Of a stretch of 64,000 bases of DNA, positions 1 to 64,000 are shown piece after piece. Within the stretch, counting starts at the first letter, position 1, and each line of letters starts with the position of its first letter. The stretch spans positions 2,108,001 to 2,172,000 of the forward strand of contig NZ_CP134195.1 in the NCBI RefSeq assembly GCF_031585635.1. The letters are read 5' to 3'. Source of the stretch: Paraburkholderia sp. FT54. GTDB lineage: Bacteria; Pseudomonadota; Gammaproteobacteria; Burkholderiales; Burkholderiaceae. The translations under genes and the position numbers were made by a program. The notes below the pieces were generated by a model. The model saw only the letters and a program-made list of their open reading frames with translations. It had not been told where the DNA came from and did no database searches.

Positions 1-671
1 TTCAGATTCCAGACAGCCGCCTCGCGAGGGCAGCAACCGATCTGGTCCGCGACACCGAGAACGATCTGCTTTTCAATCACTCGCGGCGCGTGTTCCTGTG
101 GGGTGCGTTGACAGGCGTGCGCCGCAACCTGGCGTACGACCCCGAGTTGTTGTACATCGGCGCGATGTTTCATGACATGGGCCTCACGCCGGACTACAGC
201 AGCAAAACGGATCGCTTCGAAGTGGACGGCGCCAATGCCGCGCGCGACTTTCTCAAGAGCTACGGCGTCAACGACTACGACATCGAACAGGTCTGGTTGT
301 CGATCGCACTTCACACCACGCCGGGCGTCCCCGAGCATCTGAAGCCAGTCGTTTCGCTGGTGACGGCGGGCGTCGAGATGGACGTGCTGGGTATGCGGTA
401 TCACGACTTCGACGACGCGCAACGCGTCAGCGTGGTGGCCGCGCATCCGCGGGAGCAGGACTTCAAGAACCAGATCATCGACGCGTTTGCGCAGGGCACG
501 ATCAGCAAGCCCGAAACCACATTCGGCAACGTGAAAGCCGATGTCCTCGAGATGAAAGACCCCAGCTACAAGCGGCTGAATTTCTGCAAGATCATTCTCG
601 GCTCGGCATGGGACGACAGCAACGCGGGTCACGTCCATCACGCGGCATGCAATCACGGGCCGGCGGCGTAA
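1..671 (+). CDS. HD-domain protein (5' truncated by window)
   Basis: The frame is open to the first base of the window, so the gene starts upstream; the first internal start-like codon (GTG at 90) is inside the domain. About 222 residues are visible. They carry a conserved FNHSRRVF stretch, then MFHDMGL giving the His-Asp pair of HD metal-dependent phosphohydrolases, then LHTTPG. This arrangement resembles the stand-alone HD proteins related to fungal cyanamide hydratase. The substrate cannot be told from sequence. The tail holds a short His-rich stretch (AGHVHHAACNHG). No neighbour on the same strand helps to define the role. Family call is firm, enzymatic role unknown. Confidence 0.85.
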   Translation, partial: QIPDSRLARAATDLVRDTENDLLFNHSRRVFLWGALTGVRRNLAYDPELLYIGAMFHDMGLTPDYSSKTDRFEVDGANAARDFLKSYGVNDYDIEQVWLSIALHTTPGVPEHLKPVVSLVTAGVEMDVLGMRYHDFDDAQRVSVVAAHPREQDFKNQIIDAFAQGTISKPETTFGNVKADVLEMKDPSYKRLNFCKIILGSAWDDSNAGHVHHAACNHGPAA

Positions 672-805
672 TAACTGCCTGCGCAAAATGGTCGGCGCTT
701 TGCGTGCCGGCCAATTCAGGACTCAGGGCGTGCGGAACGCGAGGCCCATGAGGCGCCGCATCTGTCGGCGCGGCATTGATTGACCCGGCCATTGCCACCC
801 CTGCT

Positions 806-997
806 TCACGATCTGTCCGACGGTCGCGGCGTCAGCATCAGCGCCAGCACCGCGACGCCGAGCACCAGCAACACGCCGCCATAGAGCATGGCATTGCGTA
901 TGTCGAATAGCACGCCATGAATGACCATCGCCATGCCGGCCAGCGCGACGAACACCGCGATGGCCGCGAATACGATCCGACGTTCGGCGCGAATCAT
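806..997 (-). CDS. small two-helix membrane protein
   Basis: A 63-residue protein with two hydrophobic segments (roughly residues 8-30 and 36-55) and a short charged tail, so probably an inner-membrane protein with two helices. The ATG at 997 is preceded by a GGGAG ribosome binding site; a TTG five codons upstream lacks one. It lies downstream of and in the same direction as the emrB-like gene, about 155 bases away, and may be co-transcribed with the efflux genes. I do not recognise a family. Confidence 0.5.
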   Translation of the reverse strand: MIRAERRIVFAAIAVFVALAGMAMVIHGVLFDIRNAMLYGGVLLVLGVAVLALMLTPRPSDRS

Positions 998-1153
998 GGC
1001 GCTCTCCCGCAAGATGTTAATGCCGTATGACGAACAGGAACGATGGAAGATCTCGAACTCGTGCGTCGTGCGACGGAAACCTCAATCTATCGTAGGTGGC
1101 GAAAAGGCAATAGTAAATACCGGTAAGCATGCCGCTCGCCACCTGTGCCGCAG

Positions 1154-2716
1154 TCAATGGCCACCCGCTCCCGCCGCCGCGGCCGAACTCGCGCGATCCG
1201 GTTTCGTCACCCAGATCAACGGGATGATCAGCACGAAAATCACCGCCGACAGCCAGAAAATATCGTTCAGTCCCAGCATCGCCGCCTGCGCATTCATCGA
1301 GCGTTCGAAGAACGCCATGGCCTGCGCCTGACCGCCTCCCAACGAACTTTGCAGCGCATCCAGCGCCCACGTGTAAACCGGATTGTTCACGCTCGTCTGC
1401 TCGGCCAGTTGCGCATGATGCAGGATCGTCCGGTCGTTCCATCCCGTCGAAGCCAGCGACGTACCCACCGCGCCGGCGAACACCCGCACGAAATTCGACA
1501 GGCCCGCCGCGGCTGGAATCCGGTCGGGCGTGAGGCCCGACAGAATGATCGCGGTCAGCGGCACGAAGAAGAGCGCGGTCGGGAAACCTTGCAGCAACGT
1601 CGGCAGGACCAGCGTCCACGTGTCCACACCGGTGGTGTAGTTCGAGCGCATGAAGAACACGCCGGCGAAACCGACGAACGCCAGCGTCGCCAGCACGCGC
1701 GCATCCGACTTCGGCATGATCTTCGCCATGACCGGCGCGAGCAGCACGGCGAAGATGCCAAGCGGCGCCATCGCCAGACCGGCATCGACGGAACGGTAGT
1801 TCAGATACGCCTGCATCCACTGCGGCAACAGCACGAGGTTGGAGAAAAACACCGCGTACGCTACCGAAATCGCGATCGTGCCGCCGAGGAAATTGCGTTT
1901 GCCGAACAGTCTCAAGTCGACGATCGGGTTCTTCTCAGTCAGCTCCCAGATCACGAAGAACGCGAAGCTGATCGCCGCGAACACCGTCAGGGCGACGATC
2001 ACCGGCGAGCCGAACCAGTCGAGATCCTTGCCCTTGTCGAGCATGATCTGCAACGAGCCGACCCACGCGATCAGCGAGATCAGGCCGACCTTGTCGATCG
2101 GCAGCCGCTTGGTCGGGGTTTCACGGGTGCGATAGATCGCCCACGTCACGCCGGCCGCGAACAGGCCCACCGGAATGTTGATGTAGAAGATCCATGACCA
2201 GCTATAGCTGTCGGTGATCCAGCCGCCGAGCGCCGGGCCCGCAATCGGGCCGACGGTCGCGGTCATCGCCCACAAGGCGAGCGCGGTCGAGGATTTCTCC
2301 TTCGGATACGAGCCGAGCAGAATCGCTTGCGACAATGGAATCAACGGACCCGCCACCGCCCCCTGCAGAATCCGCGCGGCGAGCAACACCGGCAGATTCG
2401 GCGCGATTCCGCACAGCCACGAGGACAGCACGAACAACAGAATCGCCCACACGAACAGCTTGATCTGCCCAACGCGCTGCGTGAGCCAGCCGGTCAACGG
2501 AATTGCGATCGCGTTGGCGGCGGCGAACAGCGTGATCACCCACGTGCCCTCGTCCACCGAAACGCCGAGATTGCCGGCGATAGTCGGAATCGCCACGTTC
2601 GCAATGGATGAATCCAGCACGTTCATAAACGTGGCGAGCGCCACGGCAAGCGTCGCCAGCACCAGCTTGCCGCCGGTCAGCGGTGGCAGCGTGGCGGGCT
2701 TCGTCGATCCATTCAT
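1154..2716 (-). CDS. emrB: DHA2-family MFS drug exporter, EmrB type
   Basis: A 520-residue, 14-helix MFS protein of the EmrB/QacA (DHA2) drug:proton antiporter family. Visible signatures are LDSSIANVAIPTIAGNLG in helix 1 and a PLTGWLTQRVGQIKLF loop corresponding to motif A. It would pump hydrophobic toxic compounds through a periplasmic adaptor and outer membrane channel. I chose the ATG at 2716 because AGGTGA lies just upstream; a TTG eight codons earlier has no such site. It is the last of three efflux genes read marR-side to emrB. A MarR-box-like element lies at 2744-2761 directly upstream. Confidence 0.93.
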   Translation of the reverse strand: MNGSTKPATLPPLTGGKLVLATLAVALATFMNVLDSSIANVAIPTIAGNLGVSVDEGTWVITLFAAANAIAIPLTGWLTQRVGQIKLFVWAILLFVLSSWLCGIAPNLPVLLAARILQGAVAGPLIPLSQAILLGSYPKEKSSTALALWAMTATVGPIAGPALGGWITDSYSWSWIFYINIPVGLFAAGVTWAIYRTRETPTKRLPIDKVGLISLIAWVGSLQIMLDKGKDLDWFGSPVIVALTVFAAISFAFFVIWELTEKNPIVDLRLFGKRNFLGGTIAISVAYAVFFSNLVLLPQWMQAYLNYRSVDAGLAMAPLGIFAVLLAPVMAKIMPKSDARVLATLAFVGFAGVFFMRSNYTTGVDTWTLVLPTLLQGFPTALFFVPLTAIILSGLTPDRIPAAAGLSNFVRVFAGAVGTSLASTGWNDRTILHHAQLAEQTSVNNPVYTWALDALQSSLGGGQAQAMAFFERSMNAQAAMLGLNDIFWLSAVIFVLIIPLIWVTKPDRASSAAAAGAGGH

Positions 2717-2743
2717 TTCATCACCTGTCGAGGAAGGCAAAAC

Positions 2744-2761
2744 TATCTGACTTATCAGTTA
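2744..2761. promoter_or_regulatory. MarR-type operator candidate before emrB
   Basis: TATCTGACTTATCAGTTA, an imperfect inverted repeat with CTGA/TCAG core arms. The TATCTGAC half matches the elements in front of marR, the outer membrane gene and emrA. Its position just upstream of the emrB start suggests local repression by the neighbouring MarR protein, or an internal promoter. Confidence 0.5.
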
Positions 2762-2797
2762 AATGCACAAAAAAACCGGTACTCGGTAGCCGCAGGT

Positions 2798-4039
2798 TCA
2801 GCCTGCTTTGCGTACGGCGTTTTTCTGCGTGGGACTCGCGGCCATCTCGCGCTTCGCCGGCATGTTTTGGGCGATGATCCGCGCGATTTCAGCGTCGGCC
2901 TCGTCGCCGTACTGCGCGAATACGTCGGTGTGATACGAGGTGTTGACCGCCGCGCCGAGTTGAGCGCCCGTTTCCTTGTGGGTGTCGACGTCGACCTGCA
3001 TCGACAGACCGATCCTCAATGGATGCGCATTCAATTCACTTTGGTCGAGCTGGATCCGCGCCGGCAGACGTTGCACGACCTTGATCCAGTTGCCGGTGGC
3101 GTTCTGCGCGGGCAGCGTGGCGAATGCGGCGCCCGTGCCCGCCGAGAAGCCCACCACCCGGCCGTGATATTTGACGCCGGAACCGTACACGTCCGCGGTG
3201 AGTGTGACGGGTTGGCCGATGCGCATGTGCCTGAGCTGCCCTTCCTTGAAGTTCGCGTCGACCCACACGCCGTCGAGCGGCACGATCGCCATCAACGGGT
3301 TGCCCGGCGCCACGCGCTGGCCGACCTGCACCGAGCGGCGCGCCACATAGCCGGTGACGGGCGCGGGCAAGGTGTTGCGCGCGTAATTCAGGTACGCGTC
3401 GCGCACTTTCGAGGCCGCGGCCTGCACGTTCGGATGCTGTTCGATCGATGTGCGGTCGGTCAGCGCGTGGTTGGCCTCGGCCTGCTGACGGGCGGCGTCG
3501 AGCGCGGCCTGCGCGGAGCTGACGGCGTCGCGGGCATGGGCGATGTCCTCGCCGGACACCGCGCCCGTTTCAGCCACGGCCTGCCGACGCTTCAGGTCGT
3601 CGTTGGCGCGGGCCAGATCCGATTGACGTTGCGCGATGGTCGCCGCATAGAAATCGTTGTTCACGTACAGACCGCTCACCTGCCGCACGGTCTGGCCGAG
3701 CGTCGCTTCCGCATTCGACAAGGCGACTTTCGCGTCGGCGTTATCCAGGGTGACGATGGGCGCGCCCTGCTTGACGATCTGCGTGTCGTCGGCGTTGACC
3801 GCGACTACGGTGCCGCTCACTTGCGGCGTCAGTTGCACGAGGTTGCCGCTCACATACGCGTCGTCGGTGGACTGGTAGTAGCGGCCGACCGTGAAGTAGT
3901 ACGCGCCGTAGCCGGCGCCGGCCAGCACGACGCTGGCCGCCAGCAGGGCGAGCAGCAGCTTGCGCTTCGTGGGGGCCTGCGCTTGCAGCGGTTGGTCCGC
4001 GTCCGCCGTCGCGCGGCCGGTGTTGATCGTGTCGCTCAT
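2798..4039 (-). CDS. emrA: HlyD/EmrA-type membrane fusion protein
   Basis: A 413-residue periplasmic adaptor anchored by one N-terminal transmembrane helix (about residues 28-50) after a short cytoplasmic segment. Then come a biotinyl-lipoyl half-motif (SGNLVQLTPQVSGTVVAV), a long alpha-helical hairpin rich in Ala/Gln, the second lipoyl half (ARNTLPAPVTGYVARRSVQ) and a beta-barrel domain. It links the EmrB-like pump to the outer membrane channel. Start at 4039 has AGGAG upstream. It is 81 bases upstream of emrB and 42 bases downstream of the outer membrane channel gene, all in one direction. Length is typical for EmrA. Confidence 0.93.
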   Translation of the reverse strand: MSDTINTGRATADADQPLQAQAPTKRKLLLALLAASVVLAGAGYGAYYFTVGRYYQSTDDAYVSGNLVQLTPQVSGTVVAVNADDTQIVKQGAPIVTLDNADAKVALSNAEATLGQTVRQVSGLYVNNDFYAATIAQRQSDLARANDDLKRRQAVAETGAVSGEDIAHARDAVSSAQAALDAARQQAEANHALTDRTSIEQHPNVQAAASKVRDAYLNYARNTLPAPVTGYVARRSVQVGQRVAPGNPLMAIVPLDGVWVDANFKEGQLRHMRIGQPVTLTADVYGSGVKYHGRVVGFSAGTGAAFATLPAQNATGNWIKVVQRLPARIQLDQSELNAHPLRIGLSMQVDVDTHKETGAQLGAAVNTSYHTDVFAQYGDEADAEIARIIAQNMPAKREMAASPTQKNAVRKAG

Positions 4040-4049
4040 GATATGGCTC

Positions 4050-4059
4050 CTGACAGATA
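4050..4059. promoter_or_regulatory. MarR-box half-site before emrA
   Basis: CTGACAGATA repeats one arm of the motif seen at 6134-6151 and 5599-5616. Only a half-site is clear here, so binding would be weaker or the element is decayed. Confidence 0.3.
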
Positions 4060-4081
4060 AGAAAAGTGTCGCGATGGCGGC

Positions 4082-5596
4082 TCAGCGCGCGGCGACGACT
4101 GGATTGACGGATGTGGATTGAACGGCCGCACTGCCGCGAGCGACGGAATCGGCGTTATCGACATAACCGCCGCCGAGCGCCGCGGCCAACGCGATCTGCT
4201 GATCGCGCCGGTTCATCTTCAGATTCGCGACCTGCTGGTCGGCGACGAGCGCGGTGGTGTCGGCGTTCAGCACCGTCAACTGATTCGCAAGGCCGGCCTT
4301 GTATTGCGTGAGCGCCAACTGATCGGCGCTGCGGGCGGCTTCCTGAGCGGCTTGCGCGTCGCTGAGCTGCTCGTCTGTCGAACGGATTTGCGCGAGTTGC
4401 GTCGCGACTTCGGACAAGGCGGTGACGAGCGTCTGGTTATACGTGGCGACCGCGTAGTCGAAATCGGCGTAGCGTCCTTTCAATTGCGCGCGCAATTGAC
4501 CGCCGTCGAAAATCGGCAGATGGATCGCCGGTCCGACCGACGCCGTGCGGCTCGCTGCCGTCAGGAAGCGGCCGAACCCGAACGCATCGAGACCGATCGC
4601 GGCGCTCAGATTGATGTCGGGATAGAACTCGGCCTTGGCCTCTTTGACGTCGTGCGTGAACGCGTCGACCCGCCATTTCGCCGCGACCAGGTCCGGGCGG
4701 CGGCTCACCAGATCGGCCGGCAGGTTGTCGGGCAGCCGCACTTCGTCGCCCACGCCGAGCGTCGGCCGTGCGATAGCGAGGCCGCGGTCCGGCCCGGCGC
4801 CAAGCAAGGCGGCCAGTTGATAGCGCGTCGTCACGATACTGCCGTCGATCGAAGCGAGCGTCGCGCGGCTGGTGGCGAGATTCGCCTGGGCCGTCTTGCG
4901 TTCCACTTGCGTGTCGAGACCCGTTGCAATGCGGCCGGCGGTAATGCGGTCGATCTGTTCGCGCTGCGCGATTTCCTCCTGCGCGATGTCACGCAACGCA
5001 TAGAGCCGCGCAAGCTGGTTATAAGCGCGCGCGGTGGCCGACGTGAGAGACAGCTTGACGACTTCCTCGTCCGCCTGGGTCGCCTGCAATTGCGACAGCG
5101 AGGCTTTCAGCGCTTCGCGATTCTTGCCCCACAGATCGAGATCGTAGGAAGCGGACAACAAGCCCTTGTTCTCCGATTGCCACGAACCGCCATACGGCGG
5201 CGGCACGAGCGTCGTAGCTGAATACTGTTGACGCGTGAACGAATAGGTCGCGCCGACTTGCGGCATGGTGTTCGCCTTCGCCGTATCGCTGTACGCGGCG
5301 GCCGCCGCGACGCGGGCGCGGGCCTGCTCGACCGACGGATTGCCTGTCAGCGCTTCGGCAAGCAAGGCTTTCAGTTGCGCGTCGCCGAACTGGTCGGCCC
5401 AATCGGCGGACGGCCAATGACCGTTGTCCTGCGCAATGCTTTGTCGAGTCGCGTAGGACTGCGGCTGCGCCATCTGCTTGTCGCTCGAGATGCCGGCGTA
5501 ATTCGCGCAAGCCGACAGCACCGCCGCGAAGATCACCGTCACGCCAGCCTTTGCGATCCGCGACCTGGCGAGCCGTGGATTTAACTGTGATTTCAT
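4082..5596 (-). CDS. NodT-family outer membrane efflux lipoprotein
   Basis: A 504-residue RND/NodT-type outer membrane factor, the TolC-like exit duct of the pump. The N terminus is a lipoprotein signal: a basic start, a hydrophobic stretch and the lipobox LSAC, so Cys around residue 30 is probably lipidated. Two outer-membrane-efflux repeats follow, with typical stretches such as SYDLDLWGKNREA and IHLPIFDGGQLRAQLKGR. It precedes emrA and emrB on the same strand and completes the tripartite system. A MarR-like element overlaps its 5' region. Confidence 0.93.
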   Translation of the reverse strand: MKSQLNPRLARSRIAKAGVTVIFAAVLSACANYAGISSDKQMAQPQSYATRQSIAQDNGHWPSADWADQFGDAQLKALLAEALTGNPSVEQARARVAAAAAYSDTAKANTMPQVGATYSFTRQQYSATTLVPPPYGGSWQSENKGLLSASYDLDLWGKNREALKASLSQLQATQADEEVVKLSLTSATARAYNQLARLYALRDIAQEEIAQREQIDRITAGRIATGLDTQVERKTAQANLATSRATLASIDGSIVTTRYQLAALLGAGPDRGLAIARPTLGVGDEVRLPDNLPADLVSRRPDLVAAKWRVDAFTHDVKEAKAEFYPDINLSAAIGLDAFGFGRFLTAASRTASVGPAIHLPIFDGGQLRAQLKGRYADFDYAVATYNQTLVTALSEVATQLAQIRSTDEQLSDAQAAQEAARSADQLALTQYKAGLANQLTVLNADTTALVADQQVANLKMNRRDQQIALAAALGGGYVDNADSVARGSAAVQSTSVNPVVAAR

Positions 5597-5598
5597 TT

Positions 5599-5616
5599 TC
5601 TGACCTGTCAGATATA
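5599..5616. promoter_or_regulatory. MarR-type operator candidate before outer membrane gene
   Basis: TCTGACCTGTCAGATATA: TCTGAC and GTCAGA arms form a short palindrome, and GTCAGATA is identical to the arm of the marR-upstream element. It sits immediately upstream of the outer membrane lipoprotein start, overlapping its likely ribosome binding region. Confidence 0.5.
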
Positions 5617-5666
5617 TGAGTGAAAAAATCGCTGCAGCGTCCGCAGCATGGTTTGCCTGGCCTCGC

Positions 5667-6104
5667 CTACGGGGCGAGAAACTTGTTCAGCAGACGGCGC
5701 AACTCTTCAAATTCGGCTTTCGTAAACTTCTTCAGACGCCGGTTCAGCACCACTGGGACAATCGCGGGAAGCTGCGCGGCGACCGCTTCGCCCTCTTTCG
5801 TCAGTTTCAGGTTGACGACGCGGCGGTCTTCGATGCTGCGCGAGCGTTCCAGCAAACCCTTGGCTTCCAGCTTGTCGAGCATGCGCGTCATCAGGCCGGT
5901 GTCGATGCCGAGCAGCCGCGACAGTTCGAACGGCGTGGTGGCGGCGCCCCGGCGCATGGACAGCAGAATGCCCATCTGCTGGCTGGTGATGTCCAGATCC
6001 TTCAGCGCGGTGTCCATTTCGGTGACCAGCAAGTTACGTGCTTTGTTGATCGAGAAACCAACGCTCAGCGTCAGGCTGAAATTTTCCGGCGTGTAGTGAT
6101 TCAT
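5667..6104 (-). CDS. MarR-family transcriptional regulator
   Basis: A 145-residue winged-helix regulator. The region SRLLGIDTGLMTRMLDKLEAKGLLERSRS contains the recognition helix and is followed by the wing (SIEDRRVVNLKLTKEG), as in MarR/EmrR. Start at 6104 has GGGAGG five bases upstream. It is the first gene of a minus-strand series leading into the efflux genes and is divergent from azoR. An inverted repeat with 6-base arms lies 30 bases upstream, suggesting autoregulation. By analogy with EmrR it would repress the pump and release DNA when it binds an aromatic ligand (inference). Confidence 0.93.
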   Translation of the reverse strand: MNHYTPENFSLTLSVGFSINKARNLLVTEMDTALKDLDITSQQMGILLSMRRGAATTPFELSRLLGIDTGLMTRMLDKLEAKGLLERSRSIEDRRVVNLKLTKEGEAVAAQLPAIVPVVLNRRLKKFTKAEFEELRRLLNKFLAP

Positions 6105-6133
6105 TCATGCCTCCCGTTCGATGCGCTGAACTT

Positions 6134-6151
6134 TATCTGCATAGTCAGATA
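6134..6151. promoter_or_regulatory. MarR-type operator between marR and azoR
   Basis: TATCTG-CATAGT-CAGATA: perfect 6-base arms around a 6-base spacer, in the divergent intergenic region. It is the best-formed copy of the motif repeated before the efflux genes and could control both directions. Confidence 0.6.
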
Positions 6152-6340
6152 TTGTCAAAGATCGATTCCGACACAGGACTGTTTCAGTCAGGTGCACAAT
6201 CGCGCCCCTTCCATAGCGCCCGGTAGCGAGAAAAGTGGTTACCTTGAATTAGCCAAAACCGGTCATTTAACAAAGCCAGTCGAGCGTTTAATCTGCTCTC
6301 ACGCTAAACCACCCATGCCACTAACGGAAGGACGGAAACC

Positions 6341-7024
6341 ATGAAGATCATGCACGTCGACGCAAGCGCCAAACGCGAGCGATCCAACTCCCGCGCATTG
6401 AGCCGCTATTTTCTGGAACGCCTGCGTGAAGAAGGCGCGGAGTTCGAAGTCGATTACCTGGATGTGACGATCGACACCCCACCGCACGTCACCGAGGCCT
6501 TCGCGATTGCCACCTACACGGCCGCGCAGGATCGCACGCCTGCGATGAAGGCGACGCTGGCCGGCTCGGATGCGCTCTGCCAGCGCCTGCTCGACGCGGA
6601 CGCGTTCGTCTTCGCCATGCCCATGTACAACTGGTCGATGCCCTCCGCGTTCAAGGCGTTTATCGACAGCGTCACGCGCACGGGCCTAACCTACGTGAAT
6701 GCGGACGATGGCCGCGTGGTCGGGCAGCTTTCGCGTCAGAAGGTGCTGTTCATCACGAGCCGCGGCGCGGATTTGCGCCCGGGCTCGCCTTACGCGGGCA
6801 TGGATGCGCTCACGCCGTCGCTGAAGTCTGCGTTCGGCTTCCTCGGCGTCGCCGATCCGACCTTTGTCGACGCCCAGCCGCTGCAGTTTGCCAATCCTGA
6901 AGCGCGTATCGAAGCGCTTCAGCGCGCACGCGCCGAACTGGACGCCGTGGCGTCGAATTGGGCGGCGTCGTCGTCAGATTCGAGCCGTGCAAACCATGAT
7001 GCCTTGTCAGGAGTCACAGCATGA
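6341..7024 (+). CDS. azoR: FMN-dependent NADH-azoreductase family
   Basis: A 227-residue flavodoxin-like fold quinone/azo reductase. The N-terminal MKIMHVDASAKRERSNSRAL matches the FMN phosphate-binding loop of AzoR, and FAMPMYNWSMPSAFKAFIDS is the conserved isoalloxazine-contacting segment. Such enzymes carry out two-electron reduction of quinones and azo dyes with NAD(P)H in the cytosol. The start follows a GGAAGGA sequence. It is divergent from marR, and its stop overlaps the next start (ATGA), so the two genes downstream of the operator are translationally coupled. Confidence 0.9.
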   Translation: MKIMHVDASAKRERSNSRALSRYFLERLREEGAEFEVDYLDVTIDTPPHVTEAFAIATYTAAQDRTPAMKATLAGSDALCQRLLDADAFVFAMPMYNWSMPSAFKAFIDSVTRTGLTYVNADDGRVVGQLSRQKVLFITSRGADLRPGSPYAGMDALTPSLKSAFGFLGVADPTFVDAQPLQFANPEARIEALQRARAELDAVASNWAASSSDSSRANHDALSGVTA

Positions 7025-7452
7025 AAATCCGCCCACTGATCGCGACGGCCACGCTCGCCGGTTTCGCCATTTTCGGCGTTTCCCAGTCCACCTTCGCCGC
7101 CGACGCAACCGCGCCGCACGAGACGATTACGCCTGCTTTTGCCGAGGCGATCGCCAACGTGCCGGGCAAGACGATGACGGCGCTCGTGGTCGAGTATCCG
7201 CCCGGCGGCAAGTCGCCCTCGCATCGGCACGGTCAGGCGTTCGTGGTCGGCTATGTGCTGTCGGGGGCGATCCGCAGTCGCGTGAACGCCGGCGAAGAGC
7301 GCGTCTATCATGCCGGCGAGTACTGGACCGAGAAGCCGGGCGTGCATCACACGGTCAGCGAAAACGCGAGCGATACGGAACCTGCGAAGCTGCTGGCGAT
7401 CTTCGTGGCCGACTCGAAAGACAAGAACCTTGTTACGTTCGACAAGAAGTAA
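7021..7452 (+). CDS. exported cupin-domain protein
   Basis: A 143-residue protein with a signal peptide (basic start, hydrophobic core, cleavage near TFAAD around residue 22-25) and a single cupin beta-barrel. Metal-ligand motif 1 is visible as SPSHRHGQAFVVGYVLSG, and the second motif centres on YWTEKPGVHHTVS. Cupins of this kind bind a metal and often act as small oxygenases, isomerases or sensors; the substrate is unknown. It overlaps azoR by four bases, suggesting a joint role in handling redox-active or aromatic compounds, probably under the MarR regulator. Confidence 0.85.
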   Translation: MKIRPLIATATLAGFAIFGVSQSTFAADATAPHETITPAFAEAIANVPGKTMTALVVEYPPGGKSPSHRHGQAFVVGYVLSGAIRSRVNAGEERVYHAGEYWTEKPGVHHTVSENASDTEPAKLLAIFVADSKDKNLVTFDKK

Positions 7453-7589
7453 GTGTATTGACGGCGCCGGGCTGGTCGCACCGTCATTGCACCGCGATGG
7501 CGGCCGGCGACTATGCCAGTCGCCGCCGCGAGCGGAGCCCGAAACGGCGCTCGCTGCGCGTCCCGAACTTCGCGTCCGGAACTTCGCGC

Positions 7590-7961
7590 CTAGAACTTCG
7601 GATGACATTCAAAACTCATGGACGACCCATGCTCCGTCATCCCCTGCACGCCGCTGACGGTTTCCGTCGTCACGCTGATCTGCATGCCGCGACGCTCGCA
7701 GTAATCGCGCGCCTCGTTCATGGCCTGTTCATGCGCGCGGGCCCAGGCGAGGCGTCCGCCTGTCGCGCTTGCGGCGACCGTATAAGTATTCGGTTTGCTG
7801 GTGGCGACCACGTCGCTGGAACTGGCGCAGCCCACGAGGCTCGCGCACGCCGCCACGGCCGCAACGAGGGCGCGCGCCGATGCCGACAACGCGTCTCGCG
7901 CCGCGAGCGCGCCGAATGCCTCATTCCGTTCGGCCATGCGGCCTGAGACAGTATTGAACAT
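7590..7961 (-). CDS. small putative lipoprotein
   Basis: A 123-residue protein. After an N-terminal stretch there is a hydrophobic segment ending in LVGCASS, a lipobox-like signal with Cys near residue 45. If this is the true signal, the start may lie further in than 7961, although AGGTG precedes that ATG. The mature part (ATGGRLAWARAHEQAMNEARDYCERRGMQ) is a short soluble domain like those in many uncharacterised proteobacterial lipoproteins. No function can be assigned. Confidence 0.65.
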   Translation of the reverse strand: MFNTVSGRMAERNEAFGALAARDALSASARALVAAVAACASLVGCASSSDVVATSKPNTYTVAASATGGRLAWARAHEQAMNEARDYCERRGMQISVTTETVSGVQGMTEHGSSMSFECHPKF

Positions 7962-8155
7962 ATATCACCTGCACATTTTTACGGATTGACCAATTCTTGA
8001 AATTATCCGTAATCATGCGCAGGAGATCAGCCTCACCATCCGAAAACACTGTTGCTCGCGGCTAAACAATGCCGCCCGCGCGAACGGCGCGGCACAGTCG
8101 TTGCTAACCGGTTCCGTGTGAGCGCATCGCGGCTCGCTTCACGGAGTGTGCAGAC

Positions 8156-10018
8156 ATGCCCGATCACCGACCTATCCCTCCACGACCGGCATTGCCGACC
8201 GACGCGCGCGGCATGATCGGCAATATGAGAACCACCGCGCTCGTCTCGCTGCGCGGCTCGATCGACTTCATGTGTTTTCCGCGCATCGACTCGCCGGCCA
8301 TTTTCGCCGGCCTGCTCGAGCCGTCGCGCGGCGGCGCTTTCTCGATCGAACCCAAGTTCGAAACCGCCAATGTCAAGCAGATGTACCTGCCCGACACCAA
8401 TGTCCTGCTGACCCGTTTCATGACGCCGGAAGGCGTGTGCGAACTGATGGACTTCATGCCGGTGCCCGAAGACGGCAGCGCCGCCGACGCGCCGCCGCCC
8501 AACTGCGTGATCCGCGTCGTGCGGGTCGTGCACTGGCGCATGGCGTTCAGGATGCATTGCGAGCCGCGCTTCTACTATGCGCGAGGATCGCACACGGCTC
8601 ACATCGATAAGGACGGCGCGGTGGAGTTCCACGCCGCCGCAAACGCCGGCCTCGAAGGCAGCATGCAATTGCGCCTGAACAGCACCCTGCCGCTCGCGCT
8701 CGACGACGGCGCCGCGCGCGCCGAATTCGAATTGCGCGATGGCGAGTCGGCGGGCTTCGCTTTCGGCGATGCCGAAGGCCTGCGTGAAAAGTCGTTCGAT
8801 TGCGAAACGGCGCTGACCGACACGATCCGCTACTGGCGAAGCTGGTCGGCGCAATCCACTTATCGCGGCCGCTACCGCGAAGTCGTGATGCGCTCGGCGC
8901 TGACCTTGAAACTGCTCAGTTCCAGCGAGCATGGCGCGATCGTGGCCGCGCCGACCTTCGGCCTCGCCGAAGCGCTCGACGGTTCGCGCCGCTGGGACTA
9001 CCGCTTCACGTGGATCCGCGACGCCGCGTTCTCCGTGTACGCGCTGCTGCGGCTCGGCTATACCGGCGAAGCGCGGCATTTCATGACATGGATCGCCGGG
9101 CGCAGCCGCCATTGCGATTCGGACGGCTCGCTGAGCGTCATGTACACCGTCGACGGCAAGGAGCCGCCTGAAGAAAGCGAAATCGCGGCGCTCGCGAATG
9201 GAGAAAGCGCGGGCGTGCCGCTCATCGGCAACGCCGCGCGCAATCAGACCCAGCTCGACGTGTACGGCGCGCTGCTCGACGCGATCTATCTGTACAACAA
9301 GTACGGCGCCGCGATCTCACACGACGGCTGGCGCGACGTCACGCGCACCGTCGACTATGTGATCGGGCACTGGCGCGAGCCCGACCACGGCATCTGGGAA
9401 TTTCGCAACGGCCTGCGCCCCTTGCTCCATTCGCGGCTGATGTGCTGGGTCACGGTGGACCGCGCACTGCGTCTCGCGGAAAAGCGTTCGCTGCCCGCGC
9501 CGCTCAAGCGCTGGTTCGACACGCGCGACGCGATTCACGCCGACATCCACGAGAACTTCTGGAACGAGGAACGGAATGCGTTCGTGCAGACGCCGGATTC
9601 GCAGCGGCTCGATGCGTCGGCACTGATGATGCCGCTCGTGCGCTTCATCGGCCCGACCGATCCGCGTTGGCTCGGCACGCTCGACGCGATCGGCAGCGAA
9701 CTGAAAGTCGACCCGCTGATCTTCCGCTACACGCGAGGCGCGACGCTCGACGGCCTGCCCGGCATCGAAGGCGGCTTCAGCGTCTGTTCATTCTGGTATG
9801 CGGAAGCGCTGGCGCGGGCCGGACGCGTCGACGAAGGCCGCCTCGTGTTCGAGAAGATGCTCGCGTACGCGAATCACGTCGGCCTCTTCTCCGAGGAAGT
9901 GGCCACCAGCGGCGAGGCGCTCGGCAATTTTCCGCAGGCTTTGACGCATCTCGCGCTGATCAGCGCGGCATACCAGCTCGATCGCAACCTGGACAAGGTT
10001 CACGTTCCGTGGACTTGA
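8156..10018 (+). CDS. GH15 family glucoamylase-like glycoside hydrolase
   Basis: A 620-residue cytosolic protein (no signal peptide) with an N-terminal beta-sandwich region (about 1-220) and an (alpha/alpha)6 barrel. The conserved WDYRFTWIRDAAFSVYALL segment is the substrate subsite, DHGIWEFRNG contains the likely general acid Glu, and LFSEEVATSGEALGNFPQALTH holds the likely catalytic base. Members act on alpha-glucans or trehalose; the exact substrate cannot be decided. It stands alone on the plus strand, 109 bases before an MFS transporter gene. Confidence 0.9.
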   Translation: MPDHRPIPPRPALPTDARGMIGNMRTTALVSLRGSIDFMCFPRIDSPAIFAGLLEPSRGGAFSIEPKFETANVKQMYLPDTNVLLTRFMTPEGVCELMDFMPVPEDGSAADAPPPNCVIRVVRVVHWRMAFRMHCEPRFYYARGSHTAHIDKDGAVEFHAAANAGLEGSMQLRLNSTLPLALDDGAARAEFELRDGESAGFAFGDAEGLREKSFDCETALTDTIRYWRSWSAQSTYRGRYREVVMRSALTLKLLSSSEHGAIVAAPTFGLAEALDGSRRWDYRFTWIRDAAFSVYALLRLGYTGEARHFMTWIAGRSRHCDSDGSLSVMYTVDGKEPPEESEIAALANGESAGVPLIGNAARNQTQLDVYGALLDAIYLYNKYGAAISHDGWRDVTRTVDYVIGHWREPDHGIWEFRNGLRPLLHSRLMCWVTVDRALRLAEKRSLPAPLKRWFDTRDAIHADIHENFWNEERNAFVQTPDSQRLDASALMMPLVRFIGPTDPRWLGTLDAIGSELKVDPLIFRYTRGATLDGLPGIEGGFSVCSFWYAEALARAGRVDEGRLVFEKMLAYANHVGLFSEEVATSGEALGNFPQALTHLALISAAYQLDRNLDKVHVPWT

Positions 10019-10127
10019 GCAGGCGGCATCGCTTACAGCGCAAAAATCTTCCGGAATCGGATTTCACCGTCTAGTCTGTAACGACATCATTTAAACCAAC
10101 CCGGACGCTGAACCGGAGGAGACATCG

Positions 10128-11489
10128 ATGGAGCTCGAAGCACGTACCATGAAACGCGTAACGGTTCGGCTCGTGCCGTTCCTGATCCTGTGTTATTTCA
10201 TTGCCTATCTCGACCGCGTCAACGTCGGCTTTGCCGCGCTGCAAATGAACAAGGCGCTCGGCTTGTCCGCGAGTGCTTTCGGGTTCGGCGCTGGGGTTTT
10301 TTTCATCGCCTATTTTTTCTTCGAAGTCCCATCCAATCTGCTGCTGGAGAAGTTCGGCGCGCGCCGCTGGATCGCGCGAATCATGTTCACGTGGGGCATT
10401 CTTGCGGGCGCGATGGCGTATATCCCAGATATTGCACGCTTCACCGGACTCTCCGCCGCGCACGTGTTTTACGGGCTGCGCATCTTGCTCGGTGTGGCCG
10501 AGGCGGGCTTCTTTCCCGGCATCATCTTCCTGCTCACGCTGTGGTTCCCCGCCGCGTATCGCGGTCGCGTGGTCGGCTATTTCATGGCGGCGATTCCGCT
10601 GTCCACCGTGATCGGCGGCCCGATTTCCGGCGCGTTGCTGTCGATGGACGGCTTTGCCGGACTGGCCGGCTGGCAATGGGTCTATCTGATCGAGGCGGCG
10701 CCCGCGCTGCTGCTCACGTTCGCCGTGCTCTACTACCTCACCGACAAGCCCGCCGACGCCACCTGGCTCGCCGCCGACGAGCGCGACTGGCTGGTCGCGC
10801 GCCAGAAGCAGGAGCGCGCTCATCGCGAAGCGGTGCATACGTTCAGCGTGAAAGAGGCGCTCTTCAATCCGCGCGTGCTCGCCGTCGCATTGATCTATTT
10901 CGGTGCGAACGCAACCAACTACGGGTTGAGTTTCTTCCTGCCGCAGATCGTCAAATCCTTCGGGCTCAGCAACTTGCAGACGGGCTTCGTGACGTCGCTG
11001 CCGTATATCGTCGGCGTGATCAGCATGGTGTTCTGGGGACGGCATTCGGACCGCAAGCTCGAACGCAAATGGCACGTGGCGATCGCACTGCTGGTGGCGG
11101 CCGGCGGCATCGCGGCGGCGGCGGGGCTCGACAATCCGGTGCAGAAGATGATCGCGCTGTCGATCGCCGGGTTCGGCATCTTCGGCTGCCTGCCGGTGAT
11201 CTGGACCTTGCCGGCCGCGTTCCTGTCGGGCGCGGCGGCGGCGGGCGGCATTGCCGCGGTCAATTCGCTGGGCAATCTGGCGGGCTTCTTCGGCCCCTAT
11301 GCGATGGGCTGGATCAAGGACAGCACCGGTGGCTTCGGCGCGGGGCTGCTATGCCTGTCGGGCGCGGGACTCGTCGGGGTCGCGGCCGTGCTGTTGCTGC
11401 ATCACGATGCTTCGCTTGAGGCATCGGCGGCACATTTTTCGGATCCGGATGCGGAGGTGGCGGGGGCGACCAAGGCGGCGGGCTCGTAG
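10128..11489 (+). CDS. ACS-family MFS transporter (organic anion:H+ symporter type)
   Basis: A 453-residue, 12-helix MFS protein. The segment FLILCYFIAYLDRVNVGFA in helix 1 and GARRWIARIMFTWG following helix 2 are hallmarks of the anion:cation symporter family, which imports tartrate, phthalate, glucarate or 4-hydroxyphenylacetate-like acids. GGAGGAG lies before the ATG. No catabolic gene is adjacent, so the substrate is open. Confidence 0.9.
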   Translation: MELEARTMKRVTVRLVPFLILCYFIAYLDRVNVGFAALQMNKALGLSASAFGFGAGVFFIAYFFFEVPSNLLLEKFGARRWIARIMFTWGILAGAMAYIPDIARFTGLSAAHVFYGLRILLGVAEAGFFPGIIFLLTLWFPAAYRGRVVGYFMAAIPLSTVIGGPISGALLSMDGFAGLAGWQWVYLIEAAPALLLTFAVLYYLTDKPADATWLAADERDWLVARQKQERAHREAVHTFSVKEALFNPRVLAVALIYFGANATNYGLSFFLPQIVKSFGLSNLQTGFVTSLPYIVGVISMVFWGRHSDRKLERKWHVAIALLVAAGGIAAAAGLDNPVQKMIALSIAGFGIFGCLPVIWTLPAAFLSGAAAAGGIAAVNSLGNLAGFFGPYAMGWIKDSTGGFGAGLLCLSGAGLVGVAAVLLLHHDASLEASAAHFSDPDAEVAGATKAAGS

Positions 11490-11710
11490 CGGCGTTCGTT
11501 GCCGCGGTCCAAGCGCATCGCGTCGGGTCGCCGCCGGCCATAAGAAGCGCGACGCGAGCGCAGCCGGGCCTACGGGAAACGCCGCGAACATAGCCGCCCT
11601 TGCGGGAACCGCCGCCGGCTCAGCCACGCCGACCAAAGCACCGCATGAACCTGGCCGCACCAAAGGAATATCGCCAACCGCTCAGCCGCGCGACGCGGCG
11701 ACTCCATCGC

Positions 11711-14215
11711 TCACGGCGCGCCGCGACCACCCGCCGACGTTTCCGGCAACGCATTAGTTGGGCTGCCGGCGTCCGGCGGCACCACATCGTCCGGCGTGGG
11801 CGTCGGCGCGAGGGCCGGTTCGCCGCCGCCGCGCGCCTCGCCGTCGACCGCCCCGCTCGCCGCCACCGGCGCGGAACCCGGCGCCGGCAGCAACGGCGGC
11901 TGCGGCAACGTTCGCGGCTCGGCTACCGCGATCGACGCCGATGGCGCAACCGACGGTTCAGCCGGCACGGCAGCCGGCGTGCGACGCGTCGTGGTGCGCG
12001 GCACTGCTGGTGCCTCCGGCTTCGCCGGCGAACTCGTCAAGAGATTCTGGAACCACTCGCGCAACCTGCCCGAGCGCTCGGCGAACCAGCCCGGCTGCTG
12101 GTCGGTCGCGAATTTGACGCGGCTGTCGACCAGCCTCGAGCGCTGCGCGCGCTGGAAGAAATCGCCGACGATCGGCAGCGCGCTGTGCGCCCCCTGCCCC
12201 CAATAGTCGCTGCGCAAGGTCACGCGGCTGTCGTTGAAGCCCACCCATGCCCCCGCTACGAGCTGCGGATGAATCAGGATGAACCAGCCGTCCGCGTTGC
12301 CCTGCGTCGTGCCGGTCTTGCCCGCCACATCGCCACGGACGCCGAAGCGGCTGCGGATGCTCGAACCCGTGCCGCGGTTCACTACGTCGCGCATGACGTC
12401 GATGAGCACGCGGTCGGTGTCGGCGGGCAGTTCCTGTTTCGGCGACACCGGCGCGAATTCCGCCAGCACGTCGCCTTTGCGGTTCTCGATGCGCGTCACC
12501 ATCACTGGCTCCACGTAGCCGCCGAGATTGGCGATCGTGCCGTAGGCCGAGACCATTTCCTTGAGCGTCACAGGGCTCGTGCCGAGCGCGAGCGACGGCA
12601 CCGGGTCCAGTTCGCTGTCGCGCACGCCCATGGCGCGGGCGAGGCGCGCGACCTTGTTCGGGCCGACCGTCTCCATCAGTTGCGCGGTGATCCGGTTGCG
12701 CGAATACGCGAGGCCGTCGCGCAGGCTGATCTTGCGTTCGCTCGGCTCGTCCTCGTCGCCCGGACGCCAGACTTCGCCGCCTGCCAGCGGAATTTCCACG
12801 GGCTTATCGACGAAGGTGTCGGCGGGTTTCGCGCCCGACTCGAAGGCCGCCGCGTAGACGAACGGCTTGAAGGTGGAACCCGGCTGGCGCCGCGCCTGCT
12901 GGACGTGGTCGAACGGATCCTGGCTGAAATCGCGGCTGCCCACCCACGCCCTGATCTGGCCGTTGCGCGGATCCATCGCGAGGAAATCCGCCTGCACGCG
13001 GGTCTTGGACTCGCAGACCGACTTCACGAGGTCGCGCTCGGACGAGACGCGCTTGAGCGCGTCGTCATCGGTCAGGCCCGCGTCTTTGGCGGCGCGGTAG
13101 TCGGGTGTTTCGCGCAGGAACGTCTGCAACAGGTCGCGCCCGTTCGAGCAGCCCGCGCGCGTACCCCACGCCGAGTTGGCGATGCCCTGCAGCTGATTGC
13201 CCTGCAAGGTCACGGCCTGGGTCGCCATGGTCTGCAGGCGCGAGTCGATGGTGGTGCGTACCACCAGCCCGTCGGAGTACATGTTGTAGTCGTTGCGATC
13301 CGCCCACGACGCCAGCCACTTGCGCAGTTGCTGCGCGAAGTGCGGCGCCGGTCCGGGCGGCTCGGTCTGGCGCTCGAAATCGATCCGCAGCGGCCGGCGG
13401 CTGAGCGTCGCATAAGCCGCCGGCGTCAGCTTGCCGTACTTGACCATCTGTCCGAGCACCGTATTGCGCCGCTGCAACGCGCGTTCGGGATTGAGCACCG
13501 GGTTGTAGTAGCTGTTGCCCTTGAGCATGCCGGCGAGCGTCGCGCTTTCCAGCACGTTCAGGTCGGAAGCCGATTTGTCGAAATAGGTGCGCGCCGCCAT
13601 CTCGATGCCGTAGGCGTTATAGAGGAACGGTACCGTGTTCAGGTAGGTCTCGAGAATCTCGTCCTTGGTGTAGAGCGCCTCGATCTTGAAAGCCGTGATC
13701 GCTTCCTTGAGCTTGCGCGTGAGCGTCGGCGCGCGGCCGATCTCGTCGGGGTACAGATTGCGGGCGAGCTGCTGGGTGATGGTCGAGCCGCCTTGCCGGT
13801 CGCCGGAAAACGTATGCAGCGCGGCCGATGCCGTGCGCCGCCAGTCGAGGCCCCAATGCTGGTAGAAGCGGTGATCTTCGGTGGCGATCAGCGCATTCAC
13901 TACGTTGGGCGAGATGTCCTTGAGCTTGACCCATTCGCGGTTGGAGGGCTTGAATTCGGCCAGCAGCTTGCCGTCCGCGGACAGAATCTGCGCCGGCTGC
14001 TCGATCTTGGCCTTGCGGATATCGCCGATGCCCGGCGTGAACGGAATCAGGATCAGCACATACAGCACGAACAGCAGCGCCAGCGCCGCGCAAGCCTTCA
14101 GCACGCCGCGGCGCGTAGGATGGCGCAAGTGCCACAGCGCCTGGGCGACGAGCGGGTTCGCCAAAGTCAGCCCTTTTTCAAGGGCCGCCAGAAATGAGGG
14201 GATGAAGCGCTTCAC
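11711..14215 (-). CDS. mrcA: class A penicillin-binding protein 1A
   Basis: An 834-residue bifunctional peptidoglycan synthase. A cytoplasmic tail and one transmembrane helix (about residues 38-55) are followed by the GT51 glycosyltransferase with TEDHRFYQHWGLDWRRT and GGSTITQQLARNL. The transpeptidase follows: SxxK as GSTFKPF near residue 447, SxN as SRN, and KTGTT near residue 635. A Pro/Ala-rich tail of some 100 residues ends the protein. It polymerises and crosslinks peptidoglycan in the periplasm. The gene is divergent from fabV with 181 bases between them. A long open frame on the opposite strand here is a codon-bias shadow. Confidence 0.95.
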   Translation of the reverse strand: MKRFIPSFLAALEKGLTLANPLVAQALWHLRHPTRRGVLKACAALALLFVLYVLILIPFTPGIGDIRKAKIEQPAQILSADGKLLAEFKPSNREWVKLKDISPNVVNALIATEDHRFYQHWGLDWRRTASAALHTFSGDRQGGSTITQQLARNLYPDEIGRAPTLTRKLKEAITAFKIEALYTKDEILETYLNTVPFLYNAYGIEMAARTYFDKSASDLNVLESATLAGMLKGNSYYNPVLNPERALQRRNTVLGQMVKYGKLTPAAYATLSRRPLRIDFERQTEPPGPAPHFAQQLRKWLASWADRNDYNMYSDGLVVRTTIDSRLQTMATQAVTLQGNQLQGIANSAWGTRAGCSNGRDLLQTFLRETPDYRAAKDAGLTDDDALKRVSSERDLVKSVCESKTRVQADFLAMDPRNGQIRAWVGSRDFSQDPFDHVQQARRQPGSTFKPFVYAAAFESGAKPADTFVDKPVEIPLAGGEVWRPGDEDEPSERKISLRDGLAYSRNRITAQLMETVGPNKVARLARAMGVRDSELDPVPSLALGTSPVTLKEMVSAYGTIANLGGYVEPVMVTRIENRKGDVLAEFAPVSPKQELPADTDRVLIDVMRDVVNRGTGSSIRSRFGVRGDVAGKTGTTQGNADGWFILIHPQLVAGAWVGFNDSRVTLRSDYWGQGAHSALPIVGDFFQRAQRSRLVDSRVKFATDQQPGWFAERSGRLREWFQNLLTSSPAKPEAPAVPRTTTRRTPAAVPAEPSVAPSASIAVAEPRTLPQPPLLPAPGSAPVAASGAVDGEARGGGEPALAPTPTPDDVVPPDAGSPTNALPETSAGGRGAP

Positions 14216-14363
14216 ACTAGCTTACCGTCGGCTTGGAAAGGCGCAATCCTACCAAGATGCGCGGCGGTAGCCGATTTTTTGCCGCGCGCGCGCCGCCGAA
14301 GCAGCGCAAGCGCATCGCAATCGGCCGAACCGCTGCGGCGCGCCCGCAACAATCGCGGCCCAC

Positions 14364-14369
14364 TATAAT
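14364..14369 (+). promoter_or_regulatory. -10 element of fabV promoter
   Basis: A perfect TATAAT lies 28 bases before the fabV start. No good -35 hexamer is evident at the usual spacing, so the promoter may depend on an activator or on upstream sequence. Confidence 0.4.
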
Positions 14370-14396
14370 GTCGCCAATTCCGACAAGAGGTGCTTC

Positions 14397-15596
14397 ATGA
14401 TCATCAAACCGCGCGTGCGTGGCTTCATCTGCGTTTCCACCCATCCGACCGGCTGCGAAGCCAATGTCAAGGAACAGATCGAATACGTCAAGGCACGCGG
14501 CCCCATCGCCAATGGCCCGAAGAAGGTGCTCGTGATCGGCGCATCCACCGGCTACGGCCTCGCCGCCCGCATCAGCGCGGCGTTCGGCTCCGACGCCGCT
14601 ACCCTCGGGGTGTTCTTCGAGCGCGCCGGCAGCGAAACCAAGGCCGGCACGGCCGGCTGGTACAACACCGCCGCCTTCGAGAAATTCGCCACGGAGAAAG
14701 GCCTGTACGCGACCAGCATCAACGGCGACGCCTTCTCCGATGAAGTCAAGGCGCGCACCATCGAAGTCATCAAGCGCGATCTGGGTCAGGTCGACCTGGT
14801 CATCTACAGCCTTGCCGCGCCCAAGCGCACGCATCCGAAGAGCGGCGAAGTGTTCAGCTCGACCTTGAAGCCGGTCGGCAAGGCCGTGAATCTGCGCGGC
14901 ATCGACACGGACAAGGAAGTCATCAAGGAAACCGTGCTCGAACCCGCCACGCAGGAGGAAATCGACCACACCGTCGCGGTGATGGGCGGCGAAGACTGGC
15001 AGATGTGGATCGACGCCCTGCTCGAAGCCGGCGTGCTCGCGGACGGCGCGAAGACCACCGCGTTCACCTATCTCGGTGAAAAGATCACCCACGACATCTA
15101 CTGGAACGGCTCGATCGGCGCCGCCAAGAAGGACCTCGACCAGAAAGTGCTGGGCATTCGCGAGAAGCTGGCGGCCAGGGGCGGCGACGCGCGCGTCTCG
15201 GTGCTCAAGGCAGTCGTCACCCAGGCCAGCTCCGCGATCCCGATGATGCCGCTGTATCTGTCGCTGCTCTTCAAGGTCATGAAGGAGCAAGGCACGCACG
15301 AAGGCTGCATCGAACAGGTCTACGGCCTGTACAAGGACAGCATGTACGGCGCGGCGCCGCATCTCGACGAAGAAGGACGCCTGCGCGCGGACTACAAGGA
15401 GCTCGACCCCGAGGTACAAAGCCGCGTGCAGGCGCTCTGGAGCCAGGTGACCAACGACAATATCTACGAACTCACCGACTTCAGCGGCTACAAGACGGAC
15501 TTCCTGCGTCTGTTCGGCTTCGAGATCGCGGGCGTGGATTATGAAGCGGACGTCAATCCGGACGTGCAGATTCCGAAGCTCGTGCAGGTTGGATAA
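14397..15596 (+). CDS. fabV: FabV trans-2-enoyl-ACP/CoA reductase
   Basis: A 399-residue NADH-dependent enoyl reductase of the FabV type, which performs the last reduction of fatty acid elongation in the cytosol. The N-terminal [20 protein letters not shown] and the [16 protein letters not shown] nucleotide-binding loop are diagnostic. The active-site Y-x8-K occurs as [10 protein letters not shown], Tyr about 235. FabV is a member of the SDR superfamily and is insensitive to triclosan in characterised examples. AGAGGTG precedes the ATG. Full length for the family. Confidence 0.97.
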
Positions 15597-15650
15597 TTAC
15601 GATCGCAACGCGCTGACGGTGGCCTGAGCCGCGCCATCCTTATCGGGCTT

Positions 15651-15995
15651 TCAGCAGGGAAACGCGGCCTGAAGCGAACGAAGAATCGCGAGGCCGATCG
15701 GAAAGTCGTCCGAAATACCCGGGTGGTTGGTGAAGAACTCGTCGAGCAACGGATAGACGTTCTGATTGCCGATGGCGAGATTTTGCGGCGGGCAGAAGAG
15801 CGGTGGTTTCTTCTTCGATACCAGCTCGCCGTTGGCCCAGCCGAACGCGTTGATCGTGCCGGTAATGTACGCGGCGTAGATCGAGTTATTGTCGGCGTGC
15901 GCCCATTGCTTGTACTGCGCGGCCGTCATCTCGGCGCTCGCATTCAGAGTGAAACACGCGGCCAGCAACGCCAGCGCAACTTTCGATACCCGCAT
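15651..15995 (-). CDS. secreted Rap1a/Tai-like protein
   Basis: A 114-residue protein with a clear signal peptide (VALALLAACFTLNASA, cleavage after ASA). The mature domain has the layout of the Rap1a/Tai immunity fold: YITGTINAF near the start, a single Cys in FCPPQN, LDEFFTNHP, and a terminal AAFPC whose Cys would pair with the first. Rap1a and Tai proteins are periplasmic immunity proteins against type VI amidase effectors, but many members are orphans. No effector gene lies next to it, so an immunity role is only possible. Start chosen at 15995 because it gives the signal peptide. Confidence 0.7.
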   Translation of the reverse strand: MRVSKVALALLAACFTLNASAEMTAAQYKQWAHADNNSIYAAYITGTINAFGWANGELVSKKKPPLFCPPQNLAIGNQNVYPLLDEFFTNHPGISDDFPIGLAILRSLQAAFPC

Positions 15996-16133
15996 CGTGG
16001 AACCTTCAATCGGTGTCGCAAAAGCGGTCATTGTAGGTGAGTTGGGACGTGCCGCGCAGCAGCGCTTGCATGGGCAGGAAGCCGTAAGCATTGCATACGC
16101 TTGTTGTAAGCGTCGCGGGTACGCGCGAATGCA

Positions 16134-16757
16134 TTACGGCGTGCCGTTGCGGCAATACTTCCGGTAGCCGTCGCGCGTGGCGAGACGCGCCATATACGCC
16201 GCGACCGCGGGCAAATCGCCGTGCTGCAACGGCGTTTCCAGCCAGCGGTTGATGGACAGCGCAATCGGAATGTCCGCGAGCGAAAACGACTCTCCCGCGA
16301 TGAACGCGCCGGTTTTGCACAACTGACCTTCGATCATGGCCATCTGCCTCGCCCAGTTCGCACACGACAGATCGATCTGCAGCGCATCCTGGTGGGCCGG
16401 AGAATGCCGGACCAGCGCCAGAAAGGCGTAGCTCCAGGAACGGTTCAATTCGCTCGCCTGCCAGTCGATCCACTGATCGCAGCGGGCGCGCTCGTATGGA
16501 TCGACGGGATATAACGACTCGCCGTGATAGCGGCCCGCCAGATAACGGATGATCGAATTCGACTCCCACAGCACGAACTCGCCGTCCTTGATGACGGGGA
16601 CCATTGCGTTGGGATTCAGCGAGAGAAATTCCGGCACGTCGGTCGCGCGGAATCCGGAGCCCCAGTCTTGCTGGTCGAATGGAAGCGCGAGTTCCGCGCA
16701 CGTCCACAAGACTTTGCGGACGTTGATGGATGAGGTCTTGCCGAGTATCTGTAGCAT
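16134..16757 (-). CDS. glutathione S-transferase family protein
   Basis: A 207-residue GST with an N-terminal thioredoxin-like domain. [20 protein letters not shown] gives the catalytic Ser/Asn region, [22 protein letters not shown] holds the cis-Pro and the Glu-Ser glutathione gamma-glutamate binding site. An all-alpha C-terminal domain follows. It probably conjugates or reduces electrophiles in the cytosol. The start at 16757 gives the typical N terminus; longer upstream frames would add non-family residues. Confidence 0.9.
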
Positions 16758-16846
16758 GGGTTCAAAGCGTATCGACGGCTCGGTGGCTCGGACAGGCACA
16801 GTTTGCCTCATGCGCGCCGTGCCAGCGCTGCTCAGTGCGACGCCAC

Positions 16847-17794
16847 TCAGTGCGACGCGACGAAGATCGAGCCCGGCGCGGGCGGCGACACGGCGAAGGT
16901 TTTACGCATCCGGTCGGCCTCTTCGACCGGACTGCGTCCGAACAGGCGCTTGAATTCGCGGCTGAATTGCGAGGCGCTCTCATAGCCCACCTGCGCGCAG
17001 GCGAGCGCCGCCGTCACCTCGTTTCTCACCATCAGCAGGCGCGCCTGATGAAGCCGCGTTGACTTCAGATATTGCATTGGCGACGTGCGCGTCACGGCCT
17101 TGAAATGCGCGTGGAAGCTGGGCACGCTCATGTTCGCTTCCAGCGCGAGTTGCTCGACGTCGAGCGGCTCGCGATAGCATGCGTGAATCTTGCGGATGAC
17201 TTTGGCGATCCGGGCGAACTGGCCTTGCGCGGTCAGCGCGGCGCGCATCGATCCGCCCTGCTCGCCGGTCAGCACGTGGAAGTAGATTTCGCGCACCAGT
17301 GCCGGACCGAGCAAGTCAGCCTCGAGCGGCACGCTCATCGCCTCCAGAAAGCGCAGTACCGAAGCGCTCAGTTTCGCGTCGAGCGGCGTCGACATCATGC
17401 CGCGCGGCTCGGCCGGCACGCCGGCCTCACGCTCGTCGAGTTGCAGCAGCAGATCGGCGGCAACTTTGAAGTCGAGGCGGAAATAAATCGCCAGCAAGGG
17501 CTCCGCCTCGCTCGCTTCGGTTTCCATCGAGAACGGCACCGGCACCGAGACGGCCAGGTAGTGCTGCGCGTCGTACACGTAGATCGTCTCGCCGAGAAAG
17601 CCCCGCTTGCGCCCCTGGCAGACGATCACCACGCCCGGGTCGTACAGCACCGGAGTGCGGCTGAGCGGCCGGTTCGAGCGCAGAAAGCGCACGTCGGGCA
17701 GCGCGGTGAGGTTGTAGCCTTCCAGCGGCGCGAGATTTTCGAGCAAGGCCACCATGCGTTGCTGCGTGCTCCGATCAACGCGTTTTGACGCCAT
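16847..17794 (-). CDS. AraC-family transcriptional regulator
   Basis: About 315 residues: an N-terminal AraC_N (PF06719-like) cupin domain with [19 protein letters not shown] and [15 protein letters not shown], and a C-terminal pair of helix-turn-helix motifs ([20 protein letters not shown] and [21 protein letters not shown]). The chosen ATG gives the usual family N terminus; in-frame extension to 17878 (TTG) or to an ATG at 17866 is possible. It is divergent from an SDR gene 220 bases away. Regulators of this subfamily commonly control an adjacent divergent oxidoreductase gene, so this pair is probably regulator and target (inference). Confidence 0.88.
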
Positions 17795-18014
17795 GACGTG
17801 CCCCGTGTCCCATGATTCGCAAGCCTGCACTGTGCCATCGCCACGGCGGAAAATCCATCCATTCATAGGATCAGGCAATCACCGCAGACGAACCGGCATT
17901 CGCACCCGGCTCTCGCGCCCCTACCATTCAGTCCTGCGCTGGTCTCCGTCGATGCCACGCGTTTTCGCCCGAAGGCGCCATGCAATGACGGACAAAACAA
18001 CGGAGTGAATCATC

Positions 18015-18845
18015 ATGAGCAAAACGTTTCTGATCACCGGCGTCAGTTCCGGTTTCGGCGGTGCGTTCGCGCAGGCAGCGCTCGACGCGGGCCATACCGT
18101 CGTCGGCACGGTGCGCAATGAAGCGGCGCGCGATGCGTTCACCGCGCTCGCGGCCGAACGGGCCCATGCCGTCGTGCTCGACGTCACGGACTTCGAGGCG
18201 ATCGCGCCCGCCGTCGCCGCGATCACCCAAACCGTCGGCCCGATCGACGTCCTCGTCAACAACGCCGGCTACGGACACGAGGGCACGCTGGAAGAGTCGC
18301 CGCTCGACGATCTGTGTCGTCAATTCGACGTCAACGTGTTCGGCGCGGTAGCGATGATCAAGGCCGTGCTGCCGGCCATGCGTGAGCGCCGCTCGGGTCA
18401 CGTCATCAATATCACGTCGATGGGCGGCTTCATCACGATGCCCGGCATTGCGTACTACTGCGGCAGCAAGTTCGCGCTCGAAGGCATCAGCGACGCGCTG
18501 GCGAAAGAAGTGGCGGCCTTCGGCATCAAGGTCACGGCTGTCGCGCCCGGCTCGTTCCGCACGGATTGGGCGGGCCGTTCGATGGTCCGGGCAAGCCGCA
18601 GCATCGCCGATTATGACGCCCTGTTCGACCCGGTCCGCGAGGCGCGCGAAGCAAAGAGCGGCAAGCAGGCGGGGGACCCGCGCAAAGCGGCGCGGGCGCT
18701 GCTGGAAATCGTCGCGGCAAAGAATCCGCCGGTGCATCTGCTGCTCGGCAACGATGCGCTCGACCTGGTGAAGACGAAGCTGGCGGCGCTGAACGAGGAG
18801 ATCGAAACGTGGGAAGCGCTGTCGCGCTCGACCGACTTCGCCTGA
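18015..18845 (+). CDS. SDR-family oxidoreductase
   Basis: A 276-residue classical short-chain dehydrogenase. The cofactor loop is TGVSSGFGGAFA near residue 8, NNAGYG comes later, and catalytic Ser and Tyr-x3-Lys occur as INITSMGG and YYCGSKFALEG. It reduces or oxidises a small carbonyl or alcohol using NAD(P); the substrate is not evident. Divergent from the AraC regulator. An AAGCGC hairpin just after the stop may be part of its 3' end. Confidence 0.9.
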   Translation: MSKTFLITGVSSGFGGAFAQAALDAGHTVVGTVRNEAARDAFTALAAERAHAVVLDVTDFEAIAPAVAAITQTVGPIDVLVNNAGYGHEGTLEESPLDDLCRQFDVNVFGAVAMIKAVLPAMRERRSGHVINITSMGGFITMPGIAYYCGSKFALEGISDALAKEVAAFGIKVTAVAPGSFRTDWAGRSMVRASRSIADYDALFDPVREAREAKSGKQAGDPRKAARALLEIVAAKNPPVHLLLGNDALDLVKTKLAALNEEIETWEALSRSTDFA

Positions 18846-18864
18846 CGCAAAAAGCGCGACTGCG

Positions 18865-18893
18865 CTTGAGAAATGGCGAGGCGATTTCTCAAG
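18865..18893. repeat. perfect 10-base inverted repeat
   Basis: CTTGAGAAAT and ATTTCTCAAG flank a 9-base GC-rich spacer, 20 bases past the SDR stop and upstream of the glutamine synthetase gene. No T-run follows on either strand, so it could be an operator (for the downstream GntR or another regulator) rather than a terminator. Confidence 0.45.
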
Positions 18894-18911
18894 ACGCGAA
18901 AATCGTGGCAT

Positions 18912-18925
18912 GATTTGATCAAATC
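18912..18925. promoter_or_regulatory. palindromic operator candidate
   Basis: GATTTGATCAAATC is a perfect 14-base palindrome about 110 bases before the glutamine synthetase start. Its size and centre suit a dimeric helix-turn-helix regulator such as the FCD-GntR protein encoded at the end of this operon. Confidence 0.45.
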
Positions 18926-19024
18926 CCACAATGCAAAAAATCCAGCTTTTCCGAACAGGCGGCCCGTTGCGCTCCGTTGTCGAAAGCGCCTCGCGCCGCT
19001 GTCATCAACCGACTGGAGTCAACC

Positions 19025-20374
19025 TTGCAAAGCGACCTGCACTGCGGCTTGCGCGAATTTCTGGAACATCACCGCATCCATGAAGTGGAGTGCGTGATAC
19101 CGGACATGACCGGCGTCGCGCGTGGCAAGATCGTGCCGAAGAATCTGTTCCTCGCGGAAGGCAAGATGCATATGTCGAACGCGCTGCTGATGATCACCGT
19201 CAACGGCGAATTCGCGAATTTCGAGCGCTTTGTCGGGCCGAGCGATCCCGACATGGTCTGCATTCCCGATCCGAATACGGTGCGGCTCGTGCCGTGGGCC
19301 ATCGAACAGGTCGCGGTGGTGATTCACGACTGCGTCGGACTGGACGGCAAGCCGATCGGCATCTCGCCGCGCGCGGTGTTGCGCCGCGTGCTGCAGCTTT
19401 ACGAAGAACGCGGCTGGCGCCCGGTGGTCGCGCCGGAGATGGAGTTCTATCTGATCGCGCAGAACAAGAATCCGCACGAGCCGCTGCGCCCGCCGCTCGG
19501 CCGCGCGGGGCGTCACGAAGCCGGCCGCCAGTCTTTTTCGATCGACGCGGTCAACGAATTCGATCCGTTCTTCCAGGACCTGTCGCGCTTCTGCGAGATG
19601 ACGCATCTCGGCGTCGAGACGCTCGTGCACGAAGTCGGCGCCGGGCAGATGGAGATCAACTTCTCGCACGGCGACGCGCTCGATCTCGCCGACCGCGTGT
19701 TCCTGTTCAAACGCGCGGTGCGCGAAACCGCCTTCCGTCATGGCATTTTCGCCACTTTCATGGCCAAGCCGATGGAGCACGAACCGGGCAGCGCGATGCA
19801 TATTCATCAAAGCATCGTCGATCGGGAAAGCGGGCAGAACATTTTCTCGCTGCCCGACGGCTCGGCGAGCCCGCTGTTTTTCAACTATATCGGCGGCTTG
19901 CAGAAGTACATGCCGCAAGCCATGCCCATGTTCGCGCCGTATGTGAATTCCTACCGGCGCCTGTCGCGCTTCACCGCCGCGCCGATCAACGTGCGCTGGG
20001 GTTACGACAACCGCACCTGCGGCATCCGCGTGCCTAATTCCGAGCCGGACGGCCGGCGCCTGGAGAACCGCGTGCCGGGCGTCGACGTGAATCCGTATCT
20101 CGCCATGGCGGCCACCCTCGCCTGCGGCTATCTCGGCATGGCGGAGCAGCAGGAAGCGTCGACGCCGATGATCGAAAGCGCCTACGACCTCGAGTACGAG
20201 TTGCCGCGCGGCCTGGAAGACGCGCTCAAGGCGCTTTTGAAATGCCCCGAACTCGCCGGTGTGCTGGGCGAGAGTTTCGTGCAAGCCTATTGCGCGGTGA
20301 AGGAAAAGGAATTCGAGACTTTCTCGCAAGGCATTACCGCGTGGGAACGCGAGCATCTGCAACTGCTCGTCTGA
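19025..20374 (+). CDS. glutamine synthetase-like (PuuA-type) ligase
   Basis: About 450 residues of the glutamine synthetase fold. Key stretches are EMEFYL, GAGQMEINFSHGDALDLAD, FMAKPMEHEPGSAMHIHQS and the ATP/glutamate site NRVPGVDVNPYLAMAA. It belongs with gamma-glutamylpolyamine synthetase-like enzymes rather than GlnA, so it probably gamma-glutamylates an amine with ATP. The start is a TTG at 19025 with GGAG six bases upstream; a further in-frame TTG at 18977 lacks a site. It is followed 25-40 bases later by a class III aminotransferase and then a GntR regulator, consistent with an amine or polyamine catabolic operon. Confidence 0.88.
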   Translation: MQSDLHCGLREFLEHHRIHEVECVIPDMTGVARGKIVPKNLFLAEGKMHMSNALLMITVNGEFANFERFVGPSDPDMVCIPDPNTVRLVPWAIEQVAVVIHDCVGLDGKPIGISPRAVLRRVLQLYEERGWRPVVAPEMEFYLIAQNKNPHEPLRPPLGRAGRHEAGRQSFSIDAVNEFDPFFQDLSRFCEMTHLGVETLVHEVGAGQMEINFSHGDALDLADRVFLFKRAVRETAFRHGIFATFMAKPMEHEPGSAMHIHQSIVDRESGQNIFSLPDGSASPLFFNYIGGLQKYMPQAMPMFAPYVNSYRRLSRFTAAPINVRWGYDNRTCGIRVPNSEPDGRRLENRVPGVDVNPYLAMAATLACGYLGMAEQQEASTPMIESAYDLEYELPRGLEDALKALLKCPELAGVLGESFVQAYCAVKEKEFETFSQGITAWEREHLQLLV

Positions 20375-20414
20375 ACGCGGGCCGCGGCCGGTAACCCGAT
20401 TGGAGAGCGTGCAA

Positions 20415-21779
20415 TTGCCATTGAATACCCGTCGAGGCATCAACTGGACGCGCGCGCAAGCGCTCGTCGAGCGCGAACGCCGCGCGTTTGTCGAGGCCAT
20501 GCCGAAGTCGCGCGCGCTGTCCGAACGCGCCGCGCGCCACCTGCTGTTCGGCGTGCCGCTGCACTGGATGAACGACTGGCCGACGCCCTTCTCCCTTTAT
20601 GTCGAAGAAGCACGCGGCGCTGCGTTTACCGATGTGGACGGTCACCGCTATGCGGACTTCTGCCTCGGCGACACCGGCGCGATGTTCGGCCATTCGCCGG
20701 CGCCCGTCGCACGGGCGCTCGCGGCGCAAGCGCAACGCGGCCTGACGACCATGCTGCCGGGCGAAGACGCCGCGTGGGTCGGCGAAGAACTCGCGCGCCG
20801 CTTCGGGCTGCCGTACTGGCAGTTCGCGATGACGGCGAGCGACGCCAACCGCTTCGCGTTGCGCTGGGCACGCGCGGCGACCGGGCGCAGACAGATCGTC
20901 ATTTTCAACGGCTGCTATCACGGCACCGTGGACGACGTCTTCGTCGATCTGGTCGACGGTCAGCCGCAACAGCGCGACAGTTTGATCGGCCAGGTGCACG
21001 ATCTGCTCGGCAGCACGCGCGTGATCGAATTCAACGACCTCGCCGCGCTCGAGGATGCACTCAAAGATGGCGACGCGGCCTGCGTGCTCGCCGAACCTGC
21101 GATGACCAACATCGGCATGGTGCTGCCCGAGGCGGATTACTGGCGCGAGGCGCAAGCGCTGATGCGCCGCTACGGCACGCTGCTCGTCATCGACGAAACG
21201 CACACGATCAGTTGCGGCCCAGGCGGCTATACGAAAGCGCACGGGCTCGAACCCGATCTGTTCGTGCTCGGCAAACCCGTCGCCGGCGGCTTTCCGTGCG
21301 CTGTATATGGCTTCAGCGCTGAATTCGCCGCGCGTGCCCAGCAGGCCAAGCGCAGTGCGCCGCCGGGTCACTCCGGTATCGGCACGACGCTCACCGCGAA
21401 CATGCTGGCGATGAGCGCGATCCGCGCCACGCTCGCCGAGGTGATGACCGATGCGGCCTACGCGCATATGTTCGCGCTGGCGGAGCGCATCGAGAGCGGA
21501 CTGCGGGACGCGATTGCGCGGCATGGCCTCGCGTGGTGCGTGACGCGTGTCGGCGCCCGCAACGAATTCCAGTTCATGCCGACGCCGCCGCGTAACGGCA
21601 GCGAAGCCGGACGGCAACTCGATCACGAACTGGAACACGTCTTGCACCTCTATTTGCTGAACCGCGGCGTGTTGATCACCCCGTTTCACAACATGATTCT
21701 GGTGTGCCCGGAGACGTCGGTACAGGACGTGGACAAGCTGGTCGCCGCGTTCGACGCGTGTCTTGGCGAACTGATGTGA
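20415..21779 (+). CDS. class III PLP-dependent aminotransferase
   Basis: About 454 residues of the fold I, subgroup II aminotransferases (4-aminobutyrate or glutamate-1-semialdehyde type). It shows DVDGHRYADFCLGDTGAMFGHS near the N terminus, the PLP contact NGCYHGTVDD, the VIDETHT cofactor Asp and the Schiff-base Lys in LGKPVAGGFP. GGAGA lies eight bases before the TTG at 20415, which I prefer over the TTG at 20400. Position behind a PuuA-like ligase suggests deamination of an amine-derived intermediate; the exact substrate is unknown. Confidence 0.88.
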   Translation: MPLNTRRGINWTRAQALVERERRAFVEAMPKSRALSERAARHLLFGVPLHWMNDWPTPFSLYVEEARGAAFTDVDGHRYADFCLGDTGAMFGHSPAPVARALAAQAQRGLTTMLPGEDAAWVGEELARRFGLPYWQFAMTASDANRFALRWARAATGRRQIVIFNGCYHGTVDDVFVDLVDGQPQQRDSLIGQVHDLLGSTRVIEFNDLAALEDALKDGDAACVLAEPAMTNIGMVLPEADYWREAQALMRRYGTLLVIDETHTISCGPGGYTKAHGLEPDLFVLGKPVAGGFPCAVYGFSAEFAARAQQAKRSAPPGHSGIGTTLTANMLAMSAIRATLAEVMTDAAYAHMFALAERIESGLRDAIARHGLAWCVTRVGARNEFQFMPTPPRNGSEAGRQLDHELEHVLHLYLLNRGVLITPFHNMILVCPETSVQDVDKLVAAFDACLGELM

Positions 21780-21840
21780 GGTCGCGCCGACACGCCGGCC
21801 TTTTTTGCACCCTTTTCCACGGGGTTTTGCAACGAGCTTT

Positions 21841-22488
21841 ATGAAAACTTCGCGTCATCACACGCTGCAGGACCAGACCTACGACACGCTGCGGCAGTGG
21901 CTCACCATTGGACGCTTCGTGCCCGGCGAGCGCATCAAGATCCGCCACGTCGCCGCCGAACTCGGCGTGGGTGAAATGCCGGTGCGCTCCGCCTTGCAGC
22001 GCCTCGCGGCCGAATCGGCGCTCGTCAACGTGCCCAATTGCGGCGTGACGGTGCCGCATCTGTCGAAACAACAGTTCGACGACGTCCTGCGCGTGCGTCT
22101 GATTCTCGAAGGCCAGGCCGCCGAACTCGGCGTGCCGCATCTCACGGCGCACGACCTCGGCACGCTGGAAATGCTGAATGCGCAGATGGCGCAGGCGTTA
22201 CGCAGCGCCGACGCCAAAGGCTATCTCGACGCCAACGAGGCATTCCACCTGATTCTGTACCGGGCGGCCGGCTCGCCGCTGCTGCTGGAACTGATAGAAA
22301 CCGTGTGGCTGCAGGTCGGGCCGATTTCGAATTTGCTGTTCGGCGAGTCGCTTTTTGCCGACACGCTCAACGACGCACACGACGATCTGCTGAGCGCCGC
22401 AAAAGCGCGCGACGCGGCCGGCGTGCGGCGGGCTATCGAGCGCGACCTGAATCACGCGGCGACGTGCTTGCGGGCGCAATGCTTGTAG
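21841..22488 (+). CDS. GntR-family regulator with FCD domain
   Basis: A 215-residue regulator: N-terminal winged helix (DTLRQWLTIGRFVPGERIKI, then the recognition segment VGEMPVRSALQRLAAESAL) and a C-terminal all-helical FCD effector domain. The ATG at 21841 is chosen over a TTG at 21805. It is 61 bases after the aminotransferase and is the likely local regulator of that operon. The palindromes at 18865-18925 are plausible binding sites. Confidence 0.9.
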   Translation: MKTSRHHTLQDQTYDTLRQWLTIGRFVPGERIKIRHVAAELGVGEMPVRSALQRLAAESALVNVPNCGVTVPHLSKQQFDDVLRVRLILEGQAAELGVPHLTAHDLGTLEMLNAQMAQALRSADAKGYLDANEAFHLILYRAAGSPLLLELIETVWLQVGPISNLLFGESLFADTLNDAHDDLLSAAKARDAAGVRRAIERDLNHAATCLRAQCL

Positions 22489-22565
22489 GCGTGTGATCGC
22501 CCGCCGAACGCAATCCGCGGCTCGCAGACGCTCTGACTTGAAGCAGCGGAGCTATCTGACCGCTC

Positions 22566-23462
22566 TCAGGCTTTTAGCGTCGCCTGCTCGCGAATCATGT
22601 CGTAAAGCGCCTGCGCCGCCGGCGACAACTGCGCGGTCTTGCGCGCCACGAGGACGAGCGTGCGCGACACCGCCGGCTGCGTGAGTTCAACAGTGCGTAC
22701 CGTCGGATACGCGCCCTTCTGAAGAGCGAGCGCCGGCACCACGGCCGCGCCCACGCCCTGCGCGACCAGCCCGACGGCCGTCGAACTGCGCTGCACTTCG
22801 TAGAACGAGCGCAGTGCCAGTTCGCTCGTTTGCAGCGCGACGTCCAGTAACGCGCGGTTGCCGCTCACCTCGCCGGCAAAGATCAGTGGATAGGATTGCA
22901 GCTGCTGCCAGGCGATGCGGCGCCGCTTCGCCAGCGGATGATCCTGATGGCAGATCAGGACGTAGCGGTCCTCCGTGAGCGGCACGCTGGTCAGATCCGG
23001 ATGATGCTCGCCCGCGATATTGATGCCGAACTCGACTTCGCGGCGTAGCACGGCCGCCTCCACCGCGGACGACGCGTGATCGAGGATCCTGATGCGGTTA
23101 TGCGGATAACGCGCCGAATACGCCAGCAGAATACGCGGCAAATATTGCACGCCCACCGTCGGCACGCAGGCGATGGAGACATCGCCGCGACGCGCCACGC
23201 CCGTCTCGCGGATTTCCACCAGCGCGTCGGCGAGTTCGCCGAGCAGGCGGCGCGCTTGCGGCAGAAAACCGCGGCCGATTTCGGTGAGCGCCATGGAGCG
23301 CGTGGTGCGCTCGATCAGCGTGACGCCGAGGTAGGTTTCGAGCTTGCGCAGCCGCTGCGTGATGGCTGTTTGCGTGACGTGCAGTGAATCGGCGGCACCC
23401 TGGAAACTGCCGCGATCCGCGATGGCGACGAAGGCCTGAACGCCGAGCGTGTCGATTTTCAT
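22566..23462 (-). CDS. LysR-family transcriptional regulator
   Basis: A 298-residue LTTR. The N-terminal helix-turn-helix is FVAIADRGSFQGAADSLHVTQTAITQRLRKLE, followed by the linker helix and a periplasmic-binding-like effector domain. The start at 23462 gives the typical MKIDTLGVQAF N terminus. It is divergent from the methyltransferase gene at 23608 and convergent with the GntR gene. The target is unknown; the divergent neighbour is one possibility. Confidence 0.92.
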   Translation of the reverse strand: MKIDTLGVQAFVAIADRGSFQGAADSLHVTQTAITQRLRKLETYLGVTLIERTTRSMALTEIGRGFLPQARRLLGELADALVEIRETGVARRGDVSIACVPTVGVQYLPRILLAYSARYPHNRIRILDHASSAVEAAVLRREVEFGINIAGEHHPDLTSVPLTEDRYVLICHQDHPLAKRRRIAWQQLQSYPLIFAGEVSGNRALLDVALQTSELALRSFYEVQRSSTAVGLVAQGVGAAVVPALALQKGAYPTVRTVELTQPAVSRTLVLVARKTAQLSPAAQALYDMIREQATLKA

Positions 23463-23607
23463 TAGAAAAATGAAGGAATCGGAATGATAAATTCATTTTA
23501 CTCCGCCTTCGGCGCCGCCGAGAATGAGCGGATTGGGTCGGTTCGAGACGTCGAAGAGACGCAATCGCCGGCCGCCGATCCGCTACCACGGACAAAAGGA
23601 GCATCAG

Positions 23608-24384
23608 ATGACGTCGAAGAAGGATTGGCATGCGAAGCAATACGTGTTGTTCGAAAACGAGCGCACACGTCCGGTCAGGGATCTGCTGGCGGCCGTGCCG
23701 CCGACTGACGTGAAGAGCGCGGTGGACATCGGCTGTGGACCCGGCAACTCGACCGAGACGCTCGCCGCGCGCCTGCCGGGCGCGGCGGTCAGCGGCATGG
23801 ACAGTTCGCCCGACATGATCGAGGCGGCCCGCCGGCGCCTGCCGCAATTCCAGTTCGACGTGAGCGACATTTCCACGTGGGACGCGCCGGGACCGTATGA
23901 CCTGATCCTCGCCAACGCGGTGCTGCAATGGGTGCCCGACCACGAGCGGCTGTTTCCGTCACTCGTGGCGAAGCTCGCGCCGGGCGGCAGCCTCGCCGTG
24001 CAGATGCCGGACAATCTGGACGAACCCGCGCACCGTCTGCTGCGCGACATCGCTGCGGACGGCCCGTGGGCGGAGAAGCTCAAGGGCGTCGAGCGCAGCA
24101 TGCGCTACGGCGCCGACTGGTACTACGGCTTGCTGGAGCCGCTGTGCGCGCGGGTCGACGTATGGCGTACCGTCTACCACCACCCGCTCGCGGGCGGCGC
24201 GGACGCGGTGGTCGAATGGTTCAAGGGCAGCGCGCTGCGGCCGTTTCTCGCCGAACTCGACGATGCGGAGCAAGCCGCTTTCCTGGAGCGTTATCGGGAC
24301 GCGATCGCCAGGGCGTATCCGGCGCTCACCGACGGCACGGTGCTGCTGCCGTTTCCACGGCTGTTCATCGTCGCCACCCGCTAG
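23608..24384 (+). CDS. tam: trans-aconitate 2-methyltransferase
   Basis: A 258-residue SAM-dependent methyltransferase. Motif I is VDIGCGPGNSTE, then GMDSSPDMIEAARRRLP, NAVLQWVPDHERLFP and QMPDNLDEPAHRLLRD, ending LPFPRLFIVATR. These closely follow E. coli Tam over the whole length. Tam methylates trans-aconitate, a spontaneous inhibitor formed from cis-aconitate, in the cytosol. AAGGAG lies six bases before the ATG at 23608; the upstream in-frame extension to 23524 is not coding in character. Confidence 0.92.
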   Translation: MTSKKDWHAKQYVLFENERTRPVRDLLAAVPPTDVKSAVDIGCGPGNSTETLAARLPGAAVSGMDSSPDMIEAARRRLPQFQFDVSDISTWDAPGPYDLILANAVLQWVPDHERLFPSLVAKLAPGGSLAVQMPDNLDEPAHRLLRDIAADGPWAEKLKGVERSMRYGADWYYGLLEPLCARVDVWRTVYHHPLAGGADAVVEWFKGSALRPFLAELDDAEQAAFLERYRDAIARAYPALTDGTVLLPFPRLFIVATR

Positions 24385-24547
24385 CGGCGCCGGCTCGCGA
24401 GCGGGTTGCCGTGCCGGCTGTGGCGCCCGCGCGCCAGGGTACTCAGGAATTGCCGCGTTTGAATTCTGCGTGATATTGTTCAATCAAAGCGGGGGATGGC
24501 GGCTAGCCGTTCTCACCGGAACGCAATTTTCAGCAGCGAGCGTCGCC

Positions 24548-24913
24548 ATGAGTGATGTACGCCATCATCTGAGTCCACGAGACCGTTTGGAGTTGTTGTG
24601 CTGGCTCACATGCGGGAGTCTTGGCGCTTATTACCTGAATGAGGACTGGCCGGATGCGGCGTTTCATGTGCAGGCCGCGCATAAGTGGCTGGATCGGCGG
24701 GCGCGCGAGGCCGATTGGCTCACTATCGCGAAGCTGACCGCTACCGCTGTGGAGATTGCGCGCAGGCATGCGCAGTTTGTCGAAGCGGATTGGGCGAGAG
24801 ATGCGGTTGAGGAGATTCTTGATACGGATGAGCTTGATCCTCAAGCCAGGCTTGTGAGACAGGTTATTGCGGATTGCCAGAGTGCTTTGGCGGATAAGAG
24901 GCTGGCGGATTGA
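24548..24913 (+). CDS. conserved hypothetical protein, 121 residues
   Basis: A small, largely helical protein (SPRDRLELLCWLTCGSLGAY, then Ala-rich helices, ending DPQARLVRQVIADCQSALADK). No signal peptide or catalytic motif is visible. The C-terminal coding region uses more A/T-ending codons than upstream genes, and it is the last gene before the A+T-rich accessory region. Family not recognised. Confidence 0.6.
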   Translation: MSDVRHHLSPRDRLELLCWLTCGSLGAYYLNEDWPDAAFHVQAAHKWLDRRAREADWLTIAKLTATAVEIARRHAQFVEADWARDAVEEILDTDELDPQARLVRQVIADCQSALADKRLAD

Positions 24914-25331
24914 TTTGGGGATTTTGCCGGGAACACAAGCAAATCAAGCCCCCAAAAAACCAAGCTGTACACGACCCCGAGATCGACCTGATACACCCGC
25001 GTCGACCCGCTCCCGTTTGGTTTGACGTCGTTAAAAAAAGCGAACTTGGCTGCAATTCTCAACGAGCCCGAGCGGCGCCCACAGACCATGAGCGGCACGG
25101 GGTCCGGCCATCCGGCTGTTTACCTGCACGCCCGAGCGCGGCTTTGCAGTACCTGAGCGGCCAATCGCTGCATTGAATCTCGCACATGGCCGATCTCATC
25201 GATCAGCCTCTGGATGGACCCGTCGTCGCGATCGTGTTGCGCAAGCGCGCGCAGATCGTGCTGGGACGGTAGAACGGAGTCCGTTGGCGACCGCGAATGC
25301 ATTCAATTCATTACGCGCACAAGAGTCAACA

Positions 25332-25360
25332 TTGACACATATCAAATCAAACGATTATGT
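25332..25360 (+). promoter_or_regulatory. sigma-70-like promoter for the AfsA-type cluster
   Basis: A perfect -35 TTGACA (25332-25337) is followed after 17 bases by TTATGT (25355-25360), a weak -10. Transcription would start near 25367, leaving an untranslated leader of about 150 bases before the AfsA-like gene. Confidence 0.4.
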
Positions 25361-25452
25361 GGTTATAAAAAATTGCACGGCGGCGGCAAATCTGCCAATA
25401 ATAGATCCACGACATTCTTTCGTTAAATCCTGCGTACCGGTTAAATCTCGGA

Positions 25453-25474
25453 GATAAGAAATCTGTTTCCTATC
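25453..25474. promoter_or_regulatory. operator-like near-palindrome before the AfsA-type gene
   Basis: GATAAGAAATC and TGTTTCCTATC form an imperfect palindrome with 8 of 11 pairs matching. It sits between the predicted promoter and the first gene of the cluster, a position suiting a repressor. No TetR-type butyrolactone receptor gene is present nearby, so any regulator would be encoded elsewhere. Confidence 0.35.
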
Positions 25475-25519
25475 TGCGATCCATTTCACCTACGGCAGGC
25501 TCGCTCGTATTCGCATCGA

Positions 25520-26647
25520 ATGAAAATAATTAACAAAACGATATCCCCCGGCATTTTGCATAAAGACGTACCGGAAGATGTATTGATCTGCCGCCCGAGA
25601 ACCGCTATGCCGCTTTTCATCGACGCAGCAGCCGTATCGGCTTCAAGTGGCGACAAGCAAGAAAAGATTAAACGCTTTTATCGCCCCTACGAACAGAAGC
25701 TTTACCGGTTCTGTGCATCTCCGGAAGTGCTCAGGCAATGTCAGCTTTCCGATCGGGCCGCCAGCAGTCCCCTCGATGAGCACTGGGAGAGTATCAAAGC
25801 GATACCGTTCCAGGCAATCACGCCCCGTCTTTCGAATGCCCCAACCGCCGATAAAGGCGAAAGGGACACATTAGCGGACCTTCCAGATGAATTGTCGAAT
25901 CTGCATTTACGCGGGTGTGGGTCGAGTTCATTCGAATTAATCAACACAGGTCAGCACTACTTTTTCTACCGGAAATTGCACGAACACGTGCCCGGAACCA
26001 TGTTGATAGAGGCAGCCCGCCAGGCTGTTTACCATCACTTATATAACCATACGACACACGCTCGCGGGCATATCACTGTAACTCTTTCTGAACTTAATGC
26101 CAGATTCTTCGGCTACGCCGAATTGATGTATCCAGTCGAGCTCGTGGTCGATGACCTTGATCAAACACCACATTCAAAGCCAAAAAATATCCACTATCGA
26201 GTCTCGATTTACCAGAGACAAACGCTTCTGGCGACAATTGATACGAAAGCTCCCATTATAGACATTGGTTTATTCGAAAGAATCCGGAATGTCCTTTTAT
26301 TTGATGACAACTGGTTTGCGCCGCTCGACTCTCGAAAGTTGAATTGCTTTGTTGTTACGCACAACGGCACACGACATCCGGTTTCGCCTCTGGCCATTTC
26401 CAGGGCAGGTTGCGTAACGGCATTGTCATCGGAAATCGACACCAATGCGACATCGTTGCACGTCGAGTTGGACGGCATGACCAGCCTCACGCTACCTGTA
26501 GCTACATGCGAAAAAATCACGCCAGCCCTGACGTGGACGTTCGCAGAACTTTCCGCGAAAGAGCTTCTCAGCCTTAGCGAGATCATCAAGCGAGCCTTCA
26601 GGCAGGTTGCGGACCCATTGACCTCGCTGTCGAAGGTCCCGCAATGA
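25520..26647 (+). CDS. AfsA-like hot-dog protein (butenolide/A-factor synthase type)
   Basis: A 375-residue protein. Residues about 142-172 contain QHYFFYRKLHEHVPGTMLIE followed by AARQA, the signature of the AfsA family, which in Streptomyces condenses a beta-ketoacyl-ACP with dihydroxyacetone phosphate on the way to gamma-butyrolactones. The N-terminal HKDVPEDVLICRP also matches AfsA, but an insertion of some 90 residues separates it from the signature and only one hot-dog unit is clear, against two in AfsA. The C-terminal 95 residues (HPVSPLAISRAGCVTAL, then a helical end) resemble a PilZ-like fold; this is tentative. It heads the cluster and overlaps the next gene by ATGA. Confidence 0.8.
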   Translation: MKIINKTISPGILHKDVPEDVLICRPRTAMPLFIDAAAVSASSGDKQEKIKRFYRPYEQKLYRFCASPEVLRQCQLSDRAASSPLDEHWESIKAIPFQAITPRLSNAPTADKGERDTLADLPDELSNLHLRGCGSSSFELINTGQHYFFYRKLHEHVPGTMLIEAARQAVYHHLYNHTTHARGHITVTLSELNARFFGYAELMYPVELVVDDLDQTPHSKPKNIHYRVSIYQRQTLLATIDTKAPIIDIGLFERIRNVLLFDDNWFAPLDSRKLNCFVVTHNGTRHPVSPLAISRAGCVTALSSEIDTNATSLHVELDGMTSLTLPVATCEKITPALTWTFAELSAKELLSLSEIIKRAFRQVADPLTSLSKVPQ

Positions 26648-27816
26648 ACATTTCTCACCTGGCTGCTGCACAACCTCTCAATCTGGGTGCGCAAATCCGC
26701 GCGAAAAATCGCCTTTACTTTGCACCGATGGGGCTGGACCTATGTTCCGAACTGGGTATGCCCCGGCCGGAGTTCGAGCAGGTCTACCAATCACTGATGG
26801 ACGGCGGATGCGGGTTCGGGTTTCTCGGCAATGCAACGGTTGATGAGACTTCACGCTATAACGGCCGCGGGCTGAAACTAACTTCAATGGCACACGCCGA
26901 AGCGCTGCGGCCAATTTTTCAGTCGGCGTTGGACCGAGGATTCCCGCTCGGACTGCAATTGCAGCACTACGGCCCTCAGGGAATGCCGGTGGGCGACAAC
27001 GCCGTCATACCGAGTCCGAGCGGAATTCCGTCTCGTGCGTCGGCACGGTATCCACATGCGCGCACAGTCGCAATGACGCAGGAGCAGATTTTCTCTTGCA
27101 TCAGACAGTTTTCGTCCGCGGCACAGTTGGCCGTGGCCGCAGGTGCCACCCTCCTCCAGATCCAGGCATCGAATGGATACCTGATCAGCAGTTTCCTGTC
27201 GCCGCGAACAAACCGACGCGTCGATGATTGGGGCGGTACGCCGCTCAAGCGGGCGAAGCTTCTTCTATCGATCATTCAGGAAATCCGCAAGGTCACGAAT
27301 GGGCAAGCAACCTTAACGGTTCGTCTCGGGATCGACGACGGCTTTGGGTCCGACGGTCAACAAGTTGAACTCCTCGGGGACGTAGCGTGTGCCCTCAAAG
27401 AAAGTGGAATTGCCGCGATTACATGCTCGATTGGCGTCAGCGAGACCTTCGGAAAATTCTTTAGCGATAGAGAACAGGCGATCAATATCTCGCGGCGCGG
27501 TTCGCGGTTCTTGAAGCGGATTGCTGGATTGCCAACAGGCTTCACCGGATCGATACCCAGCATCTCTGTCGCGAACGAGATCATTGAAAGCGGAGACGCC
27601 GACTTTGTCGGCTTTGCACGCGCGGTTTTGGCTGATAACAACCTGGTGAAAAAAGAACTGGCCGGCAGGGAGGACGAAGTTACCCGCTGCTTGTGGGATT
27701 CAAATTGTTTCCGCGATAAACGTGCCTCACCGGCGACGCGGGTGTATTGCTGTGTCAACCCGGCTTACAAGCGCCCGCGCAAACTGCAGATCTATTACAA
27801 GGAAAATCCAGCATGA
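26644..27816 (+). CDS. Old Yellow Enzyme family NADH:flavin oxidoreductase
   Basis: A 390-residue FMN-binding TIM barrel. It shows NRLYFAPMGLD at strand 1, LGLQLQHYGPQG, the phosphate and substrate region ASNGYLISSFLSPRTNRRVD with DWGG following, and DFVGFARAVLADNNLVKK near the end. The Cys-containing tail (RCLWDSNCF, VYCCVNPAY) recalls the iron-sulfur/enoate reductase subgroup but is short, so no second domain is present. OYEs reduce activated C=C bonds, so reduction of a butenolide or enoyl intermediate made by the AfsA-like enzyme is a reasonable inference. It overlaps both neighbours by ATGA. Confidence 0.85.
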   Translation: MNISHLAAAQPLNLGAQIRAKNRLYFAPMGLDLCSELGMPRPEFEQVYQSLMDGGCGFGFLGNATVDETSRYNGRGLKLTSMAHAEALRPIFQSALDRGFPLGLQLQHYGPQGMPVGDNAVIPSPSGIPSRASARYPHARTVAMTQEQIFSCIRQFSSAAQLAVAAGATLLQIQASNGYLISSFLSPRTNRRVDDWGGTPLKRAKLLLSIIQEIRKVTNGQATLTVRLGIDDGFGSDGQQVELLGDVACALKESGIAAITCSIGVSETFGKFFSDREQAINISRRGSRFLKRIAGLPTGFTGSIPSISVANEIIESGDADFVGFARAVLADNNLVKKELAGREDEVTRCLWDSNCFRDKRASPATRVYCCVNPAYKRPRKLQIYYKENPA

Positions 27817-28583
27817 GCTTTGACGGGAAGATTGCGCTTGTGGTGGGTGGAACACGTGGCATCGGTCTTGAAGTTAGCAAAAAACTGATCGGAGCTGGCG
27901 CTACCTGCTATATCACGGGGCGAAACGAAGTAGACGGTGCGACAGCACAACGATTGCTTGGCCACATGTGCCACTTTGTCAAAAGTGACGTTACCGATCA
28001 AGAATCGATAGCCGAGTTGTTTAGGACGATCGATAGCCGCCACGGCCGGCTCGATCTCGCTGTCAATAACGCCGGCGTTACGACCAGGCGTGCGCCTGTA
28101 GTCGATCTCGACATGGCGGAATGGAAACGTGTTCTCGAAATCAATCTTCTCGGACCGCTTCTGTTGATCTCGCATGAAATAAGACTTATGGCTGTTCACG
28201 CTGGAGCATCGATCGTGAACGTGTCCTCATGCGCAGGTTTGCTCGGCGTCGCTGCCCAAAGCGCCTATTCAACGAGCAAGGCTGCTCTTAATATGTTGAC
28301 CCAGGTTTGCGCACTTGAATGCGCTGAAACAATGCCTGGTCGTCACCAAATTCGAGTCAACGCCGTGTGCCCGGGTCCAACGTTGGGAGGAATGAATTCA
28401 CAAGAACGATTGCGGGCCAACCCGGAGGCAACCCAACACAAAATCCAGGTCACGGCGATGAAACGCTTCGCTAATCCGGATGAAATCGCCGACACGATCC
28501 TATGGCTGCTCAGTGACTCGTCGTCGTACGTGACAGGGATTGTCTTGCCGGTGGACGGCGGCTATTCCGCCGGCAAGTTTTAA
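27813..28583 (+). CDS. SDR-family oxidoreductase (FabG-like)
   Basis: A 256-residue classical SDR: VVGGTRGIGLEV cofactor loop, NNAGVT, catalytic Ser in NVSSCAG and Tyr-x3-Lys in AYSTSKAALNM (Tyr about 151). The C-terminal GIVLPVDGGYSAG is typical of FabG-like ketoreductases. It starts within the OYE stop codon (ATGA), so the first three genes are translationally coupled. It probably reduces a beta-keto group, free or ACP-bound, in the pathway. Confidence 0.88.
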   Translation: MSFDGKIALVVGGTRGIGLEVSKKLIGAGATCYITGRNEVDGATAQRLLGHMCHFVKSDVTDQESIAELFRTIDSRHGRLDLAVNNAGVTTRRAPVVDLDMAEWKRVLEINLLGPLLLISHEIRLMAVHAGASIVNVSSCAGLLGVAAQSAYSTSKAALNMLTQVCALECAETMPGRHQIRVNAVCPGPTLGGMNSQERLRANPEATQHKIQVTAMKRFANPDEIADTILWLLSDSSSYVTGIVLPVDGGYSAGKF

Positions 28584-28649
28584 ATATTCGCGGATAGTTT
28601 ATCTCGCGTCTCTACTAAACACCTGCCTCGTAGCGACGCACTGGTTCAA

Positions 28650-29453
28650 ATGATACCGACAATGGAAAAAGTTCTCATAACGGGTGTGAGCAGCGGAATC
28701 GGCGAAGCGCTGGCCAAACTCTATCTGCAGGAAAATTATGTTGTGCTTGGGACATCCCGGCGCCCACCATATCAGCTGATCCCGTACGAGAACTTCCGGT
28801 TCCATCGATGCGACCTCTCACAGCCTGACGCGATTCGTGAACTCATGTATGGGCCATTTCATGACGCGCTTACTCAGGGTGTCGAAGTTGCCTTTCTGAA
28901 TGCAGGCGTGAGCGGGAATGTACCGGGGCGCGGCGAGGATTTTAGCGTTGACGAGCTCAATCACGTGATTTCCGTCAATGTGCTCGCGAACAAATTGCTG
29001 ATCGATCTACTCTTGTCTGCACGTTATCGCCCGAAAATTTGTGTACTTTCCGCATCGATGGCCGGAGTACGCTTCAGAGGTGGGACTCTGCCATACAGTC
29101 TTTCGAAAGCCGCCTTGTCGGCACTGGCCGGAGTCTATGCCGCAGAAAATCCGGACGTTTTGTTCGCCGTGCTCGGGTTATGCAACGTCGACACTCATCT
29201 TTCCCGGCAGGTGAGTTTCAGTCAGAGAACCGCCGAATTTCCCGAGCTCAAGGCATTGCAGAGCCGCGCGCTAACGACAGGCTACATGGTTTCTCCTCGT
29301 CAACGCGCTAATGATATCTACTCCGTCATCAATGACTGCGAGCATTACGGAATAAAGAGCGGCGAGTTTGTCGACATCCGGACGGTAATTGGAGGAACCG
29401 GCATGTCCGGTGCTTCCCATTCTACTCACCATCCTCCTTCGACGCGTAAGTAA
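28650..29453 (+). CDS. SDR-family oxidoreductase
   Basis: A 267-residue SDR with TGVSSGIGEAL near residue 10, LNAGVSG, and YSLSKAALSAL (Tyr about 148). It is distinct from the upstream SDR, with a different C terminus (Ser/His/Pro-rich tail). The start is ATG 28650 or 28662; neither has a strong ribosome binding site. A 66-base gap separates it from the first three genes. It could supply a second carbonyl reduction or oxidation in the pathway. Confidence 0.85.
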   Translation: MIPTMEKVLITGVSSGIGEALAKLYLQENYVVLGTSRRPPYQLIPYENFRFHRCDLSQPDAIRELMYGPFHDALTQGVEVAFLNAGVSGNVPGRGEDFSVDELNHVISVNVLANKLLIDLLLSARYRPKICVLSASMAGVRFRGGTLPYSLSKAALSALAGVYAAENPDVLFAVLGLCNVDTHLSRQVSFSQRTAEFPELKALQSRALTTGYMVSPRQRANDIYSVINDCEHYGIKSGEFVDIRTVIGGTGMSGASHSTHHPPSTRK

Positions 29454-29536
29454 GGATATCCGTCTAGATGCTCGGCGAGTAATCGGCTGTCGGAAGTATT
29501 GGCTGATTGGTCTCAACTAGAACAAATGGGATTGAC

Positions 29537-29884
29537 ATGTCGGATAGACACATCTTTGGCAAAGAAAGTTGTAACCAGGGCCACAGCATCATCAGCCTGA
29601 TTGAAGCCGCGATCTTGCGTCAAGAACCTCTGCTGGAGAAACCCGTCGATCTATCGCGCGGAGAATCTAGTCGATTGTACGGGCCCGACGGACAAATCGA
29701 CTCGCTCACGCTGGTGTCCGTGATAGTCGACATTGAGGATCAAATCAGATTGCAGTTTGGTATGGAAGTCTGCCTGGCTGATCTAACGGTACTGCCCAAG
29801 GGCGAAGCACCGTTCGCAACCGTTGCATCCCTGGCAAGATACGTCGCCAGACGATTGGAGCTCGCGCTAACCAGCGAAATTTGA
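29537..29884 (+). CDS. acyl carrier protein-like, 115 residues
   Basis: The central DGQIDSLTLVSVIVDIEDQI is a carrier-protein helix II region, with the predicted phosphopantetheine attachment Ser at residue 56. It is longer than FabD-pathway ACP because of a 35-residue N-terminal extension. Helices III-IV follow (ADLTVLPKGEAPFATVASLARYV). It would hold an acyl or aryl intermediate for the adjacent ligase or KAS enzyme. The ATG at 29537 is chosen; an upstream frame to 29507 adds nothing family-like. Confidence 0.75.
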   Translation: MSDRHIFGKESCNQGHSIISLIEAAILRQEPLLEKPVDLSRGESSRLYGPDGQIDSLTLVSVIVDIEDQIRLQFGMEVCLADLTVLPKGEAPFATVASLARYVARRLELALTSEI

Positions 29885-29932
29885 CTAACCCAATCGCTCT
29901 AAATCCTCGAAGACAACTATTGAGGCAAGCAC

Positions 29933-31297
29933 ATGGAAGATTTTCTTAAAGAGATCGAAGCACTCAATCATGTGACAGCAATCGTGGGCGATTCTGGTGT
30001 TTTCTCCTACGCCGACCTTTACGAAGCTGTTCTCGAATTCTCTTCACTGCTTCGCTCGACGCTCGTCTGTGATTCCAGTGTTTTACTCGTTGACGACTAT
30101 AGTATGGGTAGCATCGCCATGCTATTCGCGCTGGCACGTTACAACAACGTTGTCGCCCTTGCTGTCCCCGCGGGTGACGCGCACGTCGAATCTCTTGCAC
30201 GTGCAGCCGGATGCAGCTTTGTGATCCGCGGAAGTTCAACAGGTCTTCCCAAAATCACGACCCGGGATGTTTCCGCCCTCCCCCCTGCAATTGAACGCCT
30301 GCTCACCAAACGTGCGACAGGTTTTGTCGTATTTTCTTCGGGGTCGACAGGTCCTGCAAAGGGCGTGGTGCACTGCCTGGCACCGTTTCTTCGACAGTAC
30401 CTGAACTCAGAGCCATGTGGAGTCATGCTGGCGTTCCTTCTCTTTGATCATATAGGCGGTCTGGCAACGGTCCTGCACGCGCTGTTCACTCGCGGAACGC
30501 TAGTCCTTCCACGTGAGCGTTCCCCGTACGAGGTCAATCGCTGTATCGAACGATATGGTGTTCAGACGCTACACGTCTCTCCCACTCTGCTCAATCTGGC
30601 ACTGTCATCTGACAGCTTCCAACTTGGGGAAGTACAGAGCCTGCGACGTATATATTACGGATCGGAGCCCGCTCCCTCCGCGTTAGTGAATCGTGTAAAA
30701 GAGGAACTGCCTCTTGTTGAACTACGACAACTTTACGGAATGTCGGAAATTGGTGTACTTCCCTGCGTCAGCCGCCCGGAAGACAGTTCATGGATCAAAG
30801 TCGTCGACCCCGAATATCGGGTGAGGATTGTTGATGGCATCCTGCAGGTCAGCAGTCCAACGAATCTGGTGGGGTATCTTGCGGGCGCGCCTGCGTTAAC
30901 CGAAGACGGCTATTTCATTACAGGTGACCTGGCTGAAGAGAGCGACGGATTTTTTCGGGTCAAAGGACGGGACACGGATTTGATCAACGTTGGTGGCACA
31001 AAAGTCTATCCCATCGACGTAGAGAACATTCTGAAGGAGATCAGCGGCGTACTGGACGTCGTCGTCTATGGTCAACCTAATCCGTTACTCGGGCAAGTCG
31101 TTGCAGCGCGGTTTTCTCTGTCACGGCATGAAACGCTCGATAGCCTCAAATCCAGAGTATTCATGTACGTCAAGGGCGTACTCACGCCCGAACAGGTGCC
31201 GCGTGTCTTTTCGATTAGCGAAGAGCCACTTCATACGGCACGGTTCAAAAAATCCCGGAAGTTGAATTCAATTCCTGGTTTAGTCGAACCAGGTTGA
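29933..31297 (+). CDS. adenylate-forming acyl/aryl ligase
   Basis: A 454-residue ANL-superfamily enzyme. The P-loop is FSSGSTGPAKG, the AMP-contacting A5 region is LRQLYGMSEIG, and A7-A8 is TGDLAEESDGFFRVKGRD then LINVGGTKVYPIDVE. A C-terminal Lys (ARFKKSRKLN) suits the A10 catalytic position. It is shorter than typical acyl-CoA ligases and lies between two ACP genes, so it most likely activates a carboxylic acid and loads it onto one of them. The acid cannot be predicted by eye. Confidence 0.87.
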   Translation: MEDFLKEIEALNHVTAIVGDSGVFSYADLYEAVLEFSSLLRSTLVCDSSVLLVDDYSMGSIAMLFALARYNNVVALAVPAGDAHVESLARAAGCSFVIRGSSTGLPKITTRDVSALPPAIERLLTKRATGFVVFSSGSTGPAKGVVHCLAPFLRQYLNSEPCGVMLAFLLFDHIGGLATVLHALFTRGTLVLPRERSPYEVNRCIERYGVQTLHVSPTLLNLALSSDSFQLGEVQSLRRIYYGSEPAPSALVNRVKEELPLVELRQLYGMSEIGVLPCVSRPEDSSWIKVVDPEYRVRIVDGILQVSSPTNLVGYLAGAPALTEDGYFITGDLAEESDGFFRVKGRDTDLINVGGTKVYPIDVENILKEISGVLDVVVYGQPNPLLGQVVAARFSLSRHETLDSLKSRVFMYVKGVLTPEQVPRVFSISEEPLHTARFKKSRKLNSIPGLVEPG

Positions 31298-31318
31298 AAG
31301 GCAGGAGACAAGAAGACA

Positions 31319-31564
31319 ATGCAAAAAATTGACCAGCAGCGCGTGCGTGAAGGGCTAGCCGAATTTTTGGCGATTCCACTAGAAAATCTCCATCCGGAAA
31401 CGGATCTCAACATGACCGGCAATTGGGACTCGCTCGCGAAGATGGCGGCAATTGCCCTCATTGTCGAGGCAACGCGAGCATCGGTATCAAAGGACGCTCT
31501 GTCTGAAGCCAAAACATTAGGCGACATCTTTGATCTATTAGACAAGGGACGCGCACCGCGATGA
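31319..31564 (+). CDS. acyl carrier protein, 81 residues
   Basis: Standard-size ACP with GNWDSLAKMAAIALIVEATR and the phosphopantetheine Ser at residue 38. The N-terminal FLAIPLENLHPETDLN is typical of helix I and the following loop. Its stop overlaps the KAS III start by ATGA, indicating that this carrier works directly with the KAS enzyme. It follows the ligase by 21 bases. Confidence 0.88.
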   Translation: MQKIDQQRVREGLAEFLAIPLENLHPETDLNMTGNWDSLAKMAAIALIVEATRASVSKDALSEAKTLGDIFDLLDKGRAPR

Positions 31565-32625
31565 GTCTACGCATAATTTCCGGCGCCGCCATCCAGGCCG
31601 TGACAGCGGCTGTTCCTGAAAAGAAGACAACACTGAAAGACTTCTCCTTGTTATACGGCGAGCGGGAAGCAGGTCGCGTTGCCAGGACAACCGGTGTCAG
31701 GTCCAAAAGTTATGCAGGGAACCTGTCGGCTACGGATCTGATTACTGCGGCCTGCAAGAACCTGTTCAGCGCGAAGATTACCAGTGCCGCGGAGATAGAC
31801 GGTCTGATCGTCGTTACCCAGACTCCTGACGATTGGAGTCCGGGTGCTGCCTTCACCATCCACTGCCGGCTTGGTCTCTCCCAGGACTGCCTCGTTACAG
31901 ATTTGAACGCAGGTTGCTCTGGATATTTGAGCGCCCTGTTTCAGGCCGGAGCTCTCGTCGCCTCCGGTGCCTGCAAAAAAGTGCTTGTCTGTACGGGTGA
32001 TGTAATGTCAAAACTCATCAGCGACGATGACCGGCATGTAGCAATGTTATTTGGCGATGGTGCGTCCGCGACTCTGGTTGGCCAGGGCACGGAGCAGATC
32101 GAGTTCATGTGTGCCGCGGACGGAAGTGGCCGCAATTTACTTGGCGCGAAGTTGCGCTATAGCGAGCCATCCGAAGCGCACGTCTGCGCGGAGATTCATG
32201 GGCTGCACATGGACGGCGAAGCCGTTATGAACTTTGCGCTCGCGAGGGTACCGGCAATGGTCAAGAGTTTGCTTCAGGCAACCCGCTTGACACCGGCGAC
32301 GCTTGATCTTCTTGTTTTACATCAGGCCAATGAATTCATGTTGACCTACCTCCGCCGGATTATCGGCGTAGACGCCGCGAAAGTACCCATTGACATCGAC
32401 GGCTTTGGCAACACGAGTTCAACCTCGATTCCGCTAGTTCTGTCTCGCCACGCGGCAATCGGGAGTCCACAGGCAAAAAACGTGGTTCTCTGCGGATTTG
32501 GAGTCGGTTTGTCGTGGTTGGCCGCAAAGGTGGATCTACAAAATACCGTAGTCGTGCCGCCATGTGTGGTCCCGGACTTGACCCACAGCTTAGCGACCCT
32601 GCCTATCAGTGATCTCAAGCCGTGA
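31561..32625 (+). CDS. beta-ketoacyl-ACP synthase III (FabH-like)
   Basis: A 354-residue thiolase-fold enzyme with the full catalytic triad: Cys119 in LNAGCSGYL, His254 in LVLHQAN and Asn284 in GFGNTSSTSIP. KAS III enzymes condense an acyl starter with malonyl-ACP; here the starter would come from the adjacent ligase and carriers. A C-terminal extension of about 25 residues is unusual. It is the last plus-strand gene of the cluster and is convergent with the START-like gene. Confidence 0.9.
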   Translation: MSLRIISGAAIQAVTAAVPEKKTTLKDFSLLYGEREAGRVARTTGVRSKSYAGNLSATDLITAACKNLFSAKITSAAEIDGLIVVTQTPDDWSPGAAFTIHCRLGLSQDCLVTDLNAGCSGYLSALFQAGALVASGACKKVLVCTGDVMSKLISDDDRHVAMLFGDGASATLVGQGTEQIEFMCAADGSGRNLLGAKLRYSEPSEAHVCAEIHGLHMDGEAVMNFALARVPAMVKSLLQATRLTPATLDLLVLHQANEFMLTYLRRIIGVDAAKVPIDIDGFGNTSSTSIPLVLSRHAAIGSPQAKNVVLCGFGVGLSWLAAKVDLQNTVVVPPCVVPDLTHSLATLPISDLKP

Positions 32626-32735
32626 CAATTCAGCGTCGAGAAGCAATGATGTTCCGGATAGATGATGCATATCCTGCCACCGCAGCTGATTCGCACACTG
32701 CCCACAGCTATCGATACCGGTGTCGATCTCTAATG

Positions 32736-33347
32736 TCACGGCGTCAGGTCGCCAGTCGCGAGGGCGCTCTGCACCGAAGCCAGCGTACGTCGCCTGATCC
32801 ATCCGCTCGCCACGCGAATAGCGAGCCAATAGGGCGCAAAAAGAAACTTCGTTCGAGTGGTGGGGCAATATACGAACGTTTCGGTTCTTAAAATATGCGT
32901 GTCGTTCGGACCTGCGATTGCTTTAAAGCGCAATACCAGTCTCGCGGCTGTCGGATCGACTGAGTGCTGAAATTCGGCGGCGTCCGCGATCGGCGCAATA
33001 CCGAGGTCGGGACGCCAGAAGCGGCCCACTAGCCCTCGCGATATTTCGTGATCGTCTCGACACAGCAATGTGAACGTGTCGAATCCAAATCGCGCCGACG
33101 GACGATCATGGCGCTGCTTGCGGAGCAGAGCAGCGAGCCTCGATGGAATTTCACGGGCGCTAAGAAGCACGTTTGCCACCCGGTCATCTCGCATATCAAG
33201 TCCCTCGACGACACTGATTATTCTTCTGGCATCTGCCTGAATCGGACTTGACTCGTGAACTTCATAAAAGCTGAACGTGGGAAGAAACGGGGTCCGGTAA
33301 ACGGCTGTTCTACTGTCTACCTCCCGAATGAATCCGCATAACGTCAT
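32736..33347 (-). CDS. START/SRPBCC-like hypothetical protein
   Basis: A 203-residue protein with the pattern of an uncharacterised SRPBCC-like family: YEVHESSPIQADARRI, a middle GLVGRFWRPDLG, LRTETFVYC, and a terminal YWLAIRVASGWIRRRTL. These folds bind hydrophobic ligands in a deep pocket. The start at 33347 has GGGAG five bases upstream. It is convergent with the KAS III gene at the right side of the cluster; a role in binding the product or shaping a cyclisation is conceivable but unproven. Confidence 0.65.
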   Translation of the reverse strand: MTLCGFIREVDSRTAVYRTPFLPTFSFYEVHESSPIQADARRIISVVEGLDMRDDRVANVLLSAREIPSRLAALLRKQRHDRPSARFGFDTFTLLCRDDHEISRGLVGRFWRPDLGIAPIADAAEFQHSVDPTAARLVLRFKAIAGPNDTHILRTETFVYCPTTRTKFLFAPYWLAIRVASGWIRRRTLASVQSALATGDLTP

Positions 33348-33631
33348 TTCAACTCCCTGAAAATATTTTAGAAGCACTGAGCAACCATTTTGGCTGTGGC
33401 GCTGCATCACATTCTAGACCCACGGTAACCGACCTGGTCAGTTCAATGCGAAACGCCGTATTGATGGACCTAACTACTTGATCCAGATCAGATGCGATGT
33501 CTTTGCTCAACAGAATTGGATCCGTCCCACCTTCACAAAGGCGGAAACTAATCAGATGATGAAGCCACGTCTGAATTGCTGACTGTTTCGTTCTGTTTTT
33601 TTGTCGTAGTCCTATTTCATAAAGGCACGTT

Positions 33632-34258
33632 ATGTCTAAACTTCTATTGATAAAGGCCAGTCCACGCGGCATCGATTCGGCTACGGGAAAGTTAGCCGAT
33701 CTGTTTGTGAATCGATGGCTAGAGGCAAATCCTGGCGCAATCGTCACAAGACGTGACACGGGTCCGGGCAACGTGACCGGACCGGATCAAAGCTGGGTCG
33801 TCGCCAACTTGACAGCGGAAAATGACCGTACTGTCGAGCAACGCCTTCTTCTGGCGCAGTCCGACGAATTCATCGAAGAATTGCGGTGGGCGACTCACGT
33901 GGTCATTGCTGCACCGATGTACAATTTTTCTGTTCCCTGGAATCTCAAAGCCTACTTCGACAATATCGTTCGGGAAGGCGAGACATTCTTCTTCAGCCCC
34001 GATACGGGACATGGTCCATTGCTTCCTGCCGGAAAGAAATTGCTGCTCGTTTGGACAGCGGCCGGTGATTACTCAGCCGGCACCGAAATGGCTCCGTTCG
34101 ACTTTCTAACGCCCTATGTTCGAGGAGTGTTCGCTTTCATAGGGATCACGGACTTTTCGGTGATTTCGGTTGGAAGTCGCTCGGAAACACCGGAGTTGGC
34201 AAACACGGCGATGAAATTGGGCATCGAAAACATCGCCCAACTTGGCGATTGCTGGTAG
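33632..34258 (+). CDS. FMN-dependent NADH-azoreductase family, second copy
   Basis: A 208-residue AzoR-type flavoprotein: LLLIKASPRG phosphate loop and IAAPMYNFSVPWNLKAYFDN flavin segment. Clearly diverged from the copy at 6341 and with A+T-richer codon use like the rest of the island. Preceded by a 284-base gap shared with the START-like gene. It may protect against, or reduce, a quinone-like intermediate. Confidence 0.88.
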   Translation: MSKLLLIKASPRGIDSATGKLADLFVNRWLEANPGAIVTRRDTGPGNVTGPDQSWVVANLTAENDRTVEQRLLLAQSDEFIEELRWATHVVIAAPMYNFSVPWNLKAYFDNIVREGETFFFSPDTGHGPLLPAGKKLLLVWTAAGDYSAGTEMAPFDFLTPYVRGVFAFIGITDFSVISVGSRSETPELANTAMKLGIENIAQLGDCW

Positions 34259-34452
34259 TCCGCCGTAAAGACTCTGCGACTGTAGCAGGCTCCCTGTTGC
34301 GACAAAGCCGGCCAGATCGCGCGAGGCGTGGAGGAGATTCGTCGCGAGGCGCCGCCGTGCCGTATTGAAACACTCGGGAGGCTCCCAAGCACGAAGGCTT
34401 CTCATTCGTGAGAGTTTCAGATACCGGGCATGACCTCATGAAGCCCATGCCC

Positions 34453-34818
34453 TCACTCCTCCACCGCCGCCTTCAACCTCGACAACGCGTGATCCCATTG
34501 GCGCGAGATCGCGTCGAGCGCACGGCGCGCCTCGTCGAGATGGGCCGGCTCGAACGCCCATAAGCGCTCACGGCCCACCTTCACATCGCGCACCAGACCC
34601 GCGTTGGCGAGCACCTGCAAATGCTGCGTGACGGACTGCCGCGTGATGTCCGTTCCCGCAGTGAGTTGCGCGATCGACATCGCGCTACCCGCGCACAACA
34701 CGGCGATCAGACGCAGACGTGTCTCATCACCGAGCGCCGCGAAAATGGCCGCTGAGCCGCGCAGCACCGACGCCTTCAGATCCGCTGCGGCCGAGGCCTT
34801 CTTAACCCTTGCCGACAT
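34453..34818 (-). CDS. ArsR-family regulator
   Basis: A 121-residue winged helix: FAALGDETRLRLIAVLCAGSAMSIAQLT, then DITRQSVTQHLQVLANAGLVRDVKVGRERLW. No metal-binding Cys pair is seen in the recognition helix, so it is of the non-metal type often paired with an AHSA1-like protein. It overlaps the upstream SRPBCC gene by 17 bases and is translated from within its 3' end. Confidence 0.9.
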   Translation of the reverse strand: MSARVKKASAAADLKASVLRGSAAIFAALGDETRLRLIAVLCAGSAMSIAQLTAGTDITRQSVTQHLQVLANAGLVRDVKVGRERLWAFEPAHLDEARRALDAISRQWDHALSRLKAAVEE

Positions 34819-35263
34819 GCTGTTCGATGTTGGTCATCTGCTGTTCCCACCCGCCGCTATTCATGCGGAACGCTTCTTCACGGCGGCCCACGGGAAGCTG
34901 ATCAAAGCCCGATTCGACCACGCGCAACAAGGTGCCCGATTCGACCTCGGTCAGTTCGAAGACGACCAGGGTGGTCGGCTCCGGCGAGTAGTCGAAGGTG
35001 ACGTCGACTGCGGCCGGATGCCAGCGCCACGACAGGTGATGCTCGGGTTCGACCCGCTCGACATGCACGTCCATGACGAGATACTCGTAGCCTGGATAGG
35101 TAATGTTGCCCTGCACGGATTGGCCGGCCACGAACTGTTTGCCGGTGAGATTCACGCCGAACCAGTTGCCGAATTCCTCGGCGTTGGACAACGCGCGCCA
35201 GACCCGCGAGCGCGGCGCTTTGAGCAGAATCTGTTTTTCGATGCGATCGGTCGATGTGTTCAT
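34802..35263 (-). CDS. SRPBCC (AHSA1-like) domain protein
   Basis: A 153-residue protein (EKQILLKAPRSRVWRALSNA, FELTEVESGTLLRVVESGFD, NSGGWEQQMTNIEQHV) of the activator-of-Hsp90-like START superfamily. Start at 35263 has GGGAC upstream. It forms an overlapping operon with the ArsR regulator, a common pairing whose ligand is generally unknown. Confidence 0.88.
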   Translation of the reverse strand: MNTSTDRIEKQILLKAPRSRVWRALSNAEEFGNWFGVNLTGKQFVAGQSVQGNITYPGYEYLVMDVHVERVEPEHHLSWRWHPAAVDVTFDYSPEPTTLVVFELTEVESGTLLRVVESGFDQLPVGRREEAFRMNSGGWEQQMTNIEQHVGKG

Positions 35264-35381
35264 ATGCGTCCCATGCAATCTGGTTGCTGACTGCATATTA
35301 GGAGCAGCATGGCCAACATGCAAGTGATTGCCTGCATGTTTTCACGGCGGTTTTTCGTAGACCCGAGTACGCACAGCGTCC

Positions 35382-35624
35382 CTACTTGTCGTCCGATTCA
35401 CGACTCTTGAACAGACGCGCACTCGACAGAATGGCGAGCGCAATCGCCACGCTGAGAATCGCCGTGGCCTCACGACCGAGCCCCGCCGCCACGCCGACGC
35501 CCGCGCTCAGCCACAGGCTCGCCGCTGTCGTCAGGCCGCGCACCTCGCGCTCGGCGCTGAGCATCAGGACCTGCATGACGTCGGCCGCGCTGCCGAGATC
35601 GGAGAATTCTGCGCGGGCGGTTGC
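35382..35624 (-). pseudogene. mgtC/sapB-family remnant
   Basis: The frame ending at 35382 reads EVRGLTTAASLWLSAGVGVA, the conserved C-terminal core of MgtC/SapB inner membrane proteins, followed by a hydrophobic helix. In-frame upstream residues (ATARAEFSDLGSAADVMQ) fit an earlier family segment, but the conserved glycine-rich stretch that should lie between (around TGIGFLGAG) is missing, and a stop interrupts the frame just before 35624. The N-terminal helices are absent. It is a decayed gene at the right flank of the accessory island. Confidence 0.6.
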
Positions 35625-35812
35625 TCACACAACGTGCCACCAGTTATTCATTACATTTGCCTGACATTGCGGAAAACGCCAAGCATACGGCAATAACACG
35701 GCGCCGCGTACCTCATCCCGCCGACTCGGCTCCGTCGCGCGATGCGGCCTACGCGTCAATGCGAAAGCCTGATGGTTCGGATGACTGCATTACTCCGTTG
35801 CGTGCGCGTGCA

Positions 35813-37159
35813 TCACACCGGCGTGCATCGACCACGCCATCCACGGACGGCGCAGCGCGACGATCGCGACGAACGCGCGCATGCCGCCAACGCGCCGAAC
35901 GTCGCAAAGCCCATCTGATAGCTGCCTGTGCTTTCCTTCGCGATCCCCATCACGACAGGCAGATAGAATCCGCCGATCCCGCCCGCGGCACCGACAATGC
36001 CCGACATCAGACCCGTGCGGCCGGCCCAGCGATGCGGCACCAGCTGGAAGGTCGCGCCGTTGCCGAGACCGAAGGCCACGTACAGGCACAACAGCAGCGC
36101 GATGCCACCCGCCATTGAAGGCATGGCCGCGGCGAACACAAAGTCGCACAGCGAAATGATCGCGAGCAGGAAGGTCAGCGCGCGCACGCCGGACACCTTG
36201 TCGGCAATCAGACCGCCGAGCGGGCGCACCATCGCGCCGGTCGCGGCGAGCAGCGCCATGAAGAGGCCCGCGTCGATCTTCGAGAGCTGGTACAGGTTGG
36301 TCAGAAGCAGCGACACATACGAGGACATACCGACGAAGCCGCCGAACGTAATGCCGTACACCAGCATGATCGCCCACGTGTCACGCTCGGCCAGCACCGC
36401 GCGATAGCGCTTGGGCAGCACCGCGATCGCCAGCAATGCGCCGATCACCGGCAACAGCAGCACACCGGTCTTGCCGGAGCCGAACATGCCGGCTTCGACC
36501 AGCAGCACCAGCACGACCAATCCGACGAGCGTGACCGCAAAGCTGCCGAATGCGCGCAGCACGCTGCCCGATTTCACGCCGGAATCATTGGCCCAGAAAT
36601 ACAGCGTGATCGCCGCGATCGCGAGCAGCGGCAGCGCGCCGCCGGCGGCCATCTGCCAGCCGTAGCGGGTGGCCAGCTGCGGGAACAGGAAGCCGTCGAG
36701 CACCGCGCCGATATTGCCGGCCGCGGCGAGGCCCAGGACGAGGCCCTGCACCTTCGGCGGGTAGTTGCTGCCCGCCATCGGCAGCGCGACGGCGAAACTC
36801 GCACCGCCGACGCCGAGGAACACGCCGAGCACCAGCAGCACCGTGTACGACGGCACGGCCGGCATCAACGGCAACACGATGGTCGGCACCGCCGACAACA
36901 GCACGCCCATCAGCGCAATGCGCTTCCCGTGCGCAGATTGATACAGGTTGCCGAGCGTCACGCGCAGAATGGCGGCGGACAGCACCGGCACGGCGACCAG
37001 CAAGCCCTGTTGTGCGGGTGTCATCGTGATGCTCTTGCTGATGAACGGCGCGAGCGGTCCATACAGGACCCAGACAGTAAAGCCAGTGTCGAAATAGAGG
37101 AAACACGCCACCAGCGCGCGCCAGTCTCCACTCTTTAGGGAGCTCATCACGTTTTTCAT
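35813..37159 (-). CDS. narK: nitrate/nitrite MFS transporter, C terminus frameshifted
   Basis: A 448-residue NarK/NasA-type MFS permease (FLYFDTGFTVWVLYGPLAPF in helix 1; GGASFAVALPMAGSNYPPKVQG and GLGNGATFQLVPHRW are the nitrate signature segments). It imports nitrate for assimilation. The last about 25 residues read [18 protein letters not shown], unlike a helix; a second frame at the same place reads AFVAIVALRRPWMAWSMHAG, the expected helix 12, and ends at 35790. A 2-base slip in the CG repeat at 35874-35880 explains this. GAGGA precedes the ATG. It follows the nitrate reductase gene by 200 bases. Confidence 0.9.
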   Translation of the reverse strand: MKNVMSSLKSGDWRALVACFLYFDTGFTVWVLYGPLAPFISKSITMTPAQQGLLVAVPVLSAAILRVTLGNLYQSAHGKRIALMGVLLSAVPTIVLPLMPAVPSYTVLLVLGVFLGVGGASFAVALPMAGSNYPPKVQGLVLGLAAAGNIGAVLDGFLFPQLATRYGWQMAAGGALPLLAIAAITLYFWANDSGVKSGSVLRAFGSFAVTLVGLVVLVLLVEAGMFGSGKTGVLLLPVIGALLAIAVLPKRYRAVLAERDTWAIMLVYGITFGGFVGMSSYVSLLLTNLYQLSKIDAGLFMALLAATGAMVRPLGGLIADKVSGVRALTFLLAIISLCDFVFAAAMPSMAGGIALLLCLYVAFGLGNGATFQLVPHRWAGRTGLMSGIVGAAGGIGGFYLPVVMGIAKESTGSYQMGFATFGALAACARSSRSSRCAVRGWRGRCTPV

Positions 37160-37205
37160 CAGACATCCTCATAAAACTGATTTTTCGACTATCCGGCAGA
37201 TCGCG

Positions 37206-37256
37206 CTACACGCCACGCACCGGAATGATCACGATGTTGAAAACCGGCTTAAACAT
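37206..37256 (-). CDS. candidate 16-codon leader peptide upstream of narK
   Basis: ATG at 37256 with GGAGG four bases upstream opens a 16-residue frame, MFKPVFNIVIIPVRGV, ending in TAG 47 bases before narK. The ribosome binding site is much better than chance and the peptide is hydrophobic with a basic end. It could be a regulatory leader peptide or a small membrane peptide; a random match is also possible. Confidence 0.35.
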   Translation of the reverse strand: MFKPVFNIVIIPVRGV

Positions 37257-37359
37257 GCAACCTCCATGCCATGCGGCTCCGTGTCTTGAAGCTGTACTGC
37301 GTACTCGTTGAAACCTTGAAACGGTGAGTGCGTTCGTTGCACTCCAAACCGCGCGACGC

Positions 37360-40300
37360 TCAATAAACGTCGCGGGCGTAGCGCTTTTCCTGCGCGAGGC
37401 GGTTCACGTATTCGCGCGCTTTTTCATCGCTCATGCAGCCGTGTCGGGCCACGACTTCCATGAGCGCGGCATCGACATCCTTCGCCATCCGGTTGGCGTC
37501 GCCGCATACGTAGAAATGCGCACCGTCTTCGAGCCATGACCACAATTGCGCACCTTGCTCGCGCATGCGGTCCTGCACATAGACCTTGTCGGCCTGGTCG
37601 CGTGAGAACGCGACGTCGAGCCGGGTCAGCACACCGTCGTCGAGCATCGCTTCGAGTTCGTCGCGATAGTAAAAATCGGAGGCGGCGTGCTGCTCGCCAA
37701 AGAATAGCCAGTTGCGTGCGCTATCCCCGCGTGCGCGCCGCTCATGCAAAAAGCCGCGGAACGGTGCAACACCGGTGCCGGGACCGACCATGATCATCGG
37801 CGTATCGGAACGATGAGGAAGACGAAAGTGTGCGGACTTCTGCACGAACACGGGCACGTTGACATCGCCCGCGCGGTCGGCGAGAAACGTCGACGACACA
37901 CCTTTGCGATGACGGCGGCCATTGCTGTAGCGCACCGTTGACACAGTCAGATGAACTTCTCCCGCATGCGCCTTCGGGCTCGAGGCGATCGAATACAGAC
38001 GCGGCTGCAGACGCTTGAGCATGCCCGTCAATTCGGTTGCCGTGAGGCTCACCGGAAATTCGTGCAGCACGTCGGCAATCTGCTGGCCCCACAACCACTG
38101 CTTGAGGCCGGATTTGCGCTCAGGCGACAGCAGATCGCGCAGCGCGCCATTATTGCTGCGCGCTGCGACGAGCGCGAGCAGATCCGGATTCGGGCGCGCG
38201 ATCTCGTAGTGCTTGCCGAGTGCATCGGCAAGGCACATCTCGCCCACGCCCGCCACGTTCACCGCGGCGTCGGCGCTCAAACCGCTCAGGCTGATCAATT
38301 CGTCGACCAGTTCGGGGCAGTTGCTCGGCCATACACCCAACGCATCGCCTGCTTCGTATTCGAGTCCCGAGTCGCCCGTGCTGAGCGAGAAATAGCGCGT
38401 GTCTTTCGCCGCGCCCTGCCTGTTCAGGCGCAGATTGGTGATGAGCCGCGAGGCTGCTGGCCGTGTTTTGGTCGGCACCGTGCCCGGCACCACGGCGTTG
38501 ATCATGCCGTCTCGCGGCACGGCATATAGCGCGGCGTCCTCTTCCTTGATGCGCACGATGATGCGTTCGAGCCACGCGTCCGCGTTCTCCCGGTACTCGC
38601 TGTCGCAATCGACGCGTTCCATCAGCCGCAGCGCGCCCTGCCCGGCGAGCCGCTCGTCGAGGCGGCGGCCGTGGCCGCAGAACTGGTCGTAGTTGCGATC
38701 GCCGAGCGCGAGGACCGCGAAGCGCACGCCGTCGAGCCGAGGCGCGCCCTCGCCGCTCAATTGCGTCCAGAAACTTTGCGCGTTGTCGGGTGGATCGCCG
38801 TCGCCGAAGGTGCTCGTCATCAGCAGCACGTATTGCGCCCTGGCGAGCGCCGAGGCTTGGTAGTCCGCCATGCACGAGGTGCGGATTTCAAAGCCCGACT
38901 CCATCAGGCGAGTGGCGTAGCCTTCGGTCAGCGACTCGGTGTTGCCGGTTTGCGAGGCCCACAGCAATGTGACCTTCGGGCGCGCGCGCACGATGCGCAC
39001 ACCGGAAGCATGCGATGCCTCGGCATGCGCCGTTGCATTCCCCGCAGCAGGCACAGCGGCCGGCGCGGCGGGAACCGTCGCGCCGCGACTATAGAGACCG
39101 GCCAGCAAACCATCCACGTAAAGACGGTTTGTCGTATCGAACGGCGCGTTGCCCGGCAAAACCGGCGCGCTTTCGATGCCTTGCGCTTCCGCCGAACGCA
39201 GTCCATTCACGAAGCCGGCCAGATAGACGCGCTCCTGGTCCGTGAACGAAGGCGCGGGTATCGCCGGCAACCGCAACAGGCTGGTGAGTGCATCGATACG
39301 GGGCATATCCAGATCCTTCGCGCTTGCCGATACGGTGTTGGCGGGCGCCGCGCTCGCGGCAAACACAACGGATGCATCGTCGTCATTCAGGAAAGGCGCG
39401 ACGCTCTCTGCCACGACCGGACTCAACGCGACGGCGCAAAACTTGAATTCGGGCTGCTGCGAGATGGGGTCGATAGCGTCGCTCGTCACGGCATTGATGC
39501 ACAGGTCGTCGCCGAATACGTCGTTCCAGTGCATCGGCGCGAAGCAGTGACCCGCGCTCATGCGCCCGGTCACGACAGCCGGCAGCACCGCGCGGCCGCG
39601 GCGCGAACGAATCTCCACCGGGTCTTTTGCCTTGATGCCGAGGGCGGCGGCATCTTCGGGATGAATCTCGACGAACGGGCCGGGATTCAGCTTGTTGAGC
39701 ATCGCGACCTTGCCGGTCTTGGTCATCGTGTGCCATTGATGCTGTAAGCGGCCCGTATTCAGCACGATCGGAAATTCACGATCCGGCAATTCGGCCGGCG
39801 CAGCGTAGGCGCGTGCGAAGAACATTGCCTTGCCGCTCGGCGTCGGAAAGACGAGTTGTGGACGGCTGCCGTCCGGCCGCTCCCTAAGCGTTTGACTCAC
39901 GCCGTCGTTGAGGTAACGAACCGGATTGCGATCGCTTGAATCGTCGGATGCAAGCGGCCATTGCAGCGGCGTTTCCTTCAGGCGGCGATGACTCGCGCCG
40001 CGCAGGTCGTAGCCGGTTTTCGGATTCGACGCGCGGGTGATTTCCGCGAAGACTTCCTCGGCGCTCGCATACGTGAAGGCCTGCGCGAAACCCATCTCAC
40101 ACGCGACGCGCGCGATGATCTGCCAGTCCGGCAGCGCGGCGCCCGGCGGCTCGATGCCCTTTTGCATCAGCGTGAGATTGCGCTCGGAGTTGATCATCAC
40201 GCCTTGCGCTTCGGCCCACAGCGCGCCGGGCAAGAGCACGTCGGCGTAGCGGTTGGTCTCGGTGTCGAGGAACGCGTCCTGCGCGATCACGAGTTCCGCC

Positions 40301-41562
40301 GCGTTCAATCCGTCTATCACGTTCTGACGATTCGCCACGCTCGCCACCGGGTTCGTGCAGATGATCCAGCACGCCTTGATCTCGCCGGCCGCCATACGGG
40401 TGAACATGTCGATCGTGCCGTTGCCGACCTGCGGCTTGAGCGAGCCCTTCGGAATGCGCCACAGGTCCTCGATAAACGCGCGGTCTTCTTCAACCAGCAC
40501 CGAACGCTGGCCCGGCAAGCCCGGCCCCATGTAACCCATCTCGCGGCCGCCCATCGCATTGGGCTGGCCCGTCAGCGAAAACGGGCCGCTGCCGCGCCGG
40601 CAAATCTTGCCCGTCGCCAGATGCAGGTTGCAGATTGCGTTGGTATGCCATGTGCCGTGCGTGCTCTGATTCAGGCCCATGGTCCAGCAACTGATCCACT
40701 CTTTACTGGTGCCGATCATCTCCGCAGCCTGGCGGATCTCTTCGACGGCGAGGCCGGTAATCAGCGCGACTTTTTCCGGCGTGTAGTCGGCGAGAAACAC
40801 GGGCATTGCGTCCCAGCCTTCGGTGGCCTCGTCGATGAAAGCGGCATCCGTATGGCCGTTTTCGTGCAACAGATGCAGCAGGCCGTTGAGCAACGCGAGA
40901 TCGGTGCCCGGCCTGATCTGCATGAAGAGATCTGCCTTCTCCGCCGTCGTATTGCGGCGCGGATCGACGACGATCAGTTTGGCGCCGGCCTTCACGCGAT
41001 CCATCATGCGCAGAAACAGAATCGGGTGACAGTCGGCCATATTCGCGCCGATCACGAAGAACAGATCGGCGTGATCGATGTCTTCGTACGATCCCGGCGG
41101 CCCGTCCGCGCCGAGCGACAGTTTGTAGCCGCTGCCCGCGCTCGCCATGCACAGGCGCGAATTCGATTCGATGTTGCTCGTGCCGACGAAGCCCTTGGCG
41201 AGCTTGTTGACGAGGTACTGCGCCTCGATCGACATCTGGCCCGAGACGTAGAACGACAACGCGTTCGGCCCATGTTCATCGAGCAGGCCGCGCAAACGCG
41301 CCGCCGTGGTGCTGATCGCCTGCGCCATCGGCAGCGGCGCCGGGTCCTGGCCGCGCGCATGGCGCACGAACGCGCCTTCGAGACGTCCCGACTTGCGCAA
41401 CGCGACATGCGCTGACTGTCCCTTCGTGCACAGCCGGCCGAAGTTGGCCGGATGCTCCTTGTCGCCGGATATCTTCACGACCTGGCCGTCCTCGACGTGC
41501 AGCACCATGCCGCAGCCAACGCCGCAGTAAGGGCACACGGTTTTTACGCTAGTAGAGGACAT
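37360..41562 (-). CDS. nasA: assimilatory nitrate reductase fused to CysJ-like flavoprotein
   Basis: A 1400-residue fusion. Residues 1-740 are a molybdopterin nitrate reductase: the N-terminal [4Fe-4S] ligands Cys10, Cys13, Cys17 and Cys45 (CPYCGVGCG then RLCTKG), and a C-terminal molydopterin dinucleotide-binding domain (NTGRLQHQWHTMTKTG). From about 770 there is a linker, then an FMN flavodoxin domain (LLWASQTGNTES near 866), an FAD domain (RLYSIASS) and an NADPH domain ending YVCGDANRMAKDVDA. The flavoprotein part would pass NADPH electrons straight to the molybdenum site in the cytosol. It is 35 bases downstream of nirD. Confidence 0.93.
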   Translation of the reverse strand: MSSTSVKTVCPYCGVGCGMVLHVEDGQVVKISGDKEHPANFGRLCTKGQSAHVALRKSGRLEGAFVRHARGQDPAPLPMAQAISTTAARLRGLLDEHGPNALSFYVSGQMSIEAQYLVNKLAKGFVGTSNIESNSRLCMASAGSGYKLSLGADGPPGSYEDIDHADLFFVIGANMADCHPILFLRMMDRVKAGAKLIVVDPRRNTTAEKADLFMQIRPGTDLALLNGLLHLLHENGHTDAAFIDEATEGWDAMPVFLADYTPEKVALITGLAVEEIRQAAEMIGTSKEWISCWTMGLNQSTHGTWHTNAICNLHLATGKICRRGSGPFSLTGQPNAMGGREMGYMGPGLPGQRSVLVEEDRAFIEDLWRIPKGSLKPQVGNGTIDMFTRMAAGEIKACWIICTNPVASVANRQNVIDGLNAAELVIAQDAFLDTETNRYADVLLPGALWAEAQGVMINSERNLTLMQKGIEPPGAALPDWQIIARVACEMGFAQAFTYASAEEVFAEITRASNPKTGYDLRGASHRRLKETPLQWPLASDDSSDRNPVRYLNDGVSQTLRERPDGSRPQLVFPTPSGKAMFFARAYAAPAELPDREFPIVLNTGRLQHQWHTMTKTGKVAMLNKLNPGPFVEIHPEDAAALGIKAKDPVEIRSRRGRAVLPAVVTGRMSAGHCFAPMHWNDVFGDDLCINAVTSDAIDPISQQPEFKFCAVALSPVVAESVAPFLNDDDASVVFAASAAPANTVSASAKDLDMPRIDALTSLLRLPAIPAPSFTDQERVYLAGFVNGLRSAEAQGIESAPVLPGNAPFDTTNRLYVDGLLAGLYSRGATVPAAPAAVPAAGNATAHAEASHASGVRIVRARPKVTLLWASQTGNTESLTEGYATRLMESGFEIRTSCMADYQASALARAQYVLLMTSTFGDGDPPDNAQSFWTQLSGEGAPRLDGVRFAVLALGDRNYDQFCGHGRRLDERLAGQGALRLMERVDCDSEYRENADAWLERIIVRIKEEDAALYAVPRDGMINAVVPGTVPTKTRPAASRLITNLRLNRQGAAKDTRYFSLSTGDSGLEYEAGDALGVWPSNCPELVDELISLSGLSADAAVNVAGVGEMCLADALGKHYEIARPNPDLLALVAARSNNGALRDLLSPERKSGLKQWLWGQQIADVLHEFPVSLTATELTGMLKRLQPRLYSIASSPKAHAGEVHLTVSTVRYSNGRRHRKGVSSTFLADRAGDVNVPVFVQKSAHFRLPHRSDTPMIMVGPGTGVAPFRGFLHERRARGDSARNWLFFGEQHAASDFYYRDELEAMLDDGVLTRLDVAFSRDQADKVYVQDRMREQGAQLWSWLEDGAHFYVCGDANRMAKDVDAALMEVVARHGCMSDEKAREYVNRLAQEKRYARDVY

Positions 41563-41597
41563 GGGCGGGCAACGTCGTTGTAAAAGGATTCAGTGGC

Positions 41598-41951
41598 TCA
41601 AACCGCGACCCACACCTGGCCGTTTTCCACGCGCGCGGCGAACGCGCCAACGGAATGCGCCGGTGTTTCGAGGCACTCGCCGGTGCGCAGATCGAAGTGA
41701 TGCTTGTAGATCGGCGAAGCGACCACGATGCGTTCGCCGAGGCTGCCGATCAACCCGCGCGAAAGGACTGCCGCCTGCGAGCCCGGATCGAAGTTTTCGA
41801 TCGCGTACACGACGGGGTCCGCGCCACCGTTGTTCACGTGAAAGACCGCGACCTGTTCGCCATTGACGAGCGCGCAAACGCCCGTGTTGGGCACAATGTC
41901 CGTGAGCTGGCAAACCGGCGTCCAGGCGCGCGACAGGCGATCGTTGTTCAT
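41598..41951 (-). CDS. nirD: nitrite reductase small subunit NirD
   Basis: A 117-residue Rieske-like protein (AVFHVNNGGADPVVYAIENF, SPIYKHHFDLRTGECLE). As usual for NirD the iron-sulfur Cys-His ligands of true Rieske proteins are not all present. It partners NirB in NADH-dependent reduction of nitrite to ammonium. Located 32 bases after nirB and 35 before the nitrate reductase gene. Confidence 0.93.
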   Translation of the reverse strand: MNNDRLSRAWTPVCQLTDIVPNTGVCALVNGEQVAVFHVNNGGADPVVYAIENFDPGSQAAVLSRGLIGSLGERIVVASPIYKHHFDLRTGECLETPAHSVGAFAARVENGQVWVAV

Positions 41952-41983
41952 GACGGAAGTCCTCGGTAAAGGGTGCGGTTCAA

Positions 41984-44524
41984 TCAGACGGTTTCGACGA
42001 CGACGGGAATCGCGGCAAGCTTCGAGCGCCGCTCGGCGGGCGTGGCCGGCCGGATCTGGCCGCGCTCCTCGACGAAGGCGACGTTGCCGTCCGACTCGCC
42101 GCTGTTGACGAAATGACGGAAGCGCTTGCGTGTTTCGGGATCGGTGACGGCCTTCTTCCATTCGCATTCGTAGGTGTCGACCACGTGCTGCATCTCCGAC
42201 TCGAGTTCGTCGGCCACGCCGAGGCGATCGTTGACGACTACGTCGATCAGATAGTCGAGGCCGCCTTCGAGGTTCTGGCGCCACACGCTGGTGCGTTGCA
42301 GACGGTCGGCGGTGCGCACGTAGAACATCAGGAAACGGTCGATGTAGCGCACCAGCGTCTCCTTATCGAGGTCCGACGCGAGCAGTTCGGCGTGGCGCGG
42401 TTTCATGCCGCCGTTACCGCACACATAGAGATTCCAGCCCTTCTCCGTCGCGATGATGCCGACATCCTTGCCCTGCGCTTCCGCGCATTCGCGCGTGCAG
42501 CCCGACACGCCGAACTTGATCTTGTGCGGCGTGCGCAGGCCCTTGTAGCGGTTCTCGAATTCGACCGCGAGGCCCACCGAATCGCCGACGCCGTAGCGGC
42601 ACCACGTCGAACCGACACACGACTTCACGGTGCGCAGCGACTTGCCGTACGCATGCCCGGATTCGAATCCGGCGGCGATCAGTTCTTCCCAGATGAGCGG
42701 CAATTGCTCCACGCGCGCACCGAACAGATCGACGCGCTGACCGCCGGTGATTTTCGTGTAAAGGCCGTATTTTTTCGCCACCTGGCCTACCGCGATCAAA
42801 CCGTCGGGGGTAACTTCGCCGCCCGCCATACGGGGCACGACCGAATAGGTGCCGTCGCGCTGAATGTTGGCGAGGTAGTAGTCATTAGTGTCCTGCAGCG
42901 AGACGTGTTCTTTCTTCAGCACAAACTCGTTCCAGCACGACGCGAGAATGCTCGCCACCAGTGGCTTGCAGATATCGCAGCCGAGGCCGTGGCCGTGCTT
43001 CGCGAGCAGCTCGCCGAAGCTGCGCACGCCTTCCACACGCACGATGTGGTACAGCTCCTGACGCGAGTAAGCGAAGTGTTCGCAGACGTGGTTGTTGACC
43101 GCGAACCCCTGCTTCTTCAGCTCGGCCTTCATCACCTGAGTGACGAGCGGCACGCAACCGCCGCATGAGGTGCCGGCGGTCGTCGCGCATTTCAAAGCAC
43201 CGATGTCGGTGGCGCCTGCGCAGACGGCGGCGCACAGCTCGGCCTTCGAGACGTTGTTGCATGAACAGATTTGCGCGGAAGCAGGCAAGGCCTCGACGCC
43301 GAGCGCGGGCTTCACATTGCCGTCTGCTTGCGGCAGGATCAGAAATTCAGGCGACGCCGGCAGTTCGATGCGGTTCAACATCATCTGCAACAGCGTGCCG
43401 TATTCGCCGGCATCGCCCACCATCACGCCGCCGAGCAGATACTTGCCGCACTCGGACACCACCAGCTTCTTGTAGACCTGCTTGCGTTCGTCGCTGAACT
43501 GGTAGGCGCGGCTGCCTGGCGTGCTGCCGTGCGCGTCGCCGATGCTCGCCACGTCCACGCCCATGAGTTTCAGTTTGGTGCTCATGTCGGCGCCGGCGAA
43601 TTCGGCCGTGTCACCGAGCAATTGCTTCGCCACGGCGCGGGCCATGTCGTAGCCCGGTGCCACGAGGCCGAACAGCTGGCCATTCCACAGCGCGCATTCG
43701 CCGATTGCATAGATGTGCGGGTCGCTCGTGCGGCACGCGTCGTCGATCACGATGCCGCCGCGCGGACCAAGCGTCAGGCCGCTTGCGCGCGCCAGGTCGT
43801 CACGCGGACGGATGCCCGCGGAGAACACGATCATGTCGGTGTCGAGGTGGCTGCCGTCCGCGAATTGCATGCGGTGCGTACCTTCTTCGCCGTCGACGAT
43901 CGCCGTGGTGTTCTTCTGCGTATGCACCGTCACGCCCAGTTCTTCGATCTTGTTGCGCAACACGCGGCCGCCGCCGTCGTCCACCTGCACGGCCATCAGA
44001 CGCGGCGCGAATTCGACCACGTGGGTTTGCAGGCCCATGTCGCGCAGCGCCTTCGCGCATTCGAGACCGAGCAGTCCGCCGCCGACCACCGTGCCCGTCT
44101 TCGAGCGCGCGCCGCATTCAAGCATTGCTTCGAGGTCGTCGATGGTTCGGTACACGAAGCAATCGGCGCGCTCACGGCCCTGCACGGGCGGCACGAAGGG
44201 ATAGGAGCCGGTGGCGAAAACCAGCTTGTCATAAGGCAGCGTTTCGCCCGTCGACACTGTCACGGTGCGCGCGGCGCGATCGATCGCCACGGCTTTCGTA
44301 TTCAGCTTGAGCGACACATTCTGGCGTTCGAAGAAACCCGGCTCGACCAGCGACAGATCGTCCGCCGTCTTGCCCGCGAAAAACTCCGACAGGTGCACGC
44401 GATCGTAGGCCGGCCGCGGTTCTTCGCACAACACCGTGATATCGAGGCCGTGCGCGGCGTCTCGTGCGACGCACTCGATCAGTTTGTGACCGACCATCCC
44501 GTGACCGATAACGATGATTTTCAT
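41984..44524 (-). CDS. nirB: NADH-dependent nitrite reductase large subunit NirB
   Basis: An 846-residue enzyme. In order: an FAD/NADH-binding domain (IIVIGHGMVGHKLIE; GTVVGGGLLGLECAKAL), a BFD-like [2Fe-2S] region (ICSCNNVSKAELC, TSCGGCVPL), then the nitrite/sulfite reductase halves with the siroheme/[4Fe-4S] ligands SCVGSTWCRYG and KFGVSGCTRECAEA. It reduces nitrite to ammonium in the cytosol. Start at 44524 chosen for the family N terminus. First gene of the nitrate assimilation operon, with a roughly 190-base leader. Confidence 0.96.
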   Translation of the reverse strand: MKIIVIGHGMVGHKLIECVARDAAHGLDITVLCEEPRPAYDRVHLSEFFAGKTADDLSLVEPGFFERQNVSLKLNTKAVAIDRAARTVTVSTGETLPYDKLVFATGSYPFVPPVQGRERADCFVYRTIDDLEAMLECGARSKTGTVVGGGLLGLECAKALRDMGLQTHVVEFAPRLMAVQVDDGGGRVLRNKIEELGVTVHTQKNTTAIVDGEEGTHRMQFADGSHLDTDMIVFSAGIRPRDDLARASGLTLGPRGGIVIDDACRTSDPHIYAIGECALWNGQLFGLVAPGYDMARAVAKQLLGDTAEFAGADMSTKLKLMGVDVASIGDAHGSTPGSRAYQFSDERKQVYKKLVVSECGKYLLGGVMVGDAGEYGTLLQMMLNRIELPASPEFLILPQADGNVKPALGVEALPASAQICSCNNVSKAELCAAVCAGATDIGALKCATTAGTSCGGCVPLVTQVMKAELKKQGFAVNNHVCEHFAYSRQELYHIVRVEGVRSFGELLAKHGHGLGCDICKPLVASILASCWNEFVLKKEHVSLQDTNDYYLANIQRDGTYSVVPRMAGGEVTPDGLIAVGQVAKKYGLYTKITGGQRVDLFGARVEQLPLIWEELIAAGFESGHAYGKSLRTVKSCVGSTWCRYGVGDSVGLAVEFENRYKGLRTPHKIKFGVSGCTRECAEAQGKDVGIIATEKGWNLYVCGNGGMKPRHAELLASDLDKETLVRYIDRFLMFYVRTADRLQRTSVWRQNLEGGLDYLIDVVVNDRLGVADELESEMQHVVDTYECEWKKAVTDPETRKRFRHFVNSGESDGNVAFVEERGQIRPATPAERRSKLAAIPVVVETV

Positions 44525-44593
44525 GACCGCGATTTCCTCAATGTGCTGGGTTGCGAGCGACGCCGTACGACATGTGGCGAAAGCGATTCCGGA

Positions 44594-44648
44594 AATAAAA
44601 ACGGCGTCCCGCGAATCCAGTCGATGACTGAATTCGGGGGACGCCGTT
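44594..44648 (-). terminator. intrinsic terminator in the nirB leader (attenuator)
   Basis: Read on the minus strand, the arm AACGGCGTCCC and its complement GGGACGCCGTT enclose a second perfect stem (CGAATTCAGTC/GACTGGATTCG with an ATC loop), and the 3' arm runs into TTTTTATTT. This is a very strong rho-independent terminator placed after the promoter and 70 bases before nirB, so transcription must read through it for expression. Confidence 0.8.
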
Positions 44649-44692
44649 GTCCTGATCTGTCCTGCGGCGAGTACTTTGTGTTGCACTCGCGC

Positions 44693-44710
44693 CGGATCCA
44701 CGTTGATCCG
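44693..44710 (-). promoter_or_regulatory. ANTAR-type 5' hairpin with hexaloop
   Basis: On the minus strand CGGATC-AACGTG-GATCCG forms a perfect 6-pair stem with a 6-base loop carrying A at loop position 1 and G at position 4, the features recognised by ANTAR antitermination proteins such as NasR and NasT. It lies about four bases from the predicted transcript start. A second, less regular hairpin (GCGAGT/ACTCGC arms, about 44667-44690) follows. Confidence 0.6.
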
Positions 44711-44724
44711 ATGGCAAGGCTTAA

Positions 44725-44740
44725 TGCAAAGCCTATGCCA
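44725..44740 (-). promoter_or_regulatory. sigma-54 promoter of nirBD-nasA
   Basis: TGGCATA-GGCT-TTGCA on the minus strand matches the -24/-12 consensus TGGCACG-N4-TTGCW with exact spacing; both invariant dinucleotides (GG and GC) are present. The predicted start is near 44714. Confidence 0.75.
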
Positions 44741-44841
44741 GTTGCACTAAATGGCTGTGACGAGGCCGTGGCGCGGGACTTTGCGGTGAATGGCACGCGC
44801 ATGCGGCGCGTCCTGCGCACGACGCCTTTTGATGCAGCGAG

Positions 44842-44856
44842 GCACATCGATGGTGC
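44842..44856. promoter_or_regulatory. NtrC-type enhancer box 1
   Basis: GCAC-ATCGATG-GTGC fits the NtrC consensus GCAC-N7-GTGC. Centred about 135 bases upstream of the predicted sigma-54 start. Confidence 0.65.
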
Positions 44857-44862
44857 GACGCG

Positions 44863-44877
44863 GCACCCAGTACGTGC
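44863..44877. promoter_or_regulatory. NtrC-type enhancer box 2
   Basis: GCAC-CCAGTAC-GTGC, a second match to GCAC-N7-GTGC, 21 bases from the first (two helical turns), so two NtrC dimers could bind on one face. Tandem boxes are typical of NtrC enhancers. Confidence 0.65.
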
Positions 44878-44973
44878 GAGTGCGGGCCCGTAAATGGAGC
44901 GCAGTCGTCGTGCAATGTGCTGGCGGCGGTCATGAGCGGCCTCTCGTCAGCCGCCCCGATCGGCTCGCCCCAC

Positions 44974-46179
44974 TCAAACGCCGGTCGGCAGTCTCGCCAC
45001 GAAGCACGTGCCCTGTTCCGCGGACGATCTGACTTCCAGCGTGCCGCCGTGCGCGCTGACGATCTGCTTGCAGATATAGAGGCCCAGCCCAAGGCCGCCG
45101 CCGGGTTTGCTGGTCGCCGGCCGCCAGTAAGGTTCGAAGACCTTGCTCAAGCTCTCCGGCGCAATCGCGTTGCCGCCGTTCAGGACACTCAGCATGAGCT
45201 CGCCGTTTTCAATGCGCGCCAGCACCCGCACCGGAAACTCGGCTGCGCCATGTGTGACCGCGTTGCCGAGCAGGTTCGAGAGCAGCTGCTGCACACGAGT
45301 ACGGTCGCAGCGCACGGGTGCGGGGATCGCGATGTCGTCGGCGAGCAACCGGTCCGGATTGGCCTCGCGCACTTCGGCGACGACCACGCGCAGCGCCGTC
45401 GCCAGATCGTCGACTTCGTCGATCGACACGCCGATACCCGAGCCGAGCCGGCCGCGCGCGAAATCCATCACGTCGTCGATCAGGCGGGCCATGCGCAAGG
45501 TGGTGGACTTCAGGCGCTGACCGATCTTCACGAGATCGGGCTCGTTCTTGCGCAGCGACAGCAGTTCGGCGGTCGCGCTCACCGCCGACAAGGGATTGCG
45601 CAGATCGTGCCCGAGCACGGCGATGAACTGCTCGCGCAGGCTGGAGTTTTCCCGCTCATGGCGCAGCGCGGCCTCGGTGGCCTGGTGGCGGCCTTCGTTG
45701 GCGAGCTGGATCGCGATCAGCTCGGCGAACACTTCGAACATGCGCAGCGTGCGCGGATTCGACAGCTCGGCGGGATCGGGGTCGATCGCGCAGAGATTAC
45801 CGAAATAGCTGCCGTCGGGAAGAATGATCGGTACGGAAATATAGCTGCCCAGGTTGTAGATTCGCGCCGTGTGATGGCCGTTATAGACCGGATCCGTGTG
45901 GAAGTTGTCGATGACAATCGACGCCCGCGCGGCGCGCGACTCGAAACACAGGGTGGTATGCAGGTCCAGGTCGCCGCCGGGCGCGAGCCCGAAGTTCACC
46001 TCGTCCTGCACCGCGCAGGCCGTCCAGCGCTGCTCCGTGACGCGGGCCACCGCGGCAAAGCCCATGCCGGTGTTCTTGCAGATCATGCGCAGAATGGAGG
46101 GCACGGCGTCGATACGCTGGACCGCCTCGATATCACGGGCGATGTCGTCCTGGTCGTTGACGAGCGGTAATTTATTCAT
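44974..46179 (-). CDS. GAF-domain sensor histidine kinase
   Basis: A 401-residue soluble kinase with no transmembrane segment. A GAF domain (about 25-165, with SYISVPIILPDGSYFGNLCA) is followed by the HisKA dimerisation helix with phospho-acceptor His192 (FIAVLGHDLRNPLSA) and an HATPase domain (LLSNLLGNAVTHG; GGGLGLGLYICKQIVSAHGG). The GAF domain would sense a cytosolic ligand or redox state. It is divergent from a lone receiver-domain gene 114 bases away, a likely partner. Its 3' end abuts the NtrC boxes of the nitrate operon, but no direct link is shown. Confidence 0.93.
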   Translation of the reverse strand: MNKLPLVNDQDDIARDIEAVQRIDAVPSILRMICKNTGMGFAAVARVTEQRWTACAVQDEVNFGLAPGGDLDLHTTLCFESRAARASIVIDNFHTDPVYNGHHTARIYNLGSYISVPIILPDGSYFGNLCAIDPDPAELSNPRTLRMFEVFAELIAIQLANEGRHQATEAALRHERENSSLREQFIAVLGHDLRNPLSAVSATAELLSLRKNEPDLVKIGQRLKSTTLRMARLIDDVMDFARGRLGSGIGVSIDEVDDLATALRVVVAEVREANPDRLLADDIAIPAPVRCDRTRVQQLLSNLLGNAVTHGAAEFPVRVLARIENGELMLSVLNGGNAIAPESLSKVFEPYWRPATSKPGGGLGLGLYICKQIVSAHGGTLEVRSSAEQGTCFVARLPTGV

Positions 46180-46293
46180 AAGAAGCAGTACTGCTTACCC
46201 TTGCCGATCCGGCGTGGAAAAACACTCTATCGAGCATTGATTCTATCGGGACTTCAAATTGCTCACTATCAGGAACACAACCTGAGGGACATC

Positions 46294-46674
46294 ATGGTCC
46301 ATCACCAAGCCGTACGCCTTCTAATCGCCGACGACGACGCGAATCTGCTGGCTGCTTACGTGCACTATTTCAGCGCGCATGGTTTCGACGTCCGGACCGC
46401 GCGCAATGGCCTCGACGCACTTGCCCAATACTGTGCGTGGCATCCGCAGGCCGCGCTGCTCGACGTCGAAATGCCGCGTCTGGACGGGCGCGCGGTAGCG
46501 CGGCGGATCCGCTACGTAGGCGATATTCCGGCGCCCACGCTGGTGGCGGTCACGGGACTCGGGCGCGCCGAGGAAAAAAGCGAGTCGCTGCGCTCGGGCT
46601 TCAACCATCATTTCGTCAAGCCGGTGCCGATGCCGGTGATTCTCGCGGCGTTGACTGGGCGGGTGCGGCACTAG
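46294..46674 (+). CDS. single-domain response regulator (receiver only)
   Basis: A 126-residue CheY-like receiver: acidic cluster ADDD at 12-15, phospho-acceptor Asp56 in ALLDVEMPRLDG, Thr in AVTGLG and conserved Lys in HHFVKPVPMP. No output domain is attached. GAGGG lies before the ATG at 46294. Divergent from the GAF kinase gene, so probably its phosphorylation partner; it must act by protein contact. Confidence 0.9.
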   Translation: MVHHQAVRLLIADDDANLLAAYVHYFSAHGFDVRTARNGLDALAQYCAWHPQAALLDVEMPRLDGRAVARRIRYVGDIPAPTLVAVTGLGRAEEKSESLRSGFNHHFVKPVPMPVILAALTGRVRH

Positions 46675-46839
46675 CCGGTGTTGCTCCCGTTTTGCTCGGG
46701 CGTCACTACCACGTGCTTGCCCGTGTTTGTCCCTTGTTGTCCCTTTTTGCCCGTCATTGCCACTTGCGCCTGACGTTGTGCCCAGCCTCGTGTCCCACGT
46801 TCTACGCGTGTTCCGACCGTTTTCGCCCAGTCACCGCTC

Positions 46840-47715
46840 TTACTCGCCGAAGCCCAGTTCCGCCGCCACCGCCTGCCCCACACGCAGCCACGCGCCGGCG
46901 CCGCTCGCGACGAGCGCATTGTTGCCGAACGTGATCGCCCCGTTTCGCCGCGGATTCGCGCGGTAGACGCTCATGGTGTCGGTCGGCTCGTTCGGCCAGT
47001 CCGGATCCGGCGCGCCTTTCGCCTGGTCGATGGTCGGCATCGGACAGCGCGAGCACGGCTTGACGAGTTGCAGCTGCACGCTCCCGCCCGCCTCTCCGTC
47101 GACGCTCAGCGTCTCCACATAGTCCTCTTCGTACGCGTCGAGCCCTGTCAGCACCACGTTGGGACGGAAACGGTCGACTGGAATCGACGGGGCGCCCTTG
47201 CCGTTCAGCCGCGTGTTCAGATCGTCGAGCGATGCCTGACCGATCACCAGCAGCGGAAAACCATCGGCGAAATGCGTGGTCGCGCCGCCCACGCTTGCCG
47301 TGTAGTCCGGATCGACAATGCGCTCGCGTTCGGGATTGAAGCGCAAGAGCCGCGCGGACACGCCGAGAAATGTCGAGAACCATGCGGCGCTTGCTTCACC
47401 GGTGTCGAGCCCGTAGGCCGCGTCGCGCCAGACCTGGGTCTGCACCGCGTGCGGCGCGGCGAGCCGCGCGCTATGCAGCGGCGTGCGCAATTCGCTCATG
47501 CCGGGCGCGCGAATCACGAGGTCCTCGGCACCGATTTCGACCTTGATCAGCGCCATGCGCGGATACGCGCGCTGCGTAAGCATGGCGCCGGCCGGGTCGG
47601 TGACCATCCAGCAGCGGTCGTATTCGAGGCCGGTGGGAAGCAGGCGTGCTTCATTGAGCGCAATGCCCGCGCAGGATTTGATCGGATAGACGAATAGCTC
47701 GCTGATGGTCGGCAT
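46840..47715 (-). CDS. MOSC-domain protein (YcbX-like)
   Basis: A 291-residue protein with an N-terminal MOSC_N beta-barrel (ISELFVYPIKSCAGIAL) and a C-terminal MOSC domain containing KPCSRCPMPTID, the Cys region that coordinates or transfers sulfur to the molybdenum cofactor. YcbX-like enzymes use Moco to reduce N-hydroxylated compounds. The C-terminal ferredoxin domain of E. coli YcbX is absent. It lies upstream of and in the same direction as no obvious partner. Confidence 0.9.
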   Translation of the reverse strand: MPTISELFVYPIKSCAGIALNEARLLPTGLEYDRCWMVTDPAGAMLTQRAYPRMALIKVEIGAEDLVIRAPGMSELRTPLHSARLAAPHAVQTQVWRDAAYGLDTGEASAAWFSTFLGVSARLLRFNPERERIVDPDYTASVGGATTHFADGFPLLVIGQASLDDLNTRLNGKGAPSIPVDRFRPNVVLTGLDAYEEDYVETLSVDGEAGGSVQLQLVKPCSRCPMPTIDQAKGAPDPDWPNEPTDTMSVYRANPRRNGAITFGNNALVASGAGAWLRVGQAVAAELGFGE

Positions 47716-47778
47716 GGCGTGGGGAGTGCGCGTGAGAGCGCGCGAATTCTTGTGTTTGAAGCCTGATTGTAAAGCCCT

Positions 47779-48546
47779 CTACTCCCATCCTTCCAGCCGT
47801 AATGTCGCCCGAACGAGCCGCTGCTCTTCCTGCTCGATCTCGCGCAGGCTCGCGCAGACGCTTTGGATGTGATCGGCCGCCGCCTTGCGCGCCTGTTCGG
47901 GCAGCTTGCCGGTGACGGCGTTGTAGAGCCGCGCGTGCTGACGGTCGATCACGCGCTTTTGCGGGCCACGGTGATAGAGATTGTTGACCGACGCAAACAC
48001 CGAACTCAGCAACAGATCGGTCAGCGAGCTCAACGTATGCACCAGCACGGGGTTATGCGACGCCTCGCAGATCGCGAGATGAAATGCGTGGTCGAGCCGC
48101 GCGTGAGTCGACGCGCTCGTCTGCGTGCCTTGCGCCGCGATCATCTCCTCGTAGCGGCGCGTGATCAGCACGAAGTCGGCGGGCGTGCCGCGCAGCGCCG
48201 CCAGGCGTGCGGACTCCGCTTCGAGCAGCGCGCGCACTTCGAACAGATCGTAGAGCGTGCGCGGCTGCGAGCCGAGCAGATGCATCAAGGGCGTGAGGGC
48301 CGGCTGCGCGGTGAGGCTCGCGACGAACGAGCCTCTGCCGTGCGACGTCTCGATGATGCCGCGCGCACGCAGCAGCTTGAGCCCTTCGCGCAGCGCCGTG
48401 CGCGAGACGCCGAGCTTGTCGGTGAGGCGCCGCTCGGATGGCAGCGCCTGCCCCGTTTTCAGCACGCCGTCGACGATCAGCCGCTCGATCCGCTCGGCGA
48501 CCACGTCCGCGACCTGCCTTGGGTTGTCCGGAACCGCTGTTTGCAT
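47779..48546 (-). CDS. FadR/GntR-family regulator of the glycolate operon
   Basis: A 255-residue regulator with a winged helix (VLKTGQALPSERRLTDKLGVSRTALREGLKLL) and an FCD effector domain, close in layout to GlcC, LldR and PdhR. It is divergent from glcD with 267 bases between them; that region contains two TGGT-N3-ACCA sites that match the usual operator of this family. Probably senses glycolate, lactate or a related acid and controls glcDEF. Confidence 0.9.
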   Translation of the reverse strand: MQTAVPDNPRQVADVVAERIERLIVDGVLKTGQALPSERRLTDKLGVSRTALREGLKLLRARGIIETSHGRGSFVASLTAQPALTPLMHLLGSQPRTLYDLFEVRALLEAESARLAALRGTPADFVLITRRYEEMIAAQGTQTSASTHARLDHAFHLAICEASHNPVLVHTLSSLTDLLLSSVFASVNNLYHRGPQKRVIDRQHARLYNAVTGKLPEQARKAAADHIQSVCASLREIEQEEQRLVRATLRLEGWE

Positions 48547-48559
48547 CGATCGTTTTGAC

Positions 48560-48570
48560 TGGTATGACCA
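48560..48570. promoter_or_regulatory. GntR/FadR-type operator 1
   Basis: TGGTATGACCA, a match to the TNGT-N3-ACNA core recognised by FadR-subfamily regulators, 14 bases from the regulator's own start codon, suggesting autoregulation. Confidence 0.6.
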
Positions 48571-48668
48571 CCTTCTAATGCTACCACGCGTGGATCAGGC
48601 GCGTCGCTAGAGAGCCATGCGAGGTGCCCATTCACGTGCAAATAGCCGTGGTACGCCATGCAAAAAAC

Positions 48669-48679
48669 TGGTACGACCA
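48669..48679. promoter_or_regulatory. GntR/FadR-type operator 2
   Basis: TGGTACGACCA, same motif as operator 1, 109 bases from it. A degenerate half-copy (TGGTACGCCA) lies just upstream near 48651. Two spaced sites could allow looping over both promoters. Confidence 0.6.
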
Positions 48680-48813
48680 CTTCCCACGCCCATCGACAGC
48701 GGCGCGCATAGCCGCAACAATCCGCTCAGCGACGCGCCCGCGCGCCCATCCGCACGGGCATTTCCGACCGCTTCCAGCAGGTTCCGGCGAAGCGCGGCTT
48801 GAGGAGGCACCCC

Positions 48814-50313
48814 ATGACCTATCACTACGATGAACGCGTCGACGGCTCGCTCGCGACGCACGACAAAGCCAGCGTGGTCGCGCAATTACAGGCGCTGATC
48901 CCTGATCTGCAACTCCTGCACGAAGCGGAAGACCTGCGGCCGTTCGAATGCGACGGCCTCGCCGCCTATCGCGCGACACCCATGCTGGTCGCGCTGCCCG
49001 ACAAGGTCGAACAGGTCGAGGCGCTGCTCAAATTCGCGAACACCAGGAAGATTCCGGTGGTCGCGCGCGGTGCCGGCACCGGTTTGTCGGGCGGCGCGCT
49101 GCCGCTGGACAAAGGCATTCTGCTGGTGATGGCGCGCTTGAACCGCATTCTCGAAGTCGATCCCGAAGCCTGCGTGGCCCGCGTCCAACCCGGCGTGCGC
49201 AATCTCGCGATCTCGCAGGCCGCGGCGCCGCACGGGCTCTACTACGCGCCCGATCCGTCGTCGCAGATTGCCTGCTCGATCGGCGGCAACGTCGCGGAAA
49301 ACGCGGGCGGCGTGCATTGCCTGAAGTACGGGCTGACCGTCAACAACATCCTCAAGCTCGAGATCCTGACCATCGACGGCGAGCGTCTCACGCTCGGCTC
49401 AGACGCGCTCGATTCGCCGGGCTTCGATTTCCTCGCGCTCTTCACCGGCTCGGAAGGCATGCTCGGCATCGTCACCGAAGTCACGGTGAAGCTGCTCACC
49501 AAACCGCAGAGCGCAAAGGTGCTGCTCGCCAGCTTCGACGATGTGGAAAAGGCCGGCGCGGCGGTCGCGCGGATCATCGGCGCGGGCGTGATTCCGGGTG
49601 GCCTGGAAATGATGGACAACCTTGCGATTCGCGCCGCGGAAGACTTCATCCACGCCGGCTATCCGGTCGATGCCGAAGCAATCCTGCTGTGCGAAGTCGA
49701 CGGCGTGGAAAGCGACGTGCAGGAAGACGTGGCCTGCGTGGAAGCGCTGCTGCGCGCGGCCGGCGCCACCGACATCCGTCTCGCGCACGACGAAGCCGAA
49801 CGGCAGCGCTTCTGGGCCGGCCGCAAGAACGCCTTTCCCGCCGTGGGCCGCATCTCGCCCGACTACTACTGCATGGACGGCACGATTCCGCGCCGTGAAT
49901 TGCCGCGCGTGCTCAAGGGCATCGAAGAGCTCTCGAACGAATACGGCCTGAAAGTCGCCAACGTGTTTCATGCCGGCGACGGCAACATGCATCCGCTGAT
50001 CCTGTTCGACGCCAACGCGCCCGGCGAAACCGAACGCGCCGAAGCGCTCGGCGCGCGCATTCTCGAACTGTGCGTCGCGGTGGGCGGCAGCATCACCGGC
50101 GAACACGGTGTGGGCCGCGAAAAAATCAACCAGATGTGCGCGCAATTCAATAGCGACGAGCTCAGTTTTTTCCATGCGCTGAAAGCCGCGTTCGACCCCG
50201 ACGGCCTGCTCAACCCCGGCAAGAATGTGCCGACCTTGCACCGCTGCGCCGAATTCGGCTCGATGCATGTGCATCGCGGCGCGCTGCCTTTTCCTGAACT
50301 GGAGCGTTTCTGA
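48814..50313 (+). CDS. glcD: glycolate oxidase FAD subunit GlcD
   Basis: A 499-residue FAD-linked oxidase: PCMH-type FAD domain (PVVARGAGTGLSGGALPLDKG; CSIGGNVAENAGGVHCLKYG) and a C-terminal oxidase domain (VFHAGDGNMHPLILFD; GSITGEHGVGREK). It oxidises glycolate to glyoxylate at the membrane with GlcE and GlcF. GGAGG is six bases before the ATG at 48814. It starts the glc operon; the stop and the next start share a base. Confidence 0.95.
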   Translation: MTYHYDERVDGSLATHDKASVVAQLQALIPDLQLLHEAEDLRPFECDGLAAYRATPMLVALPDKVEQVEALLKFANTRKIPVVARGAGTGLSGGALPLDKGILLVMARLNRILEVDPEACVARVQPGVRNLAISQAAAPHGLYYAPDPSSQIACSIGGNVAENAGGVHCLKYGLTVNNILKLEILTIDGERLTLGSDALDSPGFDFLALFTGSEGMLGIVTEVTVKLLTKPQSAKVLLASFDDVEKAGAAVARIIGAGVIPGGLEMMDNLAIRAAEDFIHAGYPVDAEAILLCEVDGVESDVQEDVACVEALLRAAGATDIRLAHDEAERQRFWAGRKNAFPAVGRISPDYYCMDGTIPRRELPRVLKGIEELSNEYGLKVANVFHAGDGNMHPLILFDANAPGETERAEALGARILELCVAVGGSITGEHGVGREKINQMCAQFNSDELSFFHALKAAFDPDGLLNPGKNVPTLHRCAEFGSMHVHRGALPFPELERF

Positions 50314-51380
50314 TGCGCATCGAACCCGTCTCGATGGACGACAGCGAACGGCTCGTCGCCGAAGTCTCGCAAGCGCTCGAGAGCGGCACGCCGCTCAGGA
50401 TTCGCGGCGGCGACAGCAAGGCCTTTCTCGGCTGTCCCGTGCAAGGCACGCCGATCGACACGCGCTCGCATCGCGGCGTGCTGAGCTACGATCCGACCGA
50501 GCTCGTGATCACCGCGCGCGCCGGCACGCCGCTCGCCGAACTGAACGCCGCGCTCGATGCGGCCGGACAAATGCTTCCGTGCGAGCCGCCGGACTTCGGC
50601 GGCAACGCCACCGTCGGCGGCATGGTCGCGGCCGGACTGGCCGGCCCACGCAGGCCGTGGTCCGGCTCGGTGCGCGACTTCGTGCTGGGCTGCCGCCTGA
50701 TTACGGGCGAGGCGAAGCATCTGCGCTTCGGCGGTGAAGTGATGAAGAACGTGGCCGGCTACGACGTGTCGCGCTTGCTCGCGGGCAGCTTCGGCTGCCT
50801 CGGCTTGATCACGGAGGTCTCGCTGAAGGTGCTGCCCAAACCGCGCGCCGTCGCCAGTCTCGCTGTCGATCTCGACGCCGCTGAGGCGCTGCGCGAACTG
50901 TCCGCCTGGCGACGCGCCGTGTTGCCCATCAGCGCGGCCTGTCACGTGGACGGCCATCTGCATGTGCGGCTCGAAGGCGGCGTGGGGTCGGTGGCGTCGG
51001 CGGTGGATCGCATTGGCGGCGCGCAACTCGATCCGCGTTTCTGGGACCAGTTGCGCGAGCATCGCCTGGCGTTTTTCGACGACCCGCGTCCGCTCTGGCG
51101 TCTGTCCTTGCCGAACGCGTCGCCGCTGACCGCGCTGCCGGGCGACGCGCTGCTCGACTGGGCCGGCGCGCAACGCTGGCTGAAAAGCGATGCCCCGGCT
51201 ACCACGATCCGCCAGATCGCGCAGGCCGCGGGCGGCCACGCGACCTGCTTCACCCTGCACGCGGACGCCGGGCCGTTCACGCTGCTGCCACCCGCGCTGC
51301 TGCGTTTTCACCAGCAGCTGAAGCAGCGACTCGACCCGCGTGGCCTCTTCAACCCCGGCCGCCTGTACGCCGGCCTCTGA
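50313..51380 (+). CDS. glcE: glycolate oxidase FAD-binding subunit GlcE
   Basis: A 355-residue protein with only the FAD-binding half (IRGGDSKAFLGCPVQG; FGGNATVGGMVAAGLAGPRR; GEVMKNVAGYDVSRLLAGSFG) and a short C-terminal part, typical for GlcE. Works with GlcD and GlcF. Its ATG overlaps the glcD stop by one base (TGATG), indicating coupling. Confidence 0.95.
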   Translation: MRIEPVSMDDSERLVAEVSQALESGTPLRIRGGDSKAFLGCPVQGTPIDTRSHRGVLSYDPTELVITARAGTPLAELNAALDAAGQMLPCEPPDFGGNATVGGMVAAGLAGPRRPWSGSVRDFVLGCRLITGEAKHLRFGGEVMKNVAGYDVSRLLAGSFGCLGLITEVSLKVLPKPRAVASLAVDLDAAEALRELSAWRRAVLPISAACHVDGHLHVRLEGGVGSVASAVDRIGGAQLDPRFWDQLREHRLAFFDDPRPLWRLSLPNASPLTALPGDALLDWAGAQRWLKSDAPATTIRQIAQAAGGHATCFTLHADAGPFTLLPPALLRFHQQLKQRLDPRGLFNPGRLYAGL

Positions 51381-51416
51381 GCGTCGGCTCGTGAAGACCT
51401 GAAGGCGAACACCATC

Positions 51417-52646
51417 ATGCAAACCAATCTCAGCGATGCCGCCAAAACCCTGGCGCGCGCGGACGAAGCCGAGCAGATCCTGCGCGCCTGCGTGCACTGC
51501 GGCTTCTGCAACGCGACCTGCCCGACCTATCAGCTGCTCGGCAACGAACTCGACGGCCCGCGCGGGCGCATCTATCTGATCAAGCAGATGCTCGAAGGCG
51601 AGCCGGTCACGCGGAAAACCCAGTTGCACCTCGACCGGTGCCTGACCTGCCGCAATTGTGAAACCACCTGCCCGTCGGGTGTCACCTATCATGCGCTGCT
51701 GGATATCGGCCGCGCCGAGCTGGAACGGCGAGTCGAGCGGCCCCTGTCCGAACGCCTGCTGCGCGAGGGTTTGCGCCGCGTGATCCCGCATCCCGCCGTG
51801 TTCGACGCGCTGCTGAAAACCGGCCGGGCGATGCGGCCGTTTCTTCCGGCCGCGCTTGGACGTAAAATCCCCAAGCAAAGCGCTCCGGCAAAGACAAGGC
51901 CGGCGCCGCGGCATCCGCGCACAATGCTGATGCTGGAAGGCTGCGTGCAACCCGCGCTGTCACCGAACACCAACGCGGCCGCCGCGCGTGTGCTCGACCG
52001 GCTCGGCGTCAGCATCGTGAACGCCGGGCAGGCCGGTTGCTGCGGGGCGACCGATTATCATCTGAATGCGCAGGAGGCTGGCCTCGCGCGGGCACGACGC
52101 AATATCGACGCGTGGTGGCCCGCCATCGAGGCCGGCGCCGAAGCCATCGTGCAAACCGCGAGCGGCTGCGGCGCGTTCATCAAGGAATACGGGGATCTGC
52201 TGCGCGGCGACCCTCGCTATGCGTCAAAAGCGCAGCGGGTCAGCGAACTGGCGCGAGACCTCGTCGAGGTACTGGCTAACGAGCCGCTCGGTCAGTTGCA
52301 AGTCAATTCGCCAGAGCAGACGCGGCAAAGAATCGCGTTTCACTGCCCATGCACGCTGCAGCATGCGCAGAAGCTGGGCGGCGCGGTCGAGGCGATCCTG
52401 CAAAGGCTCGGCTTCGATCTCACCGCCGTGCCCGATGCCCATCTGTGCTGCGGATCGGCGGGCACGTATTCGATTACGCAGCCCGAGCTTGCGCAAAGGC
52501 TACGCGAGAACAGGCTCGACGCATTGGAAAGCGGCAAGCCGGACGTGATCGTCACGGCCAACATCGGTTGCCAGACGCATCTGGACGGCGCCGGGCGCAC
52601 TCCGGTGCGCCACTGGATAGAACTTGTAGAAGCATCCTTACCCTAA
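51417..52646 (+). CDS. glcF: glycolate oxidase iron-sulfur subunit GlcF
   Basis: A 409-residue subunit with two [4Fe-4S] ferredoxin motifs (CVHCGFCNATCP and CLTCRNCETTCP) and two CCG domains (AGQAGCCGATDYH; DAHLCCGSAGTYS). It passes electrons from the GlcDE flavins to the quinone pool. Start 36 bases after glcE. Confidence 0.95.
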   Translation: MQTNLSDAAKTLARADEAEQILRACVHCGFCNATCPTYQLLGNELDGPRGRIYLIKQMLEGEPVTRKTQLHLDRCLTCRNCETTCPSGVTYHALLDIGRAELERRVERPLSERLLREGLRRVIPHPAVFDALLKTGRAMRPFLPAALGRKIPKQSAPAKTRPAPRHPRTMLMLEGCVQPALSPNTNAAAARVLDRLGVSIVNAGQAGCCGATDYHLNAQEAGLARARRNIDAWWPAIEAGAEAIVQTASGCGAFIKEYGDLLRGDPRYASKAQRVSELARDLVEVLANEPLGQLQVNSPEQTRQRIAFHCPCTLQHAQKLGGAVEAILQRLGFDLTAVPDAHLCCGSAGTYSITQPELAQRLRENRLDALESGKPDVIVTANIGCQTHLDGAGRTPVRHWIELVEASLP

Positions 52647-52664
52647 ACGAATCAGGAAATTCAT

Positions 52665-53069
52665 ATGCTGAGCAAACCCGTGTTGACCATTGCCGAGACG
52701 ACCCGAATCCTCGAAGCCGCCCGCGCGGAAGCCGAGAAGCACCAGTGGGCCGTCGCCATCGTGGTGGTCGACGATGGCGGCCATCAGCTCGGCATGCTGC
52801 GCCTGGACGGCAGCGCGCCGGCCAGCTCGTACATCGCGACCGAAAAGGCCCGCACGTCGGCGATCGGCCGCCGCGAAACGAAGGTATACGAAGACATGAT
52901 CAACAACGGCCGCACCGCCTTCCTGAGCGCGCCGCTGCAAGGCACGCTGGAAGGCGGCGTGCCGGTGATCGTCGACGGCCAGGTGATCGGCGCGGTGGGC
53001 GTGTCGGGCGTCAAGTCGGACCAGGACGCGCAGATCGCCAAAGCAGGTATTCAGGCCATCGCCGCCTGA
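52665..53069 (+). CDS. glcG: GlcG/HbpS-family protein
   Basis: A 134-residue heme-binding-like (DUF336) protein: VVVDDGGHQLGMLRLDGSAP, FLSAPLQGTLEGGVPVIVDG, GAVGVSG. Members occur in glycolate operons (GlcG) and as the haem-binding HbpS of Streptomyces; the biochemical role is not settled. It is 18 bases after glcF, so part of the operon. Confidence 0.9.
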   Translation: MLSKPVLTIAETTRILEAARAEAEKHQWAVAIVVVDDGGHQLGMLRLDGSAPASSYIATEKARTSAIGRRETKVYEDMINNGRTAFLSAPLQGTLEGGVPVIVDGQVIGAVGVSGVKSDQDAQIAKAGIQAIAA

Positions 53070-53184
53070 ATTCGCGGGCCGTTCGCGATCCGACCACGCG
53101 GCGGCCCGGAAGCAAGAAGATAACCGTTGCACAACGCGGACCGATTCCCCCTCATCGGTCCCATTCAGATAGATGGAGCAGTCG

Positions 53185-55359
53185 ATGACTCAGATGAACC
53201 CGCGCGGCGGACTGCAAGTCGCCGCCAACCTCGACCAGTTCGTCGAAACCGAAGCCCTGCCCGGCACCGGAATCGACAGCGCCGCATTCTGGTCGGGTTT
53301 CGATGCCCTCGTGCACGAGCTGGCGCCCAAAAACCGTGCGTTGCTCGCCGAGCGCGACCGCCTGCAAACCGAACTGGACAACTGGCATCGCGCCAATCCG
53401 GGTCCGGTGCGCGATCTGCGAGCGTACCGTGCGTTTCTCGAAGGCATCGGCTATATCGTGCCCGTGCCAGCCAGCGTCAAGGCCACAACCGACAACGTCG
53501 ACACCGAAATCGCCGAACAGGCCGGCCCGCAACTCGTGGTGCCGCTGTCGAATCAGCGCTATGCGCTGAACGCGGCGAACGCGCGCTGGGGCAGCCTGTA
53601 CGACGCGCTGTACGGCACCGACGCGATCCCCGAGACCCATGGCGCCGAAAAGCAGAAGGACTTCAACCCGGTGCGCGGCGCCGCGGTGATCGCCTATGCA
53701 CGCAAGTTTCTCGATCAGGCCGCGCCGCTCGCGAACGGCTCGCATGCCGACGCGACGCGCTATAGCGTCGAAGGCGGCAAGCTGGTCGTCACCCTGAAGA
53801 ACGGCACGAGCGAGCTGAAGACGCCGGCGCAATTGATCGGCTATCAGGGTGAAGAGAGCGCGCCGTCCGCGGTGTTGCTCAAGCACAATGGCCTGCACTT
53901 CGAAATCCAGATCGATGCGAACGATTCGATCGGCAGGACCGATTCGGCGCATGTGAAGGACGTGGTGGTCGAAGCGGCGGTGAGCACGATCATCGACTGT
54001 GAAGACTCGGTCGCGGCCGTGGATGCGGACGACAAGGTGCAGCTCTACCGCAACTGGCTCGGCCTGATGACCGGCGACCTGACCGAAGAGGTCACGAAGA
54101 ACGGCAAGACGTTCACGCGCCGGCTCAACGCCGACCGCGTGTACACCGCCGCGAACGGCACAGCGCCGGTCGTGCTGCATGGCCGCTCATTGCTGTTCAT
54201 CCGCAACGTCGGTCATTTGATGACCAATCCGGCGGTGCTGACCAAAGACGGCCACGAGATTCCGGAAGGCATTCTCGATGCGGTCATCACCACGCTGTGC
54301 GCGTTGCACGACCGCAAGCACCAGCTGAATTCGCGCACCGGCTCGGTCTATATCGTCAAGCCGAAGATGCACGGGCCGGCCGAAGTAGCCTTCTCCAGCG
54401 AGTTGTTCGCGCGCGTGGAAGACCTGCTGAAGCTGCCGCGCAACACGATCAAGATGGGCATCATGGACGAGGAGCGCCGCACCAGCGTGAACCTGCTCGC
54501 CTGTATCGCACAAGCGTCGGAGCGTGTCGCGTTCATCAACACGGGTTTCCTCGACCGCACGGGCGACGAGATGCACTCGGCCATGCAAGCCGGTCCGATG
54601 ATGCGCAAGGGCGACATGAAGTCGAGCACGTGGATTGCCGCGTATGAGCGCAGCAACGTGCTGGTCGGTTTGAGCGCCGGCCTGCGCGGCCGTTCGCAGA
54701 TCGGCAAGGGCATGTGGGCGATGCCCGACCTGATGCACGCCATGCTCGAACAGAAGATCGCGCATCCGAAGGCCGGTGCGAACACCGCATGGGTGCCCTC
54801 GCCGACCGCTGCTGCGCTGCACGCGTTGCATTATCACCAGGTCGACGTGCAGGCTGTTCAGCGCGAACTGGAACGCACGGATTACGCGAAGGTTCGCGAC
54901 GAACTGCTCGACGGGCTGCTGACGATTCCGGTCGTCGCCGAGGCGAAATGGAGCGACGACGAGATCCGCAGCGAGATCGACAACAATGCGCAGGGCATTC
55001 TCGGCTACGTGGTGCGCTGGATCGATCAGGGCGTGGGCTGCTCGAAGGTGCCGGACATTCACAATGTCGGCCTGATGGAAGATCGGGCTACGTTGCGTAT
55101 TTCGAGTACGCACATCGCCAACTGGCTGTATCACGGCGTGGTGACGCGCGAGGTCGTCGAAGAGACGTTCAAGCGTATGGCCAAGGTGGTTGATGAGCAG
55201 AATGCGGGCGATCCGCTTTACAAGCCGATGGCGCCGGGCTTCGACACGATCGCGTTCAAGGCCGCGCAAGCGCTGGTGTTCGAAGGACGCCAGCAGCCGA
55301 GCGGGTATACGGAACCGTTGCTGCATAAGTTCCGGTTGGAGGTGAAGAAGGAAGGTTGA
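53185..55359 (+). CDS. glcB: malate synthase G
   Basis: A 724-residue malate synthase of isoform G. It condenses glyoxylate with acetyl-CoA to give malate. Segments include [36 protein letters not shown], the catalytic region [19 protein letters not shown] with [21 protein letters not shown], and [15 protein letters not shown] stretches near the end. The ATG at 53185 has GGAG six bases upstream; 53173 is an alternative. It lies 115 bases after glcG, so glycolate is carried through glyoxylate to malate by adjacent genes. Confidence 0.96.
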
Positions 55360-55428
55360 GAGCGGATCTTGGCCGGGTCGCGCGGGATGCGTGGGCCGGT
55401 TGTCGTCAATACGCCGCTTTAAAGGCAG

Positions 55429-55450
55429 AAGGGCCGCTCGCGCGGCCCTT
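55429..55450 (+). terminator. intrinsic terminator after malate synthase
   Basis: AAGGGCCGC-TCGC-GCGGCCCTT: a perfect 9-pair GC-rich stem with a 4-base loop, 70 bases past the malate synthase stop. Only a short T-rich tail follows, but the stem is strong and the position fits the end of the glc operon. Confidence 0.65.
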
Positions 55451-55814
55451 CGTTCACATAACGACGCTAGATCATCGAAATGCGGCATTAAACGAGTTGA
55501 CCCAGCCTTCCGGCCACGACTGCATCCTGCAGGACTTGGCTAAGTTACTGTTTCCGGCTCATCGATTTGCCCCTCTATTGGCCCCAAACCGTTACAGCCC
55601 GACCGGCCGGGTACAGCACAACGACGCCACCGCCCCCTGTGTACCTGGTAGTACCATTCGATCTCCGGGTGACGCAGATTGAATTGTTCACCGCGTCGCA
55701 CATAACGCCTGGCGAAACACCGCAGTTAATGGCCTGATTCGAGTCATGCCGCGTAAATCCCGTGACTACTCCTGCCTCACCAGCCAGTTTCCGCAATCGA
55801 CATGGCGCCTCCGG
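55451..55814. other. 364-base region with no recognised gene
   Basis: Between the terminator and the alpha/beta hydrolase stop. A minus-strand frame at 55575-55796 (73 codons) contains Cys and Gly-rich stretches but has no start signal and no recognisable family, and codon use is not like the neighbours. I see no convincing functional element; it could be a remnant separating the core operon from the next cluster. Confidence 0.35.
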
Positions 55815-56570
55815 TCAAGCCGCGATCTGGGCGACCATCCCGCCCACGATCCGGCAAAATCCGTCGGGCTCCTCGAGCATCATCATGTGGCCGACTTCCG
55901 GCTGGACCACGTAGGACAGCGCCGCAGCTTGCGCCCAGTCCGGCGCGTGCCACCCAGACGCGGACCTTTCGCCAGCGAGCATGAAGAGAGGAGTGCCCCG
56001 CTCGACGACCATGCGAATGCGCGAAAGGAAATCGGGCGCGCCCGTTTCCCGCACTACCGCGCGTGCCATTGCCTGAATCGTTTCGCGCGGTTGGTTCGCG
56101 AGTACGGCGCGAGCCCACTCTAGACGCTGCTGCGTGACGACAATGCCGCCGTCCTTCAGCCAGCCCTCCGGATCGGCGACGAGCCGCGCGTGCTCCGCTT
56201 GCCACGCGGTGGCGTCCAGACCGGCGATTTTCCGGCACCAGAATGCATCGTCGAGGGTGAAATTTCCTTCGACATTTATCACCCCGCGCACAAGGTCGGG
56301 CGCGGACGCGGCAACGAGCATCGCGACTGCGCCGCCAACGCTGTGTCCAAGCAGGACACTCGGCGCGCCGACGTGCTCTTGCACATATCGGATCACATGC
56401 GCCGCCTGGCCGGCCAGCGTGATCGGCTCGACCGCGTCGTCTCCCAGCGCGCCGTAGCCAATCAGATCGGGGGTATGAACATCGACGGCGGCGATGCGCC
56501 GGTTCGGCGCATAGAAGCTTTGTGATCCAAACAGGCCGTGAATCAAGACCAGCGGCATAGCTTTACTCAT
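55815..56570 (-). CDS. alpha/beta hydrolase
   Basis: A 251-residue hydrolase: LVLIHGLFGSQSFYAP with the oxyanion HG, nucleophile Ser in LLGHSVGGAVAM and catalytic His in EVGHMMMLEEP. No signal peptide. It is the last gene of the minus-strand cluster that runs from beyond the window end, 65 bases after the MFS gene. It may hydrolyse or cyclise an intermediate, or remove a protecting group; the substrate is unknown. Confidence 0.9.
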   Translation of the reverse strand: MSKAMPLVLIHGLFGSQSFYAPNRRIAAVDVHTPDLIGYGALGDDAVEPITLAGQAAHVIRYVQEHVGAPSVLLGHSVGGAVAMLVAASAPDLVRGVINVEGNFTLDDAFWCRKIAGLDATAWQAEHARLVADPEGWLKDGGIVVTQQRLEWARAVLANQPRETIQAMARAVVRETGAPDFLSRIRMVVERGTPLFMLAGERSASGWHAPDWAQAAALSYVVQPEVGHMMMLEEPDGFCRIVGGMVAQIAA

Positions 56571-56635
56571 GGTGTTTCACCTGGCAATAGGAATGCAACA
56601 ATGTTTCCGGCAACGCCGACGGCGGTTAACCGCTG

Positions 56636-57838
56636 TCAGCGGCTATAAGTCGTTTCGCACACGGCGCCGATGTTCCGTACCGCGTTCCACGTCATGCTCA
56701 TTACGTAGAACACAACGAACGCAAGCGCCGCAACGAACAAACCGTACCGCTGCGCGGCCCAGCTGCCCGCGAAGCCGGCCACGATCATCCCAAGGTAGAC
56801 GCTCGCATACTGGAACGTGGCGACGAGCGCCATATGCTCGGGCGGCGTCGCCGCGACGACGTCAGCCTGATGCTTGAAGAACAGCACCTCCCAGAAAAAC
56901 ATGTAGACAAAGTAGAGCGTGTAGCTGGCCGTCACGTCCCGGAACGCCGCCGATCCCGCCATCGCGCCGAGACAGATCAGGTTCATCGCGAGCATGGCCA
57001 CCTTGCCTGGCGTGATGCCACGCCGGCTCGCGAGCGCAAACAGCAATGCAGCGATCAGCGCTGACGTCGCGCTGATGATCTGCAGATAGCCGACATAGGT
57101 CTGCGACAGGCCAAGCACCGACGTTGGCAGCGTCACCCGCGACACGTTGAAGAAACCCTGGTAGACCGACACCAGCAGGAAGAACGCGAAAAAGTGACGC
57201 TGCAACGCGGGCGATGTCCGCAGCACCTGCATGAGCGTGCCGAAAGCGCCGGTCGACACGGCGGGGGCAAGTTGGGCCGGCGCGCCGGGCAGCAACATCG
57301 CTGCCAGTGTGCCCAGACCGTATGCAGCGATCGTGATAGCCCCGGCCATCGCCGAGGTGATCTCGCTCTTGTACACCGACAACGCGACACCCGCAATCGC
57401 ACCGGCGATGAACTGCGCGGTCAGCGTGATCGGCAACGCATAGCGAATGTCGTTGGTCGAGAAATAACGTTTGATCGCGACGGTTCGCGCGATCCGCTGC
57501 GTCGCATCCAGGAAACCGATCACCAGCGTGCCAGCGATCGCCGCAGCGACAAAGCGGTCGATCAGCGCGTAGGTCGCCGCCGCGACCAGCACGCCCGCGA
57601 GGTTGAACCAGACGAGGATAGCCTTCGGCGAGCGCCGGCCAGCCGCCGCGTTGATGACGAGGCACAGCAGGACCGGAATCACCATCGGCGCCAGCAGAAC
57701 CGCCTCGGACAGCAACATCGAGCCGGTCTTCTGATACGCAATGTACGACAGATAGACATAACTAAAGACGCTCGCCGCGATCGACGAGAGATTGACGATC
57801 CAAAGCAGCAGACTGACTCGCTGGGGGGTCGGATTCAT
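56636..57838 (-). CDS. MFS transporter, probable product exporter
   Basis: A 400-residue protein with about 10-12 hydrophobic helices, starting SLLLWIVNLSSIAASVFSYV. It resembles the 400-residue MFS exporters found beside biosynthetic genes (macrolide/BacE type) more than sugar or acid importers. The start at 57838 is 23 bases after the ATP-grasp stop; a longer frame upstream is not coding. Its close coupling to the ATP-grasp gene suggests it exports the cluster's product. Confidence 0.88.
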   Translation of the reverse strand: MNPTPQRVSLLLWIVNLSSIAASVFSYVYLSYIAYQKTGSMLLSEAVLLAPMVIPVLLCLVINAAAGRRSPKAILVWFNLAGVLVAAATYALIDRFVAAAIAGTLVIGFLDATQRIARTVAIKRYFSTNDIRYALPITLTAQFIAGAIAGVALSVYKSEITSAMAGAITIAAYGLGTLAAMLLPGAPAQLAPAVSTGAFGTLMQVLRTSPALQRHFFAFFLLVSVYQGFFNVSRVTLPTSVLGLSQTYVGYLQIISATSALIAALLFALASRRGITPGKVAMLAMNLICLGAMAGSAAFRDVTASYTLYFVYMFFWEVLFFKHQADVVAATPPEHMALVATFQYASVYLGMIVAGFAGSWAAQRYGLFVAALAFVVFYVMSMTWNAVRNIGAVCETTYSR

Positions 57839-57861
57839 TGTGTGTGGTCTCCGCTCAGTGC

Positions 57862-59211
57862 TCACGCGTGGTCGGGCAGGTGTGCCTCGAGCCCGTCGAT
57901 CAGGCTGTAGGCGGCACGCTTCAGATCGGCCGGCGTGGCGCTGACGAGAAACGCCTGTCCGGCATAGTTCAGCAGTCCGCCCGCACCGTCGTAGGGCATC
58001 ATGCGGCTGCCCGGGTCCACCGACTGAGCGGCTTCTATCCCCACGTTGGCGCGCTCGTCGACAAGCGCACGCCAGTCCACCTGCTCTGGCCTGAAGGTCT
58101 TCGCGCCACGCCACGGGGTGCCCTTGCTGTCGCAGCCGATTAGCGCAATTGACGCCGCCGCGCAGCGCGGCAGGTTCTGCTCGAACGAAGGAATCGGCGT
58201 CCGCTCGCCAAGCATCACGTCGAGAAACAGGTTGATGTAATCCATGCCGAACACCTCATCCACTTCCTTTGCGATCGCGACTCCGCCCATGCGCGCCGCG
58301 GTTTCGAGGAACGACACACCGCCGTTCGCCATCAGCTTCATCTCTGTGTGTGTCGCACAGTTCTCGAAACCGAGCGCGTCGACCGCAGTCCGGACCAGCG
58401 CGACGATCTGCTCCTTCCTGTCGCGACTCAGCACGCATGGCGCTACGTTTCCCAGTTCGGTGAACGGCTCGATGGTACGCAGACGGCCCGTCATCGCAAG
58501 CGGGAAATACTCGCCGTCGCGCACCAGCCCCTCAACGCTGAGATAATCGCCGTATCCATCTTCGGCGTACCACGACTCGGTAGTCGACTCGATGATCTCT
58601 TCAGCTATCAGTTGTGGAAAGCCGGACTGCTCCGAGAACTCATGCTTTCCGGCGCGACGCGCCGCTTCGGTGGCCCCGAGCAGACGCGCGACGGCGCTGT
58701 CGAGTTCATACATGCCATGGACGATTTGCTGGCCGATCGAACCTGCGCCATACGCGAGCTTGATTAGCACCGGAAAGCGCAATTCCGCGACCCGATGCAA
58801 GTCGTCGTGCCGGCGGATCGCGCGAAATGCCGGCTGCGGCAGACCCGCTTCCTGCCAGCGCTGGCGCATCAGTGTTTTGTTGCGCGCGAGGTTGATATTC
58901 GGGCCTACGCCGCGCACGCCCAGTTGCACCGCGAGTTCCGACACGGACTTTAAAAGGAACTCGGAAAACGTGAACACGACGTCCGGCTTCAGCGTATGCG
59001 CGATTTCGGCAACGCGCGCGAAACCGTCGTCCGGCCGCAGCCCGCTGAAATCGTGCAGCGCGGCGCTGTGCTTGCGCAGGATCTCGAGGTTATAGGAGGA
59101 CGGCTCGCTGACGACGCAGGTATGCACGTCGCCGCGGCTCGCGACTTTCGGGAAGAAGTAGTCGAGCGGCGGCCCCGCCGGCGCGTATACGTAGAGAATC
59201 TTCTTGGTCAT
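57862..59211 (-). CDS. ATP-grasp ligase
   Basis: A 449-residue enzyme. Residues about 115-330 form the ATP-grasp fold: PVLIKLAYGAGSIGQQIV is the nucleotide-binding loop and HTEMKLMANGGVSFLETAAR with MGG holds the metal-binding Glu and Arg. The N-terminal domain (KKILYVYAPAGPPLDYFFP) is a Rossmann-like pre-ATP-grasp unit. It joins a carboxylate to an amine or thiol through an acyl phosphate; similarity in layout to amino acid ligases of the BacD type is by eye only. The ATG at 59211 is chosen. It sits between a carbamoyltransferase and the exporter. Confidence 0.87.
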   Translation of the reverse strand: MTKKILYVYAPAGPPLDYFFPKVASRGDVHTCVVSEPSSYNLEILRKHSAALHDFSGLRPDDGFARVAEIAHTLKPDVVFTFSEFLLKSVSELAVQLGVRGVGPNINLARNKTLMRQRWQEAGLPQPAFRAIRRHDDLHRVAELRFPVLIKLAYGAGSIGQQIVHGMYELDSAVARLLGATEAARRAGKHEFSEQSGFPQLIAEEIIESTTESWYAEDGYGDYLSVEGLVRDGEYFPLAMTGRLRTIEPFTELGNVAPCVLSRDRKEQIVALVRTAVDALGFENCATHTEMKLMANGGVSFLETAARMGGVAIAKEVDEVFGMDYINLFLDVMLGERTPIPSFEQNLPRCAAASIALIGCDSKGTPWRGAKTFRPEQVDWRALVDERANVGIEAAQSVDPGSRMMPYDGAGGLLNYAGQAFLVSATPADLKRAAYSLIDGLEAHLPDHA

Positions 59212-59264
59212 GGTTGCGGAATGCCTCAGGCAGAACGTATGCGATTCGGGAACCCGGTGGGAGC

Positions 59265-60833
59265 TTACTTGCGGATCACGCAGAACCGGTCGTCGTAGAC
59301 GAAGCCGTCGGTCCCAGTGGTTTTGCAGTACAGGTAGAGGTCGCTCGTGCGGTTGATGAAGCCAGTGCCGTTGAAGTTCAGCGACGTGTTGCACAGCACA
59401 CCTGAGCCGGTCTGAGCACGGAACTGCGTGAGCAGCTCGTGCATCCGTGGGTTCTGCTGCGCGTTCACGGTCTGCACACGCGCAGTGCCGTCGACGTGCG
59501 TGATAGCAGCCAGTTCGGGATTGCGCACTTTCTGAAAGTACAGCATGTGCGGCGAAGGACCGGCCCAGTCGAAGTGACGCGACACATCTTCCTCCAGGCA
59601 AATGGGTGCCACGGGACGGAACCCTTCGCGCTTCTTGATGCGGTTCAGGCGATCGCATGTCGATCGCGCGAACGGCGCGGCGAGAATCGAGCGGTTGCCG
59701 AGCGCGCGCGGGCCGATTTCGCACCGTCCCTGGGTCCACGCGACGATGTTGTCCTGTGCGAGAAAGCCGGCGACGCGCGCCAGATCCAGCGGATAGGTAT
59801 CGACGTCCGGCATGTCCGGCTGATCATCGATGAACGCACGGTCGCTATAGACTGACCACTCGAGCTTCGCGCGGTCCGTGAACTCCCGCATCGCGTCGAC
59901 GGCGGTGCCGATCGCGGAGCCCGTGTCGTTCGTGCACGGTGGTACAAACACGTCCTCGAACAGTCCGCTGTTGCGCCACATCGTGTTCCAGTCGCAGTTG
60001 AGCCCGCATCCTCCGGAAATCAACAGCGGATAGCCATCCGTCAGATGCTCCTTTGCGTACATATAGAAGCGGTTGAAGATCTCATCAGAGTAACGCCTAG
60101 CGAGCCGGGTGAAATCCGGATGCTGCAAGCCGATGTTGTAATACTTCGATTTGCGTAGATCGTCCTTCGACAGCGTCGCGAGGATGCTGTCGCGCTCCAG
60201 CAGAAAATTGGTGATCTCGCGCTCGTCACGCGACATTTCGCCAGATTGCCCGTACGCGCACAGCGCCATCAGTTTGCCCGGGTCCTCGTTGCGCAGCTTG
60301 CCCTTCGGCAACGTGAACGTGGGGTCCGCGAGCGCGTACAGAAACGCGTACTTGTTGCCTGGCGTGATCATCACGCGGCCGACGTGATGCACGTCCAGTT
60401 TTTCGTCGACCAGATAGAAGTCGCCGAGCGCGCCTTCCCATGCGAGCACATAGCACGGCTTGCCCTGCTCGAAAGGCGACAAGCCATACGCGCACCAGAT
60501 GTGCGAGCGTTCATGGCTGCTGGTGAAATAGTTTACGTTCGCACCGAACATCGTCGTGCGGTGATGTTGGACCGCCCCGCTGCCGTGTCCGTAATAGCCG
60601 GCGCCGATGGGCGCGTTCGCTGCCATAGAGCCCTTGCCCCAACCGCTCACGGCAAATACGTCCGGCATCGCGCCAAGCTGCTCGGCGGCAAACACGAACT
60701 GCGACGGATTGAACACCTCATAGCGCGGAAAGCTGTCCTTCTCCGGTTCGAACGACCATTCCAACTTGCCGCTCGCAGCATCGATCAGCGCAATGGCGCC
60801 ATCATGGCCCGGCTTCATAGCAAAAATCTTCAC
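59265..60833 (-). CDS. NodU/TobZ-type carbamoyltransferase (divergent copy)
   Basis: A 522-residue two-domain O-carbamoyltransferase. The N-terminal Kae1-like domain keeps the metal-site His-x3-His as SHERSH (His107, His111). The C-terminal YrdC-like domain has QGRCEIGPRALGNRSI and REGFRPVAPICLEED, then NTSLNFNGTGFI. In TobZ these domains make carbamoyl-adenylate and move the carbamoyl group to a hydroxyl. It differs strongly from the copy at 62472, including the HHxSHA motif, so the two probably have different acceptors. GC content and codon use are like the chromosome. Confidence 0.9.
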   Translation of the reverse strand: MKIFAMKPGHDGAIALIDAASGKLEWSFEPEKDSFPRYEVFNPSQFVFAAEQLGAMPDVFAVSGWGKGSMAANAPIGAGYYGHGSGAVQHHRTTMFGANVNYFTSSHERSHIWCAYGLSPFEQGKPCYVLAWEGALGDFYLVDEKLDVHHVGRVMITPGNKYAFLYALADPTFTLPKGKLRNEDPGKLMALCAYGQSGEMSRDEREITNFLLERDSILATLSKDDLRKSKYYNIGLQHPDFTRLARRYSDEIFNRFYMYAKEHLTDGYPLLISGGCGLNCDWNTMWRNSGLFEDVFVPPCTNDTGSAIGTAVDAMREFTDRAKLEWSVYSDRAFIDDQPDMPDVDTYPLDLARVAGFLAQDNIVAWTQGRCEIGPRALGNRSILAAPFARSTCDRLNRIKKREGFRPVAPICLEEDVSRHFDWAGPSPHMLYFQKVRNPELAAITHVDGTARVQTVNAQQNPRMHELLTQFRAQTGSGVLCNTSLNFNGTGFINRTSDLYLYCKTTGTDGFVYDDRFCVIRK

Positions 60834-60938
60834 GGAACTCCTGTCCTTGTTGACCTGGGGCGCTCACTGTCCCCCGTGGAATGAACATCGCGGCGCCCCG
60901 TCGGTCGCGGAGGCGCCTCGCCCGTCTGTTCTGTACGC

Positions 60939-61052
60939 TCAGCGAAGCGGATAGATCGAACTCTCCTGCTTCTTCTTACTCTTCCGGAACAGCTTGCGGA
61001 ACAACGCGGCAATGATCGCGATAAAGCCAGCTTTCTTCGTCTGCGGTTTCAT
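60939..61052 (-). CDS. 37-residue cationic amphipathic peptide
   Basis: ATG at 61052 is preceded by GGAGGAATTC, one of the best ribosome binding sites in the window. The peptide begins MKPQTKKAGF, continues with a hydrophobic helix (FIAIIAALF), then a Lys/Arg-rich segment (RKLFRKSKKKQ) and ends ESSIYPLR. It lies between the SGNH and carbamoyltransferase genes, in line with the operon. It may be a small membrane-associated subunit (small membrane proteins accompany carbamoyltransferases in other clusters, e.g. sxtI-sxtJ-sxtK) or a ribosomal precursor for the ATP-grasp enzyme. Function unknown. Confidence 0.6.
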   Translation of the reverse strand: MKPQTKKAGFIAIIAALFRKLFRKSKKKQESSIYPLR

Positions 61053-61084
61053 GAATTCCTCCAGTTGCCACTTCCGGCAAGTCG

Positions 61085-62179
61085 TTAAAGCACCTTGTTG
61101 GCGATCAGGCGCGCTACTTCGTTGTAGCCCTTGTCGTTGAAATGCACGCGATCGACAAACAGGTAGTCGTCGATGACCGGCGAGTCGCGCAGCAGCACGT
61201 TCATGTCGGCGAAACCGATCTTCCGCTTCTCGCAGATTTCGCGTATGCCGTCGGCAAACGGGACATGAATCTCCTTGCCGAGGATCCCCGCAAAAAGTCG
61301 CCAGAAGTTGTTCGGACAACTGTCAATCGCGTGAAAGATGTCCGCCTCGTCCAGCGTCAAATGATCACGGGTCCAGAACGACATCGGTTGCAAAACGAAA
61401 CTCAACTTCGCCCCCGTTCCAGCCAGTAACTGCTGCCACTGCTTCAGCGAGTTCGAAACGACCCAAGCCGCACGTTTGACCCGCGCATCGGTGTCGGTAC
61501 TGTCGTCGGTGATCACGACGTCGGCAGGGTTGTCCTCCGACAGCAACCGGTTGATATATCGGGAGATGAAGTTCTTCTCGCGACCGTCCAGCGTCGACGC
61601 GTAAGTTCGCGCGCGCCGTTTCAGATCGTCGTTGTACCGGTTCATGTAGTGTTGATACTCGAACGAGTAGTAGTAACGCCCGTGGTCGGTGGCGAGTTCG
61701 TCGGGCTGCCCTTCGAGCGCGAGTGTATTGATGCCGCTCAGCACCACGATGTGATTGATCTGCTCGAAGCGGTGCTGATGCATCATGTACATGAGCACCT
61801 CCTGGACCGCGTTATAGCCGCGTCCGCTGAAATTCAACCATGGCTCGCCGGTCCACGCGGCGAGCCGTGAGGCGACGGTGTGCGAATCTGCCGTTGCGCC
61901 CGTGCCCAGCGCGGTCGAGCCACCGACCAGCAGGTTGACCTGTCGCCCGCTCGGTAGATTGGCGACGCTCACGTCGCGGACGTCGCCGAATGTGCTGAGC
62001 CGGAAACCCAGATCGTCCGTGTTGATCACGTCGGACCGGTAGTTCTTATGATGAAAGAACATCGTGTACGGCAGCCAGCGCACGCCGAGATACATAAACT
62101 CGTCATACTCGCGGATCTGCGGCGTCAACCGGTACACCTCGCGAACCGCCTCATCGTGCGTCAATGCGCGCCTGTCCAT
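61085..62179 (-). CDS. SGNH/GDSL-like hydrolase
   Basis: A 364-residue protein. NLLVGGSTALGTGATADSHT holds the nucleophile Ser (block I variant GGST), NFSGRGYNA the block II Gly, HIVVLSGINT the block III position and VDRVHFNDKGYNEVA the catalytic Asp and His. There is no signal peptide, so it is probably cytosolic, or membrane-associated with its neighbour. It could be an acyl esterase or an acetyltransferase-like tailoring enzyme. Start is 20 bases after the small membrane protein gene. Confidence 0.85.
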   Translation of the reverse strand: MDRRALTHDEAVREVYRLTPQIREYDEFMYLGVRWLPYTMFFHHKNYRSDVINTDDLGFRLSTFGDVRDVSVANLPSGRQVNLLVGGSTALGTGATADSHTVASRLAAWTGEPWLNFSGRGYNAVQEVLMYMMHQHRFEQINHIVVLSGINTLALEGQPDELATDHGRYYYSFEYQHYMNRYNDDLKRRARTYASTLDGREKNFISRYINRLLSEDNPADVVITDDSTDTDARVKRAAWVVSNSLKQWQQLLAGTGAKLSFVLQPMSFWTRDHLTLDEADIFHAIDSCPNNFWRLFAGILGKEIHVPFADGIREICEKRKIGFADMNVLLRDSPVIDDYLFVDRVHFNDKGYNEVARLIANKVL

Positions 62180-62199
62180 TCAACCTCCTCGTCTCGATG

Positions 62200-62421
62200 T
62201 CAGGAATTGCGGCTCGTGAACTGCTCTACGCTGCCCTGGTGAAGGCGCGCACCGTTCGTCCGGCAGATCGGAAACAGATGAAAGTAGGTTGATGCCCGTT
62301 CGTGCTTACGCAAACGGAGCGTGTCCGAGACCAGCCGCGCGCATGCTCCGACCGGAACGACGAAGATGAAAAACGACAACGTGAGAACGACAAGCAACAC
62401 AAATCTGAAGACCATTTTCAT
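62200..62421 (-). CDS. small membrane protein, 73 residues
   Basis: One strongly hydrophobic N-terminal helix (VFRFVLLVVLTLSFFIFVV) followed by PVGACARLVSDTLRLRKHE and a polar tail. The stretch after the helix recalls the end of SxtJ-type small membrane proteins found beside carbamoyltransferases (P-G-x-x-x-R, D, L-R-L-R, then S-T-Y); this is tentative. It lies 50 bases after carbamoyltransferase 2 and 20 before the SGNH gene. Confidence 0.65.
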   Translation of the reverse strand: MKMVFRFVLLVVLTLSFFIFVVPVGACARLVSDTLRLRKHERASTYFHLFPICRTNGARLHQGSVEQFTSRNS

Positions 62422-62471
62422 GGACGTCCCGAAGAATAAAACTGCATGGATACAGGGCGACGTCGCCCGGG

Positions 62472-64000
62472 TCAGTCGAGTGCGAATTCGGTGCGCCAGT
62501 CGCCCTCCTCCACCAGTTCCGGCTGATCGGCCTTGCGCAGCACGAAGTTGCCCAACACGAGGTAATCCATCTGAGTGCGCATGAAGCAGAGGTAAGCATT
62601 CGACGGCGTCTCGACGATCGGCTCCCCGCGCACGTTGAACGACGTGTTGACGAGGACCGGATAGTTCGTCTGTTGATGGAACGCTTCGAGAAGCTGCCTG
62701 AAGCGTGGATTCGCGTCCTTGCCCACCGTCTGAACGCGCGCCGAGAAATCGACGTGTGTGACGGCGGGAATCGACGAGCGCACGCAGTTAAGCAGATCGA
62801 TGCCAGTCAGCGCTTGCTGCGACGCGCTGACCGGCTTGCGATGGGTGGGCTGGACATCGACGACGAACAGCATGTACGGGCTCGCGCTGTCCAGACTGAA
62901 CCACTCTTTCGCGTGCTCCTCCAGCACGGCCGGCGCGAACGGCCGGAACGACTCGCGGTTCTTGATCTTGAGATTCATCACGCTTTGCATCGTCTGGTTG
63001 CGCGGATCGCCGAGAATCGAGCGCGCGCCCAGTGCACGCGGCCCAAATTCCATGCGGCCCTGAAACCAGCCGACCACATTGCCCTCCGCGAGCAACCCGG
63101 CGACATGGGCCGGCAGAGCCTCGTCGGAGAGCCGCTCGAACACCGCACCGTGGCCGTTGAGAACGACCTCGATTTCCGCATTGCTATAGGACGTGCCGAG
63201 CAGCGTCGCTTTCATCCGGTCCGTCGATCCGAGCGTACGAGCGTGCCCCATCTGCATGTGCCAGCCCGCGAGCGCCGCCCCAAGCGCGCCACCTGCATCG
63301 CCGGCGGCTGGCTGCACCCAGATTCGGTCGAAGACCCGCGCCTTGAGTAGCTTGCCGTTCGCGACGCAATTCAGCGCGACGCCGCCCGCAAGACACAAGT
63401 TGCGCTGGCCCGTCTGCTTGCGTATCGTGCGGCCGATGCGCAGCATCGCTTCCTCGAGCACGCGCTGCACCGACGCGGCGAGGTCGAACTCACGCTTCGT
63501 GATGCGGCTCTCGGATGCGCGGCGTGGCCCGCCAAATAGCGTCGCGAACTCGTCGCTGACCATGCAGTTGCCGACTGCGTAATCAAGGTACTTCATGTTC
63601 AACCAGAAACTACCGTCCGGCTTCAGGTCGATCAGGTTGTCGAGAATCATGTCGTAGTAGACCGGCTCACCATACGGCGCGAGCCCCATCAACTTGTACT
63701 CGCCCGAATCGACCTTAAACCCACAGAAGTAGGTCATCGCTGAGTACAGCAGGCCGAGCGAGTGGGGAAAACGGATCTCCCAGACTGGGTGCAGGGTGTT
63801 CCGCTCACCAACCCACGCGCTGGTGGTCGCCCATTCGCCGACGCCGTCCACGCACAACACGGCTGCGTCCGGCAACGGACCCGGGAAGAACGCCGCCGAT
63901 GCATGCGACACATGATGATCGATGTAATGGACCGCCGGTACACGCGCGGATTCCCCAAAGCCCGTCTCCAGTTTCCGCCGAACTAGCCGTTTGACGAACA
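62472..64000 (-). CDS. NodU/TobZ-type carbamoyltransferase (5' end beyond window)
   Basis: About 509 residues are visible; the frame is open to the last base of the window, and residues upstream of the GTG at 63911 are clearly family sequence (VPAVHYIDHHVSHASAAFFP, the HHxSHA metal motif). The YrdC-like domain has QGRMEFGPRALGARSILGDP, KNRESFRPFAPAVLEEH and NTSFNVRGEPIVE. A canonical carbamoyltransferase of the NodU/CmcH class, expected to move carbamoyl from carbamoyl phosphate to a hydroxyl group. First visible gene of the minus-strand cluster. Confidence 0.93.
   Translation of the reverse strand, partial: FVKRLVRRKLETGFGESARVPAVHYIDHHVSHASAAFFPGPLPDAAVLCVDGVGEWATTSAWVGERNTLHPVWEIRFPHSLGLLYSAMTYFCGFKVDSGEYKLMGLAPYGEPVYYDMILDNLIDLKPDGSFWLNMKYLDYAVGNCMVSDEFATLFGGPRRASESRITKREFDLAASVQRVLEEAMLRIGRTIRKQTGQRNLCLAGGVALNCVANGKLLKARVFDRIWVQPAAGDAGGALGAALAGWHMQMGHARTLGSTDRMKATLLGTSYSNAEIEVVLNGHGAVFERLSDEALPAHVAGLLAEGNVVGWFQGRMEFGPRALGARSILGDPRNQTMQSVMNLKIKNRESFRPFAPAVLEEHAKEWFSLDSASPYMLFVVDVQPTHRKPVSASQQALTGIDLLNCVRSSIPAVTHVDFSARVQTVGKDANPRFRQLLEAFHQQTNYPVLVNTSFNVRGEPIVETPSNAYLCFMRTQMDYLVLGNFVLRKADQPELVEEGDWRTEFALD

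Follow-up and report, generated by a model that had tools for sequence, protein, structure and literature searches.

Gene content and extent of the cassette

The analysed stretch of Paraburkholderia sp. FT54 DNA (64,000 nucleotides, hereafter the window) closes with eight genes on the minus strand, all of which are open frames located, as the first-pass annotation had placed them, at 55815..64000. Their spacing, described there as mostly 20-105 bases, was borne out by intergenic gaps of 65, 23, 53, 105, 32, 20 and 50 bases from the hydrolase to carbamoyltransferase 1. Together with a ninth gene past the window, they form a cassette of 11.1 kb that spans window positions 55,799 to about 66,922:

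55815..56570, minus strand: alpha/beta hydrolase, 251 aa (PF12697, 6.3e-18)
56636..57838, minus strand: membrane transporter, probably MFS-type, 400 aa (many hydrophobic segments; PF07690, E 0.5)
57862..59211, minus strand: ATP-grasp L-amino acid ligase, BacD-like, 449 aa (PF13535; BacD, 7.5e-40)
59265..60833, minus strand: carbamoyltransferase 2, 522 aa (PF16861, 1e-54; PF02543, 5.7e-22)
60939..61052, minus strand: GvgB-like lysine-rich peptide, 37 aa, ending in SSIYPLR (8 Lys of 37; adjoins the SGNH gene)
61085..62179, minus strand: GvgA-like SGNH hydrolase, CgnD family by profile match (3.8e-60), 364 aa
62200..62421, minus strand: GvgG-like small membrane protein, 73 aa (short SxtJ-like segment by profile comparison)
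62472..64313 (window end at 64000), minus strand: carbamoyltransferase 1, GvgF-like, 613 aa (PF02543 and PF16861; GdmN, 8.9e-92)
64351-66513, past the window: GvgC-like tandem haem-oxygenase-like protein, 720 aa (37 bases beyond carbamoyltransferase 1)

On L005, carbamoyltransferase 1 and the haem-oxygenase-like gene occupy positions 8472-10313 and 10351-12513, respectively. Pfam supports the labels given earlier to both carbamoyltransferases, the ATP-grasp domain and the alpha/beta hydrolase. The other two labels are less firmly placed, as the SGNH protein falls just below the PF13472 cut-off (32.0 versus 32.9 bits) and the transporter matches PF07690 weakly, its MFS label resting on hydropathy. 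Copies of the transporter are 90% (genome G830) and 76% (G020) identical.

Linkage of the genes in other genomes, which the first-pass annotation had proposed as a check, was confirmed by tblastn. Two further genomes of the genus have the set in unchanged order, with the 37-residue frame 92% and 81% identical and the 73-residue frame 85% and 45% identical. Since both the order and the small frames are kept, the set is not a chance assembly. The whole block recurs at 90% identity in G830 with different neighbours; in the stretches compared, no match of at least 200 bases was found outside the block. At one end of the conserved block, the final cassette gene is the alpha/beta hydrolase gene; at the other, the part common to G830 stops at 66922, and a DDE transposase gene (66928-67716) follows directly. 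In P. caledonica (L022), similarity is confined to a match of 53 residues with the ligase. The GC content of the cassette (0.614, against 0.621 for the window) shows no anomaly and therefore speaks neither for nor against transfer.

Likeness to gvg clusters and to the crocagin pathway

Clusters carrying gvgA, gvgB, gvgC and gvgF together are defined as gvg-like (PMC8064604). They were catalogued in 2021 by Davis et al., who present eight variants in their Fig. 5 and call the vast majority uncharacterised (PMC8064604); the same word in the first-pass annotation is apt to that extent, but the type of cluster was already on record. All four core types are present in the cassette. Like the gvg cluster of Pseudomonas fluorescens WH6, which produces FVG, a natural herbicide, it has a five-gene core consisting of an SGNH protein, a lysine-rich peptide, a haem-oxygenase-like enzyme, a NodU-family carbamoyltransferase and a small membrane protein, a likeness drawn from the description of the WH6 cluster and from Photobacterium cluster sequences rather than from WH6 sequences. 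The gvgA-, gvgC- and gvgF-type genes are 32, 33 and 56% identical to those of the Photobacterium cluster, and the domains agree. The 37-aa peptide (22% Lys) is a small lysine-rich ORF, as gvgB is described in WH6, and the 73-aa protein is a small ORF with a membrane segment, linked to gvgG through this description and other gvg-like loci; the Photobacterium cluster yielded no gvgG-type frame.

In contrast to the WH6 cluster, the cassette lacks an aminotransferase, a formyltransferase and a LysE exporter, and adds carbamoyltransferase 2, the BacD-like ligase, another transporter and the alpha/beta hydrolase. With Photobacterium proteins as tblastn queries, the cassette gave no hit to the GvgH aminotransferase or the GvgI formyltransferase; GvgH had a single weak hit outside it, at window 21072-21317, and GvgI had none.

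By sequence, the SGNH protein belongs to the CgnD family. CgnD is its sole sequence relative among solved structures, and the predicted fold agrees (Foldseek 1.1e-20, TM 0.82). Residues Ser88, Asp343 and His346, unchanged in all 26 aligned proteins, correspond to the CgnD triad Ser79/Asp325/His328 (PMC10070186). CgnD is described as a protease that slowly frees the crocagin core from the leader of a ribosomal precursor, CgnA, which has 21 aa, is rich in positive charges and carries the C-terminal core Ile-Tyr-Trp; the crocagin cluster includes a carbamoyltransferase (PMC10070186). The cassette thus shares with the crocagin pathway a CgnD-family SGNH hydrolase, a short basic peptide with a C-terminal Ile-Tyr and a carbamoyltransferase, but its tail reads IYPLR instead of IYW, and its cleavage is putative. 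Pfam revealed no CgnB/CgnE-type peptide-binding protein, dioxygenase or methyltransferase among the nine cassette genes.

The haem-oxygenase-like protein exceeds the cut-off of PF14518 (82.7 versus 28.9 bits), which places it with the haem-oxygenase-like diiron oxygenases. Its place among the N-oxygenases of this fold (RohS, HrmI, SznF) is putative. Foldseek matches of its model reach E-values of only 0.06 to 0.5 and fall in the N-terminal half, while the Pfam match lies in the other half. Glu, His and Asp residues of the metal-ligand type are kept in 17 of 17 such proteins.

Carbamoyltransferases, tail peptides and the ligase

Carbamoyltransferase 2 covers part of the PF02543 model and aligns with GdmN (9e-39) over residues 238-520. 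Its assignment to NodU was rejected (253 bits against a cut-off of 1000). Carbamoyltransferase 1 belongs to the same subtype as the enzymes of SxtI-SxtJ-SxtK-type sets (53-58% identity, the saxitoxin genes themselves left out). In these sets, SxtJ-family and DUF5989 proteins accompany the carbamoyltransferase; shared with the cassette are an SxtJ-like membrane segment and a small protein that ends in an IY tail. The 73-aa protein, which alone had no Pfam match, aligned with four SxtJ-type proteins over 41 columns (probability 96.1, E 3e-9; best of 50 shuffled controls, 0.82) and contains the C-terminal membrane-segment pattern P-x-G...R...(S/T)Y of SxtJ. The cassette membrane protein is, however, much shorter, the peptide is not DUF5989, and the other pathway genes differ.

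The tail of the 37-aa peptide is the same as that of the Photobacterium cluster peptide, and of nine other loci, eight have a peptide with an IYPLR-like end next to their SGNH gene. The peptide does not match DUF5989 (PF19451) in Pfam up to E 1, and PF19451 was not found in the genome. Tails of this type occur on unlike small proteins beside most sampled carbamoyltransferases of the carbamoyltransferase 1 subtype, and are fused to two of these enzymes. The surveys used the pattern [ILV]Y[PTA][LMIV][FRYV]$, widened from a different earlier form after the first loci had been inspected. Among 31 loci of our choosing, the tail was found in 18 of the 21 at 47% identity or more. Of the 10 with identities up to 41.2%, a single one had it, A. 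oryzae, with the end FVYTLR. The three misses in the upper group were Pantoea At-9b, P. caribensis and A. brasilense, the last with a next gene that ends in YNYTFF; the pattern occurred in 0 of 4590 other frames. A second survey covered 69 loci (29 tool-given, and 40 that we picked among the matches listed) and found the tail in 34 of 39 at 46% identity or more and in 0 of 30 below; all 35 tail matches lay on the strand of the enzyme. Because they are mostly DUF5989-type proteins, homologous to one another, these matches are not independent. Four of the five misses were extended: L136 gained a tail match and L135 a variant end, SSIYPMH, outside the pattern; the fifth, L124, was left at its original extent. 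In L122 and L123, which are among the misses below 46%, a wider pattern detects the tail on the enzyme itself. No tail was found at L055, L026, L137 or L138, the last two after extension. The idea that the tail protein is always a membrane anchor was dropped: the tail-bearing frames of Paraburkholderia sp. PGU19 and Tateyamaria, 100 and 108 aa long, are by eye unlike single-span membrane proteins.

In WH6, GvgB has 28 aa and is needed for FVG, its function being called unclear (PMC5725424). From these sequence patterns we infer, indirectly, that the tail peptide may dock on carbamoyltransferase 1. Against docking count the homology among most tail matches, the four loci with no tail and the shaping of the pattern after inspection of the first loci; moreover, in crocagin-like clusters the C-terminal Tyr-Trp is described as a modified core and not a dock (PMC10070186).

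The ATP-grasp protein is, on sequence comparison, a BacD-like relative of L-amino acid ligases. It exceeds the PF13535 cut-off, aligns with BacD (PDB 3wo1) over 280 residues (62-341) and matches BL00235 (2.2e-11). It shares the ATP-grasp L-amino acid ligase fold with the bacilysin ligase but is not BacD itself, the alanine-anticapsin ligase (NCBIfam, 149.2 bits against a cut-off of 850), and has Val at the position of BacD Trp332. In one protein of 725 aa (P0061), a relative of the ligase is fused to an alpha/beta hydrolase domain. The set resembles the logic of polyoxin, in which a carbamoyltransferase, an ATP-grasp ligase and a haem-oxygenase-like enzyme serve an unusual amino-acid amide; we take the counterparts to be PolO (carbamoyltransferase), PolG (ATP-grasp) and PolF.

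Proposed pathway and alternative readings

On the probable reading, which we favour, the eight genes make up most of a transferable gvg-like cassette (nine genes, 11.1 kb) encoding a pathway to an exported carbamoylated, N-oxygenated amino acid joined to another. Carbamoyltransferase 1 would carbamoylate an amino-acid hydroxyl while held by the membrane protein and the IYPLR-tail peptide as its small partners, and the haem-oxygenase-like enzyme would oxidise a nitrogen, a step that the N-O bond of FVG requires. A second carbamoyl group may come from carbamoyltransferase 2; the BacD-like ligase would couple the unusual amino acid with a further one, and the transporter would export the product.

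The first-pass annotation had predicted a carbamoylated amide or peptide, or alternatively modification of a surface glycan, and named an upstream capsule locus as evidence against its reading. The amide or peptide option is partly upheld by the BacD relative and the FVG-type core, which belongs to a pathway for an amino-acid antimetabolite. A polysaccharide locus does lie upstream, past the window, starting some 2.4 kb after the final cassette gene, with a galU-like gene (69336-70370 on the window scale) followed by glycosyltransferase, flippase and Wzc-like genes, named by eye. Relatives of carbamoyltransferase 1 occur with SxtJ and DUF5989 near polysaccharide genes in Paludisphaera and Aquisphaera, which would fit decoration of a surface polysaccharide by the cassette. 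This option is nevertheless highly improbable and was set aside: the conserved block stops short of the locus and, because it has other neighbours in G830, is not part of it; moreover, neither Pfam nor tblastn found a glycosyltransferase among the cassette genes, which include a BacD-like ligase. Scarcely more probable is that the SGNH and haem-oxygenase-like proteins are regulators and that only the carbamoyltransferases and the ligase perform chemistry. GvgA and GvgC are suspected regulators: knocking out gvgA or gvgC silences the gvg operon of WH6, and together with the gvgR knock-out these losses alter 687 genes in all (PMC8067088). Loss of gvgH, a predicted aminotransferase, has the same effect (PMC8067088), and feedback therefore explains the knock-outs; the invariant SGNH triad and the metal-ligand-type residues also argue against mere regulation.

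A doubtful but weightier alternative treats the 37-residue peptide as a ribosomal precursor. Its C-terminal SIYPLR part would be the substrate of the carbamoyltransferases and of the haem-oxygenase-like enzyme, be released by the SGNH protein and then be lengthened by the ligase; on this view, a ribosomal peptide would also be the source of, or the platform for, FVG and the remaining gvg-like products. The kinship with CgnD and its triad, the parallels with CgnA and the crocagin carbamoyltransferase, the short basic peptide next to the SGNH gene and the restriction of strong CgnD-type profile scores to gvg-like loci are consistent with this view. However, the tail also occurs beside carbamoyltransferases of the same subtype with no CgnD-type gene in the stretch read (for many loci, only about 1.5 kb on each side), its fusion to two such enzymes is easier to reconcile with docking, FVG consists of just one amino acid, and CgnD is slow, with no measurable binding to CgnA. 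A bolder reading, equally doubtful, makes GvgB, DUF5989/SxtK-type proteins and several unlike small proteins one functional part, whose C-terminal I-Y-[PT]-[LM]-x tail would serve carbamoyltransferases of the SxtI/GvgF class; in gvg-like clusters, with an added CgnD-type protease, the tail peptide could be processed and act as a ribosomal scaffold or precursor of FVG, its relatives and the cassette product.

Should these readings be correct, GvgB would be a tail peptide for the carbamoyltransferase, GvgA a CgnD-type hydrolase and GvgC an N-oxygenase. A common tail and a common membrane segment would then connect DUF5989, SxtJ, GvgB and GvgG, small families of unknown function. The cassette further indicates a gvg-like variant whose BacD-like ligase may make a dipeptide from an unusual amino acid.

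Extent of the cassette beyond the window

The host genome comprises 8.65 Mb in five contigs, of which C1 holds the window (2108001-2172000), and the nearest named protein relatives derive from Paraburkholderia. All eight minus-strand genes of the first-pass annotation were found at 55815 to 64000, separated by intergenic gaps of 20 to 105 bases: an alpha/beta hydrolase, a transporter, a BacD-like ATP-grasp ligase, carbamoyltransferase 2, a 37-residue peptide, an SGNH protein, a 73-residue membrane protein and carbamoyltransferase 1. The last runs past the window and stops at 64313. The features that follow, in window coordinates, are:

64351-66513, haem-oxygenase-like protein of 720 residues after carbamoyltransferase 1, matching PF14518 (iron-containing redox domain, 82.7 bits)
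66928-67716 (12928-13716 of L005, the stretch read past the window end), DDE transposase gene in a lower-GC stretch between cassette and polysaccharide locus
from 69336 (L005/L006), polysaccharide locus with galU-like, flippase, gmd-like and Wzc-like genes, named by eye

The haem-oxygenase-like gene completes a nine-gene cassette. DNA shared with G830, a genome of the same genus, spans 55799 to 66922 (90% identity), and no further match of at least 200 bases was listed between the compared stretches in the flanks. The conserved block stops ahead of the polysaccharide locus, so the earlier proposal of surface glycan modification is abandoned. Genes resembling bioF and bioA (by eye) lie near the cassette in G830.

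Distribution of the cassette

Complete sets with conserved gene order occur in G830 (85-95% protein identity) and in G020, also of the same genus (45-90%). Both carbamoyltransferase frames are broken in the otherwise complete G020 cassette (L021, 5855-10803), reflecting either decay or an assembly error. Counting the host genome in each case, ligase relatives at 80% identity or more were found in 2 of 40 relatives, and among 398 family members one had a ligase match at E 1e-30. The SGNH gene was present in 6/144 genomes from the genus, 2/369 from the class and 1/399 from the order. By these counts the cassette is rare and patchy, the pattern expected of a transferred cluster. Its GC content shows no anomaly. 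The ligase match in P. caledonica NBRC 102488 (L022, 10001-10159) is limited to a 53-residue piece, 91% identical, which looks like a cassette remnant.

A C-terminal tail associated with one carbamoyltransferase subtype

The 37-residue peptide ends in SSIYPLR. Peptides with a similar end follow or overlap the SGNH gene end in eight of nine other loci, from the same genus, Agrobacterium, Acinetobacter, Photobacterium and Streptomyces; the exception is Pantoea At-9b, which lacks such a peptide. PFIYTLF or a similar sequence terminates DUF5989 proteins adjoining the same carbamoyltransferase subtype. All five DUF5989 loci compared lie next to an enzyme of this subtype (54-58% identity), and neighbours of about 100 residues end in QFVYAMY or SFVYPVV. 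The searched literature contained no mention of DUF5989.

In 31 hand-chosen loci, the tail pattern was scored within 3 kb of the carbamoyltransferase gene, in a form widened after the first loci were seen. It occurs in 18 of the 21 loci whose enzyme identity is at least 47% and in one of the ten where identity is 41.2% or lower; none of 4590 other frames has it. The sole hit in the less related group is a 94-residue frame of Azospirillum oryzae (L063, 6040-6324), ending in FVYTLR, after an SGNH gene beside a 41% carbamoyltransferase. Among 69 further loci, many also hand-chosen, the tail is present in 34/39 at 46% identity or more and 0/30 below; all 35 hits lie on the enzyme's strand, most being DUF5989-type and so not independent. 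A third carbamoyltransferase of the host (C4:37057-38790; L007, 9063-10787), about 41% identical to carbamoyltransferase 1, has no tail frame nearby.

The 73-residue protein resembles the C-terminal region of SxtJ-type proteins (profiles of 6 and 4 sequences; probability 96.1, E 3e-9, 41 columns; best of 50 column-shuffled comparisons, 0.82). In two loci (L122, L123) the carbamoyltransferase carries a tail at its own C-terminus (HRVYTFF), and two more (L120, L121) encode a fusion of the enzyme with an SxtJ-like domain. Such natural fusions suggest the carbamoyltransferase as the partner of both tail and SxtJ-like segment.

Since the tail tracks the enzyme subtype regardless of the remaining pathway, the peptide is, judging from sequence, most simply read as a docking partner of carbamoyltransferase 1. 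A bolder account makes it a ribosomal precursor cut by the SGNH protein, which is related to CgnD, the protease freeing crocagin from its precursor CgnA; the peptide also resembles CgnA, and both likenesses favour this account. Against it, the tail is present where no CgnD-type protease was found, many such stretches being short. Docking and cleavage could both occur, at different stages.

Comparison with gvg clusters and proposed pathway

The genes for FVG, the herbicide of Pseudomonas fluorescens WH6, are described as encoding a lipase/esterase (gvgA), a lysine-rich product (gvgB), haem-oxygenase 2 (gvgC), a NodU-family carbamoyltransferase (gvgF), a small ORF (gvgG), an aminotransferase (gvgH), a formyltransferase (gvgI) and LysE exporters (PMC8067088). 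This paper was also the only one found in a search for texts that combine FVG, crocagin, "SxtJ family" or IopA. The GvgB literature, in the portions available, contained no description of such a tail. Clusters sharing core genes A, B, C and F occur in several genera, the great majority of them being uncharacterised, and fall into eight or more variants; the main text of that report, figures and supplements aside, does not mention "ATP-grasp" (PMC8064604).

Our reference, a Photobacterium plasmid cluster, encodes an SGNH protein, a 35-residue peptide, a haem-oxygenase-like enzyme, a carbamoyltransferase, a class III aminotransferase, a formyltransferase and LysE. Its A, C and F proteins are 32, 33 and 56% identical to their cassette counterparts. 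Nothing in the cassette matches its aminotransferase, formyltransferase or exporter; its GvgH has weak matches at window positions 21072-21317 and in the bioA-like gene found in G830. Another genome (L135) combines an SGNH gene, peptide, haem-oxygenase-like enzyme, carbamoyltransferase, GvgG-like frame and TauD-type dioxygenase with two ATP-grasp-type genes (one match weak), and Pantoea At-9b carries a carbamoyltransferase, SGNH gene and two ATP-grasp-type genes. The gvg-like core may have gained ligases on more than one occasion. A further variant, in G421 of the same genus (L036, 69-3541), has a fusion of PLP enzyme and ornithine cyclodeaminase next to the core, together with an FAD-NAD(P)-binding protein.

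The earlier idea of an exported carbamoylated amide or peptide is retained in part. The best-supported reading is that the cassette encodes a gvg-like antimetabolite pathway, in which an amino acid would be carbamoylated and probably N-oxygenated, coupled to a second amino acid, and the product exported.
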